From Sedimenticola hydrogenitrophicus (lineage in GTDB: Bacteria; Pseudomonadota; Gammaproteobacteria; Chromatiales; Chromatiaceae), in assembly GCF_025175675.1 (NCBI RefSeq), contig NZ_JANIOA010000040.1:1-42054 (forward strand): 42,054 bases of DNA, read 5' to 3'. A program made the position numbers and the translations under genes. The notes under the pieces were generated by a model. That model saw only the letters and a program-made list of their open reading frames with translations. It was not told where the DNA came from and made no database searches. Each line of letters opens with the position of its first letter. The first letter of the stretch is position 1. Below are positions 1-42,054 of this stretch, piece by piece.

Positions 1-1
1 C

Positions 2-30
2 AAAAAAAAGGGGCGCCACCCGGGCGCCCC
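2..30 (-). terminator. Rho-independent terminator of glnK-amtB
   Basis: Read on the minus strand, GGGGCGCC and GGCGCCCC form a perfect 8-bp GC stem around a 5-base loop, followed directly by eight T. It lies 25 bases beyond the amtB stop codon, which fits the end of the leftward glnK-amtB transcript. Confidence 0.9.
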
Positions 31-54
31 AACTCGTCGCATTGAGATGCGTTA

Positions 55-1332
55 TCAGATGCCGGAGCCGCGCGAGCCGACAAACTCGGGGTAGGCTTCC
101 AGCCCGCACTCACTGAAGTCCACGCCGTTATATTCATCCTCTTCGGAGACCCGGATACCGACCGTCGCCTTGAGCACCAGCCAGACCAGGAAGCTGGCCG
201 CGAAAACCCAGCCGAAGATCACCAGCAGACCGGTCAGCTGTGCGCCGAAGGTGGCGTCGCCATTGGAGAAGGGAACCGCCAACAGGCCCCACATACCGAC
301 CGCACCGTGTACCGAGATGGCACCGACCGGATCGTCGATCTTCAGCTTGTCCAGCGACAGGATGGCAAACACCACCAGCACGCCACCGATCATTCCCACC
401 ACCGTGGCCCACAGGGGGCTGGGCGCCAGGGGCTCCGCCGTGATCGCCACCAGACCGGCGAGCGCGCCGTTCAGGGTCATGGTCAGATCGGCCTTGCCGA
501 AAATGGCGCGTGCGGTCAGCAGAGCCGCGATCACGCCACCGGCCGCCGCCGCATTGGTGTTCACGAACACCGCGGCCACCGAATTCGCCTCGCCCACATT
601 GGAGAGCACCAGTTCCGAACCGCCATTGAAGCCGAACCAGCCCATCCACAGGATAAAGGTACCCAGGGTTGCCATTGGCATATTGGCGCCGGGAATGGCG
701 CGGATTTCGCCGTCGGCACCGTACTTGCCCTTACGCGCCCCCAGCAGCAGCACACCGGCCAGGGCGGCGGAGGCACCCGCCAGGTGGACCACGCCGGAAC
801 CGGCAAAGTCCTGGAACCCAAGCGCATCGAGGAAACCGCCGCCCCACTTCCAGTAACCCTGCATCGGGTAGATGAAGCCGGTCATCACCACGGCGAATAT
901 GAGGAAGCTCCAGAGCTTCATACGCTCGGCCACGGCACCGGAGACGATGGACATGGCGGTGGCCACGAACACCACCTGGAAGAAGAAGTCGGACATGCCG
1001 GAGTAGTAGTCGCCGTCATACCAGCCCGCCGGGTCCTGACCCAGCACGGCCGCGGCATCGTTGTCACCGCCGAACATGAATGACAGATCGAGCGCGGGAA
1101 TCACCCCGTTACCCCCCTCCGGATACATGATGCCGTAGCCCATCAGCATGTACATGACGCAGGCGATGGCGTACAGCGCCACGTTCTTGGTCAGAATTTC
1201 GGCGGTGTTCTTGGCTCGCACCAGGCCCGCCTCCAGCATGGCGAACCCCGCCGCCATCCACATCACCAGCGCACCGGATACCAGGAAGTAGAAGGTATCG
1301 AGGGCATAGCGAAGATTGAGTATATCTTCCAT
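55..1332 (-). CDS. amtB: Ammonium transporter AmtB
   Basis: This 425-residue polytopic inner-membrane protein belongs to the Amt/Mep/Rh family and conducts ammonium/ammonia into the cytoplasm. About eleven hydrophobic segments are visible. The twin histidines of the pore are present as His183 (GSGVVHLAG) and His342 (SVHGAVGMWG), and the family signature around residues 224-240 (GTFILWMGWFGFNGGS) is intact. No cleavable signal peptide is obvious, so the first helix probably stays in place. The ATG is preceded by AGAGG at suitable spacing. The gene lies 38 bases after glnK in the same direction, the usual pairing in which the trimeric PII protein plugs the channel when nitrogen is plentiful. 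It probably shares the sigma-54 promoter upstream of glnK and ends at the strong terminator at the window edge. Confidence 0.96.
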   Translation of the reverse strand: MEDILNLRYALDTFYFLVSGALVMWMAAGFAMLEAGLVRAKNTAEILTKNVALYAIACVMYMLMGYGIMYPEGGNGVIPALDLSFMFGGDNDAAAVLGQDPAGWYDGDYYSGMSDFFFQVVFVATAMSIVSGAVAERMKLWSFLIFAVVMTGFIYPMQGYWKWGGGFLDALGFQDFAGSGVVHLAGASAALAGVLLLGARKGKYGADGEIRAIPGANMPMATLGTFILWMGWFGFNGGSELVLSNVGEANSVAAVFVNTNAAAAGGVIAALLTARAIFGKADLTMTLNGALAGLVAITAEPLAPSPLWATVVGMIGGVLVVFAILSLDKLKIDDPVGAISVHGAVGMWGLLAVPFSNGDATFGAQLTGLLVIFGWVFAASFLVWLVLKATVGIRVSEEDEYNGVDFSECGLEAYPEFVGSRGSGI

Positions 1333-1370
1333 AGCATTAACCTCTATATTTTAAAGCTTATTGTTTGAGT

Positions 1371-1709
1371 TCAGAGTGCATCCGGGCCGGTCTCGCCGGT
1401 ACGTATACGCACCACCTGCTCCAGATTGGCGACAAAGATCTTGCCGTCACCGATCTTGCCGGTTTTGGCCGCCTCGCTGATCGCCTCGATCACCTGATCC
1501 AGCTTGTCGGCGGCAATCGCCACATCCACCCGAATCTTGGGCAGAAAATCGACCACATACTCGGCGCCGCGATAGAGCTCCGTGTGACCTTTCTGACGAC
1601 CGAATCCCTTCACTTCCACGACGGTGATACCGGAAACGCCAATCTCCGAAAGCGCTTCACGTACGTCATCCAGCTTGAACGGCTTGATGATTGCAGAAAC
1701 CAGTTTCAT
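1371..1709 (-). CDS. glnK: Nitrogen regulatory protein P-II (GlnK)
   Basis: This is a 112-residue PII signalling protein, the standard family length. It starts [16 protein letters not shown] and carries the T-loop with Tyr46 and Tyr51; Tyr51 is the known uridylylation site. The C-terminal half holds the conserved [10 protein letters not shown] segment that contributes to ATP/2-oxoglutarate binding. The protein senses ATP/ADP and 2-oxoglutarate and controls AmtB and NtrB/GlnE-type targets. I chose the ATG at 1709 because AGGAGA lies 6 bases upstream and the product then aligns with known PII N-termini; an upstream in-frame ATG would add an unsupported 15 residues. Linkage to amtB and the sigma-54 promoter suggest the nitrogen-starvation paralogue GlnK rather than GlnB. 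Confidence 0.96.
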
Positions 1710-1790
1710 ACATGTTCTCCTGCTGTTTTTAAGATGGTGAGCCATTTTGTCCATGGACCGGAACCAGCCGGTCCGGCTTGCCCTCTCTTT

Positions 1791-1807
1791 TGCAGCTCCC
1801 GTGCCAA
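1791..1807 (-). promoter_or_regulatory. Sigma-54 promoter of glnK-amtB
   Basis: On the minus strand the sequence TTGGCACGGGAGCTGCA matches the sigma-54 consensus TGGCACG-N4-TTGCW with one mismatch in the -12 box. The GG and GC doublets have the required 12-base offset. The predicted transcription start is near 1781, giving a leader of about 70 bases before glnK. The match is seen directly; nitrogen control is inferred from the family. Confidence 0.8.
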
Positions 1808-1870
1808 CAGTAATTTTTAATTTATATTCAATAAGATAAAAAAAACCAGACAGAACACATGGTAAATAAG

Positions 1871-1917
1871 GCGCACCAAGAAGAGGCTGCGCGAAATATA
1901 CGCACTAATCTGGTGCA
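1871..1917. promoter_or_regulatory. NtrC-like enhancer sites upstream of glnK
   Basis: Positions 1901-1917 (CGCACTAATCTGGTGCA) closely match the NtrC dyad TGCACC-N5-GGTGCA, read on either strand. A weaker second dyad spans 1871-1892 (GCGCA...TGCGC, including CACCA). They lie about 100 and 130 bases upstream of the predicted sigma-54 start, the usual place for NtrC enhancers. Confidence 0.6.
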
Positions 1918-1941
1918 AACAAAATCGAGGGGTTGGCCCGT

Positions 1942-2154
1942 CATCCCGCGCCGCGGGACTCAGGGCCACGTCATCTAAACACGCAACTGGTTGTGAGCAT
2001 GGATCTGCCTGCTTGATTGACGGGTGTCCGCGGCCATGGATGGCCGCGGCAAACCCCCAGGGATGGGTTTACGGCGTCCCGGCAAGCAAGCAGGCAGATC
2101 CTCGCCCCGCCCGAATTCAGATGACATCGTCCCACCATCCCGCGTCGCGGGACT
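1942..2154. repeat. Nested palindromic element between glnK and ubiK
   Basis: This element has three layers. A 19-base palindromic motif (CATCCCGCGCCGCGGGACT) occurs at 1942-1960 and again at 2136-2154 with one base changed. Inside them lies a perfect 15-bp inverted repeat, 2001-2015 and 2087-2101 (GGATCTGCCTGCTTG and its complement). At the core are two smaller hairpins, CCGCGGCCA/TGGCCGCGG (2028-2049) and AAACCC/GGGTTT (2051-2070). No protein frame is supported. The layout looks like a short non-autonomous repeat element or REP-type cluster. Confidence 0.7.
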
Positions 2155-2188
2155 GGACAACCGCCCCCGCCCCCGCTATCTTGCGCCC

Positions 2189-2446
2189 ATGATTGACTCC
2201 AAGCTTTTAGATGATCTCGCCAAGCGGGTGGCCGGCAGCCTGCCCGCCGGTCTGCAACTGCTGCAGGAAGACCTGCAGAAAAACCTGCGTTCGTCACTGG
2301 AGGCCGGCCTCGGCCACCTGGAGCTGGTGACCCGGGAAGAGTTCGAGATCCAGCGCGCCGTGCTGCTGCGCACCCGGGAGAAACTGGAGGCGCTGGAACA
2401 GCGCATCGCCGATCTGGAAGCGGAGACAAAACAGTCCGCTGATTGA
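2189..2446 (+). CDS. ubiK: Ubiquinone biosynthesis accessory factor UbiK (BMFP family)
   Basis: This 85-residue, largely alpha-helical protein matches the BMFP/UbiK family (formerly YqiC). The family helps aerobic ubiquinone (coenzyme Q8) biosynthesis by working with UbiJ in the soluble Ubi complex. The N-terminal amphipathic part (LLDDLAKRVAGSLPAGL) and the C-terminal coiled coil (REKLEALEQRIADLEAE) are both visible. I chose the ATG at 2189 because the family normally begins near MID.KLLDDL; the longer open frame upstream runs through the palindromic element and is not credible. It lies 56 bases before comM on the same strand, an arrangement common in gammaproteobacteria. Confidence 0.88.
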   Translation: MIDSKLLDDLAKRVAGSLPAGLQLLQEDLQKNLRSSLEAGLGHLELVTREEFEIQRAVLLRTREKLEALEQRIADLEAETKQSAD

Positions 2447-2502
2447 TGACCACGGAAGCCGTTCAGTGACGACCGGCCCGACACTCGCCACGGAAGGTGA
2501 AC

Positions 2503-4014
2503 ATGTCCCTCGCTACCCTGCATAGCCGCGCCCGCAGCGGCATCCGCGCCCCGCTCGTCACCATCGAGGTGCACCTGGCCAACGGCCTGCCGGCCCTCTC
2601 CATCGTCGGTCTGCCGGAGATGGCGGTGAAAGAGAGCAAGGACCGGGTGCGCGGCGCCCTGCTCAACTCCGGCTTCGAATTTCCCGCCCGCCGCATCACC
2701 ATCAACCTGGCCCCGGCCGACCTGCCCAAGGAGGGCGGGCGGTTTGATCTGGCCATCGCCCTGGGCATCCTGGCCGCCTCGGGCCAGATCCCGCACCTGG
2801 CACTGGACCAGTATGAAATCATCGGCGAACTGGCCCTCTCCGGCGCCCTGCGTCCGGTCAGGGGGGTCCTGCCGGTGGCCCTGGCGGCCCGGGAGGCCGG
2901 ACGCGGCCTGATCCTGCCCGAGGGGAGCGCCGCCGAGGCCTCCCTGGTGAGCCGGATCCCGCTGTTTCCGGCCAATCATCTGCTGGCCGTCTGCGACCAC
3001 CTGATCAAGGGCGACGGCATCGCCGCGTTGGCGGGTTTTGCCGCGGCCCCGGTGACGGTCCGCCACCCCGACCTGGCCGATGTGCGGGGGCAGACCCACG
3101 CCAAGCGGGCGCTGGAGATCGCCGCCGCCGGCAGCCACAGTCTGCTGATGATCGGGCCGCCCGGTACCGGCAAGTCGATGCTCGCCTCCCGTCTGCCCGG
3201 CATCCTCCCCGGGATGAGCGAGCAGGAGGCGCTGGAGACGGCGGCCATCCGCTCCATCAGCAGCCTGGGCTTCTCCGCCGCCGACTGGCGCCAGCGGCCG
3301 TTCCGCGCCCCCCATCACACCGCCTCCGGGGTTGCCCTGGTGGGGGGCGGCGGCAATCCGCGGCCGGGGGAGATCTCGCTGGCTCACAACGGGGTGATGT
3401 TTCTGGATGAACTGCCGGAGTTCGACCGCAAGGTGCTGGAGGTACTGCGGGAACCCCTGGAAAGCGGCCAGGTGACCATCTCCCGCGCCGCCCGCCAGGA
3501 GCAGTTCCCGGCCCGCTTCCAGCTGATTGCCGCGATGAATCCCTGCCCCTGCGGTTATCTGGGTGACAGCAGCGGGCAACTGTGTCGCTGCAGCAGCGAC
3601 CAGGTGGCGCGCTATCGCGGCCGCATCTCCGGGCCGCTGCTGGACCGTATCGACATGACCATCGAGGTTCCCCGCCTGCCGGCCCAGGCCCTCCAGGAGA
3701 GCGGGCCCGCCGCTGCCGAAACGAGCGAAACGGTGCGTGCCCGGGTAGAGCAGTGCCGGCAGCGCCAGCTGGTGCGCAATGGCTGTCCCAACAGCCAGCT
3801 GGCCGGGCGCCGGCTGGACGAAACCTGCGGCCTTTCCGCCGAGGCAAGCCAGCTGATCACCCGCGCCATGGACCAGCTGGGCCTCTCCGCCCGCGCCTAT
3901 CACCGCATCCTGCGGCTGGCCCGCACCATTGCCGACCTGGTGCAATCCGATACCATCCACACCGCCCATCTCAGCGAAGCCATCGGTTACCGGCGCCAAG
4001 ACCGCCGAAATTAG
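2503..4014 (+). CDS. comM: YifB/ComM family Mg-chelatase-like AAA+ ATPase
   Basis: This 503-residue AAA+ protein has the full ComM/YifB layout. An N-terminal ChlI-type domain (about 20-140) precedes the ATPase core with Walker A GPPGTGKS (218-225) and Walker B VMFLDELPEF (about 298-307). A Cys cluster (PCPCGYLG...LCRC) at about 344-360 and a C-terminal Mg-chelatase domain follow. ComM is a hexameric helicase that promotes branch migration when single-stranded DNA is integrated in natural transformation; most homologues are only inferred to do this. I chose the ATG at 2503 because GGAAGG lies five bases upstream; a GTG at 2497 is the alternative and adds two residues. The Ser/Thr- and Arg-finger regions look intact and there is no sign of decay. 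Confidence 0.93.
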   Translation: MSLATLHSRARSGIRAPLVTIEVHLANGLPALSIVGLPEMAVKESKDRVRGALLNSGFEFPARRITINLAPADLPKEGGRFDLAIALGILAASGQIPHLALDQYEIIGELALSGALRPVRGVLPVALAAREAGRGLILPEGSAAEASLVSRIPLFPANHLLAVCDHLIKGDGIAALAGFAAAPVTVRHPDLADVRGQTHAKRALEIAAAGSHSLLMIGPPGTGKSMLASRLPGILPGMSEQEALETAAIRSISSLGFSAADWRQRPFRAPHHTASGVALVGGGGNPRPGEISLAHNGVMFLDELPEFDRKVLEVLREPLESGQVTISRAARQEQFPARFQLIAAMNPCPCGYLGDSSGQLCRCSSDQVARYRGRISGPLLDRIDMTIEVPRLPAQALQESGPAAAETSETVRARVEQCRQRQLVRNGCPNSQLAGRRLDETCGLSAEASQLITRAMDQLGLSARAYHRILRLARTIADLVQSDTIHTAHLSEAIGYRRQDRRN

Positions 4015-4120
4015 CGGCGCTGTCATAGCGCTGTAACCCTTTCGCCACACAACCGTAAGATCCTGACTACACTGAATGATAAGGGCCTGATTTGCACCGG
4101 TCAGAGGGGGGAGGTGTCGC

Positions 4121-4576
4121 ATGAACTATCGTATTCTGCTCATCCTGGGAGTGCTCGGTGGCCTGTTCAGTCTGAACGGCTCCGCCGCCAACCCGAACGA
4201 CTGCGACAACCCCTTTACCCACAGCGCCGAATACCCCCCCGCGCAGCTGCGCCAGGTGGCTGCGAAGTGTGATGAAACCGCCATCGCCAACCTGTTCTAT
4301 AACCGCGCCTATCACGCCGAGCTGCTCGACAAGTTCCATATACTCACCCGGCTGCAGGCCCACCAGCCGACTGACGACCTGACCCACTACCACACCCAGC
4401 GCATCTTCATCGCCCTCGCCGAGGCGTTCGCCGGCCGCGCCTGGGAACGCGGCGAGGCGCAGGCTATCACCCTGCTCAACCGGCAGTATGACCGCTCCAT
4501 CGAGATTGCCGAATACCAGCTGAAGGGCTATGACGTGCTCGCAGCCCGCACCCGCCGGGCACCCGTCGCCCGCTGA
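4121..4576 (+). CDS. Small predicted exported protein of unknown function
   Basis: This 151-residue protein has a clear Sec signal peptide: MNYR, then a hydrophobic run LILGVLGGLF, then a likely cleavage after SLNGSAA. The mature part is soluble and helical, with two cysteines (in NDCDNPF and AAKCDET) that could form a disulfide in the periplasm. I do not recognise a family. The ribosome site is strong, GGGGAGG seven to eight bases before the ATG. It stands alone between comM and the ABC-F gene and is followed by a palindromic repeat. The C-terminal Arg-rich end (AARTRRAPVAR) is unusual for an exported protein and may be disordered. Confidence 0.7.
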   Translation: MNYRILLILGVLGGLFSLNGSAANPNDCDNPFTHSAEYPPAQLRQVAAKCDETAIANLFYNRAYHAELLDKFHILTRLQAHQPTDDLTHYHTQRIFIALAEAFAGRAWERGEAQAITLLNRQYDRSIEIAEYQLKGYDVLAARTRRAPVAR

Positions 4577-4581
4577 ACCCT

Positions 4582-4665
4582 GGAAAACCACGGATTCACA
4601 CAGATAAACACGGATTCCGGATTCTGATCTCCTATCTGTGTGAATCCGTGTCCATCCGTGGTTCC
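4582..4665. repeat. Intergenic inverted repeat (ACCACGGAT type)
   Basis: A perfect 17-bp inverted repeat (CACGGATTCACACAGAT at 4589-4605, complement at 4634-4650) is nested in a second pairing, GGAA..CCACGGAT at 4582-4595 with ATCCGTGGTTCC at 4654-4665. The element starts six bases after the stop of the exported protein. It resembles dispersed ACCACGGATT...ATCCGTGGT repeats of proteobacteria and might stabilise the transcript end; there is no T-run. Confidence 0.75.
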
Positions 4666-4791
4666 TTACTAACCGGCCCGGGATAACCAAACCGCTGATA
4701 ATTGAATGGCTACTGAAAGCCATACTTAGAATGGCTGTCTTTCCACGCGGATGCTCCCTATCCGCAGCAGAAAGCGGTAGAATCCGCCGCC

Positions 4792-6711
4792 ATGCTCAGA
4801 TTCGACAGACTCAGCCTGCGGCGCGGGGTAAAACCGCTGTTCGCCGACGCCAGCTTCATCATCCATCCCGGTCAGCGGGTCGGCATCACCGGCGCCAACG
4901 GCACCGGCAAATCGAGCCTGTTCGCCCTGATCCGCGACCAGCTGCATGCCGATGCCGGGGATTTCTACCGCCCCCGGGACTGGGTCATCGCCCACGTCGC
5001 CCAGGAGACCCCGGCCGACCCGCGCCAGGCGCTCGACTATGTGCTAGACGGCGACGAGGAGCTGCGCCGCATCGAACAGCAACTGGCGCAAGCCGAGCTG
5101 GCCCACCAGGGCGAAAAGGCGGCCGAACTGCACGCCCGGCTCGACACCATCGGCGGCTACACCGCCCGCTCCCGCGCCGCCCGGCTAATCCACGGCCTCG
5201 GCTTCCGCCCCGGCGAGGAACTCCATCCGGTCAACAGCTTCTCCGGCGGCTGGCGCATGCGCCTCAATCTGGCCCGCGCGCTGATGTGCCGCTCCGACCT
5301 GCTGCTGCTGGACGAGCCTACCAACCACCTCGACCTGGACGCGGTCATCTGGCTGGAGGAGTGGCTCAAGGCCTACCCCGGCACCCTGCTGCTGATCTCC
5401 CATGACCGGGATTTTCTCGATGCCGTCACCAGCCACATCGCCCATATCGAGCAGGAGCGCATCACCCTCTACAGCGGCAACTACTCCGCGTTCGAACGGG
5501 TTCGCGCCGAGCGCCTGGCCAACCAGCAGTCGGCCTTCGAGAAGCAGCAGCGGGAGGTGGCCCACATCCGCAGCTATGTCGACCGCTTCCGCGCCCAGGC
5601 AACCAAGGCGCGCCAGGCCCAGAGCCGGCTCAAGGCGCTGGAACGGATGGAGCTGATCGCCCCGGCCCACGTCGACTCGCCGTTCCACTTCAGTTTCAGG
5701 ACACCGGACAAGACTCCCAATCCGCTGCTCAAGCTGCTGGAATCCAGCGCCGGTTATGGCGAGCGACAGATCCTCGACCGGGTCAAGCTCAACCTCGCGC
5801 CGGGTGATCGCATCGGCCTGTTGGGCCCCAACGGCGCCGGCAAGTCGACCCTGATCAAACTGCTGGCCGGCGAACTCCAGCCGAGCGGCGGCAAGCGGGA
5901 GACGGCGCAGGAGCTGAAGATCGGCTACTTCGCCCAGCACCAGCTGGACCAGCTCAATCCGCAGGAGAGCGGCCTGGCCCACCTACTGCGTCTCGACCCC
6001 AAGGCGACCGAACAGTCGCTGCGCGACTTCATCGGCGGCTTCGGATTTGCCGGGGAGCGCGCCGACAGCCCGGTGGCCCCCTTCTCCGGCGGCGAGAAGG
6101 CGCGCCTGGTGCTGGCCCTGCTGGTCTACCAGCGGCCCAACCTGCTGCTGCTGGACGAGCCGACCAATCACCTGGACCTGGAGATGCGCCACGCCCTGGG
6201 CCTGGCGCTGCAGGATTTCGCAGGCGCCATGGTGGTGGTCTCCCATGATCGGCACCTGTTGCGCACCACCACCGACCAGTTGCTGCTGGTGCACGGCGGC
6301 AAAGTGGACGAATTCAAGGGCGACCTGGACGAATACCCCCGCTGGCTGGCCGACAACCGCAACGCCGACCAGCGCCAGGAGAAAAACGGCGGCGTCGTCG
6401 AACACAGCGCCGGCGCCCGCAAGGAGCGCAAGCGTGCCGACGCGGAGCGGCGCAGGCAACTTCAGCCGCTGAGAAAAGCCGTGGAACAACACGAAAAAAT
6501 GCTCGAGCAGCTGACCGGCAAGCAGCACATCCTGGAGACCGCCCTGGCCGATCCCTCCCTCTACGAGTCCGGCCAGAAGGACAAACTGAAACAGCTGCTG
6601 GCCGACCAGAGCCAACTCACCCGGCAACAGCAGCAGACCGAAGAGGCGTGGCTGGAGGCGTGCGAGGCCCTGGAGTCCGCCGAGACCGCATTGAGTGGCG
6701 AACTGGACTAA
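4792..6711 (+). CDS. yheS: ABC-F family ATPase YheS
   Basis: This 639-residue cytosolic protein has two tandem ABC ATPase domains and no membrane segments, typical of ABC-F ribosome-associated factors. Walker A motifs are at about 34-42 (GANGTGKSS) and about 343-351 (GPNGAGKST). The signatures are FSGGWRMRLN (about 149) and FSGGEKARLV (about 431), and both copies of LLLLDEPTNHLDL are present. The interdomain linker carries RSYVDRFRAQATKARQAQSR, and the C-terminus is a charged coiled coil. Length and sequence follow E. coli YheS closely rather than Uup or EttA. ABC-F proteins bind the ribosomal E site and relieve stalled translation; YheS is implicated in clearing nascent-chain stalls. TAGAAT (4778-4783) lies only eight bases before the ATG, so the leader may be very short or absent. 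Confidence 0.94.
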   Translation: MLRFDRLSLRRGVKPLFADASFIIHPGQRVGITGANGTGKSSLFALIRDQLHADAGDFYRPRDWVIAHVAQETPADPRQALDYVLDGDEELRRIEQQLAQAELAHQGEKAAELHARLDTIGGYTARSRAARLIHGLGFRPGEELHPVNSFSGGWRMRLNLARALMCRSDLLLLDEPTNHLDLDAVIWLEEWLKAYPGTLLLISHDRDFLDAVTSHIAHIEQERITLYSGNYSAFERVRAERLANQQSAFEKQQREVAHIRSYVDRFRAQATKARQAQSRLKALERMELIAPAHVDSPFHFSFRTPDKTPNPLLKLLESSAGYGERQILDRVKLNLAPGDRIGLLGPNGAGKSTLIKLLAGELQPSGGKRETAQELKIGYFAQHQLDQLNPQESGLAHLLRLDPKATEQSLRDFIGGFGFAGERADSPVAPFSGGEKARLVLALLVYQRPNLLLLDEPTNHLDLEMRHALGLALQDFAGAMVVVSHDRHLLRTTTDQLLLVHGGKVDEFKGDLDEYPRWLADNRNADQRQEKNGGVVEHSAGARKERKRADAERRRQLQPLRKAVEQHEKMLEQLTGKQHILETALADPSLYESGQKDKLKQLLADQSQLTRQQQQTEEAWLEACEALESAETALSGELD

Positions 6712-6831
6712 GGGCCCGCGATTTGCAGTTAATCACCAGAGGCGGGATCATGGCCGCTAACGCAACAGCTGGATCGGCGAGGGTCAGGCGAATTCGCCGA
6801 TTACCCGGGGACAGCAGCTCAGGAGAATAAA

Positions 6832-7191
6832 ATGTCCGTTGATGACGTGGTGTGGGTTCTTAAAGAGAATAAAGAGGTAATGGAATCCTATGTCTTGATT
6901 CGCGAAATAAAGTTACAGCTGGAGCTGGAACACGAGCGCTTTCATCCGGAGCTGAAGATAAAAATATACAAAAGCACCCTGATTCCGGATACCCCGTTCC
7001 ATTTCGAAGTCAGCCATCATGTGCATACGCCTGAGCAGGCGGCCCCCTATTATCCCACTCGCATATCCTATGGGTCCGAGCGTGAGGCGATCCAGCAGGC
7101 CATTGCCACGACGACCCGCTTTCTCAAAGCGGCATTGCACGCCGGTCACGAGCCCGAGGAAGCGTGGCTGGTGCGAAACGACCGGTTCTGA
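6832..7191 (+). CDS. Small conserved-looking protein of unknown function
   Basis: This 119-residue soluble protein begins MSVDDVVWVLKENKEVM and ends WLVRNDRF. No signal peptide, membrane segment or metal motif is visible, and I do not recognise a family. An N-terminal helix, a central stretch with HFEVSHHVHTPEQAAPYYP and a C-terminal helix are apparent. The ribosome site is very good (AGGAGAATAAAATG), which supports this start. The first 150 bases are noticeably richer in A and T than neighbouring genes. That could mean a different origin or merely a weakly constrained small gene. The context between yheS and rlmJ gives no functional clue. Confidence 0.7.
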   Translation: MSVDDVVWVLKENKEVMESYVLIREIKLQLELEHERFHPELKIKIYKSTLIPDTPFHFEVSHHVHTPEQAAPYYPTRISYGSEREAIQQAIATTTRFLKAALHAGHEPEEAWLVRNDRF

Positions 7192-7262
7192 CCCGGCTCA
7201 CTTGCCAAAATGGCGCTTTGGGTGCACATTGTCGCCCCACCCAGCGTTCCCGGTGTACCTTC

Positions 7263-8090
7263 ATGCTCAGTTATCGTCACGCCTTCCACGCCGGCAATTT
7301 CGCCGATGTCTTCAAGCACCTGGTGCTGGTCAGGAGCCTGGAGTATCTGCTGCAGAAACCGGGGCCGCTGCTCTATATCGATACCCATGCCGGTGCGGGA
7401 AGCTATCCGCTCGACAGCGCCATGAGTCGCAAGACCAACGAGTATGCGGATGGCGCTGGCGCCTTGCGGCTCGCCGAACTGCCAGCGGATTTTGCCCCCT
7501 ATGGCAAGCTGATCGAACGCTACCGCAGGCGCCGGATCTATCCCGGCTCACCGCTCATCGCCGCCGACCTGCTGCGCGAACAGGACCGGCTGCGGCTGTT
7601 TGAGCTGCATCCCACCGATTACCCGAAACTCGCCCGGCTGTTTGCCAGGGACCGTCGTGTGCGCACCGAACAGGGTGACGGACACCATGCCCTGAAGTCC
7701 CTGCTGCCGGCGCCGCAGAAACGCGCCCTGGTACTGATGGACCCGGCCTACGAGGTGAAGCGTGAGTACCAGACGGTGGTGGAGTCGCTGCTGGCCGGCT
7801 ACAAACGCATGGCCAATGCCACCTTCCTGCTCTGGTATCCGGTGGTACAGCGCGACTGGATCGAGCGCCTGATCAAGCAGTTGCGCGCCGCCAAGCTGAA
7901 GGATGTCTGGCAATTCGAGCTGGGCATGCAGGCGGATAACCGGGAGCACGGCATGACCGCCAGCGGCATCATCGCCATCAATCCGCCCTGGGTCCTGCCC
8001 GGGCAGATGGGTGAACTGCTGCCGCTGCTGCAGCAGCAGCTGGCACCCGCCCGGGGGTTTTATCTGGTCCGGCAGATCACGCCCGGATAA
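7263..8090 (+). CDS. rlmJ: 23S rRNA (adenine2030-N6)-methyltransferase RlmJ
   Basis: This 275-residue protein matches RlmJ (YhiR), which uses S-adenosylmethionine to methylate A2030 of 23S rRNA. The N-terminus MLSYRHAFHAGNFADVFKH, the SAM-site IDTHAGAGSY segment, the YPGSPL segment and the C-terminal HGMTASGIIAINPPW block are all conserved. The catalytic motif is DPAY at 160-163, where E. coli and many adenine-N6 methyltransferases have DPPY; Asp and Tyr are kept. I chose the ATG at 7263 because it restores the family N-terminus; the longer open frame starts inside the preceding gene. A knockout of this gene in E. coli has only subtle effects; older work linked it to DNA uptake as food. Confidence 0.93.
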   Translation: MLSYRHAFHAGNFADVFKHLVLVRSLEYLLQKPGPLLYIDTHAGAGSYPLDSAMSRKTNEYADGAGALRLAELPADFAPYGKLIERYRRRRIYPGSPLIAADLLREQDRLRLFELHPTDYPKLARLFARDRRVRTEQGDGHHALKSLLPAPQKRALVLMDPAYEVKREYQTVVESLLAGYKRMANATFLLWYPVVQRDWIERLIKQLRAAKLKDVWQFELGMQADNREHGMTASGIIAINPPWVLPGQMGELLPLLQQQLAPARGFYLVRQITPG

Positions 8091-8155
8091 CGGCCCTAAG
8101 TCGTTGCGGATCATTTCCACGCTGACAAAACCCGCTCCTCGGGCACTAACAGGGG

Positions 8156-8161
8156 TATAAT
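8156..8161 (+). promoter_or_regulatory. Candidate -10 box (TATAAT) before the RRM gene
   Basis: A perfect TATAAT lies 30 bases upstream of the small repeat frame at 8191. No good -35 box sits at the right distance (CTGACA at 8122-8127 is too far), so this is only a candidate start for the RRM-protein transcript. Confidence 0.35.
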
Positions 8162-8190
8162 CAGCGCACTTTCCAAAACACGGTGACCCC

Positions 8191-8342
8191 ATGAAAAATT
8201 GGCAGGATAGACAATTTCCACGGCCGAAGGCCGCCCGTCAGGGTGCGGCACAGGGATGTGCATGCCGCATGACAAGACGGCAGGATAGCCGTTTTGCACA
8301 GCGAAGCTGCCCGAAGGGTGCGGCACAGGGATGTGCCGCATG
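8191..8342 (+). repeat. Tandem imperfect repeat with hairpin at the RRM start codon
   Basis: Two copies of a unit of about 75 bases are present (8191-8268 and 8269-8342). They share GGCAGGATAG and AGGGTGCGGCACAGGGATGTG. In the second copy GCGGCACA (8320-8327) and TGTGCCGC (8332-8339) form a perfect 8-bp stem with GGGA in the loop, and the RRM-protein ATG follows the stem immediately. The only Shine-Dalgarno-like bases before that ATG are this loop. Confidence 0.75.
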
Positions 8343-8343
8343 A
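8191..8343 (+). CDS. Possible 50-residue leader peptide made of two repeat units
   Basis: ATG at 8191 opens a frame of 50 codons that runs through two tandem repeat copies without a stop and ends at TGA 8341-8343. That stop overlaps the RRM-protein ATG (8340-8342) as ATGA, the classic arrangement for translational coupling. The peptide has two similar halves, both containing RQD(R/S).F and GAAQGCA. There is no strong ribosome site before 8191 (GGTGACCCC precedes it). It could be a real coupled leader or simply repeat DNA that happens to be open; I cannot decide from one sequence. Confidence 0.35.
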   Translation: MKNWQDRQFPRPKAARQGAAQGCACRMTRRQDSRFAQRSCPKGAAQGCAA

Positions 8344-8606
8344 AACTCCTGATACGCAACCTCGCCCGCAGCACCACCGAAGCGGAACTCCGCGCCCTGT
8401 TCGAGGCGTACGGCACGGTGCAGTCCTGCACCCTGGTGATGGATCAGGCGAGCGGCCAGTCGAAGGGTTTCGGCTTCGTCAACATGCCCAAGCCGGGGGA
8501 AGCCAAGGCGGCGATGAAGAGCCTGAACGGGCAGGAGCTGGCCGGCAGCCGGATGCGGGTGAAAAAGGCCGAGACACCGCAGGCAAAACCAGGCAGCGAC
8601 GACTAG
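8340..8606 (+). CDS. Small single-RRM RNA-binding protein
   Basis: This 88-residue protein is one RNA recognition motif plus a short basic tail. RNP2 is LLIRNL (3-8) and RNP1 is KGFGFVNM (42-49), including the two RNA-stacking aromatics of RNP1. Such bacterial RRM proteins (Rbp family) bind single-stranded RNA and are often linked to cold or stress responses; the target here is unknown. I chose ATG 8340, which puts the first beta strand at the terminus. An in-frame ATG at 8331 adds three residues but lies within the hairpin. The start is overlapped by the stop of the upstream repeat frame and sits at the foot of a hairpin whose loop holds GGGA, so translation is probably structure-controlled. 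Confidence 0.88.
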   Translation: MKLLIRNLARSTTEAELRALFEAYGTVQSCTLVMDQASGQSKGFGFVNMPKPGEAKAAMKSLNGQELAGSRMRVKKAETPQAKPGSDD

Positions 8607-8657
8607 CAGCAATGGTGGATGTGCCTACCGAATTGTCCACCCTTAAGACTACAACCT

Positions 8658-8738
8658 GTAGGATGCGGTGCGTAAAACGAACCGCATCGGTCCGGCGGCC
8701 AGCCAATGATGCGGTTCGCAAGCTCACCGGCATCCTAC
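8658..8738. repeat. Nested inverted repeat after the RRM gene
   Basis: The outer arms GTAGGATGCGGTG (8658-8670) and CACCGGCATCCTAC (8725-8738) pair with one bulged base. The inner arms CGAACCGCATC (8678-8688) and GATGCGGTTCG (8708-8718) pair perfectly. This resembles a widely dispersed proteobacterial GTAGGATGCGGT repeat. It lies between the convergent RRM and RND genes. Confidence 0.75.
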
Positions 8739-8855
8739 CCAAAAAACCGGTCATAGGGCGCCCCGTGGGCGCCTAACCCACCCAAAGCTGAATCAGCTGT
8801 ACCCCGCTAATAAAATTGGAAGACTACCAGCCACACCCCGCATTACCGGAACCAC

Positions 8856-11800
8856 TCAGCCGGCCTGCTCCTCCCGTTCCAGCGCCAGTTGCGCCTTGTT
8901 ATGGTCACGCGCCAGCAGCAGATAGAAGGCCGGCAGCACAAACAGGGTGAAGAAGGTGCCGATCCCCAGCCCGGTGGTGATGGTGAGACCGATATCGAAG
9001 CGGCTGACCGCCCCCGGGCCGCTGGCGGTCAGTAGGGGTAGCATGGCCACGATCAGCGCCACGGCGGTCATCAGGATCGGCCGCAGGCGGATCGCCGCGG
9101 CCTTTTCCACTGCCTCGCGCTTCGACAACCCCTCCTTGATCTGCAGCTGATTGGCGAACTCCACGATCAGGATACCGTTCTTGGCCACCACCCCGATCAG
9201 GGTGATCAGGCCGACCTGGGTGTAGATATTCACCGAGGCCAAGCCGAGGGTGATGAACAGCATCGCCCCGGCGATGGAGAGCGGTACCGAGATGAGGATG
9301 ATCAGCGGATCGCGCCAACTCTCGAACTGGGCCGCCAGCACCAGGTAGATCACCAGCAACGACAGGAAGAAGGTGACCACCAGACCGCTACCCTGTTGGG
9401 CGTACTGGCGCGAATCGCCGGCATAGTCGTAGCTGTAGCCCTTCGGCAGCAGCTCCTGGGCCTGGGCCTCCAGGAAGGCCAGGGCATCACCCAGCTTGAC
9501 CCCGGGGAAGGTCACCCCCTCCACCGCCACCGAGTTGAGCTGCTGGAACTGGGTGCGTTTCGAGGGTTCGACCCGGCTCTCCATGCGCACCACGCTGGAG
9601 AGCGGCACCAGCGCGCCGCCGCCGCTGCGGATATAGTAGTCGTCGAGCATCGCCTCGCTGAGCCGGTAGGCCTGCTCGACCTGGGGTATCACCTTGTAGC
9701 TGCGGCCATCGAGATTGAACCAGTTGACGTGGCCGCCACCCAGCATGGTGCCCAGGTTGCGGCCGATATCCTGCATGCTGATGCCCAGGTCCCCCGCCCG
9801 GTCGCGGTCGACCTGCAGGCGGGTGACCGGGCGGTCCAGGTCCACCGATTTCTTCAGGAACATGAAGTTGCCGCTGCCCATGCCGCGACCGATGATCTGA
9901 TCGGCCAGCTCGATGATCTCTTCATAGGTGCGGTCGCTGGTAATCACGAACTGCACCGGCAGGCCGCCGGCGGAACCGGGCAGGCTGGGCCGGGGAAAGG
10001 CCACGCTCTGGAACCCGGCCACCTTGTCCAGGGCCGTCTGGACCTCCGGCTGCACCATCGTCTGGGTGCGCTCGCGCTGGTCGATGGAGGTCATCTTGAA
10101 GCCGCCGAACACCGTGTCCTGGGAGCGCCCGAGGATGTAGAAGCCGTCGTTGTACTCGGGAATCCCCTGAAACTCCTGCTGGATCTGCCGCGCATAGGCG
10201 CGGTGGTAATCCAGGGTGGCGGTGCGCGGACCGCTGGCCTGGAAGAAGAGAATGCCCTGATCCTCGGTCGGCGCCAGTTCGTTCTGGCTGGTGACGAACA
10301 TCAGGTAGACGGCCGGCAGGGTGAGCAGGGCGAAGATGACGCTCACCGACACGGTGGAGAGCGAACCGTGCAGCAGCCGCCGATAGCCGTCGGCCAGCCA
10401 GCTGAAGAACGCCTCGACCCGCTGCTCGAAGCGCCCCTGGCTGCCGTGGGGCTTGAGTACATGGGCGGAGAGCACCGGCGAGAGGGTCAGGGCGACGATA
10501 CCGGAGATGATCACCGCACCGCTCAGGGTGAAGGCGAACTCGGTAAACAGGGTGCCCACCAGCCCGCCCATGAAACCGATCGGCGCATACACCGCCAGCA
10601 GGGTGGTGGTCATGGCGATGATCGGCACCGCCATCTCCCGCGCCCCGTAGATGGCGGCGTGGAACTTGGTCTCGCCGCGTTCGATATGCCGATGCACATT
10701 CTCCACCACGATAATGGCGTCATCCACCACCAGACCGATCGCCAACACCATGGAGAGCAGGGTCAACAGGTTGAGCGAGTAACCCAGCAGCAGCATGACG
10801 AAGGCGCCGCCGATGAGCGACAGCGGTACCGCCACCGCCGGCACCGCGGCGGCGCGGAATGACCCCAGCGTCAGGTAGACCACGAACAGCACAATCAGCA
10901 CCGCCTCGATAATGGTGCGGTAGACCTCGTCGATGGAGTTCTGAATGAAGGTGCTGGCATCGTAGGGGATCATCACCTGCATCCCCGCCGGCAGCTGGGC
11001 GCGGATCTTCGGCACCTCGTCATTGACCAGCCCGGCCACGGTCAGCGGGTTGGAGCCCGGCGCCTGCTCGACGGCGATGAACACCGCGGGGATGCCGTTA
11101 TACCAGGCGGTGGAGTCGTAGTTCTCGGCCCCCAGCTCGGTGCGGGCGATATCCCCCAAGCGCACCAGCGCGCCGTTGCCGCCCCGCACCACCAGGCGCT
11201 GAAAATCCTCTGCCCGATTGATGTCAGTGCTGGCGGTCAGGTCCACCGCCACGTAGCGGCCCTTGGTCGAGCCGATACCGGCCAGGTAGTTGTTGGCCCG
11301 CAGCACCCCGGCCACATCATCGGCGGTCACCCCCAGCGCCGCCATGCGCCGAGGGTCGAGCCAGATGCGCATGGCGAACTGCTGGCCGAACATGCGCGCC
11401 TTGGCCACCCCGGGCAGGGCCTGCAGCTGCGGCTGCACCACCCGCAGCACATAGTCGGCGAGCTGCACCCGGGATATCTCCTGGCTGTAGAAGGCGACAT
11501 ACATCAGGGCGGTGGAGTCGCCGGTGGTGGACTCGATCACCGGATCCTGGGCATCCGCCGGCAGCACATTACGCTTGCTGGCCACCTTGGCCTGGATCTC
11601 GGCGACGGCGGCGTTGGCATCGTAATTGAGCTCCATGTGCACTTCGATGCTGGAGCTGCCCTGACTGCTGGTGGAGAACAGGTAGTCGATGCCGTTGGCC
11701 TCGGCGATGGCCTGCTGCAACGGGGTGGTGACAAAGCCTTTTACCAGGTCGGAGCTGGCCCCCGGGTAGTTGGTGGTCACCTTGACCACGGTGCTGTCGA

Positions 11801-11918
11801 TGACCGGATACTGCCGCACCTCCAGCATGCCGATGGAACGCAGGCCGACAATCAGGATCAGCAGGCTGACCACCGTCGCCAGTACCGGGCGTTTGATAAA
11901 GATGTCGGTGAAGTTCAT
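8856..11918 (-). CDS. RND multidrug efflux transporter, inner-membrane subunit
   Basis: This 1020-residue protein is a full-length AcrB/MexF-type (HAE-1) RND pump. It starts MNFTDIFIKRPVLATVVSLL, then two large periplasmic loops alternate with twelve membrane helices. The proton-relay Asp pair of TM4 is seen in GLVVDDAIIVVENV (about residues 399-400). The helical TM10-TM11 region with GVVAKNGILIVEFANQ is also intact. It would export hydrophobic or toxic compounds using the proton gradient as part of a tripartite complex. Its ATG overlaps the adaptor stop by four bases (ATGA), implying coupled synthesis with the adaptor. No outer-membrane TolC-type gene is nearby, so it probably borrows one. 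Substrates cannot be predicted from sequence. Confidence 0.95.
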   Translation of the reverse strand: MNFTDIFIKRPVLATVVSLLILIVGLRSIGMLEVRQYPVIDSTVVKVTTNYPGASSDLVKGFVTTPLQQAIAEANGIDYLFSTSSQGSSSIEVHMELNYDANAAVAEIQAKVASKRNVLPADAQDPVIESTTGDSTALMYVAFYSQEISRVQLADYVLRVVQPQLQALPGVAKARMFGQQFAMRIWLDPRRMAALGVTADDVAGVLRANNYLAGIGSTKGRYVAVDLTASTDINRAEDFQRLVVRGGNGALVRLGDIARTELGAENYDSTAWYNGIPAVFIAVEQAPGSNPLTVAGLVNDEVPKIRAQLPAGMQVMIPYDASTFIQNSIDEVYRTIIEAVLIVLFVVYLTLGSFRAAAVPAVAVPLSLIGGAFVMLLLGYSLNLLTLLSMVLAIGLVVDDAIIVVENVHRHIERGETKFHAAIYGAREMAVPIIAMTTTLLAVYAPIGFMGGLVGTLFTEFAFTLSGAVIISGIVALTLSPVLSAHVLKPHGSQGRFEQRVEAFFSWLADGYRRLLHGSLSTVSVSVIFALLTLPAVYLMFVTSQNELAPTEDQGILFFQASGPRTATLDYHRAYARQIQQEFQGIPEYNDGFYILGRSQDTVFGGFKMTSIDQRERTQTMVQPEVQTALDKVAGFQSVAFPRPSLPGSAGGLPVQFVITSDRTYEEIIELADQIIGRGMGSGNFMFLKKSVDLDRPVTRLQVDRDRAGDLGISMQDIGRNLGTMLGGGHVNWFNLDGRSYKVIPQVEQAYRLSEAMLDDYYIRSGGGALVPLSSVVRMESRVEPSKRTQFQQLNSVAVEGVTFPGVKLGDALAFLEAQAQELLPKGYSYDYAGDSRQYAQQGSGLVVTFFLSLLVIYLVLAAQFESWRDPLIILISVPLSIAGAMLFITLGLASVNIYTQVGLITLIGVVAKNGILIVEFANQLQIKEGLSKREAVEKAAAIRLRPILMTAVALIVAMLPLLTASGPGAVSRFDIGLTITTGLGIGTFFTLFVLPAFYLLLARDHNKAQLALEREEQAG

Positions 11919-13018
11919 TGTTCCACGACCTGGCCGTCATCCAGTACTACCGAATCATCGATGGTGACCGGCTGGCCGTCGCGCAGCTTGACCAGGCCGG
12001 CACGCACCACCCGTTCCCCGGCCGCCAGGCCACGGATGACCGCCACCCGTCCCTCGCGCACCGTGCCGGTCTCCACCTGACGCCGTTGCACCCGCAACCC
12101 CCCGCCCTCGGCTTCGCCGATGATATAGGCGAAATTGCCGTAGGTGTTGTAGCTGATGGCGGTACGCGGCACGGTGAGCACCGCATTTTCATTCTGCATC
12201 AGGGTCTCGACCTCGGCGAACATCCCGGGACGCAGACGACGCTCCGGATTGGGTACCGTGGCGCGGACCCGGATCGAACGGCTGCCCTCGTCCACGCCGG
12301 CATCGATGGCGCTGACGCGGCCGCTGAACGGCGCATCCGGATAGGCGGCAACCCGCAGCCGCACCACCTGGCCCGGGGTCACCCGGCTGAACTCGCGCTC
12401 CGGCAGCGCATAGTCCACGTACAGCGGATCCAGGGCCTGCAGGCTGACGATCGGGGTGCCGGCCGGGAGAAACTGTCCTTGGTCCACCTGGCGGATGCCG
12501 AGGATGCCACTGAAGGGGGCCTTGATGACCTTCTTGCGCACCGTGGCCTGCTGCTGCGCCACCTTGGCCTGGGCACTTTCATAAGTCGCCTTGGCGATAT
12601 CGAACTCCGATTTGGAGACCGCCTGCTTCGGCATCAGCTCGGCGGTGCGCCGGAACTGCACCTCGGCCAGGCGCTGGTCGGCCTTGAGTGACTCAAGGGT
12701 GGCCAGTTCCACCGAATCCTCCAACCGCAGCAGGACCTCGCCGGCCGTGGCCACCTGACCCGAGTCGAAATTGATCAGACTCACCATGCCCGGCACCTCG
12801 TTGGTGATTTCGATGCCGCTCTGCGCCCGCAGGCTACCCACGGCGCGCAGCATCGGCTGCCAGTTCTCCTGTCGTACCCGGGCCGAGGCGATCACCGCCG
12901 GGGGGCGGGGCGCGGTCAGTTGCGCGTTCATCTGCTGGAACTGCTGGAACTTCCAGTAACCGACGCCCGCGGCAGCGCCACCGAACAGCAGCAGGAGAAT
13001 AATCAGCCGTTTAATCAT
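11915..13018 (-). CDS. RND efflux periplasmic adaptor (membrane fusion protein)
   Basis: This 367-residue HlyD/MexA-type adaptor links the RND pump to an outer-membrane channel. It has an N-terminal membrane anchor (RLIILLLLFGGAAAGVGYW), a split lipoyl domain (GMVSLINFDSGQVATAGEVLL and the matching KAPFSGILGIRQVDQGQFL), and an alpha-hairpin between them (about 105-165). A beta-barrel and a membrane-proximal domain follow. No lipobox Cys follows the hydrophobic run, so it is anchored by the helix rather than by lipid. It overlaps the regulator stop (13015-13018) and the pump start (11915-11918) by four bases each, a tightly coupled three-gene operon. Confidence 0.93.
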   Translation of the reverse strand: MIKRLIILLLLFGGAAAGVGYWKFQQFQQMNAQLTAPRPPAVIASARVRQENWQPMLRAVGSLRAQSGIEITNEVPGMVSLINFDSGQVATAGEVLLRLEDSVELATLESLKADQRLAEVQFRRTAELMPKQAVSKSEFDIAKATYESAQAKVAQQQATVRKKVIKAPFSGILGIRQVDQGQFLPAGTPIVSLQALDPLYVDYALPEREFSRVTPGQVVRLRVAAYPDAPFSGRVSAIDAGVDEGSRSIRVRATVPNPERRLRPGMFAEVETLMQNENAVLTVPRTAISYNTYGNFAYIIGEAEGGGLRVQRRQVETGTVREGRVAVIRGLAAGERVVRAGLVKLRDGQPVTIDDSVVLDDGQVVEQ

Positions 13019-13737
13019 GTATCTCTATCCTGGGAATTTAGCAATGAAACCGGGTCGCCAGCCGCGGCACCGGAAGTGCCCGCCGCGGGTTCGCACAAAC
13101 AGCCGTGAAACAGCAGATCACCCGCCATCTGCGCGAAACGGCGGGGATCGTCGGCGAAATCGACAAAGGGAAAATGACGCAACACGTTGCGGCTCTGAAA
13201 GAAAAACACATTGGTGCTGATGATCAGGTGCGCCAGCAGCGCCGGGTTCAGGTCGCGACGGAATTCGCCGCTCTCCTGCCCCTCGCGCACAATCGCCAGC
13301 AGCTCGCTGAAACCTTCGAGGAACACCTGCTCGGCCAGCTCCTTGCCCCCCTCGGGGCTGGACTCCATCACCTCGCGCACCACCAGGCGCGAGACCTGTT
13401 CCCGGCGCAGCAGGGTCTCCAGGTGATGGGCGAGGAAGGCGGAGAGCTGCTCGGTAACCGTGCTCCCGGAAACCCGCCCCTGGCGCAACGCCGCGCTGCT
13501 GTCGCGGCAGGCTTCGCGGATCACCGCCAGGTAGAGCTCATGCTTGCTGCGGAAATGGTGGAACACATTGGCCTTGCTCACCCCGGCGCAGCGCGCCAGC
13601 TCGCTCATGGAGGTGGCGTCGTAGCCCTTTTCGGCGAACAGGCCGGCGGCGACATCGAGAATGGCCTGCGCACTGGGAGAACGGGAGTCATCCCCCTGTG
13701 CCGGATTGGGGGTATCGCTGGCTTGTGATGGTGTCAT
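13015..13737 (-). CDS. TetR family repressor of the RND efflux operon
   Basis: This 240-residue regulator has a TetR helix-turn-helix at about residues 24-70, with recognition segment MSELARCAGVSKANVFHHFRSKHELY, and an all-helical ligand-binding C-terminal domain. The first 20 residues are Pro/Ser-rich and probably disordered. It is the first gene of the operon and probably represses itself together with the adaptor and pump. A palindrome at 13765-13782, close upstream of its ATG, is the likely operator. The C-terminal tail (CLCEPAAGTSGAAAGDP) is longer than usual for the family. The start follows only a weak ribosome site (AGAG), but no better ATG fits. Confidence 0.92.
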   Translation of the reverse strand: MTPSQASDTPNPAQGDDSRSPSAQAILDVAAGLFAEKGYDATSMSELARCAGVSKANVFHHFRSKHELYLAVIREACRDSSAALRQGRVSGSTVTEQLSAFLAHHLETLLRREQVSRLVVREVMESSPEGGKELAEQVFLEGFSELLAIVREGQESGEFRRDLNPALLAHLIISTNVFFFQSRNVLRHFPFVDFADDPRRFAQMAGDLLFHGCLCEPAAGTSGAAAGDPVSLLNSQDRDT

Positions 13738-13752
13738 TGGAAACTCTGGTTT

Positions 13753-13782
13753 ACTGACTGACTGACTGACCGGTCGGTCAGT
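13753..13782. promoter_or_regulatory. TetR-type operator with ACTG direct repeats
   Basis: ACTGAC (13765-13770) and GTCAGT (13777-13782) flank the centre CGGTCG, resembling the TGACC..GGTCA operators of TetR repressors. The left arm extends into four ACTG units starting at 13753. On the minus strand a TAAAAT -10-like hexamer lies just upstream, so a bound repressor would block the operon promoter. Confidence 0.65.
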
Positions 13783-13926
13783 GATATTTTAGCGCCGGTG
13801 ATTCTTCCCCACAAGCCCTGCTCGCCACGCCGGGTTCACAGCCGGCATGGCGGCCCGGGATAATGTCCATGCAACGGCCCGCTAGCCAACCGGGTCCCTA
13901 ACACCGACACTCGGGAGAACCGACAT

Positions 13927-14568
13927 ATGGACCAGATGCTCGTCTATGCCGACAGCCTGAGCTGGGGCATCATCCCCGACACCCGCCTGCGCCTCACCTT
14001 TACGGAGCGCTGGCCGGGGGTTTTCGAACAGGGTCTGAACGCCCGGGGTCACCCGACACGGGTGATCGAGAACTGCCTCAACGGGCGCCGTAGCGTTTGG
14101 GAAGACCCGTTCAAGGCGGGCCGCAACGGCAGCGAAGGGCTGGCGCAGGTGATGGAAATGCACGCCCCGCTAAGGCTGGTGCTGCTGATGCTGGCCACCA
14201 ACGATTTCCAGCGCAGCCACGACAATAACGCCTGGCTGTCGGCCCAGGGCGTGGCGCGGCTGGTCCAGATCATGCGCCAGGCGCCGATCGAACCCGGCAT
14301 GCCGGTGCCGGATATACTGCTGATCGCCCCACCCCTGATCGGCCAGCCGAAAGGCGCCATCGCCGGCAAGTTTGCCGGCGCTGACCGGCGTTGCCAGGGG
14401 CTGGTGGAGGCGCTACGCGAGGTGGCCCGGGAACAGGCCACCGGCTTCTTCGACGCCAACCGGGTGATTCGGGCCAGCCCGGTCGACGGTATCCACCTGG
14501 ACGCGGCGGCGCACCGGGTGTTGGGCGAGGCGATCGCCACCGAGGTGGCGGCCATGCTGAACGGGTAG
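13927..14568 (+). CDS. SGNH/GDSL-type esterase
   Basis: This 213-residue single-domain hydrolase resembles the arylesterase/acyltransferase branch of the SGNH family. Block I is YADSLSWG with the nucleophile Ser10, block III is ATND (90-93), and block V is DGIHLD with Asp187 and His190, so the catalytic triad is complete. Two usual glycines are alanines: GDS reads ADS and GTND reads ATND. No signal peptide is visible, so it should act in the cytoplasm on small acyl esters; the substrate is unknown. The ATG follows GGGAGAACCGACAT, a good ribosome site. It is divergent from the tetR operon, with the operator in the shared region, so joint control is possible but unproven. Confidence 0.85.
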   Translation: MDQMLVYADSLSWGIIPDTRLRLTFTERWPGVFEQGLNARGHPTRVIENCLNGRRSVWEDPFKAGRNGSEGLAQVMEMHAPLRLVLLMLATNDFQRSHDNNAWLSAQGVARLVQIMRQAPIEPGMPVPDILLIAPPLIGQPKGAIAGKFAGADRRCQGLVEALREVAREQATGFFDANRVIRASPVDGIHLDAAAHRVLGEAIATEVAAMLNG

Positions 14569-14576
14569 TTTTGTAG

Positions 14577-14644
14577 GGTGGGTTAGGCGCGCCCGGCACC
14601 GGGAAGGCCGATTGCATTGCACCTTGCGCGCGCCGTAACCCACC
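14577..14644. repeat. Inverted repeat (GGTGGGTTA type) after the esterase gene
   Basis: GGTGGGTTA GGCGCG (14577-14591) pairs with CGCGCC G TAACCCACC (14629-14644), one base bulged. A further GGTGGGTTA-like copy follows at about 14666-14675 (GGTGGGTTACGCGG), so the unit is partly duplicated. No T-run follows. It matches the look of dispersed proteobacterial GTAGGGTGGGTTA repeats. Confidence 0.7.
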
Positions 14645-14711
14645 ATTCGGCGGTCGGGGAGTCGGTGGGTTACGCGGCGCCCGGGTAGTGTCGTAGTCAG
14701 GAAGAACAGAC

Positions 14712-14783
14712 AGGGGTCGGAGTCAAGTCGCGTAGCGGCGGTGGAAGATTCCTACCGATCCGCGCGACTTGACTCCGACCCCT
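14712..14783. repeat. 21-bp perfect inverted repeat (GGGGTCGGAGTCAA type)
   Basis: AGGGGTCGGAGTCAAGTCGCG at 14712-14732 is matched exactly by its complement at 14763-14783, with a 30-base spacer. It lies between the convergent esterase and MOSC genes. Palindromes of this wording are, to my knowledge, frequent near REP-associated transposase genes in gammaproteobacteria, and a remnant of such a gene occurs at 41524. Confidence 0.8.
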
Positions 14784-14808
14784 TGCCCGCGAACCCAGGG
14801 TAGTACGG

Positions 14809-15609
14809 CTACTCCAGCACCTCAACCGTGCTGCCGAGCCGCAGCTCCCCGGTCCCGTCGTGCAGCAGGTTCTGACCGAAAAAGACCTGGTTGCCCTCGC
14901 GCCGGTAGCGATTGAGGGTGCGCAGCGGCTCCACCCCCTTCTCGCCGGTCTCGGGATTGATGGTGGGGATGACGCAGCGGGAGCAGGGCTTGGCGACCCG
15001 GAAGGTGAGTCCACCGATGCGGATGCGCTGCCAGCTGTCCTCGGCGTAGGCGGCGCAGCCCGAGACCACCAGGTTGGGGCGGAAGCGCAGCATCGGCAAG
15101 GCTTGCTCCAGCCGGCTGTTGAGGTCGTCCAGCGAGGCCTGGGAAATGAGCAGGAAGGGGAAACCATCGGCGAAGCCGACCCGGTCCTGCGGACCCGCAT
15201 AGGTGGGATCAACCGCCCGCTCGGTCTGCTCCGGCATGAAGAACAGCCGGCAGTCGATGCCGAGAAACCGGCTCAGCCAGGCGGCCGACTCCGCGCCGGC
15301 GCTCTGCGCCAGGCACTGGTCGCGCCACACCTGCACCGTCTCCGGCTCCATGTCCGCGGGTTCGAACGCCACGTCCAGGTCCGGCATGGCAGGCGCCGAC
15401 AGCCGCAGCCCCCCCGGCGTGAGCGCGGTGCGAACCAGCGCCATGCGCGGATGCTGACGCTGGGTGATGAACTTCCCGGTCCCATCCACCACCATCCAGT
15501 GGCGGTCGAAATGGATCCCCCGGCCATCCACCGGCGCGCGCTCCAGGGCGATGCCGCGCAGGGATTTCACCGGGTAAAAAAAGAGTCCGCTGAGAGTCAG
15601 TTGGCTCAT
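14809..15609 (-). CDS. MOSC domain protein (YcbX-like)
   Basis: This 266-residue protein has an N-terminal MOSC beta-barrel domain (about 1-120, LSGLFFYPVKSLRGIAL) and a C-terminal MOSC domain. The conserved KPCSRCVIPTINPETGEK motif is present, with the molybdenum-cofactor-sulfur Cys near residue 208. Members such as YcbX and mARC carry molybdenum cofactor and reduce N-hydroxylated compounds; the bacterial partner is often a flavin/ferredoxin domain, which is absent here. I chose ATG 15609 because AAAGGAGC lies six bases upstream; the longer frame adds only MKGAH. Located alone between a repeat and pilU. Confidence 0.88.
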   Translation of the reverse strand: MSQLTLSGLFFYPVKSLRGIALERAPVDGRGIHFDRHWMVVDGTGKFITQRQHPRMALVRTALTPGGLRLSAPAMPDLDVAFEPADMEPETVQVWRDQCLAQSAGAESAAWLSRFLGIDCRLFFMPEQTERAVDPTYAGPQDRVGFADGFPFLLISQASLDDLNSRLEQALPMLRFRPNLVVSGCAAYAEDSWQRIRIGGLTFRVAKPCSRCVIPTINPETGEKGVEPLRTLNRYRREGNQVFFGQNLLHDGTGELRLGSTVEVLE

Positions 15610-15761
15610 GTGTGCTCCTTTCAACAGCCAGGCGGTCAGAGTGGTTTGACCGGTTAGTGCCGTATTATCCGGCCTGGCAGAATTTGTCCACAGGGGCTGG
15701 CGTGATGGACTTCACAAATATCCTCAAAACCCGCCCTTCATTCTTAGGAAAATCTGCCGCC

Positions 15762-15767
15762 TATAAT
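15762..15767 (+). promoter_or_regulatory. Candidate -10 box for pilU
   Basis: A perfect TATAAT lies 45 bases before the pilU ATG. The -35 region (near 15739) is a poor match, so the promoter is plausible but not firm. Confidence 0.4.
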
Positions 15768-15811
15768 GGGACAAGAAATGCCTATGAGCCAGCCCGCCGG
15801 AGAAAATAGTT

Positions 15812-16927
15812 ATGGAGATCATCCCCTACCTGAAGCTGATGGTTCAGAAAAACGGTTCTGACCTGTTTTTCAGCACAGGTGCCCCTCCCAATCTGAAGGC
15901 GGAGGGACGCACCATGCCGATCGGCGACACCCCGATGGCACACGGTGCGGTACGCAAGCTCGCCTACTCGATCATGAGTGATGACCAGATCTCCGAGTTT
16001 GAAGGCACCATGGAGTGCAACCTGGCCGTCTCCATGAAGGGGCTGGGGCGGTTTCGTGTCAATGTGTTCCGCCAGCGTGGCGACGTCTCCATGGTGATCC
16101 GCTATATCAAGGGCGACATTCCGACCATCGAGGAGTTGAACCTGCCGCAATCACTGAAGGACCTGATCATGATGCCGCGCGGCCTGATCCTGGTGGTGGG
16201 TTCCACCGGCTCGGGCAAATCCACCTCGCTGGCCTCGATGATCGACCACCGTAACGCCAGCGCCACCGGGCACATCCTCACCATCGAGGACCCGGTGGAG
16301 TTCCTGCACACCCACAAAAAGTCGGTGGTGGATCAGCGCGAGGTGGGACTGGATACCCTCTCCTACGAGGTGGCGCTGAAAAATGCCATGCGCGAGGCGC
16401 CGGATGTGATCCTGATTGGCGAGATCCGCGACCGCCAGACCATGCAGCACGCCATCGCCTACGCCGAGACCGGCCACCTCTGTCTCTCCACCCTGCACGC
16501 CAATAACGCCAACCAGGCGTTGGACCGCATCGTCAACTTCTTTCCCGATACGGCCCATCATCAGCTGTTCATGGACCTGTCACTCAATCTGAAGGCGGTC
16601 GTTTCGCAACGCCTGATCAAGAGCAAGGATGGCAGACGGGTACCGGCGGTGGAGATCATGCTGCTCACCACCTTCGTCGCCGAACTGATCCAGAAGGGCG
16701 ATATACACGCCGTCAAGGAGGCCATGGAGCAGGGCAACGAGCGCGGTATGCAGACCTTCGACCAGGCCCTCTACAAGCTCTACAAGGATGGCAAGGTGAC
16801 CCTGGAGGAGGCACTGGCCAATGCCGACTCGCGCAACAACCTGTCACTGAAGATCCGCCTCGCGGAGAGCGGCAATGTGGAAGGTAACAGCGGCGCCATG
16901 GCCATCTCCGACGAGGAGTTCTTCTGA
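15812..16927 (+). CDS. pilU: Type IV pilus retraction ATPase PilU
   Basis: This 371-residue hexameric ATPase belongs to the PilT/PilU family and drives pilus depolymerisation for twitching and DNA uptake. Walker A is GSTGSGKST (about residues 130-138). The Asp boxes lie in ILTIEDPVEF and Walker B in APDVILIGEIRD. The His box HLCLSTLHANNANQ is also present. Length, the N-terminal start MEIIPYLKLMVQKNGSDLFFS and the acidic C-terminal tail (AISDEEFF) point to PilU rather than PilT. PilU normally acts as an accessory motor through PilT. The usual upstream pilT neighbour is not here, so pilT must lie elsewhere or be absent. A repeat element follows the stop codon. Confidence 0.93.
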   Translation: MEIIPYLKLMVQKNGSDLFFSTGAPPNLKAEGRTMPIGDTPMAHGAVRKLAYSIMSDDQISEFEGTMECNLAVSMKGLGRFRVNVFRQRGDVSMVIRYIKGDIPTIEELNLPQSLKDLIMMPRGLILVVGSTGSGKSTSLASMIDHRNASATGHILTIEDPVEFLHTHKKSVVDQREVGLDTLSYEVALKNAMREAPDVILIGEIRDRQTMQHAIAYAETGHLCLSTLHANNANQALDRIVNFFPDTAHHQLFMDLSLNLKAVVSQRLIKSKDGRRVPAVEIMLLTTFVAELIQKGDIHAVKEAMEQGNERGMQTFDQALYKLYKDGKVTLEEALANADSRNNLSLKIRLAESGNVEGNSGAMAISDEEFF

Positions 16928-16962
16928 AGCCGGCCAACCCGGACCGGGTCACCGCTGAATAA

Positions 16963-17125
16963 CTCAAGTTTCGGAGTTCAGTTCTGAACGCCGGGCGGGC
17001 CACCCCCTTTCCGGGACGCGGTGTGAATACGTCCCTGTACGCTCGGCGTCGGCATCCATGCCTCCGACGGTCCCGGAAAGCGGGTAGCCCACCCTGAACG
17101 ACCCTTGTGAACTCCGAAAACTGAG
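16963..17125. repeat. MITE-like palindromic element between pilU and the GIY-YIG gene
   Basis: The outer arms 16963-16980 (CTCAAGTTTCGGAGTTCA) and 17108-17125 pair at 16 of 18 bases. The inner arms CTTTCCGGGAC (17007-17017) and GTCCCGGAAAG (17070-17080) pair perfectly. A GTGTGAATACGTCCCTGTA core sits between. The whole span of about 163 bases holds no gene and resembles a mobile non-coding repeat. Confidence 0.75.
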
Positions 17126-17134
17126 TAAATAAGC

Positions 17135-17401
17135 ATGCGAAACTGGTATATCTATATCCTGCGCTGTGGCGACGGCACGCTCTACACCGGCGTCACCACC
17201 GATGTCGAGCGCCGGCTGCGGGAGCACAACCACGGCCCGAGAGGTGCCAAATACACCCGCGCCCGTCGCCCCCTGGCCCTGGCCTATCAGGAAGCGGCCG
17301 AGTCACGCTCGGCCGCCTGCCGGCGGGAATGGGAGATCAGACAGCTGAGCGCCGCGGAAAAGCGGTGCCTGATCTCTGCGCGGCCGGGGAATTCGCGTTA
17401 G
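17135..17401 (+). CDS. GIY-YIG family protein (YhbQ/UPF0213-like)
   Basis: This 88-residue protein is a single GIY-YIG nuclease module. It shows WYIYIL (GIY equivalent, residues 4-9), YTG (17-19) and the conserved Arg27 in ERRLREHN. Stand-alone members (UPF0213) are related to E. coli YhbQ, which has been reported to cleave DNA; the cellular role is unsettled. No DNA-binding domain is attached and no mobile element context is present, so it is not a homing endonuclease. The ATG follows a weak ribosome site (AAGC preceded by GAGTAAAT) ten bases after the repeat element. The stop codon TAG overlaps a TAGAAT hexamer (17399-17404) that may promote ycgL. Confidence 0.85.
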
Positions 17402-17431
17402 AATAGCTGTTTTCAGCCTGCGTCCGACACC

Positions 17432-17716
17432 ATGACCGAAACGCCGAACACCACCCCCTGCTGGATCTACCGCAGCAGCAAGAAGGATGAGATGTACCTC
17501 TATCTCGCCCGCCAGGACGCCTTCGAGGATGTGCCACAGGCGCTATTACAACGCTTCGGCACCCCGCTGCCGGTGATGGAGCTGGCGCTGCACCCCGACC
17601 GCCAACTGGCACGCGAGGATGTCAGCAAGGTGATCGCCAATCTGCGCAGCCTGGGCTACCACCTGCAGATACCACCCAATCTGGTACCGGAGCTGTATGA
17701 CGGCGAGACCATCTGA
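17432..17716 (+). CDS. YcgL domain protein
   Basis: This 94-residue cytosolic protein is a YcgL (UPF0745) family member. The hallmark CWIYRSSKKDEMYLYLARQD near the start and the C-terminal LGYHLQIPPNL segment match the family. YcgL has a small alpha/beta fold of unknown function; it has been linked to RNA/division phenotypes only by indirect data. The gene ends four bases before serB, so the two are almost surely cotranscribed. A TAGAAT hexamer overlapping the previous stop may be its -10 box. Confidence 0.88.
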   Translation: MTETPNTTPCWIYRSSKKDEMYLYLARQDAFEDVPQALLQRFGTPLPVMELALHPDRQLAREDVSKVIANLRSLGYHLQIPPNLVPELYDGETI

Positions 17717-17719
17717 ATC

Positions 17720-18931
17720 ATGCGCGAAATCATCCTGCTCAACGTCACCGGCAAGGATCACCCCGGTCTGACCGCTTCCCTGACCGGGGTACTGGCCGAT
17801 CACCGGATCAATATCCTCGATCTCGGCCAGGCGGTGATCCATGACCACCTCTCGCTGGGCATGCTGCTGGAGATTCCGCCCGAGGCCCAGTCGGGACCGG
17901 TGATCAAGGATCTGCTGTTCCAGGCGCACCAGCTGGGCCTGCAGATCAATTTCACCCCGATTGACGAGGAGGCCTACGAGACCTGGGTCAGCCACCAGGG
18001 GAAACTGCGCTATATCGTCACCCTGCTGGGACGCAAACTGGGCGCCAGCACCATCGCCCATGTGGCCGAGGTGGTCTCCCGGCACGACATGAACATCGAC
18101 GGCATTACCCGCCTGTCGGGGCGCTTCTCCCTGCGTAGCGCCAACCCCCACCGCCGCGCCTGTGTCGAATTCACGGTGCGCGGCGAGCCCGCCGACCTGG
18201 GCGCGCTGCGTCAGGATCTGCTGGAGATCAGCAGCCGCGACGAGGTGGACGTGGCATTCCAGGCCGACGACCTGTATCGCCGCAACCGGCGCCTGATCGT
18301 GTTTGATATGGACTCCACCCTGATCCAGGTGGAGGTGATCGACGAGCTGGCCAAGGCCGCCGGTGTCGGTGAGGCGGTGGCCGCGATCACCGAGTCGGCG
18401 ATGCAGGGCGAGATCGACTTCAAGGAGAGTTTCCGCCGCCGCATGGCCCTGCTCAAGGGGCTGGACGCGTCGGTGCTGGCGGAAATCGCCGAGCAGCTGC
18501 CGATCACCGAGGGGGCGGAACGGCTGATCTCCAACCTGAAACGGCTCGGTTATCAGGTCGGCATCCTGTCCGGCGGCTTCGGCTATTTCGCCCGCCACCT
18601 GCAGGAGAAACTGGGGGTCGACTTCTTCTCCGCCAACGAGCTGGATATCCGCGACGGCAAACTCACCGGCGAGGTGAAGGGCGAGATCGTCGACGGCGCC
18701 CGCAAGGCCGAACTGATGCAGCAGATGGCGCGCGACCTTGGCATCGGCCTGGAACAGGTGATCGCGGTGGGCGACGGCGCCAACGATCTGCCGATGCTCA
18801 GCCTGGCCGGCCTCGGCGTCGCCTTCCATGCCAAACCGGTGGTGCGGGAAAATGCCCGCCACGCCATCTCCACCCTGGGACTGGACGGTATACTTTATCT
18901 GCTCGGGGTACGCGACCGCGAGGTCAAGTGA
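17720..18931 (+). CDS. serB: Phosphoserine phosphatase SerB
   Basis: This 403-residue enzyme removes phosphate from O-phospho-L-serine, the last step of serine biosynthesis. The C-terminal HAD domain has motif I DMDST with the nucleophile Asp196 and Asp198, motif II ILSGGF, and motif IV GDGANDLPM (about 351-359). The N-terminus holds two ACT domains (about 1-85 and 95-175), which makes it the long Pseudomonas/Mycobacterium-type SerB rather than the 322-residue enterobacterial one; ACT domains allow serine feedback. It follows ycgL by four bases and starts at ATG 17720. All catalytic residues are present. Confidence 0.94.
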   Translation: MREIILLNVTGKDHPGLTASLTGVLADHRINILDLGQAVIHDHLSLGMLLEIPPEAQSGPVIKDLLFQAHQLGLQINFTPIDEEAYETWVSHQGKLRYIVTLLGRKLGASTIAHVAEVVSRHDMNIDGITRLSGRFSLRSANPHRRACVEFTVRGEPADLGALRQDLLEISSRDEVDVAFQADDLYRRNRRLIVFDMDSTLIQVEVIDELAKAAGVGEAVAAITESAMQGEIDFKESFRRRMALLKGLDASVLAEIAEQLPITEGAERLISNLKRLGYQVGILSGGFGYFARHLQEKLGVDFFSANELDIRDGKLTGEVKGEIVDGARKAELMQQMARDLGIGLEQVIAVGDGANDLPMLSLAGLGVAFHAKPVVRENARHAISTLGLDGILYLLGVRDREVK

Positions 18932-18967
18932 ACCCGGTCCTTCTTCAACACAGTCTGGAAATTACCC

Positions 18968-19414
18968 ATGAAAACGCCCATGAACACACTGGCCAAACTG
19001 ATCGCCACCGGCCTGCTGAGCCTGGCCGCCACCGTTGGCGTTGCCGGGGAGCTGATCACTGTCTACAAATCCCCCACCTGCGGCTGCTGCGGCGCCTGGG
19101 TCGAACACCTGAAGGCGAACGGCTTCGAGGTGCAGACCCACAACACCGACCGCATGGACCAGGTCAAGCAGTCGTTGGGAGTGAAACCGCAACACGCCTC
19201 CTGCCACACCGCCGAGATTTCCGGCTATGTGATCGAGGGGCATGTGCCGGCCGACGAGATCCGCCGTCTGCTGCGGGAGAAACCGGCGGTGGCCGGCCTG
19301 ACCGTGCCCGGCATGCCGATGGGTGCGCCCGGCATGGAGGGTGCGCGCCAGGACCCCTATCAGGTGCTCACCTTTGACCGTGAAGGCAACAGCGCGGTCT
19401 ACGCCGACTATTGA
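18968..19414 (+). CDS. DUF411 metal-binding protein, exported
   Basis: This 148-residue protein has a Sec signal peptide (hydrophobic run LIATGLLSLAATVGV, cleavage after VGVAG) and a mature DUF411 domain. The family CxCC motif is present as SPTCGCCGAW (Cys38, Cys40, Cys41), with a further HASCHTA Cys and Met-rich PGMPMGAPGME. DUF411 proteins are thought to be periplasmic copper-binding proteins and often lie by copper-resistance genes; here no copper gene is adjacent. The gene stands alone after serB, and its downstream region holds a hairpin that may end the transcript. Confidence 0.88.
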   Translation: MKTPMNTLAKLIATGLLSLAATVGVAGELITVYKSPTCGCCGAWVEHLKANGFEVQTHNTDRMDQVKQSLGVKPQHASCHTAEISGYVIEGHVPADEIRRLLREKPAVAGLTVPGMPMGAPGMEGARQDPYQVLTFDREGNSAVYADY

Positions 19415-19501
19415 ACCCCGTACTCCGGTCGCGGTAATGCCGTGGCTCTAGATTGGTGGGCACGCTTTTTTTGCCCCCGCGGAAACAACACCACGGAGAC
19501 A

Positions 19502-19528
19502 GCGTGGGCACGGAAGACGTGCCCACGC
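19502..19528. repeat. Hairpin repeat between DUF411 and djlA
   Basis: GCGTGGGCACG (19502-19512) and CGTGCCCACGC (19518-19528) form an 11-bp perfect stem with a 5-base loop. A related GTGGGCACGC occurs at 19457-19466. It lies between convergent genes and could end or protect both transcripts; there is no T-run after the stem. Confidence 0.7.
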
Positions 19529-19630
19529 TACCATTGCCTTTCCACTTGATGGGTTACGTCGTTCCTCCTCCACCCATCCTACGTTTCCAAGAAAGCACTG
19601 GCCGCATCACACCCTCGGAAACATGGGTAG

Positions 19631-20431
19631 CTACATATCCCGCGCCTCTTTCACCCGCTCATAGGCCTGGCGGATCTCGTGGGTCTTCTGGGTGGCCACC
19701 TTCATCATCTCCTCCGGCAGACCCTTGGAGACCAGCTTGTCGGGATGGTGCTGGCTCAGCAGCCGCCGGTAGGCCTTTTTCACCTCGGCATCGCTGGCAT
19801 CGGAGGGGACATTGAGCATGGCGTAGGCGTCCTGCAGCGAGGGGCGGGCGGGCTTCGCCTCGGCGCGACGTCCGCCGCCGAAATGGCGCTCGGCGCGGAT
19901 CATCTTCTCCAGGCGGCGGAAGGCGAATTCGGGAATGCCAAGCCGCTTGCAGATGTGCAGCAGCATCTGCTCTTCGGCCTTGTGCAGGCTACCGTCGGCG
20001 TAGGCCGCCTGCAGCTGGATCTCGATGAACATCTGGATCAGGGTATTGCGGCGATGGCACTCGGTACGGAACTGCTCCAGCACCCCGTCCAGGGGAAACC
20101 CGGCCGCCTTGCCCTGATTGAACAGGTTGATGGCGGTGCGGCGCATCTCCTCGCTGAGGTCCATCTCCGCCATCACCGAGCGGGCCAGGGCGATCTCGTC
20201 CGGCGAGACCCGCCCATCCGCCTTGGCGATGGCGCCCATCACCGAGAAGGTGGTGGTGAAGAAGGCGGTCTGTACCCGCTCCTGGTCGCCGGGGGCGAAG
20301 CGCTCGTCCCCGGACAGCCCCTTGATGCCCTTATCCAGATTGTGGCCCAGCACGGCCCCGAGGAGCGCGCCGATCGGCCCCCCCACCATGAAGCCGAACG
20401 CGCCGCCGGCCAATTTTCCCCACCAGCTCAA
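19631..20431 (-). CDS. djlA: Co-chaperone DjlA
   Basis: This 266-residue protein matches DjlA. A Gly-rich N-terminal membrane helix (WGKLAGGAFGFMVGGPIGALLGAVLG), a TerB-like helical domain (about 55-165) and a C-terminal J domain with HPD at 229-231 are present in the family order. The J domain faces the cytoplasm and stimulates DnaK ATPase; DjlA is linked to envelope-stress signalling. E. coli DjlA has nearly the same length. The gene is read leftward, and its ATG is about 120 bases from the kinase stop codon. Confidence 0.92.
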   Translation of the reverse strand: MSWWGKLAGGAFGFMVGGPIGALLGAVLGHNLDKGIKGLSGDERFAPGDQERVQTAFFTTTFSVMGAIAKADGRVSPDEIALARSVMAEMDLSEEMRRTAINLFNQGKAAGFPLDGVLEQFRTECHRRNTLIQMFIEIQLQAAYADGSLHKAEEQMLLHICKRLGIPEFAFRRLEKMIRAERHFGGGRRAEAKPARPSLQDAYAMLNVPSDASDAEVKKAYRRLLSQHHPDKLVSKGLPEEMMKVATQKTHEIRQAYERVKEARDM

Positions 20432-20552
20432 TGGAGCCTCCCGTCATTTGTTGTTAGGGCATCGCGCGGTCCCGGCGTGCCAGCCGACGACAATACAACA
20501 GCCGGCGCGGCCGTTCCAGCCGAACCGGCGCTTTCCGCTGACCGGGAATGAA

Positions 20553-23500
20553 TCAGACCCGTTCCGGCGGCTTCGTCGGCAGACGGATGACGAAACAGCT
20601 GCCTCCCTCCCTGACCGGCTTCACCTCGATGCTGCCGCGATGGTTCTGGGTAATGATGAAGTAGGAGACCGAGAGCCCGAGTCCGGTGCCGGAGCCGACC
20701 TCCTTGGTGGTGAAAAAAGGTTCAAAGATGCGCCGGCGCACCGCCGGGCTCATACCGGGGCCGTTGTCCTCGATCTCCACGCAGGCCCACTGCCGATCCC
20801 GATAGGCACGCAGGATGAAGCGGTCATTGCCACCGCTCTGGTCGCCGTTGGTGGCGGCCTCAAACATCGCCTGGGCACCGTTTTTCAGCAGATTGAGCAG
20901 CACCTGCTGGATCTGCCCGCCCTCGCACCAGGCCTCCGGCAGATCCGCGGCATATTCGCGTACGATGGAGATCCGTCTGAAATCGTAGTGCTTGGCCAGA
21001 TTGTAGTCATTGGAGGCGATCTCCACGGTCTCATCGAGCAGCAGCCGCAGATCCCGCAGCTCAAACTTCAGGTCGCTCTTGCGGCTGAAACTGAGCATGC
21101 TGCTGACGATCTTGGCCGCGCGCTTGCCGGATTCCGAAACCATCTCCAGCAGTGGCGCGATGCCGCGTTTATCCATATAGCGGTCGATGGCCTCGATCGA
21201 GGTGCCGCAGGCCTCCGCCACCTGGCGATTTTTCGCCATCTCCGGCCCCAGCCGGGTGTTCATCACTTGCACACTCTGCACAATACCGGCCAGCGGATTA
21301 TTGATCTCGTGGGCCATACCCGCCGCCAGGCCGCCCACCGAAAGCATCTTCTCGGACTGCACCATCATCTCTTCCATACGCACCGTCTCGGTCACGTCGT
21401 CCAGGCGGATCACCGCCCCCTCCACCGATTCGGCCAGCAGCGGATAGATGGTGACATCCATGTAATGAACCTCGCCCTTGGCGTCTTCCCAGCGCAGATT
21501 GGTCTCCTGGGCCGGCGCCAGCTCGCCGATGGCCCGCTCTACCTTCTGCAGGACGTCCGGAAACTGCGGGATCAGCTGGGTCAGTGTCTCACCAATGGCG
21601 GCTGCCGCCTTGATCCCGCTCATCCGTTCCGCCTCCCGGTTCCAGTGGGTGATACGGCCCGCCACATCGATACCGATCAGCGCCGACGGCATGGAGTCGA
21701 TGATGTTGCCCAGCAGGTTACGCAGCCTGGTCAGTTCCAGCTCGGCCTGCTTGCGCTGGGTGATGTCGGTATAGGTGGTGACCACGCCGCCCGCCGCCAG
21801 GGGGGTGCGGCACAGCTCCAGCACGGTATCGTTGGGCCGCACCTTTTCAAACACCATCCGCTGCGGCTGGAAGGTGTCCCGGATGTACTGCTGGATAAAG
21901 GCCTCCCGATCCTCGACCAGGCCGTACTCACCCTGATCGATGTTATAGCTGCAGATATCACGCAGGGTGACGCCGCTGCGCAACATCCGTTCCGGCAGCC
22001 CGTTGATCTCCACGAAACGCCGGTTCCATGCCACCAGATTCATCTCCTTGTCGAACATGGAGATGCCCTGATCGACATTTTCAATCACCGACTTCAGTAC
22101 TTCGCGACTCCCCTCCACGGCCGAGGAGGCTTCGTCAATAATGTCCAGTACGCTGTCCAGGTTGATATTGGTACGCCGCAGACTGCTGTTGATCATCACC
22201 CGGGCGGAGGCGGAGCCGACCACCCCGGCGAGCAATTTCTCCACCTGGGTGAGCAGATCCGCCGGTGCATCCATGCCGGGCGAATAGGCCGAGGAGCCGC
22301 TGTCGCGATAGCGCCCAAACAGCTGCTCCACCCGGTGACGGTCGACGAACCGCTCAACGATCCGCTCCAGGTCGGCGATGCGGATCTGCCCCTCCCAGGG
22401 GCGGGTGGCGTACTCACTCTTGGGCGAAAACACATCCACAAACGCCCGCGCCTGGGTTCGCTCGATCAGACTCTGGCGGGAGAACAGGGACACCAGCAGA
22501 TAGAGTCCGATATTGAAAAAGGCGCTCCAGAAGAGACTGTGAATCAGCGGATTTTCCCAGGCCACACCAAACAGCGCCTGGGGTTTCAGCAAACCGATCT
22601 CGAACGGTCCCAGCTCGACGATGGACAGCGGCAGCCAGCCGGACTGGGCGAAGGCCGGCAGCACCAGGGTGTAGCCCCAGACCAGAAAACCGCTCATCAG
22701 GCCGGTCAGGGCCCCGGCCAGAGTCGCCCCCTTCCAGAAGATGCCGCCGATGATCAGCGGCGCAAACTGGGCCGCCGCCGCAAAGGAGACCAGGCCGATG
22801 GTCACCAGCGCATAGGAGTCGCCGATGAGCGTGACATAGCTGTAGGCGAGGAACAGCACACCCAGAATACTCAGCCGGCGCAGCGCCTTGAGCATGCCGG
22901 TGGCCGTGTCGGAGGCCCTGCTGCCGAAATGGAACAGGCGCAGGCGCAGCAGCAGCGGCACGATCAGATCGTTCGAGACCATGGTACTCAGGGCCACGGT
23001 CGCCACGATCACCATACCGCTGGCGGCGGAGAGGCCGCCGATATAAACCAGCAGCGCCAACCCCGGCTGCTCCGCCACCATCGGCAGCGCCAGCACGAAG
23101 GTGTCGGGATTGACCGCCCCGGGCGGAAAGGTGACCAGCCCGGCGATGGCGATCGGTAGTACAAAAAAGTTGATCGCCAGCAGATAGAGCGGAAACAGCC
23201 ACATCGCCTTATCCAGATGCGAGCGGTTGGTGTTCTCCACCACCGTGACCTGAAACTGGCGCGGCAGGCAGAAGATCGCCAGCCCCGCCAGCACCATCAG
23301 CGAGGTCCAGCTGCCGCTTTCGAACAGTGCCTCTCCGGAGATCAGGCGGGCGAGCCCCTCATCCGCTTCCACCCGGTCAAAGATCGACTCGAATCCGTCA
23401 AACATGAAGAAGGTGACAAAGACGCCGACCGCCAAAAAGGCAAACAGCTTGACCAGTGACTCAAAGGCGATCGCCACCATCAATCCTTCATGGTGCTCCG

Positions 23501-24065
23501 AGGCGTCCAGGCGCCGGGTGGCAAAAAGGATGGTGAACAAGGCCAGCACGATAGTGACGTAGAACGCCTTGTCATTGAGTACGCTGGTGGTGTGGGGAAG
23601 ATAGGTGCTGATCGTGGGGTAGCCCCCCAGGATATCGAAACTGGTGGAGATCGCCTTCAGCTGCAAGGCGATGTAGGGCATGATGCCGATCACCGCCACC
23701 ACCGTCACCAGACCGGCCAGCTTCTGGCTCTTGCCGTAACGGGAGGAGATGAAGTCGGCAATCGAGGTGGTGTGCTGCGCCTCGGCAATTTTCAGGATCT
23801 TGCGCAACAGAAACGGCGCCACCAGAAACACCAGGGTGGGCCCCAGATAGATGGGCAGGAAACCGATGCCGTCGGTCGCCACCCGGCCGACACTGCCGTA
23901 GAAGGTCCAGGAGGTGCAGTAGACCGCCAGGGACAGCGAGTAGACATAAGGATTGGCGCCGATGCTGCGCCCCTGCCGGGCACGCCTGTCGGCATAGTGG
24001 GCGATCAGGAACAGCAGCCCCAGGTAGGCCAGCGAGGTAACGAAGACCAGCCAGACAAACGGCAT
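20553..24065 (-). CDS. SSS-transporter/histidine kinase fusion (CbrA-like)
   Basis: This 1170-residue protein fuses a sodium:solute symporter (about 1-500, twelve or more helices) to a sensor kinase. A STAC-like linker (about 530-640) and two PAS domains (about 655-770 and 785-895) follow. The dimerisation box with phosphoacceptor His919 (GMAHEINNPLAG) is next, and the HATPase has the N-box LLNLLKNGAQAMF, the G1 box EDNGPGM and GTGLGLSVSY. The layout resembles Pseudomonas CbrA, which senses carbon/nitrogen state with CbrB, though here there are two PAS domains and no response regulator next door. The ligand cannot be read. I chose ATG 24065; the stop of the upstream small gene overlaps it by one base (TGATG), so it should be translated by reinitiation. 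A TTG at 24068 is the alternative. Confidence 0.92.
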   Translation of the reverse strand: MPFVWLVFVTSLAYLGLLFLIAHYADRRARQGRSIGANPYVYSLSLAVYCTSWTFYGSVGRVATDGIGFLPIYLGPTLVFLVAPFLLRKILKIAEAQHTTSIADFISSRYGKSQKLAGLVTVVAVIGIMPYIALQLKAISTSFDILGGYPTISTYLPHTTSVLNDKAFYVTIVLALFTILFATRRLDASEHHEGLMVAIAFESLVKLFAFLAVGVFVTFFMFDGFESIFDRVEADEGLARLISGEALFESGSWTSLMVLAGLAIFCLPRQFQVTVVENTNRSHLDKAMWLFPLYLLAINFFVLPIAIAGLVTFPPGAVNPDTFVLALPMVAEQPGLALLVYIGGLSAASGMVIVATVALSTMVSNDLIVPLLLRLRLFHFGSRASDTATGMLKALRRLSILGVLFLAYSYVTLIGDSYALVTIGLVSFAAAAQFAPLIIGGIFWKGATLAGALTGLMSGFLVWGYTLVLPAFAQSGWLPLSIVELGPFEIGLLKPQALFGVAWENPLIHSLFWSAFFNIGLYLLVSLFSRQSLIERTQARAFVDVFSPKSEYATRPWEGQIRIADLERIVERFVDRHRVEQLFGRYRDSGSSAYSPGMDAPADLLTQVEKLLAGVVGSASARVMINSSLRRTNINLDSVLDIIDEASSAVEGSREVLKSVIENVDQGISMFDKEMNLVAWNRRFVEINGLPERMLRSGVTLRDICSYNIDQGEYGLVEDREAFIQQYIRDTFQPQRMVFEKVRPNDTVLELCRTPLAAGGVVTTYTDITQRKQAELELTRLRNLLGNIIDSMPSALIGIDVAGRITHWNREAERMSGIKAAAAIGETLTQLIPQFPDVLQKVERAIGELAPAQETNLRWEDAKGEVHYMDVTIYPLLAESVEGAVIRLDDVTETVRMEEMMVQSEKMLSVGGLAAGMAHEINNPLAGIVQSVQVMNTRLGPEMAKNRQVAEACGTSIEAIDRYMDKRGIAPLLEMVSESGKRAAKIVSSMLSFSRKSDLKFELRDLRLLLDETVEIASNDYNLAKHYDFRRISIVREYAADLPEAWCEGGQIQQVLLNLLKNGAQAMFEAATNGDQSGGNDRFILRAYRDRQWACVEIEDNGPGMSPAVRRRIFEPFFTTKEVGSGTGLGLSVSYFIITQNHRGSIEVKPVREGGSCFVIRLPTKPPERV

Positions 24066-24346
24066 CAATACCGCCCTTTGCGCAGGGTGCCGGCCCTGGA
24101 ACGCCAGGCTTCCCTGAGCAGCCGCCAGACTTTCGGATAGACCACCAGGACAATCAGCAACAACCAGATCAGGTTAATATAGAGGATGATCAGCGGCCAG
24201 CCGAAGAGACGGCTACCCGTGGCGCTGGAGAAGATCTCCAACAGCGGCGGATTCAGCATCATCGCCCCGATCAGCGCGGCCACCAGCATCCGCGCCCGAC
24301 CGCCGCCTTTCGCCGTCACCCGCACTCGTTCTCGCTCTGTTGCCAT
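24065..24346 (-). CDS. Small two-helix membrane protein coupled to the kinase
   Basis: This 93-residue protein has a basic N-terminus (MATERERVRVTAKGGGRAR) and two hydrophobic segments, about 20-40 (MLVAALIGAMMLNPPLL) and about 48-70 (WPLIILYINLIWLLLIVLVV). The C-terminal tail is basic. Its stop overlaps the kinase start (TGATG), so the two are translated as a pair. A small ORF (CbrX) similarly precedes cbrA in Pseudomonas, and small subunits accompany some SSS transporters (YjcH with ActP). I infer a partner subunit but see no clear family match. The ribosome site AGGGCAGGT precedes the ATG. Confidence 0.75.
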   Translation of the reverse strand: MATERERVRVTAKGGGRARMLVAALIGAMMLNPPLLEIFSSATGSRLFGWPLIILYINLIWLLLIVLVVYPKVWRLLREAWRSRAGTLRKGRY

Positions 24347-24523
24347 ACCTGCCCTGTGCCCACGACATTACTTCATTCACAGTATAGGTGATCCGGGGCG
24401 ATGGATGGTTGCACCGGGCTTCCGGCAGCAGCGCCGGTGCGGCGCGGCGGGCTTGTGAACCGCATCGTTAGCGACATCCGTTTTCCTGAGCACAGCCGGG
24501 TTAGCTGGGAAATCAGGAAACCC

Positions 24524-24550
24524 TAAAGGTTTGCCGGCGGCGTCCGCTAA
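24524..24550 (+). promoter_or_regulatory. Candidate FliA (sigma-28) promoter
   Basis: TAAAGGTT (24524-24531), an 11-base spacer and TCCGCTAA (24543-24550) match the FliA consensus TAAAGTTT-N11-GCCGATAA at 7 of 8 and 6 of 8 positions with exact spacing. Transcription would begin near 24557, about 36 bases before the small gene's ATG. A sigma-70 alternative (TTGCCG at 24531-24536, TATAGT at 24552-24557) has a spacer of only 15 bases. Confidence 0.45.
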
Positions 24551-24592
24551 TTATAGTGAGATCAATCAGTCCACCGACTCCAGGGGTGCAAT

Positions 24593-24799
24593 ATGATCCG
24601 TGTATATGACATGACCAGCGGCGAACGACTCCCACAGAGCCGTTCAGAAAGGCGGCCAACCCCGGTCCACTGTGAGGGACCCTGCGACATCCTGCGCCCC
24701 ACCCTTCAACTCCAGGAGATCCCGCTTGTGTACGAACCTGAGCCGGCATGGCTGAAGTCCGATCTCATACTGAAACCTATCGATAGTTTCTTCGTTTAA
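24593..24799 (+). CDS. Small protein of unknown function (68 residues)
   Basis: This 68-residue soluble protein begins MIRVYDMTSGERLPQSRSE and ends LKPIDSFFV. It is supported by a ribosome site (AGGGG, seven bases before the ATG), a promoter-like sequence upstream and a Rho-independent terminator shortly after the stop, which together make a complete one-gene unit. I do not recognise a family. There are two cysteines close together (HCEGPCDI), which might bind metal or form a disulfide, but no fuller motif is visible. It is convergent with the 1593-residue protein and has no obvious partner. Confidence 0.6.
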   Translation: MIRVYDMTSGERLPQSRSERRPTPVHCEGPCDILRPTLQLQEIPLVYEPEPAWLKSDLILKPIDSFFV

Positions 24800-24817
24800 A
24801 ATAGACACCCACCCACA

Positions 24818-24849
24818 GGCCCGTGATGCTGCAGCGTCACGGGCCTTTT
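24818..24849 (+). terminator. Rho-independent terminator of the 68-residue gene
   Basis: GGCCCGTGA (24818-24826) and TCACGGGCC (24837-24845) form a perfect 9-bp stem, followed by TTTT. It starts 19 bases after the stop of the small gene. A second hairpin (AGGGCCT at 24854-24860, AGGCCCT at 24873-24879) follows without a T-run. Confidence 0.85.
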
Positions 24850-24910
24850 CATTAGGGCCTGTCAAGAAATAAAGGCCCTTATCACAAGGAGCCCGCATCA
24901 GGCGCGGCAA

Positions 24911-27900
24911 TCAGCGCACCTCACGGACTACCCGGAAACCGAGCACCAGCAGCCGGGTATCCACTTCATGCCGCCCCCGCCGGGTGACCCGCAGACTCAC
25001 GCCCGGCTTGTTGAATGCACCACCCCGCACCACCCGCTCGCGACACCCCGGCTCCTGCCAGCTCGATCCATCGGTCGGCGCGCCCTCGTAGGAGCCGTGG
25101 TAACAGTCCTCCACCCACTCCATGACGTTGCCCGCGGTGTTGTGAAGGCCGAACGGATTGGCCACGAAGCGGCCCACCGGCGCGGTTGAGGCACCGTCCC
25201 ATTCGCTGCCGCAGTTGAAACAGTTGGCGTTACCCGAGCCCAGATCAAAACCCCACCAGTATGGCGTATCGGTACCCGCCGCGGCCGCATACTCCCACTC
25301 CGCCTCGCTCGGCAGCCGGTAGCGCTGGCCGGTCTGCTCGCTCAGCCAGTCGGTATAGGCCCTGGCGTCATTCCAGCTGACATTGATCACCGGGCGCGGC
25401 CCCTGTCCCCAGCCGAGGTCATCCGGCAATCCGCGTCCGGTGGCGGCGGCGAACCGCGCATACTCCCGGAAGGTCACCTCGTAGCGCCCGATACTAAAGC
25501 TGCGCAAACGCACTTCATGTACCGGCTGCTCTTCACTGGCCAGCTGGCTGATGGCGCTGCCCATGCGGAATACCCCACCCGCGACATAGACCATCTCCGG
25601 GCCGCTTCCGCCGGTGGCCAGAGGGTCCTGGATCAAGCTGCCGGTGGCCGTTCCCCGGGGCTCAGGGGGGGGCTTGGGCGTCACCGGCTCACGCGGGGCA
25701 ACCACCGGCGCCCGCGGTATTTCCGGCACCGCGGGCGTCGGCGTCCGAGGCGGTTTGGCGAGCGGCGCGGCGACCGGTGGCGCCACCGGGGCAACGGGCT
25801 CACTCTCCGGGCTCGGGGAGACAACCGGCGCCGCCCCCAGGAAGCCGCTGATGATCTCGCCATTGCCCCCCAGGAGGGAGAGCGCCTCCGCCACCCCGAA
25901 GGCCAGTACCGCCCCGATCAGCACACCGACCAGTTTTTGTCGGCTGGAACTGTGGCCGACCACCAGCGGGCCCATCGACGCGGCCAGCCGCTTGTCCAGC
26001 AGATCATCCCGGGGACGCCCGTGTTCGATCTGCTTCTGCAGCGCATACAGCGAATCCTCGACCTGCTTGCGCGCCTCCAGCGCCTCATCTTTTTTGAAAG
26101 TCGCCTCGTCGGCCTCGACCTGGGCCGCTTCCAGTGCCAGTTTGAGACGATCGATCTCGCTGTTGCGCTCTTCGGTCTTCTCTTCCAGCAGCAGGCTCTC
26201 TTTGCGCGTCCTTTCCAGCTCGGCGCTGCGCTCATCCAGCGAACGCTTCAGCTTGTCGATATCCTGGCGCAGTACTTCACACTCCGCGGCATCGACCGAG
26301 CTGTTGAGCTCCAGCTCCTTGAGTGCGCCATGCGCCTCCTCCAGCGCCTGCTGCAGTTCGGCTACCCCTTTGGCCGGTGTTCCGGTGGCCGGCGCTTCCA
26401 CCGCGGCCTCCTCCGCCTGGCACCGCTGGTACGCCTCGGCCTCGACCTGCTCACGCAACGCGTCCAGGGCCTCGCCGAGACGCGCCACTTCCTGCTCGGC
26501 AGCCGCCTTCTGTTCCCGCAGCCGCGCATTGTCCTCCGCCCCCGGCGCCGCCGCGCGCAACTGCTCCAGCTCCTCCTGTAGCTGCGCCTTCTCCCGGACG
26601 AGCGTGTCGTAGGCCTTGTCCGCCTCGTCCAGCGCGTCGTTCAGGGTCTCCAGTTCGGCCTGCACCGCCTTGATTTCATTCTGTGCCGCCGGGCTACTGG
26701 CGGCCACCCGGCCGGCCGCTGCCAGGGCATCTTCGGCCGCGACCCGCGCCGCGGTTGCCTCCGCCAGTTCCGCACGCAGGAAATCCACCTCTTCGGTGGA
26801 GGGCCGTTCCTCCGCCTGTGCCGCCTCGGCCAGTCGGGCTTCGAGCTCGGCGCGGCGCTGGCGATCGTTCTCCAGCTGCCGGGTGAGGTCGCCGCGTTCG
26901 GTGTCCAGACCGGAGAGCTCGGCGGTCAGCTGTTCACGCTCCCGGTGTAACTCCTGCAGCGCCTGCTCGGCCGCTTCCAGCCGGGCCGTTGTCTCCTGCA
27001 CCTCGGCCTGATCCGTGTCCCGTAGTTGCTGCAACTCCGTCAGGGACTGCGTCTTCTCCTGTGTCGCCTGGCGGGCCGACTCAAGCTCCGCGTTGGCCGC
27101 AGCGAGCGCCTGTGTCAGCCGCTCCAGTTCATCCTGTTGCCGGCCGCGCGCCTGTTCGTCCTCGGTCCCGGCGCGCTGCTCCCGCTCCATCTGCAAGCGC
27201 AGTTCGACCAGGCCGCTCTCCCGCTCATCGGCGAGTTGCTGCAGCTGAACAAAGCTCTTCTGCAGCACCGCCAGCTCCGCCGCCACCCGGTCCCGCTCAT
27301 CTGATGCGGCCTGTAATGCGAACTGTGCCTGATTCCGTCCCTCGACCGCCTCATCGAGTGATTGCCGTAGCGCCGCCTCCTGATCACTCTGTCGCTCTGT
27401 CTGCGCCTGTTTCAGGACCTGCCGTTCGGCATCCAGATCACCGATGCGGGCATCGGCGGCCTCCAGTTCGGCGCGCAGCCGGTCCAGTTCGGCATTGAGC
27501 AGCCGCTGCTGTTGATCGGCGCTCGCCAATGCCGCGTCGCGCGCGGTGTCATCGGCACCCCGCTCCGCCAGGGCCGCCTCCAGTGATTCGATCCGGCTGT
27601 TGGCCGCCGCCAGGATTTCGGCCATGGCCTGCACCTGTTCGGCCGCCTCGCTCTGCTGCCGTTCATGGGCGGCGCGTAACGCGGCCGCCTCCTCCTGCAG
27701 CGCCTGCAGGTCGCGCTGTGTCGCCTGCTGTTGTTCCTGGGCCGCTTCCGCCGCCTGCCGGGATTGGCTCAGCTCATCCCCCCGTTGCGCCAGCACGGCC
27801 TGCACCCCCTCCAGGGCCTCCTGCAACCTTCCGGCCTCCTCGTCCAGCGTGGTTTTCTCCGCCTGGAGCTCGCCCAGTTCCGTGCGGCTGTCACTCAGCG

Positions 27901-29692
27901 CCCGCTGCAGTGTTTCCTGGGCCTCGACCAGGGACTCCCTGAGCCCTGCCTCTTCCTGCTGTTTCGCCAACGCCGCTGCGGCCGCCTGCCTTGTGTGCGT
28001 CAGCTCACCCCCCAGCTGCTCCAGCTCGGCGCGCGCCCCCTCCAGGGCTTCCTGCAACCTTCCGGCCTCCTGTGCCAGCATGGTTTTTTCCGCCTGGAGC
28101 TCGCCCAGTTCCGTGCGGCTGCCGCTCAGCGCCCGCTGCAACGCCTCCTGGGCCTCGGTCTGGGACTGCTGCAGTCGCGCCTCCCCCTGCTGCTGCGCCT
28201 CCAGGCGTTTCTCCAGCTTGCCTATCTGTTGATAGACCTCGCCCAGCTTGTCCTGCAGCTGATCACGCTCGCCGGCCACATCCGCCAGCTGCGCCTCAAT
28301 GTATGTCTGCTGCTTTTTCAGGGTTTCGCGGGTTTTCTCGCCGGCATCCAGCTGTTTCTGCAGCTGCTCCACTTCGCCGGCCAGCCGTCGGCTCGCTTCG
28401 CCCTCCCGGGTTTCCGCCGCTTCCGCCTCCACCAGACGCCCTTTGAGCTTTTCCAGCATCAGCTTCATTTTCAGTGCCCGCTGCATCTGTTCCTGGGCCT
28501 GGGCCTCGGTTTTCTGCAGCCGCTCGCGCAGCAGCCCGGCCTCGTCATCCGGTGCCGAGCCGATATCCGGCACGCCTTCCTCGGGACCCGCCTGTTCCGG
28601 GTGCAGGTTGATGACTTGCGCGCGCTCCCGGGACTTGTCCCGGTGCAACGCCTCATCGGGTACCGATTCGAGTCCCCGCTGCAGCACATAGGCATCCAGC
28701 CCCTGTTCCATCAGCAGATAGACCGCCGTGGAGCTCACCAATCCGTCCTGACAGTAGATGACATAGGGTTTCTGTTTATCGAGTTCCGGCAGTGCCGAGC
28801 GCAGGGCATTGAAGGGTACGCTCCGGCTGTTCGGAATCTGCACGCGTTGATGCTCCTGGGGCGATCGAACATCCAGCCAGACGGCGCCCTTCTCCACCTT
28901 GTCCAGCGCCACCTCATAGCTGATGGCGTTGGCCAGCGGCAACTTGATGTATTCAACGAAATCCTTTTTCCCCAGCCGAAACAGGACGCCGTCGGTGAGC
29001 ATGGAGACGGTGCTGCCGCGCGGCTTGCCGGAGAGCAGCGACTCCTCGCCCAGGCAGTGGCCGGCACCGACCTGCGCGAGCTCCTCGATCTCCCCATCCC
29101 CCCGTTCCCGGGTGATGGAGCACTGGCCGCGGTTGATCAGGTAGAAGTAGTCCCCGTCGTCGCCCTGGCGGATCACCAGCTCGCCGGCCGCAACCTGCAC
29201 CTCCTCCATGCGCATCATGATATTCTGGATATTGGCCGCCGGTATGCGCTGAAAAATCGGTGACTGCAGCAGCTGGCCCATCCAGTCATCGTCGGCGTCG
29301 GCGCTCAGCTCTTCAACCCGATACAGGGCGTTACCACCACGGGTCAGCAGCTCACTGAGCTGGTGACTGTCAATGCGGACAATTTCGGCCTTGGTTCTGG
29401 CCTGAACGGAAAATTTGCGCGGCAGGTGGTGGGCCACGGGATAGCGCGCCATGTTGCTGTCGGCGGCAACGGCATCCACCTCCTTGCCATCCTCCAGCAG
29501 GGCGACCCTGCCCGAGAGCAGATAGATGCGCTCGGGATTGGTATCGCCTTCATGGAACAGGTAATCGCCCTTGGCAATCTTCTCAAACTCGACCGCCTCC
29601 ATCAGCTCGGCCAGGGTCTCTTCCGTGAGCGTATTCAGCGGTACCAGCTTCCGCAAAATATTCAAACCGTTCTGTTTTGGCACTACCGCCAT
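24911..29692 (-). CDS. Giant CNB-CNB-rhodanese-coiled-coil-TM-SUMF1/FGE protein
   Basis: This 1593-residue protein has an unusual domain chain. Two cyclic-nucleotide-binding (Crp-like) domains lie at about 15-115 and 143-253. A rhodanese domain (about 256-343) keeps its active loop, VIYCQDGLVSS, with Cys314. A charged coiled coil covers about 385-1245; it contains a 77-residue in-frame tandem duplication. One membrane helix (KLVGVLIGAVLAFGVAEALSLLGG, about 1253-1276) follows, then a Pro-rich linker (about 1283-1350) and a formylglycine-enzyme/SUMF1-like domain (about 1366-1593) with GNVMEWVEDC and RVVRGGAF. The FGE catalytic Cys pair is missing after RGG, so it is probably a binding rather than an oxidase domain. 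Topology: N-terminal sensors in the cytoplasm, FGE-like domain outside the inner membrane. I chose ATG 29692 because GGGGA lies six bases upstream; TTG 29698 would add two residues. Function unknown. Confidence 0.9.
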   Translation of the reverse strand: MAVVPKQNGLNILRKLVPLNTLTEETLAELMEAVEFEKIAKGDYLFHEGDTNPERIYLLSGRVALLEDGKEVDAVAADSNMARYPVAHHLPRKFSVQARTKAEIVRIDSHQLSELLTRGGNALYRVEELSADADDDWMGQLLQSPIFQRIPAANIQNIMMRMEEVQVAAGELVIRQGDDGDYFYLINRGQCSITRERGDGEIEELAQVGAGHCLGEESLLSGKPRGSTVSMLTDGVLFRLGKKDFVEYIKLPLANAISYEVALDKVEKGAVWLDVRSPQEHQRVQIPNSRSVPFNALRSALPELDKQKPYVIYCQDGLVSSTAVYLLMEQGLDAYVLQRGLESVPDEALHRDKSRERAQVINLHPEQAGPEEGVPDIGSAPDDEAGLLRERLQKTEAQAQEQMQRALKMKLMLEKLKGRLVEAEAAETREGEASRRLAGEVEQLQKQLDAGEKTRETLKKQQTYIEAQLADVAGERDQLQDKLGEVYQQIGKLEKRLEAQQQGEARLQQSQTEAQEALQRALSGSRTELGELQAEKTMLAQEAGRLQEALEGARAELEQLGGELTHTRQAAAAALAKQQEEAGLRESLVEAQETLQRALSDSRTELGELQAEKTTLDEEAGRLQEALEGVQAVLAQRGDELSQSRQAAEAAQEQQQATQRDLQALQEEAAALRAAHERQQSEAAEQVQAMAEILAAANSRIESLEAALAERGADDTARDAALASADQQQRLLNAELDRLRAELEAADARIGDLDAERQVLKQAQTERQSDQEAALRQSLDEAVEGRNQAQFALQAASDERDRVAAELAVLQKSFVQLQQLADERESGLVELRLQMEREQRAGTEDEQARGRQQDELERLTQALAAANAELESARQATQEKTQSLTELQQLRDTDQAEVQETTARLEAAEQALQELHREREQLTAELSGLDTERGDLTRQLENDRQRRAELEARLAEAAQAEERPSTEEVDFLRAELAEATAARVAAEDALAAAGRVAASSPAAQNEIKAVQAELETLNDALDEADKAYDTLVREKAQLQEELEQLRAAAPGAEDNARLREQKAAAEQEVARLGEALDALREQVEAEAYQRCQAEEAAVEAPATGTPAKGVAELQQALEEAHGALKELELNSSVDAAECEVLRQDIDKLKRSLDERSAELERTRKESLLLEEKTEERNSEIDRLKLALEAAQVEADEATFKKDEALEARKQVEDSLYALQKQIEHGRPRDDLLDKRLAASMGPLVVGHSSSRQKLVGVLIGAVLAFGVAEALSLLGGNGEIISGFLGAAPVVSPSPESEPVAPVAPPVAAPLAKPPRTPTPAVPEIPRAPVVAPREPVTPKPPPEPRGTATGSLIQDPLATGGSGPEMVYVAGGVFRMGSAISQLASEEQPVHEVRLRSFSIGRYEVTFREYARFAAATGRGLPDDLGWGQGPRPVINVSWNDARAYTDWLSEQTGQRYRLPSEAEWEYAAAAGTDTPYWWGFDLGSGNANCFNCGSEWDGASTAPVGRFVANPFGLHNTAGNVMEWVEDCYHGSYEGAPTDGSSWQEPGCRERVVRGGAFNKPGVSLRVTRRGRHEVDTRLLVLGFRVVREVR
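27805..28157 (-). repeat. 231-base in-frame tandem duplication in the coiled coil
   Basis: Positions 27805-27926 and 28036-28157 are near-identical at DNA level, offset by exactly 231 bases, with related sequence between them. Landmarks such as CGCCCAGTTC (27871 and 28102) and CCTGGGCCTCG (27916 and 28147) fix the offset. 231 bases is 77 codons, or 11 heptads, so the register of the coiled coil is kept. Confidence 0.85.
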
Positions 29693-30039
29693 AGACAATC
29701 CCCCATGCGCCCGCCCTGAGGGCGTTCACAATCGATGTTCACTTTCCACGCCAGCACCTGCGTTCCGGCGGGTAATCCTACGCAAAGCATAGATCAAACC
29801 ATCCCGGCTTCGGGCCGCCCTCATCCACCATCGGGCGATGCCATACTGTTGTCAGAGTGGAAGAAAATCTGTTTTCATACCGGGCAAGTCCAGTACCGGC
29901 GCGGTCCGGATCGCTGCGGATACCGCCTTGCCTGCCGCCGTTTCAGGATAGAAACTAGCCAATGGAAACATAGAGTTTATCGGTATCATTAGACTAATAC
30001 TTGAACTGATGCCACAGATTCAACCCGAGCACAACATAA
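29693..30039. other. Intergenic region of about 347 bases
   Basis: This region separates the giant coiled-coil gene (leftward) from the gamma-glutamyltransferase-like gene (rightward) and should hold both promoters. An A/T-richer stretch at 29950-30020 (with TAGACTAATACTTGAAC) is the likeliest place for the rightward promoter. I see no convincing -35/-10 pair and no RNA gene or long repeat. Confidence 0.5.
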
Positions 30040-31599
30040 ATGAAAAAATCAGCAGGAATCGTGGCGGCCGGTCATCCGGTCACCGCCAGCGCCGCAACGG
30101 AGATTCTGCGCGCCGGCGGCAACGCCTTTGATGCCGCGCTGGCGGCACTGTTCGCTGCCTGCGTCGCCGAGCCGGTGCTGGCCTCCCTCGGGGGTGGCGG
30201 CTTCCTGACGGCCCAGTCCGCCGACTCGCAACCGTTGCTGTATGACTTTTTCGCCCAGACACCCCATGCCCGGCCGGTTGAATCAGAACTCGATTTTTAT
30301 CCCATCCTGGCCGACTTCGGCACCGCCCAGCAGGAGTTCCATATCGGCATGGGATCGATCGCCACCCCGGGGGCGATCAAGGGGGCCTTCGCCATCCACC
30401 GCGACCTCGGCAGTATGCCGTTGCGGGAGATCATTCAGCCGGCCTGTGAAGCCGCCCGCGACGGCGTGCGGGTAAACAGCTTTCAGCACTACATCGCCGA
30501 GATCGTATCCCCCATCATCCAGTCAAGTCCGGAGGCGCTGCAGTTGCATGCCAGCGCGCGGCAACCGGGCGTGATCGCCGGGCGGGATGAGACGGTGTGC
30601 AATCCCACCACGGCGGATGGCTTCGAGATCCTGGCACTGGAAGGGGAGGCGCTGTTTTACCGCGGCGAGATGGGGCGCCAGCTGACCAGCGACTGCCATG
30701 GCCATGGCGGCTGTCTTACCCCGACCGACCTGGAGTCTTATCAGGTGGTACGGCGATTACCACTGACCCTCGACTATCGCGGCACCCGGCTGTTCACCAA
30801 TCCGCCGCCCTCCATCGGCGGTATCCTGATCGCCTTCACCCTGGCGCTGCTGGAGCAGGAGCGGCTGGGGCAGTACCGGGTCAACAGCGCCGCCCACCTC
30901 GGTCGCATCAGCCACGCCATGAAGCTGACCCAGCAACTGCGCAGCGACCAGGGGATCGGCGCGGGTGGCACGGCAGCATCCGGGCTCGACATCCTCTCCA
31001 GCGAACTGCTCGGCCGCTACCGGGAGGTGATGCGCAATCACAAGGGTTTCTCCCGCGGCACCACCCAGATCAGTATCGCCGACGGGGCAGGCAATCTGGC
31101 CAGCATGACCCTGTCCAACGGCGAGGGGTCGGGCTATGTGCTGCCCGGATGCGCCATCATGCTGAACAACATGCTCGGCGAAGAGGATATCAATCCGCAC
31201 GGGTTCAATCGCTGGCCGTACAATCGGCGCATCGCTTCCATGATGTCCCCTTCCCTGGTGAACACCGCCGCCGGCGATACCATCGCGCTCGGCTCGGGCG
31301 GCTCCAACAGGATACGCAGCGCCATTCTCCAGGTGCTGATCAATCTGATCGACTTCGGCATGGAGATCGAACCGGCGGTCGAACAACCACGCGTGCATTT
31401 CGAGTCCGACCTGCTGAATATCGAAAACGGACCTTCCGCCGCCACCCTCCGGGCACTGGGAAAGGAGTTTGCCGACATCCGCTGCTGGCCGGAAAAAAAC
31501 CTGTTCTTTGGCGGCGCCCACTCGGTGATGCGCAAAAACAATGGCCAACTCTCCGGCTGCGGCGACAGTCGCCGGGGCGGCGTCTGCTATCGCTTGTGA
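30040..31599 (+). CDS. Gamma-glutamyltransferase family protein, no signal peptide
   Basis: This 519-residue Ntn-hydrolase-type protein belongs to the GGT family. The N-terminal part shows GHPVTASAATEILRAGGNAFDAALAA. The predicted autocleavage/nucleophile Thr341 is in RGTTQISIADGAGNLASMT, and the GSGGSNRIRSAI loop (usually GSPGGSRI) is near the end. GGTs transfer or hydrolyse gamma-glutamyl bonds, for example in glutathione, and are usually exported. Here no signal peptide is visible, which suggests a cytoplasmic member of the family or a distinct substrate. The conserved proline of the oxyanion loop is absent, so activity is uncertain. It lies alone between the coiled-coil gene and the HU-like gene. 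Confidence 0.85.
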   Translation: MKKSAGIVAAGHPVTASAATEILRAGGNAFDAALAALFAACVAEPVLASLGGGGFLTAQSADSQPLLYDFFAQTPHARPVESELDFYPILADFGTAQQEFHIGMGSIATPGAIKGAFAIHRDLGSMPLREIIQPACEAARDGVRVNSFQHYIAEIVSPIIQSSPEALQLHASARQPGVIAGRDETVCNPTTADGFEILALEGEALFYRGEMGRQLTSDCHGHGGCLTPTDLESYQVVRRLPLTLDYRGTRLFTNPPPSIGGILIAFTLALLEQERLGQYRVNSAAHLGRISHAMKLTQQLRSDQGIGAGGTAASGLDILSSELLGRYREVMRNHKGFSRGTTQISIADGAGNLASMTLSNGEGSGYVLPGCAIMLNNMLGEEDINPHGFNRWPYNRRIASMMSPSLVNTAAGDTIALGSGGSNRIRSAILQVLINLIDFGMEIEPAVEQPRVHFESDLLNIENGPSAATLRALGKEFADIRCWPEKNLFFGGAHSVMRKNNGQLSGCGDSRRGGVCYRL

Positions 31600-31666
31600 T
31601 CCCGCACGCCAACCCTGAAAGGGTCGAAGCGCGGCGTACCCGTCAGACCTGATCCATACCGCCGCG

Positions 31667-31683
31667 CCCCGGAAAATCCGGGG
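31667..31683 (+). terminator. Possible terminator-like hairpin after the GGT-family gene
   Basis: CCCCGGA (31667-31673) and TCCGGGG (31677-31683) form a 7-bp stem with a 3-base loop, 67 bases after the stop. No T-run follows, so the hairpin could end the transcript only weakly. Confidence 0.3.
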
Positions 31684-31729
31684 AAATGTGAAAAAGGCCG
31701 GTTTTTACTGCATTTCCGCTTGGAAGTAC

Positions 31730-31757
31730 TTGGAAAAACACAAATCTATGCTATGTT
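31730..31757 (+). promoter_or_regulatory. Promoter of the HU-like gene
   Basis: TTGGAA (31730-31735) and TATGTT (31752-31757) are separated by 16 bases, a plausible sigma-70 promoter. A second TTGGAA at 31720-31725, ten bases earlier, makes a helically phased direct repeat. The predicted start is near 31764, about 30 bases before the ATG. Confidence 0.5.
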
Positions 31758-31794
31758 TAGCGCGCACTCATCAGGTCTAACCCAGGAGTTTTCC

Positions 31795-32274
31795 ATGGCC
31801 GTCAAGAAAAAAGCTGCAAAAAAAACCGCCGCTAAAAAAGCACCCGTAGCAAAGAAGAAGGTCGTCGCCAAGAAAGCCGTAGCTAAAAAGGCGCCCGTCA
31901 AGAAAGCCGCCGCGAAAAAGGCCCCCGTCAAGAAAGCCGCTGCTCCAGCAAAACCCAAGGCCATCACCGCCAAACAGACCAAGACCCAGATCCTTCAGGC
32001 CATCGCCGAAGAGACCGGTCTCAGCCGCAAGCAGGTCGGTGACGTGTTCAACTCACTGGGGGGCCTGGTCAAGGGACACATGATCCGTCGCGGATCCGGT
32101 GAATTCGCCATCCCTGAAACCGGCGTCAAGGTCCGCCGGGTGGTCAAACCGGCACGCAAGGCGCGCATGGGCCGCAACCCGGCCACCGGCGAACCGATCA
32201 AGATCGCCGCCAAGCGGGCAACCACCGTGGTCAAGGTCACCGCGCTGAAGGCGTTGAAAGACACTGTCGCCTGA
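31795..32274 (+). CDS. HU-like DNA-binding protein with lysine/alanine-rich N-terminal tail
   Basis: This 159-residue protein joins an N-terminal histone-H1-like tail (about 1-55, repeats of AKKAPVKKAA) to an HU/IHF-type domain. The HU part shows TKTQILQAIAEETGLSRKQVGDVFNSLGGLVKGHMIRRGSGEFAIPETGVKVRRVVKPARKARMGRNPATGEPIKI in outline, with the DNA-contacting arm (RMGRNPATGEPIKI). Such tailed HU proteins compact DNA or bind RNA. I chose ATG 31795 because CCAGGAG lies seven bases upstream; the longer frame covers the promoter. A strong terminator follows. Confidence 0.92.
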   Translation: MAVKKKAAKKTAAKKAPVAKKKVVAKKAVAKKAPVKKAAAKKAPVKKAAAPAKPKAITAKQTKTQILQAIAEETGLSRKQVGDVFNSLGGLVKGHMIRRGSGEFAIPETGVKVRRVVKPARKARMGRNPATGEPIKIAAKRATTVVKVTALKALKDTVA

Positions 32275-32283
32275 TAGATAAAA

Positions 32284-32320
32284 CGGGCGGCCTGTCCGAC
32301 AGTCGCCGCCCGCTTCATTT
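32284..32320 (+). terminator. Terminator of the HU-like gene
   Basis: CGGGCGGC (32284-32291) pairs with GCCGCCCG (32305-32312), with an inner CTGTC/GACAG stem. CTTCATTT follows. The stem is strong although the T-run is broken. Confidence 0.8.
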
Positions 32321-32354
32321 AGGTCCACCCGCGCCGGTGGCAGTTTCCCCGGTC

Positions 32355-32457
32355 GTAGCTACTCACCCGGCCTGCAAGTAATTGGCCTGGTTTGTTGGCC
32401 GATCTTGATCCAGCCATCGTGTGAGGCCGGCAAGGCAATCACCCCGTGAGTAGTTAC
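32355..32457. repeat. Inverted repeat between HU-like gene and protease gene
   Basis: GTAGCTACTCAC (32355-32366) and GTGAGTAGTTAC (32446-32457) pair at 11 of 12 bases. The spacer holds GGCC-rich inner repeats (GGCCTGG, TTGGCC, GAGGCCGGC). No gene is present; it resembles a dispersed palindromic repeat. Confidence 0.65.
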
Positions 32458-32463
32458 CCCCGG

Positions 32464-32985
32464 TCATAACTTTCTCAGCATCAGCTGATCGCCCCGCTGT
32501 GTCCACTCCAGCTGCTTCAGAAAACTCATGCCCAGCAGCACCTCGCTGCCCGTCATGGTCGGCAATACGCTGGCGCTCACATCGGTCAGCGTAATCTCCC
32601 CCAGCCCGACTTCGGACAACCGCGTCTGCCACGAGGCGACCGTGCCGTTGGCGGTCTGACTCAGCGACTGCCGTCCCCTGGGCAGCTCCAGGCGCTGCGC
32701 CAGTTCATCGGAGATGGCCACATCGGTGGCGCCGGTATCCAGCAGGAACAGCACCGGATGACCATTGATACGGCCGCTCGCCACATAGTGGCCCGCGCGG
32801 TTGCGTTTCAGTACCACCTGTGCCCCACGATTATCCCGCAGCGTGAGCGGTGCCTGGTTGGGATTGTGCTGCTTCTCCAGGATCCCGTTGAACAGAAACG
32901 CCATCAGCCCCAGCAGCAGCACCCAGGAGAGGATCATCATCCACCTGCCGATACCCCCGACACCGCCGCCCTGCCCGTTGTTCAT
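32464..32985 (-). CDS. Membrane-anchored retropepsin-like aspartic protease (TIGR02281 type)
   Basis: This 173-residue protein has one N-terminal membrane helix (WMMILSWVLLLGLMAFLF) and a single retropepsin-fold domain. The aspartic protease motif DTGAT is at 83-87, and VLLGMSFL near the end is the conserved hydrophobic-Gly element. Such single-domain proteases act as dimers, here probably in the periplasm. The TIGR02281 group is widespread in proteobacteria, with no settled substrate. It lies 102 bases after the PilZ-like gene on the same strand. The N-terminal Gly-rich head before the helix is short. Confidence 0.88.
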   Translation of the reverse strand: MNNGQGGGVGGIGRWMMILSWVLLLGLMAFLFNGILEKQHNPNQAPLTLRDNRGAQVVLKRNRAGHYVASGRINGHPVLFLLDTGATDVAISDELAQRLELPRGRQSLSQTANGTVASWQTRLSEVGLGEITLTDVSASVLPTMTGSEVLLGMSFLKQLEWTQRGDQLMLRKL

Positions 32986-33087
32986 CGTATCCCCACCGCT
33001 GTCCGCGTTGAATTCATCTTAACAGCAGACATTGGGCAGACAAGCGGAGTTCAACCAGCGACCGGTACGATGCCGTTCCCGGCGCGC

Positions 33088-34854
33088 TCAGATACTGTTC
33101 CAGAGCTGTTCGAAATCCGCCACCTCGATCCCCTGGTCATCCACCGCCTGCGGTTCCGGCAGGGCTTGGTCATGATAATAAAACTGGATGAAGGCGCCCG
33201 TGGCCTCGATCTCCCGACTGAGCACGATTTCCCGTTTCTGGCCCTGCGTCACCAGCCAGGTGCGCTCCCCCGCTTCGGAGAAGAATGGCAGGGTAATGAT
33301 CGTTTGATCCTCCTGCGGGCGCTGCAGCAACAGGCCGGAGCTGTAGCTCTCCTGCCCGCCCCCCCACTGGCGGTAAAAAATCACCGTCTCCACATCACCA
33401 CCTATCAGCTCCACGCCGAAGTCGATCACCTGCGGACGCTCGGTGCGCATCCAGCGCACCACACCCAGACGCAACGACTCCTCGCCTTCTCTGTCCCAAT
33501 GAGTTACCGCCACCAGTTCCCCGACACTGATAGACTCCGCCGCGTTGGCACTCCAGCCCAGTTGGAAGCCGCTGCTGCCTTCGTTGTATACCGGGCAGTT
33601 GTGGGAGAGCGGGAGGGTCGATGCCGACGGAACCTCTCCGACCTTGGCGGTGGACCCGGCGCCGGCAATCACATGCTCATCCGCACTCAGGTCGGAACGG
33701 GGTATGCCGCGGGCGGCCTTACTGGTTTCTTTCCGTGGACCGGCTGAATTGAAGGCACCGGGGTTGGCGCCGGCGTCGGCTATCCGCTCGCCACCCAACT
33801 CGCGGTAAATTGCCTCCAGGCCCCGGACCAGAACCACCTCTCCCTCCGTCTGGTCTCGCTCGGTCACCCGACTGGATCCGATCCCCCAGATCAGCATCAG
33901 CCGCGCCAACAGATCGGGTGAGATCTTGTCCGGGGCATCCTGGGGCCGCATGGCGCCATGCAGGGCGTCCACCGCCTCCAACTCGGAGGCCAGGCCGACC
34001 GCCAGATCGCTGGTGTCCAGCACCCAGCCACGCTGCACCTGATGATCGCGCTCGCCCCCCATACGTCGAGGCGGCTCATCGCTGCCGATATCCACGATAA
34101 AGGGGCCGTCGTCGCTACTCGAACGGCCCAGATCCAGCAGCCGCGCCTCCGGCACCCAGCGCGGCAGCGCCAGATAGACCCGCACAGCTTCCCCCTGCAG
34201 CAGCCGATAGGGGCCCGCCAGGGAGAGCAGTAATATCTGCTTGTAAAGATCATTTACCGTGGCTTGCGTGGGCAGGCGCCTATCCAGATTTCCCACCTGC
34301 CGGTCCGCCAGTTTCTGGTCGCAGGCGTAGTGGTGGATACCATGAATCTCCCGCCAGATGTGGGCGGGTGCCGGCCGATAGAGCTGGTACTCCTGCAGCA
34401 GCCGCCGGCCGAGGAAATAGAGTACCCGGTGCAGGGCCAAGGCACGATTGGCCTTGTGCAGCAACTGCCCGGTTAAATGCTCCAGGTGATACTGATCGAG
34501 CACCACCTTGTAACCCTGGGTGGCCAGGATGCACAGGCTGCCGTGCATGTCGGCCATTAGCGTCGCCCGCCGGCTGAGTGGCAGCGGTATCCGGGCATAA
34601 CCCTTCTCCAGCGCCTCCAGCACCACCATTAACGAGTTCGCCAGCGCCTCCAGATTGCTCACCCGGCTGGCCACCGGCATTATCGAGGCGTTCATCCGCT
34701 GCAATAGCTGATGTAAATCCTGCGCGACCTGGCCGATATTGCCGATCGGCAACTGCTCCATCAGCTGCTTGAAGCGCCTGGGTTCGAAAGTATCGTCACC
34801 CTTGGGCAATGGTGTACGTCCGGGCAGGAGATAGGGATTGGTGCTCTCGGCCAC
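33088..34854 (-). CDS. PilZ-like protein of unknown function (588 residues)
   Basis: This is a 588-residue predominantly helical protein. It begins AESTNPYLLPGRTPLPKGDDTFEPRRFKQ in outline, followed by MEQLPIGNIGQVAQDLHQLLQRMN. The C-terminal part (about 425-500) resembles a PilZ beta barrel (VGELVAVTHWD...LRLGVVRWMRTE...DFGVELIGGD), but the RxxxR and D/NxSxxG c-di-GMP residues are not clearly seen. No signal or membrane segment is present. I chose GTG 34854 because AAGGAGA lies six bases upstream; the longer frame upstream is not supported. Related sequences are often mislabelled molecular chaperone. It may take part in motility or c-di-GMP signalling, but this is inference. The gene cut at 42054 has a similar N-terminal style. 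Confidence 0.75.
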   Translation of the reverse strand: MAESTNPYLLPGRTPLPKGDDTFEPRRFKQLMEQLPIGNIGQVAQDLHQLLQRMNASIMPVASRVSNLEALANSLMVVLEALEKGYARIPLPLSRRATLMADMHGSLCILATQGYKVVLDQYHLEHLTGQLLHKANRALALHRVLYFLGRRLLQEYQLYRPAPAHIWREIHGIHHYACDQKLADRQVGNLDRRLPTQATVNDLYKQILLLSLAGPYRLLQGEAVRVYLALPRWVPEARLLDLGRSSSDDGPFIVDIGSDEPPRRMGGERDHQVQRGWVLDTSDLAVGLASELEAVDALHGAMRPQDAPDKISPDLLARLMLIWGIGSSRVTERDQTEGEVVLVRGLEAIYRELGGERIADAGANPGAFNSAGPRKETSKAARGIPRSDLSADEHVIAGAGSTAKVGEVPSASTLPLSHNCPVYNEGSSGFQLGWSANAAESISVGELVAVTHWDREGEESLRLGVVRWMRTERPQVIDFGVELIGGDVETVIFYRQWGGGQESYSSGLLLQRPQEDQTIITLPFFSEAGERTWLVTQGQKREIVLSREIEATGAFIQFYYHDQALPEPQAVDDQGIEVADFEQLWNSI

Positions 34855-35266
34855 GGCAGTTCTCCTTATTATTTTCCTGGGTTGGCATAGTGTTCTGCTG
34901 GCGGGGATCGCGACACCCCCGGTTTCGCCCGACGACGACCGCCGCGGTTCGCTACGCCCCCCGGTCGCCATCAATGGCCCGTCGCCGCCGGATTCATCAG
35001 ATTCCCATATCCAGAGTATAGTCCGCCCACACCCATCAACATTATTCATATCCGGGCCGCACCTGATACAACGTACCTATGCACGCATCGGAAATTTCGA
35101 TTGCCGCAACACCGGTTTAATCTGGCGGGATCGAACCGAGAAGAGTATCTTACCAAATTCTAAATTATGGGTTTTTACGTACCCTGAATGGTGACCGCAA
35201 TTCCCATCGGGATCCCTTGTCAGCCCAGATAATCGATTGAACCCTTTCCGCGACGGAGGAACATCC
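34855..35266. other. Divergent intergenic region before qmoA (about 412 bases)
   Basis: This separates the leftward PilZ-like gene from the rightward qmoA. It should hold both promoters. GATAAT (35228-35233) is a possible -10 box for qmoA without a good -35 partner, and TTGTCA (35217-35222) is too close to pair with it. A/T-richer DNA lies at 35140-35180. I see no RNA gene or clear repeat. Confidence 0.5.
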
Positions 35267-36553
35267 ATGACGGAAGTAATTGCAACCAACCAGACCATCC
35301 TGGTGGTCGGTGGCGGTATCAGCGGCCTCACCGCCGCCCTGGAAGCCGCCGAAACAGGAAAGCAGGTCGTCCTGGTTGAAAAACGTCCCTATGTTGGTGG
35401 TCGTGTCACCCAGCTGTACAAATATTTCCCCAAGCTCTGCTTCCCCACCTGTGGACTGGAAATCAATCAGCGCCGGGCGAAGATGAACCCCAACCTGACC
35501 ATCCTGACCATGGCCGAGGTGACCGACATCCAGGGCGACGCGGGCAACTACACCGCCAGCGTGAAGATCAGTCCCCGCTACGTGAATGATAACTGCACCG
35601 GTTGCGGCGACTGCGCCCGGGCGGTCAGCGCCGAGTTTGACGATGAGTTCAACTACGGCCTGGGCAAGCGCAAGGGAGCCTACCTGCCGCACCGCATGGC
35701 TCATCCGCAACGCTACGTGATCGACCCGGCGATCCTCGGCACCGACGAGGCGGAAAAGGCCAAGACAGCCTGCAAGGTGAACGCGGTCGATCTGGAGATG
35801 CAGGAAGAGACGGTCTCCTTCAAGGCCGGCGCCGTGGTCTGGGCCACCGGCTGGCAGCCGTACGACGCCAACAAGATCCAGCCCTACGGTTATGACCGCT
35901 TCCAGAATGTCGTCACCAATGTGGAATTCGAGCGCATGGCCGATCCCAACGGACCGACCGGCGGCAAGATTTTGCGCCCCTCCGATGGCGAGGTGGCGAA
36001 GAACATCGCCTTCATCCAGTGCGCCGGTTCGCGTGACAAGAACCACCTGCTGCACTGCTCGCGCATCTGCTGCATGGCCACCCTGAAGCAGACCCATTAT
36101 GTGCAGGAGGCGCTGGGCGACGAGGGTAAGTCCACCATCTACTACATCGATATCCGCGCTATCGACCGGTTCGAGGATTTTTACCAGGCGGTGCGGGAGA
36201 ATCCCAACGTCTCCTTCATCAAGTCCAAGGTCGCCTCGATCACCCAGAACAAGGAAAACAGCAACCCGGTGCTGAACGGGGTGGATACCGAGGGTTATCA
36301 CCGCTATGCCAACGAGCATGACCTGGTGGTGCTGGCGGTGGGCATGCAGCCCAGCGTCGACAAGGCCAGCTTCCCGGTGGATATCGTGATCAATGAAGAG
36401 GGCTTCATCGAGCCCGCAACAGAAAACGGCGGTATCTTTGCAGCCGGCTGCTCTTCCGATGCGCTGGATGTGAATCGCGCGGTCCAGCAGGCCACAGGCG
36501 CCGCACTGCGCGCCATTCAGGTAGTAAACCGCGTCGCCGGAACGGAGGGTTAA
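35267..36553 (+). CDS. qmoA: QmoA, HdrA-like flavoprotein of Qmo complex
   Basis: This 428-residue flavoprotein starts with an FAD dinucleotide-binding motif (ILVVGGGISGLTAALEAAE). Like HdrA/QmoA, it carries GRVTQLYKYFPKLCFPTCGLEINQRR in outline. A reduced Fe-S insertion follows (NCTGCGDC, then TACKVNAVD), which may hold one cluster. QmoA is part of the quinone-interacting oxidoreductase that moves electrons between APS reductase and the quinone pool. In sulfur oxidisers it is used in sulfite oxidation. The ATG at 35267 has GGAGGA seven bases upstream. It is the first of four tightly spaced genes. No apr or dsr genes lie within this window. Confidence 0.92.
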   Translation: MTEVIATNQTILVVGGGISGLTAALEAAETGKQVVLVEKRPYVGGRVTQLYKYFPKLCFPTCGLEINQRRAKMNPNLTILTMAEVTDIQGDAGNYTASVKISPRYVNDNCTGCGDCARAVSAEFDDEFNYGLGKRKGAYLPHRMAHPQRYVIDPAILGTDEAEKAKTACKVNAVDLEMQEETVSFKAGAVVWATGWQPYDANKIQPYGYDRFQNVVTNVEFERMADPNGPTGGKILRPSDGEVAKNIAFIQCAGSRDKNHLLHCSRICCMATLKQTHYVQEALGDEGKSTIYYIDIRAIDRFEDFYQAVRENPNVSFIKSKVASITQNKENSNPVLNGVDTEGYHRYANEHDLVVLAVGMQPSVDKASFPVDIVINEEGFIEPATENGGIFAAGCSSDALDVNRAVQQATGAALRAIQVVNRVAGTEG

Positions 36554-36557
36554 CAAC

Positions 36558-38804
36558 GTGTCTGACGAAAAGAAATTTGCCGGTTATATCTGCACAGGCT
36601 GCGGAATCGGTGAGCGACTGGACTCCAGCCAGCTGGAGATGATTGCCACCCGCGAAGGCAAGATGCAGTCTTGCAAGCAGCATGAGATGCTCTGCAGCAG
36701 CGAAGGAGTGCAGATGATCCGGGACGACATCAGCAGTGAGGGTGCCAGCCACATCATGATCGCCGCCTGCTCGCGGCGCGCCAAGGTGGAGGCCTTCAAC
36801 TTCCCTGAAGTCGCCATGACCCGCGCCAATCTGCGCGAGGGCGTCATCTGGGTGCGCCCGGATGCACCGGAGCACCAGGAGACCACCCAGGAGATGGCGG
36901 ACGACTACATCCGCATGGCCTGCGCCGAACTGCGCTCCCTGAAGCTGCCCCACGCCTCCGGCGAACAGAGCCTGAACAAGACCATCCTGGTGGTGGGCGG
37001 CGGCATCACCGGCATGACCGCGGCGCTGGAATCCGCGGCGGCCGGTTATCCGGTGCACATCGTCGAGAAGCAGGGCGCCCTGGGCGGTCAGGCGGCCGGC
37101 TACGCCAAGGCCATCCCCACCCGTTCACCTTACAAGGAGCCGCGCGATACCGGCGTGGCCGAGATGATCGCGGCCATCGAGGCCAGCGGCCTGATCACCG
37201 TGCACCTCAACAGCACCGTGGCCAAGACCGCCGGCGCGCCCGGCCGCTTCAATGTGGATATCGCCACCGAATCCGGTGCCGTCAGCAACGAGACCTTCGG
37301 CGCCATTATCCAGGCTACCGGTTTCAAGCTGTACGATCCCTCCAACCTGCAGCAGTACGGCTACAGCAGCAGCCCGGACATCGTTACCAATGCCGAGCTG
37401 GAAAAGCTGGTCAAGGCCGCCGCCGGCGGACCCGTCAAGCGCCCCTCCGACGGCAAGGAAGTGAAGGCGGTTGCCTTCGTACAGAACGTCGGCCAGAGTT
37501 CCAGCGAAGAGGGTCAGCTGTCGTACCACTCCGGTATCGGTGACCTGATCGCCATCAAGCAGGCGATGTACTTCAAGGATCAGAACAGCGATTGCGACAC
37601 CACCATCCTGTTCAACAACCTGCGCACCCCAGGTGCCGCCGGCGAGGACTTCTACCGCGCCGGCCAGGAGAAGATGATTACCTTCTCCAAGGCCCAGGTC
37701 AGCGAAGTGGTCCCCGGCGACAGCCTGGAGGTCAAGTTCCAGGACCTGATCCTGGACGAGGAGACCAGCATGCAGGCCGATCTGGTGGTCCTGGACGTGG
37801 GCATGATGCCCAACTCCGGTCCCGATCCCTACGCCGTGCCGATCGTCATCGACGAGAAGGCGGAGGCCGCCAGCGAGACGCCCAGGGCACCGACCGTGAC
37901 GGTCGACTCGATCCTCAACCTGGACTATCGCCAGGGGACCGACCTGCCGCATCTGAAGAACGGCTTCACCGATTCGCACTTCATCTGCTTCCCCTATGAG
38001 ACCCGCCGCACCGGCATCTACGCCGCCGGTCCGCTGCGCCGTCCCATGGACATGCGCCAGGCGCAGGATGACGCCGCCGGTGCCGCAATGAAGGCGATCC
38101 AGGCGGCGGAGAATGCCGGCAAGGGCATGGCCGCCCATCCGCGTGCCGGCGACCTGTCGTTCCCCAGCTTCCGTATGGATGGCTGCACCCAGTGCAAACG
38201 TTGCACCGTGGAGTGTCCGTTCGGCGCCATCAACGAGGACGAGAAGGGCTACCCGCTGTTCAACGAGTCACGCTGCCGCCGTTGCGGCACTTGCATGGGC
38301 GCCTGCCCGGTGCGCGTGATCTCGTTCGAGAACTACTCGGTGGAGTCGGTCAACCAGCAGATCAAGAACGTGGAGGTGCCGGAGGAGTTCGACGAGAAGC
38401 CGCGTATCCTGGTGCTGGCGTGCGAGAACGACGCCTACCCGGCGCTCGACCAGGCCGGCATGAACGGTGTCGAGATCAACCCCTGGGCCCGGGTCATCCC
38501 GGTGCGCTGCCTCGGCTCGGTCAGCCTCTCCTGGATCACCGACTCGCTCAACAGCGGCTATGACGGCATCGTGCTGATGGGTTGCGCCAAGGGCGACGAC
38601 TATCAGTGTCACTTTGTGCGTGGCTCGGCCATGGCCCATGAACGCATGGACAAGGTGGGGGACACCCTCTCCTCCCTCAACCTGGAGCCGGAGCGGGTCG
38701 TGGTCTACGAGGTGGCAATCACCGATATCGAGCGTGCGCCCAAGCTGATCAACGATATGGCTGAGACGGTCGAGAAGATCGGCCTGAGCCCGTTCAAGTT
38801 CTAG
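36558..38804 (+). CDS. qmoB: QmoB, HdrA/MvhD-type flavoprotein
   Basis: This 748-residue protein begins with a Cys-rich N-terminus (YICTGCGIGERLD; CKQHEMLC), then an FAD domain (ILVVGGGITGMTAALESAA) at about 140. Two [4Fe-4S] ferredoxin motifs follow: CTQCKRCTVECP (about 544-555) and CRRCGTCMGACP (about 573-584). The C-terminal part (about 610-748) is an MvhD-like domain (ILVLACENDAYPALDQAG; GCAKGDDYQCHF). The layout is that of QmoB. The start is GTG 36558, four bases after the qmoA stop, with GGAGG in the end of qmoA. QmoB would exchange electrons with AprAB and QmoA. Confidence 0.92.
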   Translation: MSDEKKFAGYICTGCGIGERLDSSQLEMIATREGKMQSCKQHEMLCSSEGVQMIRDDISSEGASHIMIAACSRRAKVEAFNFPEVAMTRANLREGVIWVRPDAPEHQETTQEMADDYIRMACAELRSLKLPHASGEQSLNKTILVVGGGITGMTAALESAAAGYPVHIVEKQGALGGQAAGYAKAIPTRSPYKEPRDTGVAEMIAAIEASGLITVHLNSTVAKTAGAPGRFNVDIATESGAVSNETFGAIIQATGFKLYDPSNLQQYGYSSSPDIVTNAELEKLVKAAAGGPVKRPSDGKEVKAVAFVQNVGQSSSEEGQLSYHSGIGDLIAIKQAMYFKDQNSDCDTTILFNNLRTPGAAGEDFYRAGQEKMITFSKAQVSEVVPGDSLEVKFQDLILDEETSMQADLVVLDVGMMPNSGPDPYAVPIVIDEKAEAASETPRAPTVTVDSILNLDYRQGTDLPHLKNGFTDSHFICFPYETRRTGIYAAGPLRRPMDMRQAQDDAAGAAMKAIQAAENAGKGMAAHPRAGDLSFPSFRMDGCTQCKRCTVECPFGAINEDEKGYPLFNESRCRRCGTCMGACPVRVISFENYSVESVNQQIKNVEVPEEFDEKPRILVLACENDAYPALDQAGMNGVEINPWARVIPVRCLGSVSLSWITDSLNSGYDGIVLMGCAKGDDYQCHFVRGSAMAHERMDKVGDTLSSLNLEPERVVVYEVAITDIERAPKLINDMAETVEKIGLSPFKF

Positions 38805-38816
38805 GGGATACGGATT

Positions 38817-39440
38817 ATGAGCGATTTAAATAGCGCAATGACCGAAAGGTACCACAACAGCTTCCTCAAGGAGGTTGAGGCCAACGTCGAAGAGGGCGAA
38901 TGGGTCAAGATGTGCATGCAGTGCGGCGTCTGCGCCGGTTCCTGCCCGCTGGGCAACGCCTGGGAGCACACCCCGCAGAAACTGTTCATGATGATCCGCG
39001 CCGGCAAGCGCGAGGCGGTGCTCTCGTCCGACGCCATGTGGATGTGTACCTCCTGCTACAACTGTATCGCACGCTGCCCACGCGGCCTGCCCATCACCCA
39101 CATCATGCACGGCCTGGCGCACTACGCCAAACGCCTCGGCCTGGTGCCGAAGAACCAGCCAACCGCACAGTTCTCGCAGATCTTCTGGGACAACCTGATG
39201 AAGAAGGGCCGGGTCAACGAGCTGAAGCTGGGCCTCGCCATCTACTTCAAGGACGGCTTCGGCCAGGGCATCAAGAACGCCCTCGCCAACAAGCAGCTGG
39301 GCCAGAACATGATGAAGGCCAAGCGCATGAATGCCATGGAGTTCTTTGGCGGCCACAGCATCAAGGACACCGGCGGTCTGCAGAAGATGATCAAGAAGGC
39401 CCAGGAGATCGAAGATGCCAAAATCCAGGGCAACAGCTAA
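38817..39440 (+). CDS. hdrC: HdrC-like iron-sulfur subunit
   Basis: This 207-residue soluble protein has two [4Fe-4S] motifs, CMQCGVCAGSCPLG (about 33-46) and CTSCYNCIARCPRG (about 76-89), the HdrC pattern. In Desulfovibrio the corresponding partner is QmoC, an HdrC domain fused to a membrane cytochrome b part. Here the membrane part is absent and HdrC is free, followed by HdrB. Such a qmoAB-hdrCB layout is known from several sulfur oxidisers and Gram-positive sulfate reducers. It starts 12 bases after qmoB and ends 16 bases before hdrB. Confidence 0.9.
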   Translation: MSDLNSAMTERYHNSFLKEVEANVEEGEWVKMCMQCGVCAGSCPLGNAWEHTPQKLFMMIRAGKREAVLSSDAMWMCTSCYNCIARCPRGLPITHIMHGLAHYAKRLGLVPKNQPTAQFSQIFWDNLMKKGRVNELKLGLAIYFKDGFGQGIKNALANKQLGQNMMKAKRMNAMEFFGGHSIKDTGGLQKMIKKAQEIEDAKIQGNS

Positions 39441-39456
39441 GTGAGGACCGACCAAG

Positions 39457-40356
39457 ATGGCTAAGAAAGAAGTCTCATACTACCCGGGATGCTCCTCACA
39501 GACAGGGGCCTCATCATCCAACATGATGCGCGCCACCCAGACCATGTGCGACGAGCTGGACATCCAGCTCAACGAGATCCCGGACTGGAACTGCTGCGGC
39601 GCCTCGATCGGCTACGGCGGTGGCGGCGAGCTGCCGCGCCTGACCCTGTCGGCGCGCAATATCGCGCTCTCCGAGCAGCACAACCCGGGCCAGGAGATCG
39701 TCGCCACCTGCGCCGCCTGCTGGCTCTCCACCCGCGAGGCGAAAGAGCGCCTGCATGAAGACGCCAACATGTTCCGCGACGCCAACACCGCGCTGAACGA
39801 GATCAACCTGAAACTGAACAACCAGACCCCGGTGCGCCACATGGTGGAAGTGCTGGTGGAGGACATCGGTTTCGAGGCGATCAAGGCGAAGGTGAAGAAA
39901 CCGCTGCAGGGGCTGAAGATCGCCAGCTATGTCGGCTGCCAGACCAACCGCCCGTTCGGCATCGCCGAGGAGTCGTTCGAGAACCCGGTCTACCTGGACC
40001 ACCTGATCGAGAGCGTGGGCGCCGACTCCATCCCCACCTACGAGAAGAAGGTGCAGTGCTGCGGCGGCGCCCTGGCCTTCTCCGAGCCGGAGAAGTCCCA
40101 GGAGATGATCCACGGCATCATCGAGGCGGCCTACGACCACGGTGCCGACCTGATCGCCACCCCGTGCCCGCTGTGCCAGGCCAACGTGGAGATCTACCAG
40201 GACCAGATCAACGCCCGCTTCGGCAGCAAGTTCAACATGCCGGTGGTCTACTACAGCCAGCTGATGAGCGTCGCCTTCGGCCGCAACAGCAAGGACTCGG
40301 CTCTGGACGGCCAGATCATCCGCGCCAAGTCGCTGGAAGAGATCGCCGGTAAATAG
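39457..40356 (+). CDS. hdrB: HdrB-like CCG-domain subunit
   Basis: This 299-residue protein has two CCG domains: the first with YPGCSS, WNCCGAS and TCAACW, the second with YVGCQTNRP, VQCCGGA and TPCPLCQANV. In HdrB these Cys-rich motifs bind the two noncubane [4Fe-4S] clusters that reduce heterodisulfide; the partner substrate in the Qmo complex is unknown. It is the last gene of the qmoAB-hdrCB operon. A strong terminator lies 36 bases after the stop. Confidence 0.9.
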   Translation: MAKKEVSYYPGCSSQTGASSSNMMRATQTMCDELDIQLNEIPDWNCCGASIGYGGGGELPRLTLSARNIALSEQHNPGQEIVATCAACWLSTREAKERLHEDANMFRDANTALNEINLKLNNQTPVRHMVEVLVEDIGFEAIKAKVKKPLQGLKIASYVGCQTNRPFGIAEESFENPVYLDHLIESVGADSIPTYEKKVQCCGGALAFSEPEKSQEMIHGIIEAAYDHGADLIATPCPLCQANVEIYQDQINARFGSKFNMPVVYYSQLMSVAFGRNSKDSALDGQIIRAKSLEEIAGK

Positions 40357-40392
40357 TTCCACTAAGAAGCAATCAATATAACTATAACGTTT

Positions 40393-40421
40393 CGGCCCTC
40401 GAGTGAGGGCCGTTTGTTTTT
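40393..40421 (+). terminator. Terminator of the qmoAB-hdrCB operon
   Basis: CGGCCCTC (40393-40400) pairs perfectly with GAGGGCCG (40405-40412) around a 4-base loop; TTTGTTTTT follows. It lies 36 bases beyond hdrB and ends the operon. Confidence 0.92.
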
Positions 40422-40469
40422 ACCGGGAAACCGGATGGGTGCAAGCGGAAAGACGTAACCCCTGTCGGC

Positions 40470-41060
40470 TCAATGGGTCGCCTTGTCCCCCCAGATCTTC
40501 TTCAGCCGCTGATCACGACCGCAGTTCCAGCGGTAAAAGTTGTAGCGGACCGGATTGTTCTTGTAGTAATCCTGGTGATAGCTCTCGTCGCCCTTGATGG
40601 GATAAAAGGTGGCCGCATCCAGGATTGGCGTCACCACCTCCTGGTCGGGAAATTGCGCCGCCACTTTCGTTTTCGACTGTTCGGCAAGCGCGCGCTCCCG
40701 CTCGTTGGCGACAAAGATGGCGCTCAGGTAACTCGGACCCCGGTCACAGAACTGTCCACCATCGTCGAACGGATCGACATTAACCCAGTAGTGATCCAAC
40801 AACTGCTCATAACTGACCTTGTCCGGATCGTAGGTGATCTCCACGGCCTCGTAGTGGCCAGTGTGATCGCCGTTGTAGGTGGGGTTCTCCGCCGTGCCGC
40901 CGGTAAAACCGGAGATGACATCGGTCACCCCCTCGAGCTTCTCGAAGTCGGCCTCCATGCACCAGAAGCAGCCACCCGCCAATACCGCTTTCTCCGCGGC
41001 AACATCGGCTGCACCGAGGAGCGCGCTCACGGTTAGTATAAGTATCGCCTTATGATTCAC
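40470..41060 (-). CDS. msrA: Exported peptide-methionine sulfoxide reductase MsrA
   Basis: This 196-residue enzyme has an N-terminal signal peptide (KAILILTVSALLGAADVAA) and a mature MsrA domain. The active site GGCFWCMEADFE gives nucleophile Cys31. The tail WNCGRDQ provides a likely resolving cysteine, and HTGHYEAV is the conserved His-containing motif. It reduces S-methionine sulfoxide in exported proteins. The start is GTG 41060, with GGGAGAA about five bases upstream. Its location beside the Qmo/Hdr operon may be coincidental. Confidence 0.9.
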   Translation of the reverse strand: MNHKAILILTVSALLGAADVAAEKAVLAGGCFWCMEADFEKLEGVTDVISGFTGGTAENPTYNGDHTGHYEAVEITYDPDKVSYEQLLDHYWVNVDPFDDGGQFCDRGPSYLSAIFVANERERALAEQSKTKVAAQFPDQEVVTPILDAATFYPIKGDESYHQDYYKNNPVRYNFYRWNCGRDQRLKKIWGDKATH

Positions 41061-41523
41061 AATATTCTCCCTTCAATTCAACCGCATGGCCAACAACCAT
41101 AATGCTGTCGGCTTAGAATTCAACACCATTTCAGGAGTATAGAGGCAGACTCGGCTTTGCCGCCCGTCCACTTCTCCCTAGGTGACCCTATTCACGGGTG
41201 AAATATTTCAGGATGAGGCTATTCGGCCTGGGCGCCTTCCCCCTGCACCCATAGAATTGTGGGTCTGCTGTACCTTGTTATCCTGAACCAGAAGTCTGTC
41301 GAGGCGGACATCACCGGCGTTGTGGCGAAAAAGCGGTTGCGTATCAGCCAGGACGTGCGTTGCGAAAAACCTGTATTGTGACCGCCGGCAATAGACCTAT
41401 CCCGCAACAACAGTCGTCAACAAATCCCGCTGGGTAAACTGAGACACCTACAATTTAATTGACAAGCATTTGATAATCCGTAGACTCTATCGCTACGAAT
41501 AAAAATACTTCAAGGAGGAAGTC
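41061..41523. other. Intergenic region of about 463 bases before transposase remnant
   Basis: This holds the msrA promoter near 41100 and then about 350 bases with no recognisable gene. A short open frame at 41219-41410 (minus strand) has no ribosome site and no recognisable content. Sequence near 41340-41400 might be decayed repeat DNA, but I cannot assign it. Confidence 0.5.
41096..41123 (-). promoter_or_regulatory. Promoter of msrA
   Basis: Read on the minus strand, TTGAAT (41118-41123) and TATGGT (41096-41101) are 16 bases apart, a reasonable sigma-70 promoter. Transcription would start about 30 bases before the msrA start. Confidence 0.5.
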
Positions 41524-41864
41524 ATGACCCACGCAAGAAGCAAGTGTCTCTGCCAGGTCGCCATACCTTACTATCACCGCATCAGCTGTCGTGTACGACG
41601 GGTCTTTCTCCGAAGTGAAGACACGTCCGGCAATTACTATAAGCACCGTAGAACCTGGGTGACCCCCCGGTTGCGTAAGTTGATCGGCGTCTTTGCCATT
41701 GACATCCGTACCTGTGCGGTGATGTCCAACAGTATCATCTGGTGTTACGGATTGACCGTTGCAAAGGCCGGGAGTGGAACAACCGGACGGTTAGCGAACA
41801 CTGGGGCAATTTATTCAAGCCGGCATTATTGATTGTTGGCCTACTTTCACATTGCTTGCGATAA
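41524..41864 (+). pseudogene. Frameshifted fragment of a REP-associated (RAYT/Y1) transposase
   Basis: The frame from 41524 reads the N-terminus of a REP-associated tyrosine transposase (PYYHRISCRVRRVFL, TWVTPRLRKLIGVFAIDI, CAVMSN). At about 41731 one base appears to be missing. The +2 frame from 41733 then continues YHLVLRIDRCKGREWNNRTVSEHWGNLF, the expected next part, until TAA at 41862-41864. The first His of the HUH motif is lost (N..YH instead of NHYH). The catalytic Tyr region and the C-terminal half are missing. The ribosome site AAGGAGGA is still present. It is an inactive remnant of the IS200-like enzyme family that mobilises REP palindromes. Confidence 0.85.
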
Positions 41865-41946
41865 CCGGCGAATAAATAGTAAGCGTCCAGTTTCCGTATT
41901 CAGCAAGCAGTTGAATCCATTTGTTTGTCAGGATGATAACGATCTC

Positions 41947-42054
41947 ATGGAGATGAAGAACACACTCGGTTTTAAAATGCCTGAGCGCAGCGCCGCGCCC
42001 GCCGGTTCGCTGCTGCTTAAACCAAAGGAGACCGCCGCCTGGATCAGCAGTCTG
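41947..42054 (+). CDS. Start of a gene cut by the window edge (PilZ-like family style)
   Basis: An open frame from ATG 41947 runs to the window end without a stop (36 codons: MEMKNTLGFKMPERSAAPAG then LLLKPKETAAWISSL). It resembles the N-termini of large c-di-GMP/PilZ-type proteins sometimes mislabelled molecular chaperone, and it is similar in style to the protein at 33088-34854 (charged start, then a segment before a LPxxN motif). ATG 41953 is an alternative start. The remainder lies outside the window, so identity is uncertain. Confidence 0.5.
   Translation, partial: MEMKNTLGFKMPERSAAPAGSLLLKPKETAAWISSL

Follow-up and report, generated by a model that had tools for sequence, protein, structure and literature searches.

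What kind of protein joins, in a single chain, two cyclic-nucleotide-binding (CNB) domains, a rhodanese domain, a very long coiled coil, a membrane helix and a domain resembling the formylglycine-generating enzyme (FGE), and is it one protein at all? This question was raised by a 42,054-nucleotide stretch of the genome of Sedimenticola hydrogenitrophicus (hereafter, the window), in which the initial annotation had placed such a fusion, correctly, at positions 24911-29692 without giving its strand. The reading frame, on the minus strand, runs from an ATG at 29692 to a stop at 24911 (1593 codons, 0 internal stops), a possible TTG start being located two codons upstream of the ATG. The parts of the protein and two neighboring genes are the following.

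24911..29692, minus strand: whole gene, 1593 codons plus stop; a single frame in 9/9 genomes of the genus.
29288..29659, minus strand: CNB1, approximately residues 12-135, with a degenerate cassette that keeps PR (91-92) and has lost the Glu (second Pfam stretch, limits from the alignment).
28946..29200, minus strand: CNB2, residues 165-249, with the cassette GEESLLSGKPRGSTV including E216 and R225 (Pfam and alignment).
28664..28909, minus strand: rhodanese domain, residues 262-343, with the loop CQDGLVS that contains Cys314 (Pfam and loop alignment).
25988..28552, minus strand: coiled-coil rod, approximately residues 381-1235 (heptad power 6.84 versus a shuffle maximum of 2.04).
25877..25933, minus strand: predicted membrane helix, approximately residues 1254-1272, LVGVLIGAVLAFGVAEALS and then GGNGEI (hydropathy).
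25628..25837, minus strand: Pro-rich linker, approximately residues 1286-1355 (dN/dS 1.12).
24923..25603, minus strand: FGE-like domain, residues 1364-1590, lacking the catalytic Cys pair (Pfam and alignments).
30040..31599, plus strand: gamma-glutamyltranspeptidase (GGT), a divergent neighbor that is not part of the protein (Pfam context).
31720..32274, plus strand: HU-like DNA-binding protein with a Lys/Ala-rich tail, the most constant neighbor of the rod loci (locus comparison).

The single 1593-residue protein proposed by the initial annotation might be an assembly artefact, or its frame might really correspond to several genes. Separate adjacent frames do occur in 4 of the 80 loci analyzed (the best 80 of 578 confirmed), and genome G023 shows three frames. 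Against such a reading, genome comparison revealed that the N-terminal module (N-module) and the FGE domain share one stop-free frame of 1539-1697 amino acids in all nine genomes of the genus (that of the window and G001-G008, one of the nine being assembled in two contigs), and in at least three further genomes (G010, G017 and G047, the last from another family); among the loci retrieved, at least 12 of the 55 match-bearing genomes contain the intact chain. Moreover, purifying selection runs along the frame. When dN/dS was computed by segment against S. hydrogenitrophicus SN1189 (L071), the nearest relative among the best 80 of 578 loci, the values in the head were 0.18 for CNB1, 0.15 for CNB2 and 0.10 for the rhodanese domain; they were 0.31-0.46 in the rod, 0.09 in the helix and 0.05 in the FGE domain, while the two linkers gave 0.93 and 1.12. 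These data indicate that the chain is under purifying selection, with both ends and the helix strongly constrained and the linkers evolving near-neutrally. The artefact or several-genes reading is, therefore, already largely refuted, and its probability is close to nil.

All three domain families named in the initial annotation exceeded their Pfam cut-offs in the HMM searches, i.e. cNMP_binding (PF00027; 96.2 bits in two stretches), Rhodanese (PF00581; 45.3 bits) and FGE-sulfatase (PF03781; 185.5 bits versus a cut-off of 23.3). The best solved relatives of the CNB pair are of the PKG/PKA-R type. The tandem arrangement is shared with the PKA regulatory subunit and PKG, and the cassette Glu and Arg are retained in CNB2, but CNB1 lacks the Glu, a rhodanese domain comes after the pair, and no kinase or substrate-like part was found in the protein by Pfam. 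In an alignment of 70 of the 81 N-module rows available (11 loci, mostly near-duplicates, were excluded), E216 and R225 of CNB2 are conserved in 70/70 sequences, and CNB1 shows an invariant Pro-Arg and no cassette Glu. The nucleotide-sensing end suggested previously is thus backed by CNB2, but not by CNB1. Two class III cyclase matches over the cut-off were detected in the same genome.

Cys314, formerly assigned as the catalytic residue of the rhodanese domain, is present. Nevertheless, the loop does not fit the full active pattern, which we take to be C-x-x-G-x-R-[ST], since it reads CQDGLVS in the window and in six other Sedimenticola, versus CDTGRRS; the loop Arg, absent in the window, is found in 7 of the 17 fused proteins. 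The persulfide-sensing role suggested in the initial annotation is, with this loop, hypothetical. According to the alignment rows, the Cys is conserved in 17/17 fused proteins, 4/4 split forms, 18/20 short frames and 6/10 cut frames, versus 4/19 uncut rods without the FGE domain. Hence, the protein shares with GlpE and other single-domain rhodaneses (PF00581) the domain and the active-loop Cys, but the loop Arg is missing in Sedimenticola and the Cys in most FGE-less rods. Standalone CNB-CNB-rhodanese proteins of about 350 amino acids, one of which (39% identical) is encoded in the genome of the window (L003/L056), are homologous to the whole head, but they have no rod, helix or FGE domain, carry mostly the CDTGRRS loop, and have other gene neighbors.

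Hydropathy analysis predicted one membrane helix. The lack of a signal peptide-like start, the Lys/Arg residues preceding the helix, and four Cys of the FGE-like domain that are invariant in 21/21 aligned sequences, none of them corresponding to the catalytic pair, suggest an N-in/C-out topology with the head inside and the FGE-like domain outside, in agreement with the external location originally assigned to this domain. An active formylglycine-generating enzyme was considered and rejected, because the alignment to the S. coelicolor-type FGE shows a gap and no Cys at the positions of the catalytic pair, which we assume to lie near the C terminus. The best solved relative of the domain is PvdO (5hha, 143.9 bits); the NCBIfam PvdO model gave 160.1 bits, far below its cut-off of 500, so that a PvdO equivalog is not recognized, and all additional NCBIfam matches of the protein were far under their cut-offs. 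PvdO and FGE are free enzymes. Residues 1364-1590 appear by sequence to have the fold of the PvdO/SUMF1-FGE superfamily and lack the FGE Cys pair, as PvdO does, but in this protein they form the outer end of a coiled-coil chain anchored in the membrane. The outer domain might then be an enzyme of another kind, like its relative PvdO, with the rest of the protein as a regulated anchor, and the fact that the strongest constraint in the protein falls on this domain would fit such a role. However, no substrate or biosynthetic cluster is found beside the gene, the score does not reach the PvdO family cut-off, and rods persist without the domain, all of which makes this alternative very unlikely.

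The same genome encodes two more FGE-like proteins (L057:8121-9587, 488 amino acids; L058:3024-4103, 359 amino acids). A shared helix motif was discarded as a mark of the family because the pattern fits only 21 of 44 rows (duplicate genomes included) and none of the seven rows of the second fused clade (L096, L098, L107, L108, L118, L138 and L144). A role of the variable C terminus as the target of a diversity-generating retroelement was also rejected, as the genome contains no template repeat of it and only short weak matches besides itself. Two RVT_1 reverse-transcriptase matches lie close together on another contig (G000:C81:1432-3359; L156 and L157).

Between the conserved ends, the hydrophobic power at a period of 3.5 over residues 381-1235 was 6.84, far above the maximum of 2.04 in 300 shuffles, which confirms the long coiled coil. 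The initial annotation had interpreted it as a transmembrane signalling rod, and as a fixed lever this is doubtful. The length from the N-module to the helix ranges from 296 to 1031 residues (28 rows, 22 distinct genomes), and among 530 rod indels, counted over all pairs of ten sequences that are not independent as pairs, multiples of 7 account for 73, as expected by chance. The commonest indel length is 4 (92/530), length 7 being among the commoner ones (56/530), and the largest recurrent indel with respect to the window has 77 residues, i.e. eleven heptads. Neither the heptad phase nor the length of the rod is kept, unlike in the BvgS-family linkers, where the heptad phase of the coiled coil sets the output (PMC5829827), and for this reason a tether is preferred to a lever. 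Moreover, rods of the same locus type exist that lack the FGE domain and, in some cases, also the helix. An anti-phage defence protein was considered as well and dismissed, since PADLOC yielded only JetC and LmuB models of 15-22 bits, all of them within the coiled coil.

How widespread is the chain? An architecture search across genomes recovered it in Sedimenticola and in other gammaproteobacterial families. Among the best 80 of 578 loci, the N-module and the FGE domain are in one frame in 16, including Ectothiorhodospiraceae, Thiogranum and Thiohalobacter records, and in four (L091, L109, L112 and L127) an N-module-coiled-coil gene is followed by an FGE gene on the same strand. The rods of L095, L097, L103 and L104 end shortly after the helix, and those of Thiodiazotropha and tubeworm symbionts, up to 1905 amino acids long, have neither a predicted helix nor an FGE domain and finish with a basic tail. 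In L062, two genes that combine N-module and coiled coil are arranged in tandem (4995-7340 and 7408-9702, minus strand). N-module matches were present in 132 of 274 class genomes (among the matches listed), short forms of about 350 amino acids being common. In the phylum set, 15 of 249 genomes had such matches, and the frames of the five that lie outside the class measure 355-381 amino acids. In a tree obtained by a short search, the label "fused" requires 10 changes. An FGE partner acting in trans on all tail-anchored rods was rejected as a general solution because 5 of the 12 genomes with FGE-less rods searched (L095, L103, L104, L072 and L081; completeness unstated) gave no FGE-like match elsewhere at 1e-20, such matches being present in the remaining seven; L086 and L093 were counted as FGE-less rods, and their genomes carry FGE-like genes elsewhere. 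The recurrence of the same chain in many sulfur-oxidising bacteria indicates a genuine protein family, the function of which is inferred. In agreement with the initial annotation, which knew of no described system with this chain, no description of it was found in the open-licence literature searched, so that known domains are here assembled in a chain without a description in that literature.

The gene neighborhood distinguishes the rods from the short forms. The HU-like gene accompanies 14/14 eligible FGE-fused loci, 24/30 other rods and 2/18 short N-module loci, and of the latter two, L094 resembles a broken rod and L102 is cut by a contig end. The corresponding figures are 4/14, 17/30 and 1/18 for GGT, and 3/11 (all Sedimenticola), 5/25 and 0/14 for qmoA. 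Behind the rod, a PfkB-family kinase is encoded in 5/13 FGE-fused, 15/25 other rod and 0/20 short loci, and a Rieske protein in 4/13, 14/25 and 0/20, respectively. Because the HU-like gene and other neighbors recur with the rods and rarely with the short forms, the rods share a single conserved type of locus, which sets them apart from the short paralogues. A PfkB kinase and a small Rieske protein are encoded after the rods of L095, L104, L076 and L108, among others, with an overlap of the rod stop codon in L095 and L104; neither follows the rod in the four eligible Sedimenticola loci.

Some other elements of the window deserve mention. A run of flavoprotein and Fe-S genes (35237-40356, plus strand, with Fer4 domains in 38817-39440) presumably encodes proteins resembling QmoA, QmoB and HdrC/HdrB-like subunits. 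Downstream of the rod gene, a membrane histidine kinase with an SSF-like part, PAS, HisKA and HATPase domains is encoded (20553-24068, minus strand), and matches to it come after the rod in other Sedimenticola loci. A retropepsin-like aspartyl protease (32464-32985, minus strand) lies beside the HU-like gene, and a 653-amino acid protein with no Pfam match (33088-35049, minus strand) is kept in the loci of the genus. Behind the stop codon of the gene, a 15-nucleotide inverted repeat (24817-24846) is terminator-like on the plus strand, in a surrounding where such sites do not exceed their shuffled number.

The link to sulfur metabolism mentioned in the initial annotation is in agreement with the distribution of the long frames. 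Among the matches listed, N-module frames of at least 1000 amino acids occur in 36 class genomes, of which 25 have dsrA, 29 soxB and 31 either gene, versus 62, 83 and 92, respectively, of the other 238 class genomes (matches over cut-off), the difference between 31/36 and 92/238 being strong by a Fisher test that ignores relatedness. The protein might be a membrane-fixed sulfur carrier, with a persulfide at Cys314 serving cytoplasmic sulfur oxidation under the control of cAMP. The conservation of the Cys in 21/21 FGE-bearing rods, the dN/dS of 0.10 of the rhodanese domain, the excess of dsrA or soxB, and the presence of GGT and Qmo/Hdr-like genes close to the Sedimenticola loci would be expected of such a carrier. 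However, the loop Arg is lost in Sedimenticola (CQDGLVS), the Cys is lost in 15 of 19 FGE-less rods, some of them from sulfur-oxidising symbionts, qmoA is near only 3 of the 11 eligible FGE-fused loci, all three from Sedimenticola, and five genomes with long frames (G055, G176, G202, G206 and G245) have neither dsrA nor soxB over the cut-off. We regard the carrier role as improbable.

Another possibility, in line with the initial annotation, is a transmembrane receptor, in which the outer FGE-like domain would sense an envelope ligand and signal through the coiled coil to the head with its CNB and rhodanese domains, or signals would pass in the opposite direction. The location of folded domains on either side of a single helix within one chain, the very strong constraint on the FGE domain and the helix, and the presence of the rhodanese Cys in 21/21 FGE-bearing rods versus 4/19 uncut FGE-less rods, as if the two ends were interdependent, argue for a receptor. 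TagR has an FGE-like fold. In the TagQ-TagR-PpkA system, a periplasmic protein acts on a membrane-spanning cytoplasmic regulator, and TagR and PpkA thus provide a precedent for activating a cytoplasmic kinase from the periplasm (PMC6657622), but here there is no kinase and the binding domain is fused to the rod. The ORFs of the window showed no T6SS context. The lack of an output domain (kinase or cyclase), the unconserved length and phase of the rod, at odds with the phase-dependent output of the BvgS-family linkers, and the almost neutral evolution of the linker between helix and FGE domain (73-131 residues; 28 rows, 22 distinct genomes) speak against a receptor. Moreover, co-loss of the rhodanese Cys and the FGE domain, striking by count, is not significant (p 1 in a sign test): it comprises two independent pairs on well-supported branches and four when all branches are considered, and we regard it as a lead only. 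A receptor is, therefore, rather unlikely. A bolder version is a two-ended sulfur-and-cAMP envelope receptor whose rhodanese Cys and outer FGE-like fold would cooperate across the membrane; loss of the FGE domain would then entail loss of the Cys, and cAMP would decide whether the two ends are coupled. We consider this distinctly unlikely; if it were true, sulfur-oxidising Gammaproteobacteria would possess a transmembrane regulator of a new class.

The explanation that we prefer, with a probability of roughly 0.4, is that the protein acts as a dimeric tether or scaffold that responds to cAMP, spans the inner membrane once and carries, as an optional part, an extracytoplasmic FGE-like domain for binding. 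In the cytoplasm, two chains would pair into a long parallel coiled coil. Its N-terminal end would bear a head made up of a degenerate CNB1, a single nucleotide pocket with the conserved residues, in CNB2, and a domain with the rhodanese fold. The cAMP made by the class III cyclases of the cell would shift this head from one state of binding its cytoplasmic partners to another, and the rod may hold it up to about 0.1 micrometre from a membrane site, which in FGE-bearing lineages would be fixed or chosen by the outer FGE-like fold through binding of an envelope partner. The heptad coiled coil, E216/R225 of CNB2 in 70/70 N-modules, the PKG/PKA-R type of the best solved CNB relatives, the two cyclase matches, the variable rod between conserved ends, the contrast between strongly constrained ends and helix and near-neutral linkers, and the HU-like neighbor in 14/14 FGE-fused loci favor the tether, and the split into adjacent genes in four loci fits parts that act by assembly. 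On the other hand, no part of the protein is more constrained in Sedimenticola than the FGE domain (0.05), beyond what an optional add-on would suggest, and the domain surely matters there, though other rods do without it; indels of length 7 are common (56/530) and the recurrent 77-residue indel equals eleven heptads, and a register-keeping rod would show the same. The rods of Thiodiazotropha and tubeworm symbionts, having no predicted helix, are not membrane tethers in the same way.

Taken together, these results reveal a protein conserved in many Gammaproteobacteria, 1000-1900 residues long, that carries a cyclic-nucleotide pocket and is encoded at a recurrent locus. Its share is higher among bearers of dsrA or soxB, and its hosts include a Sedimenticola as well as symbionts of lucinids and tubeworms. 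Should the head bind cAMP, the protein would bring a second messenger and a membrane-fixed scaffold to bacteria where little is known of either, and since Sedimenticola is culturable, direct experiments are possible.
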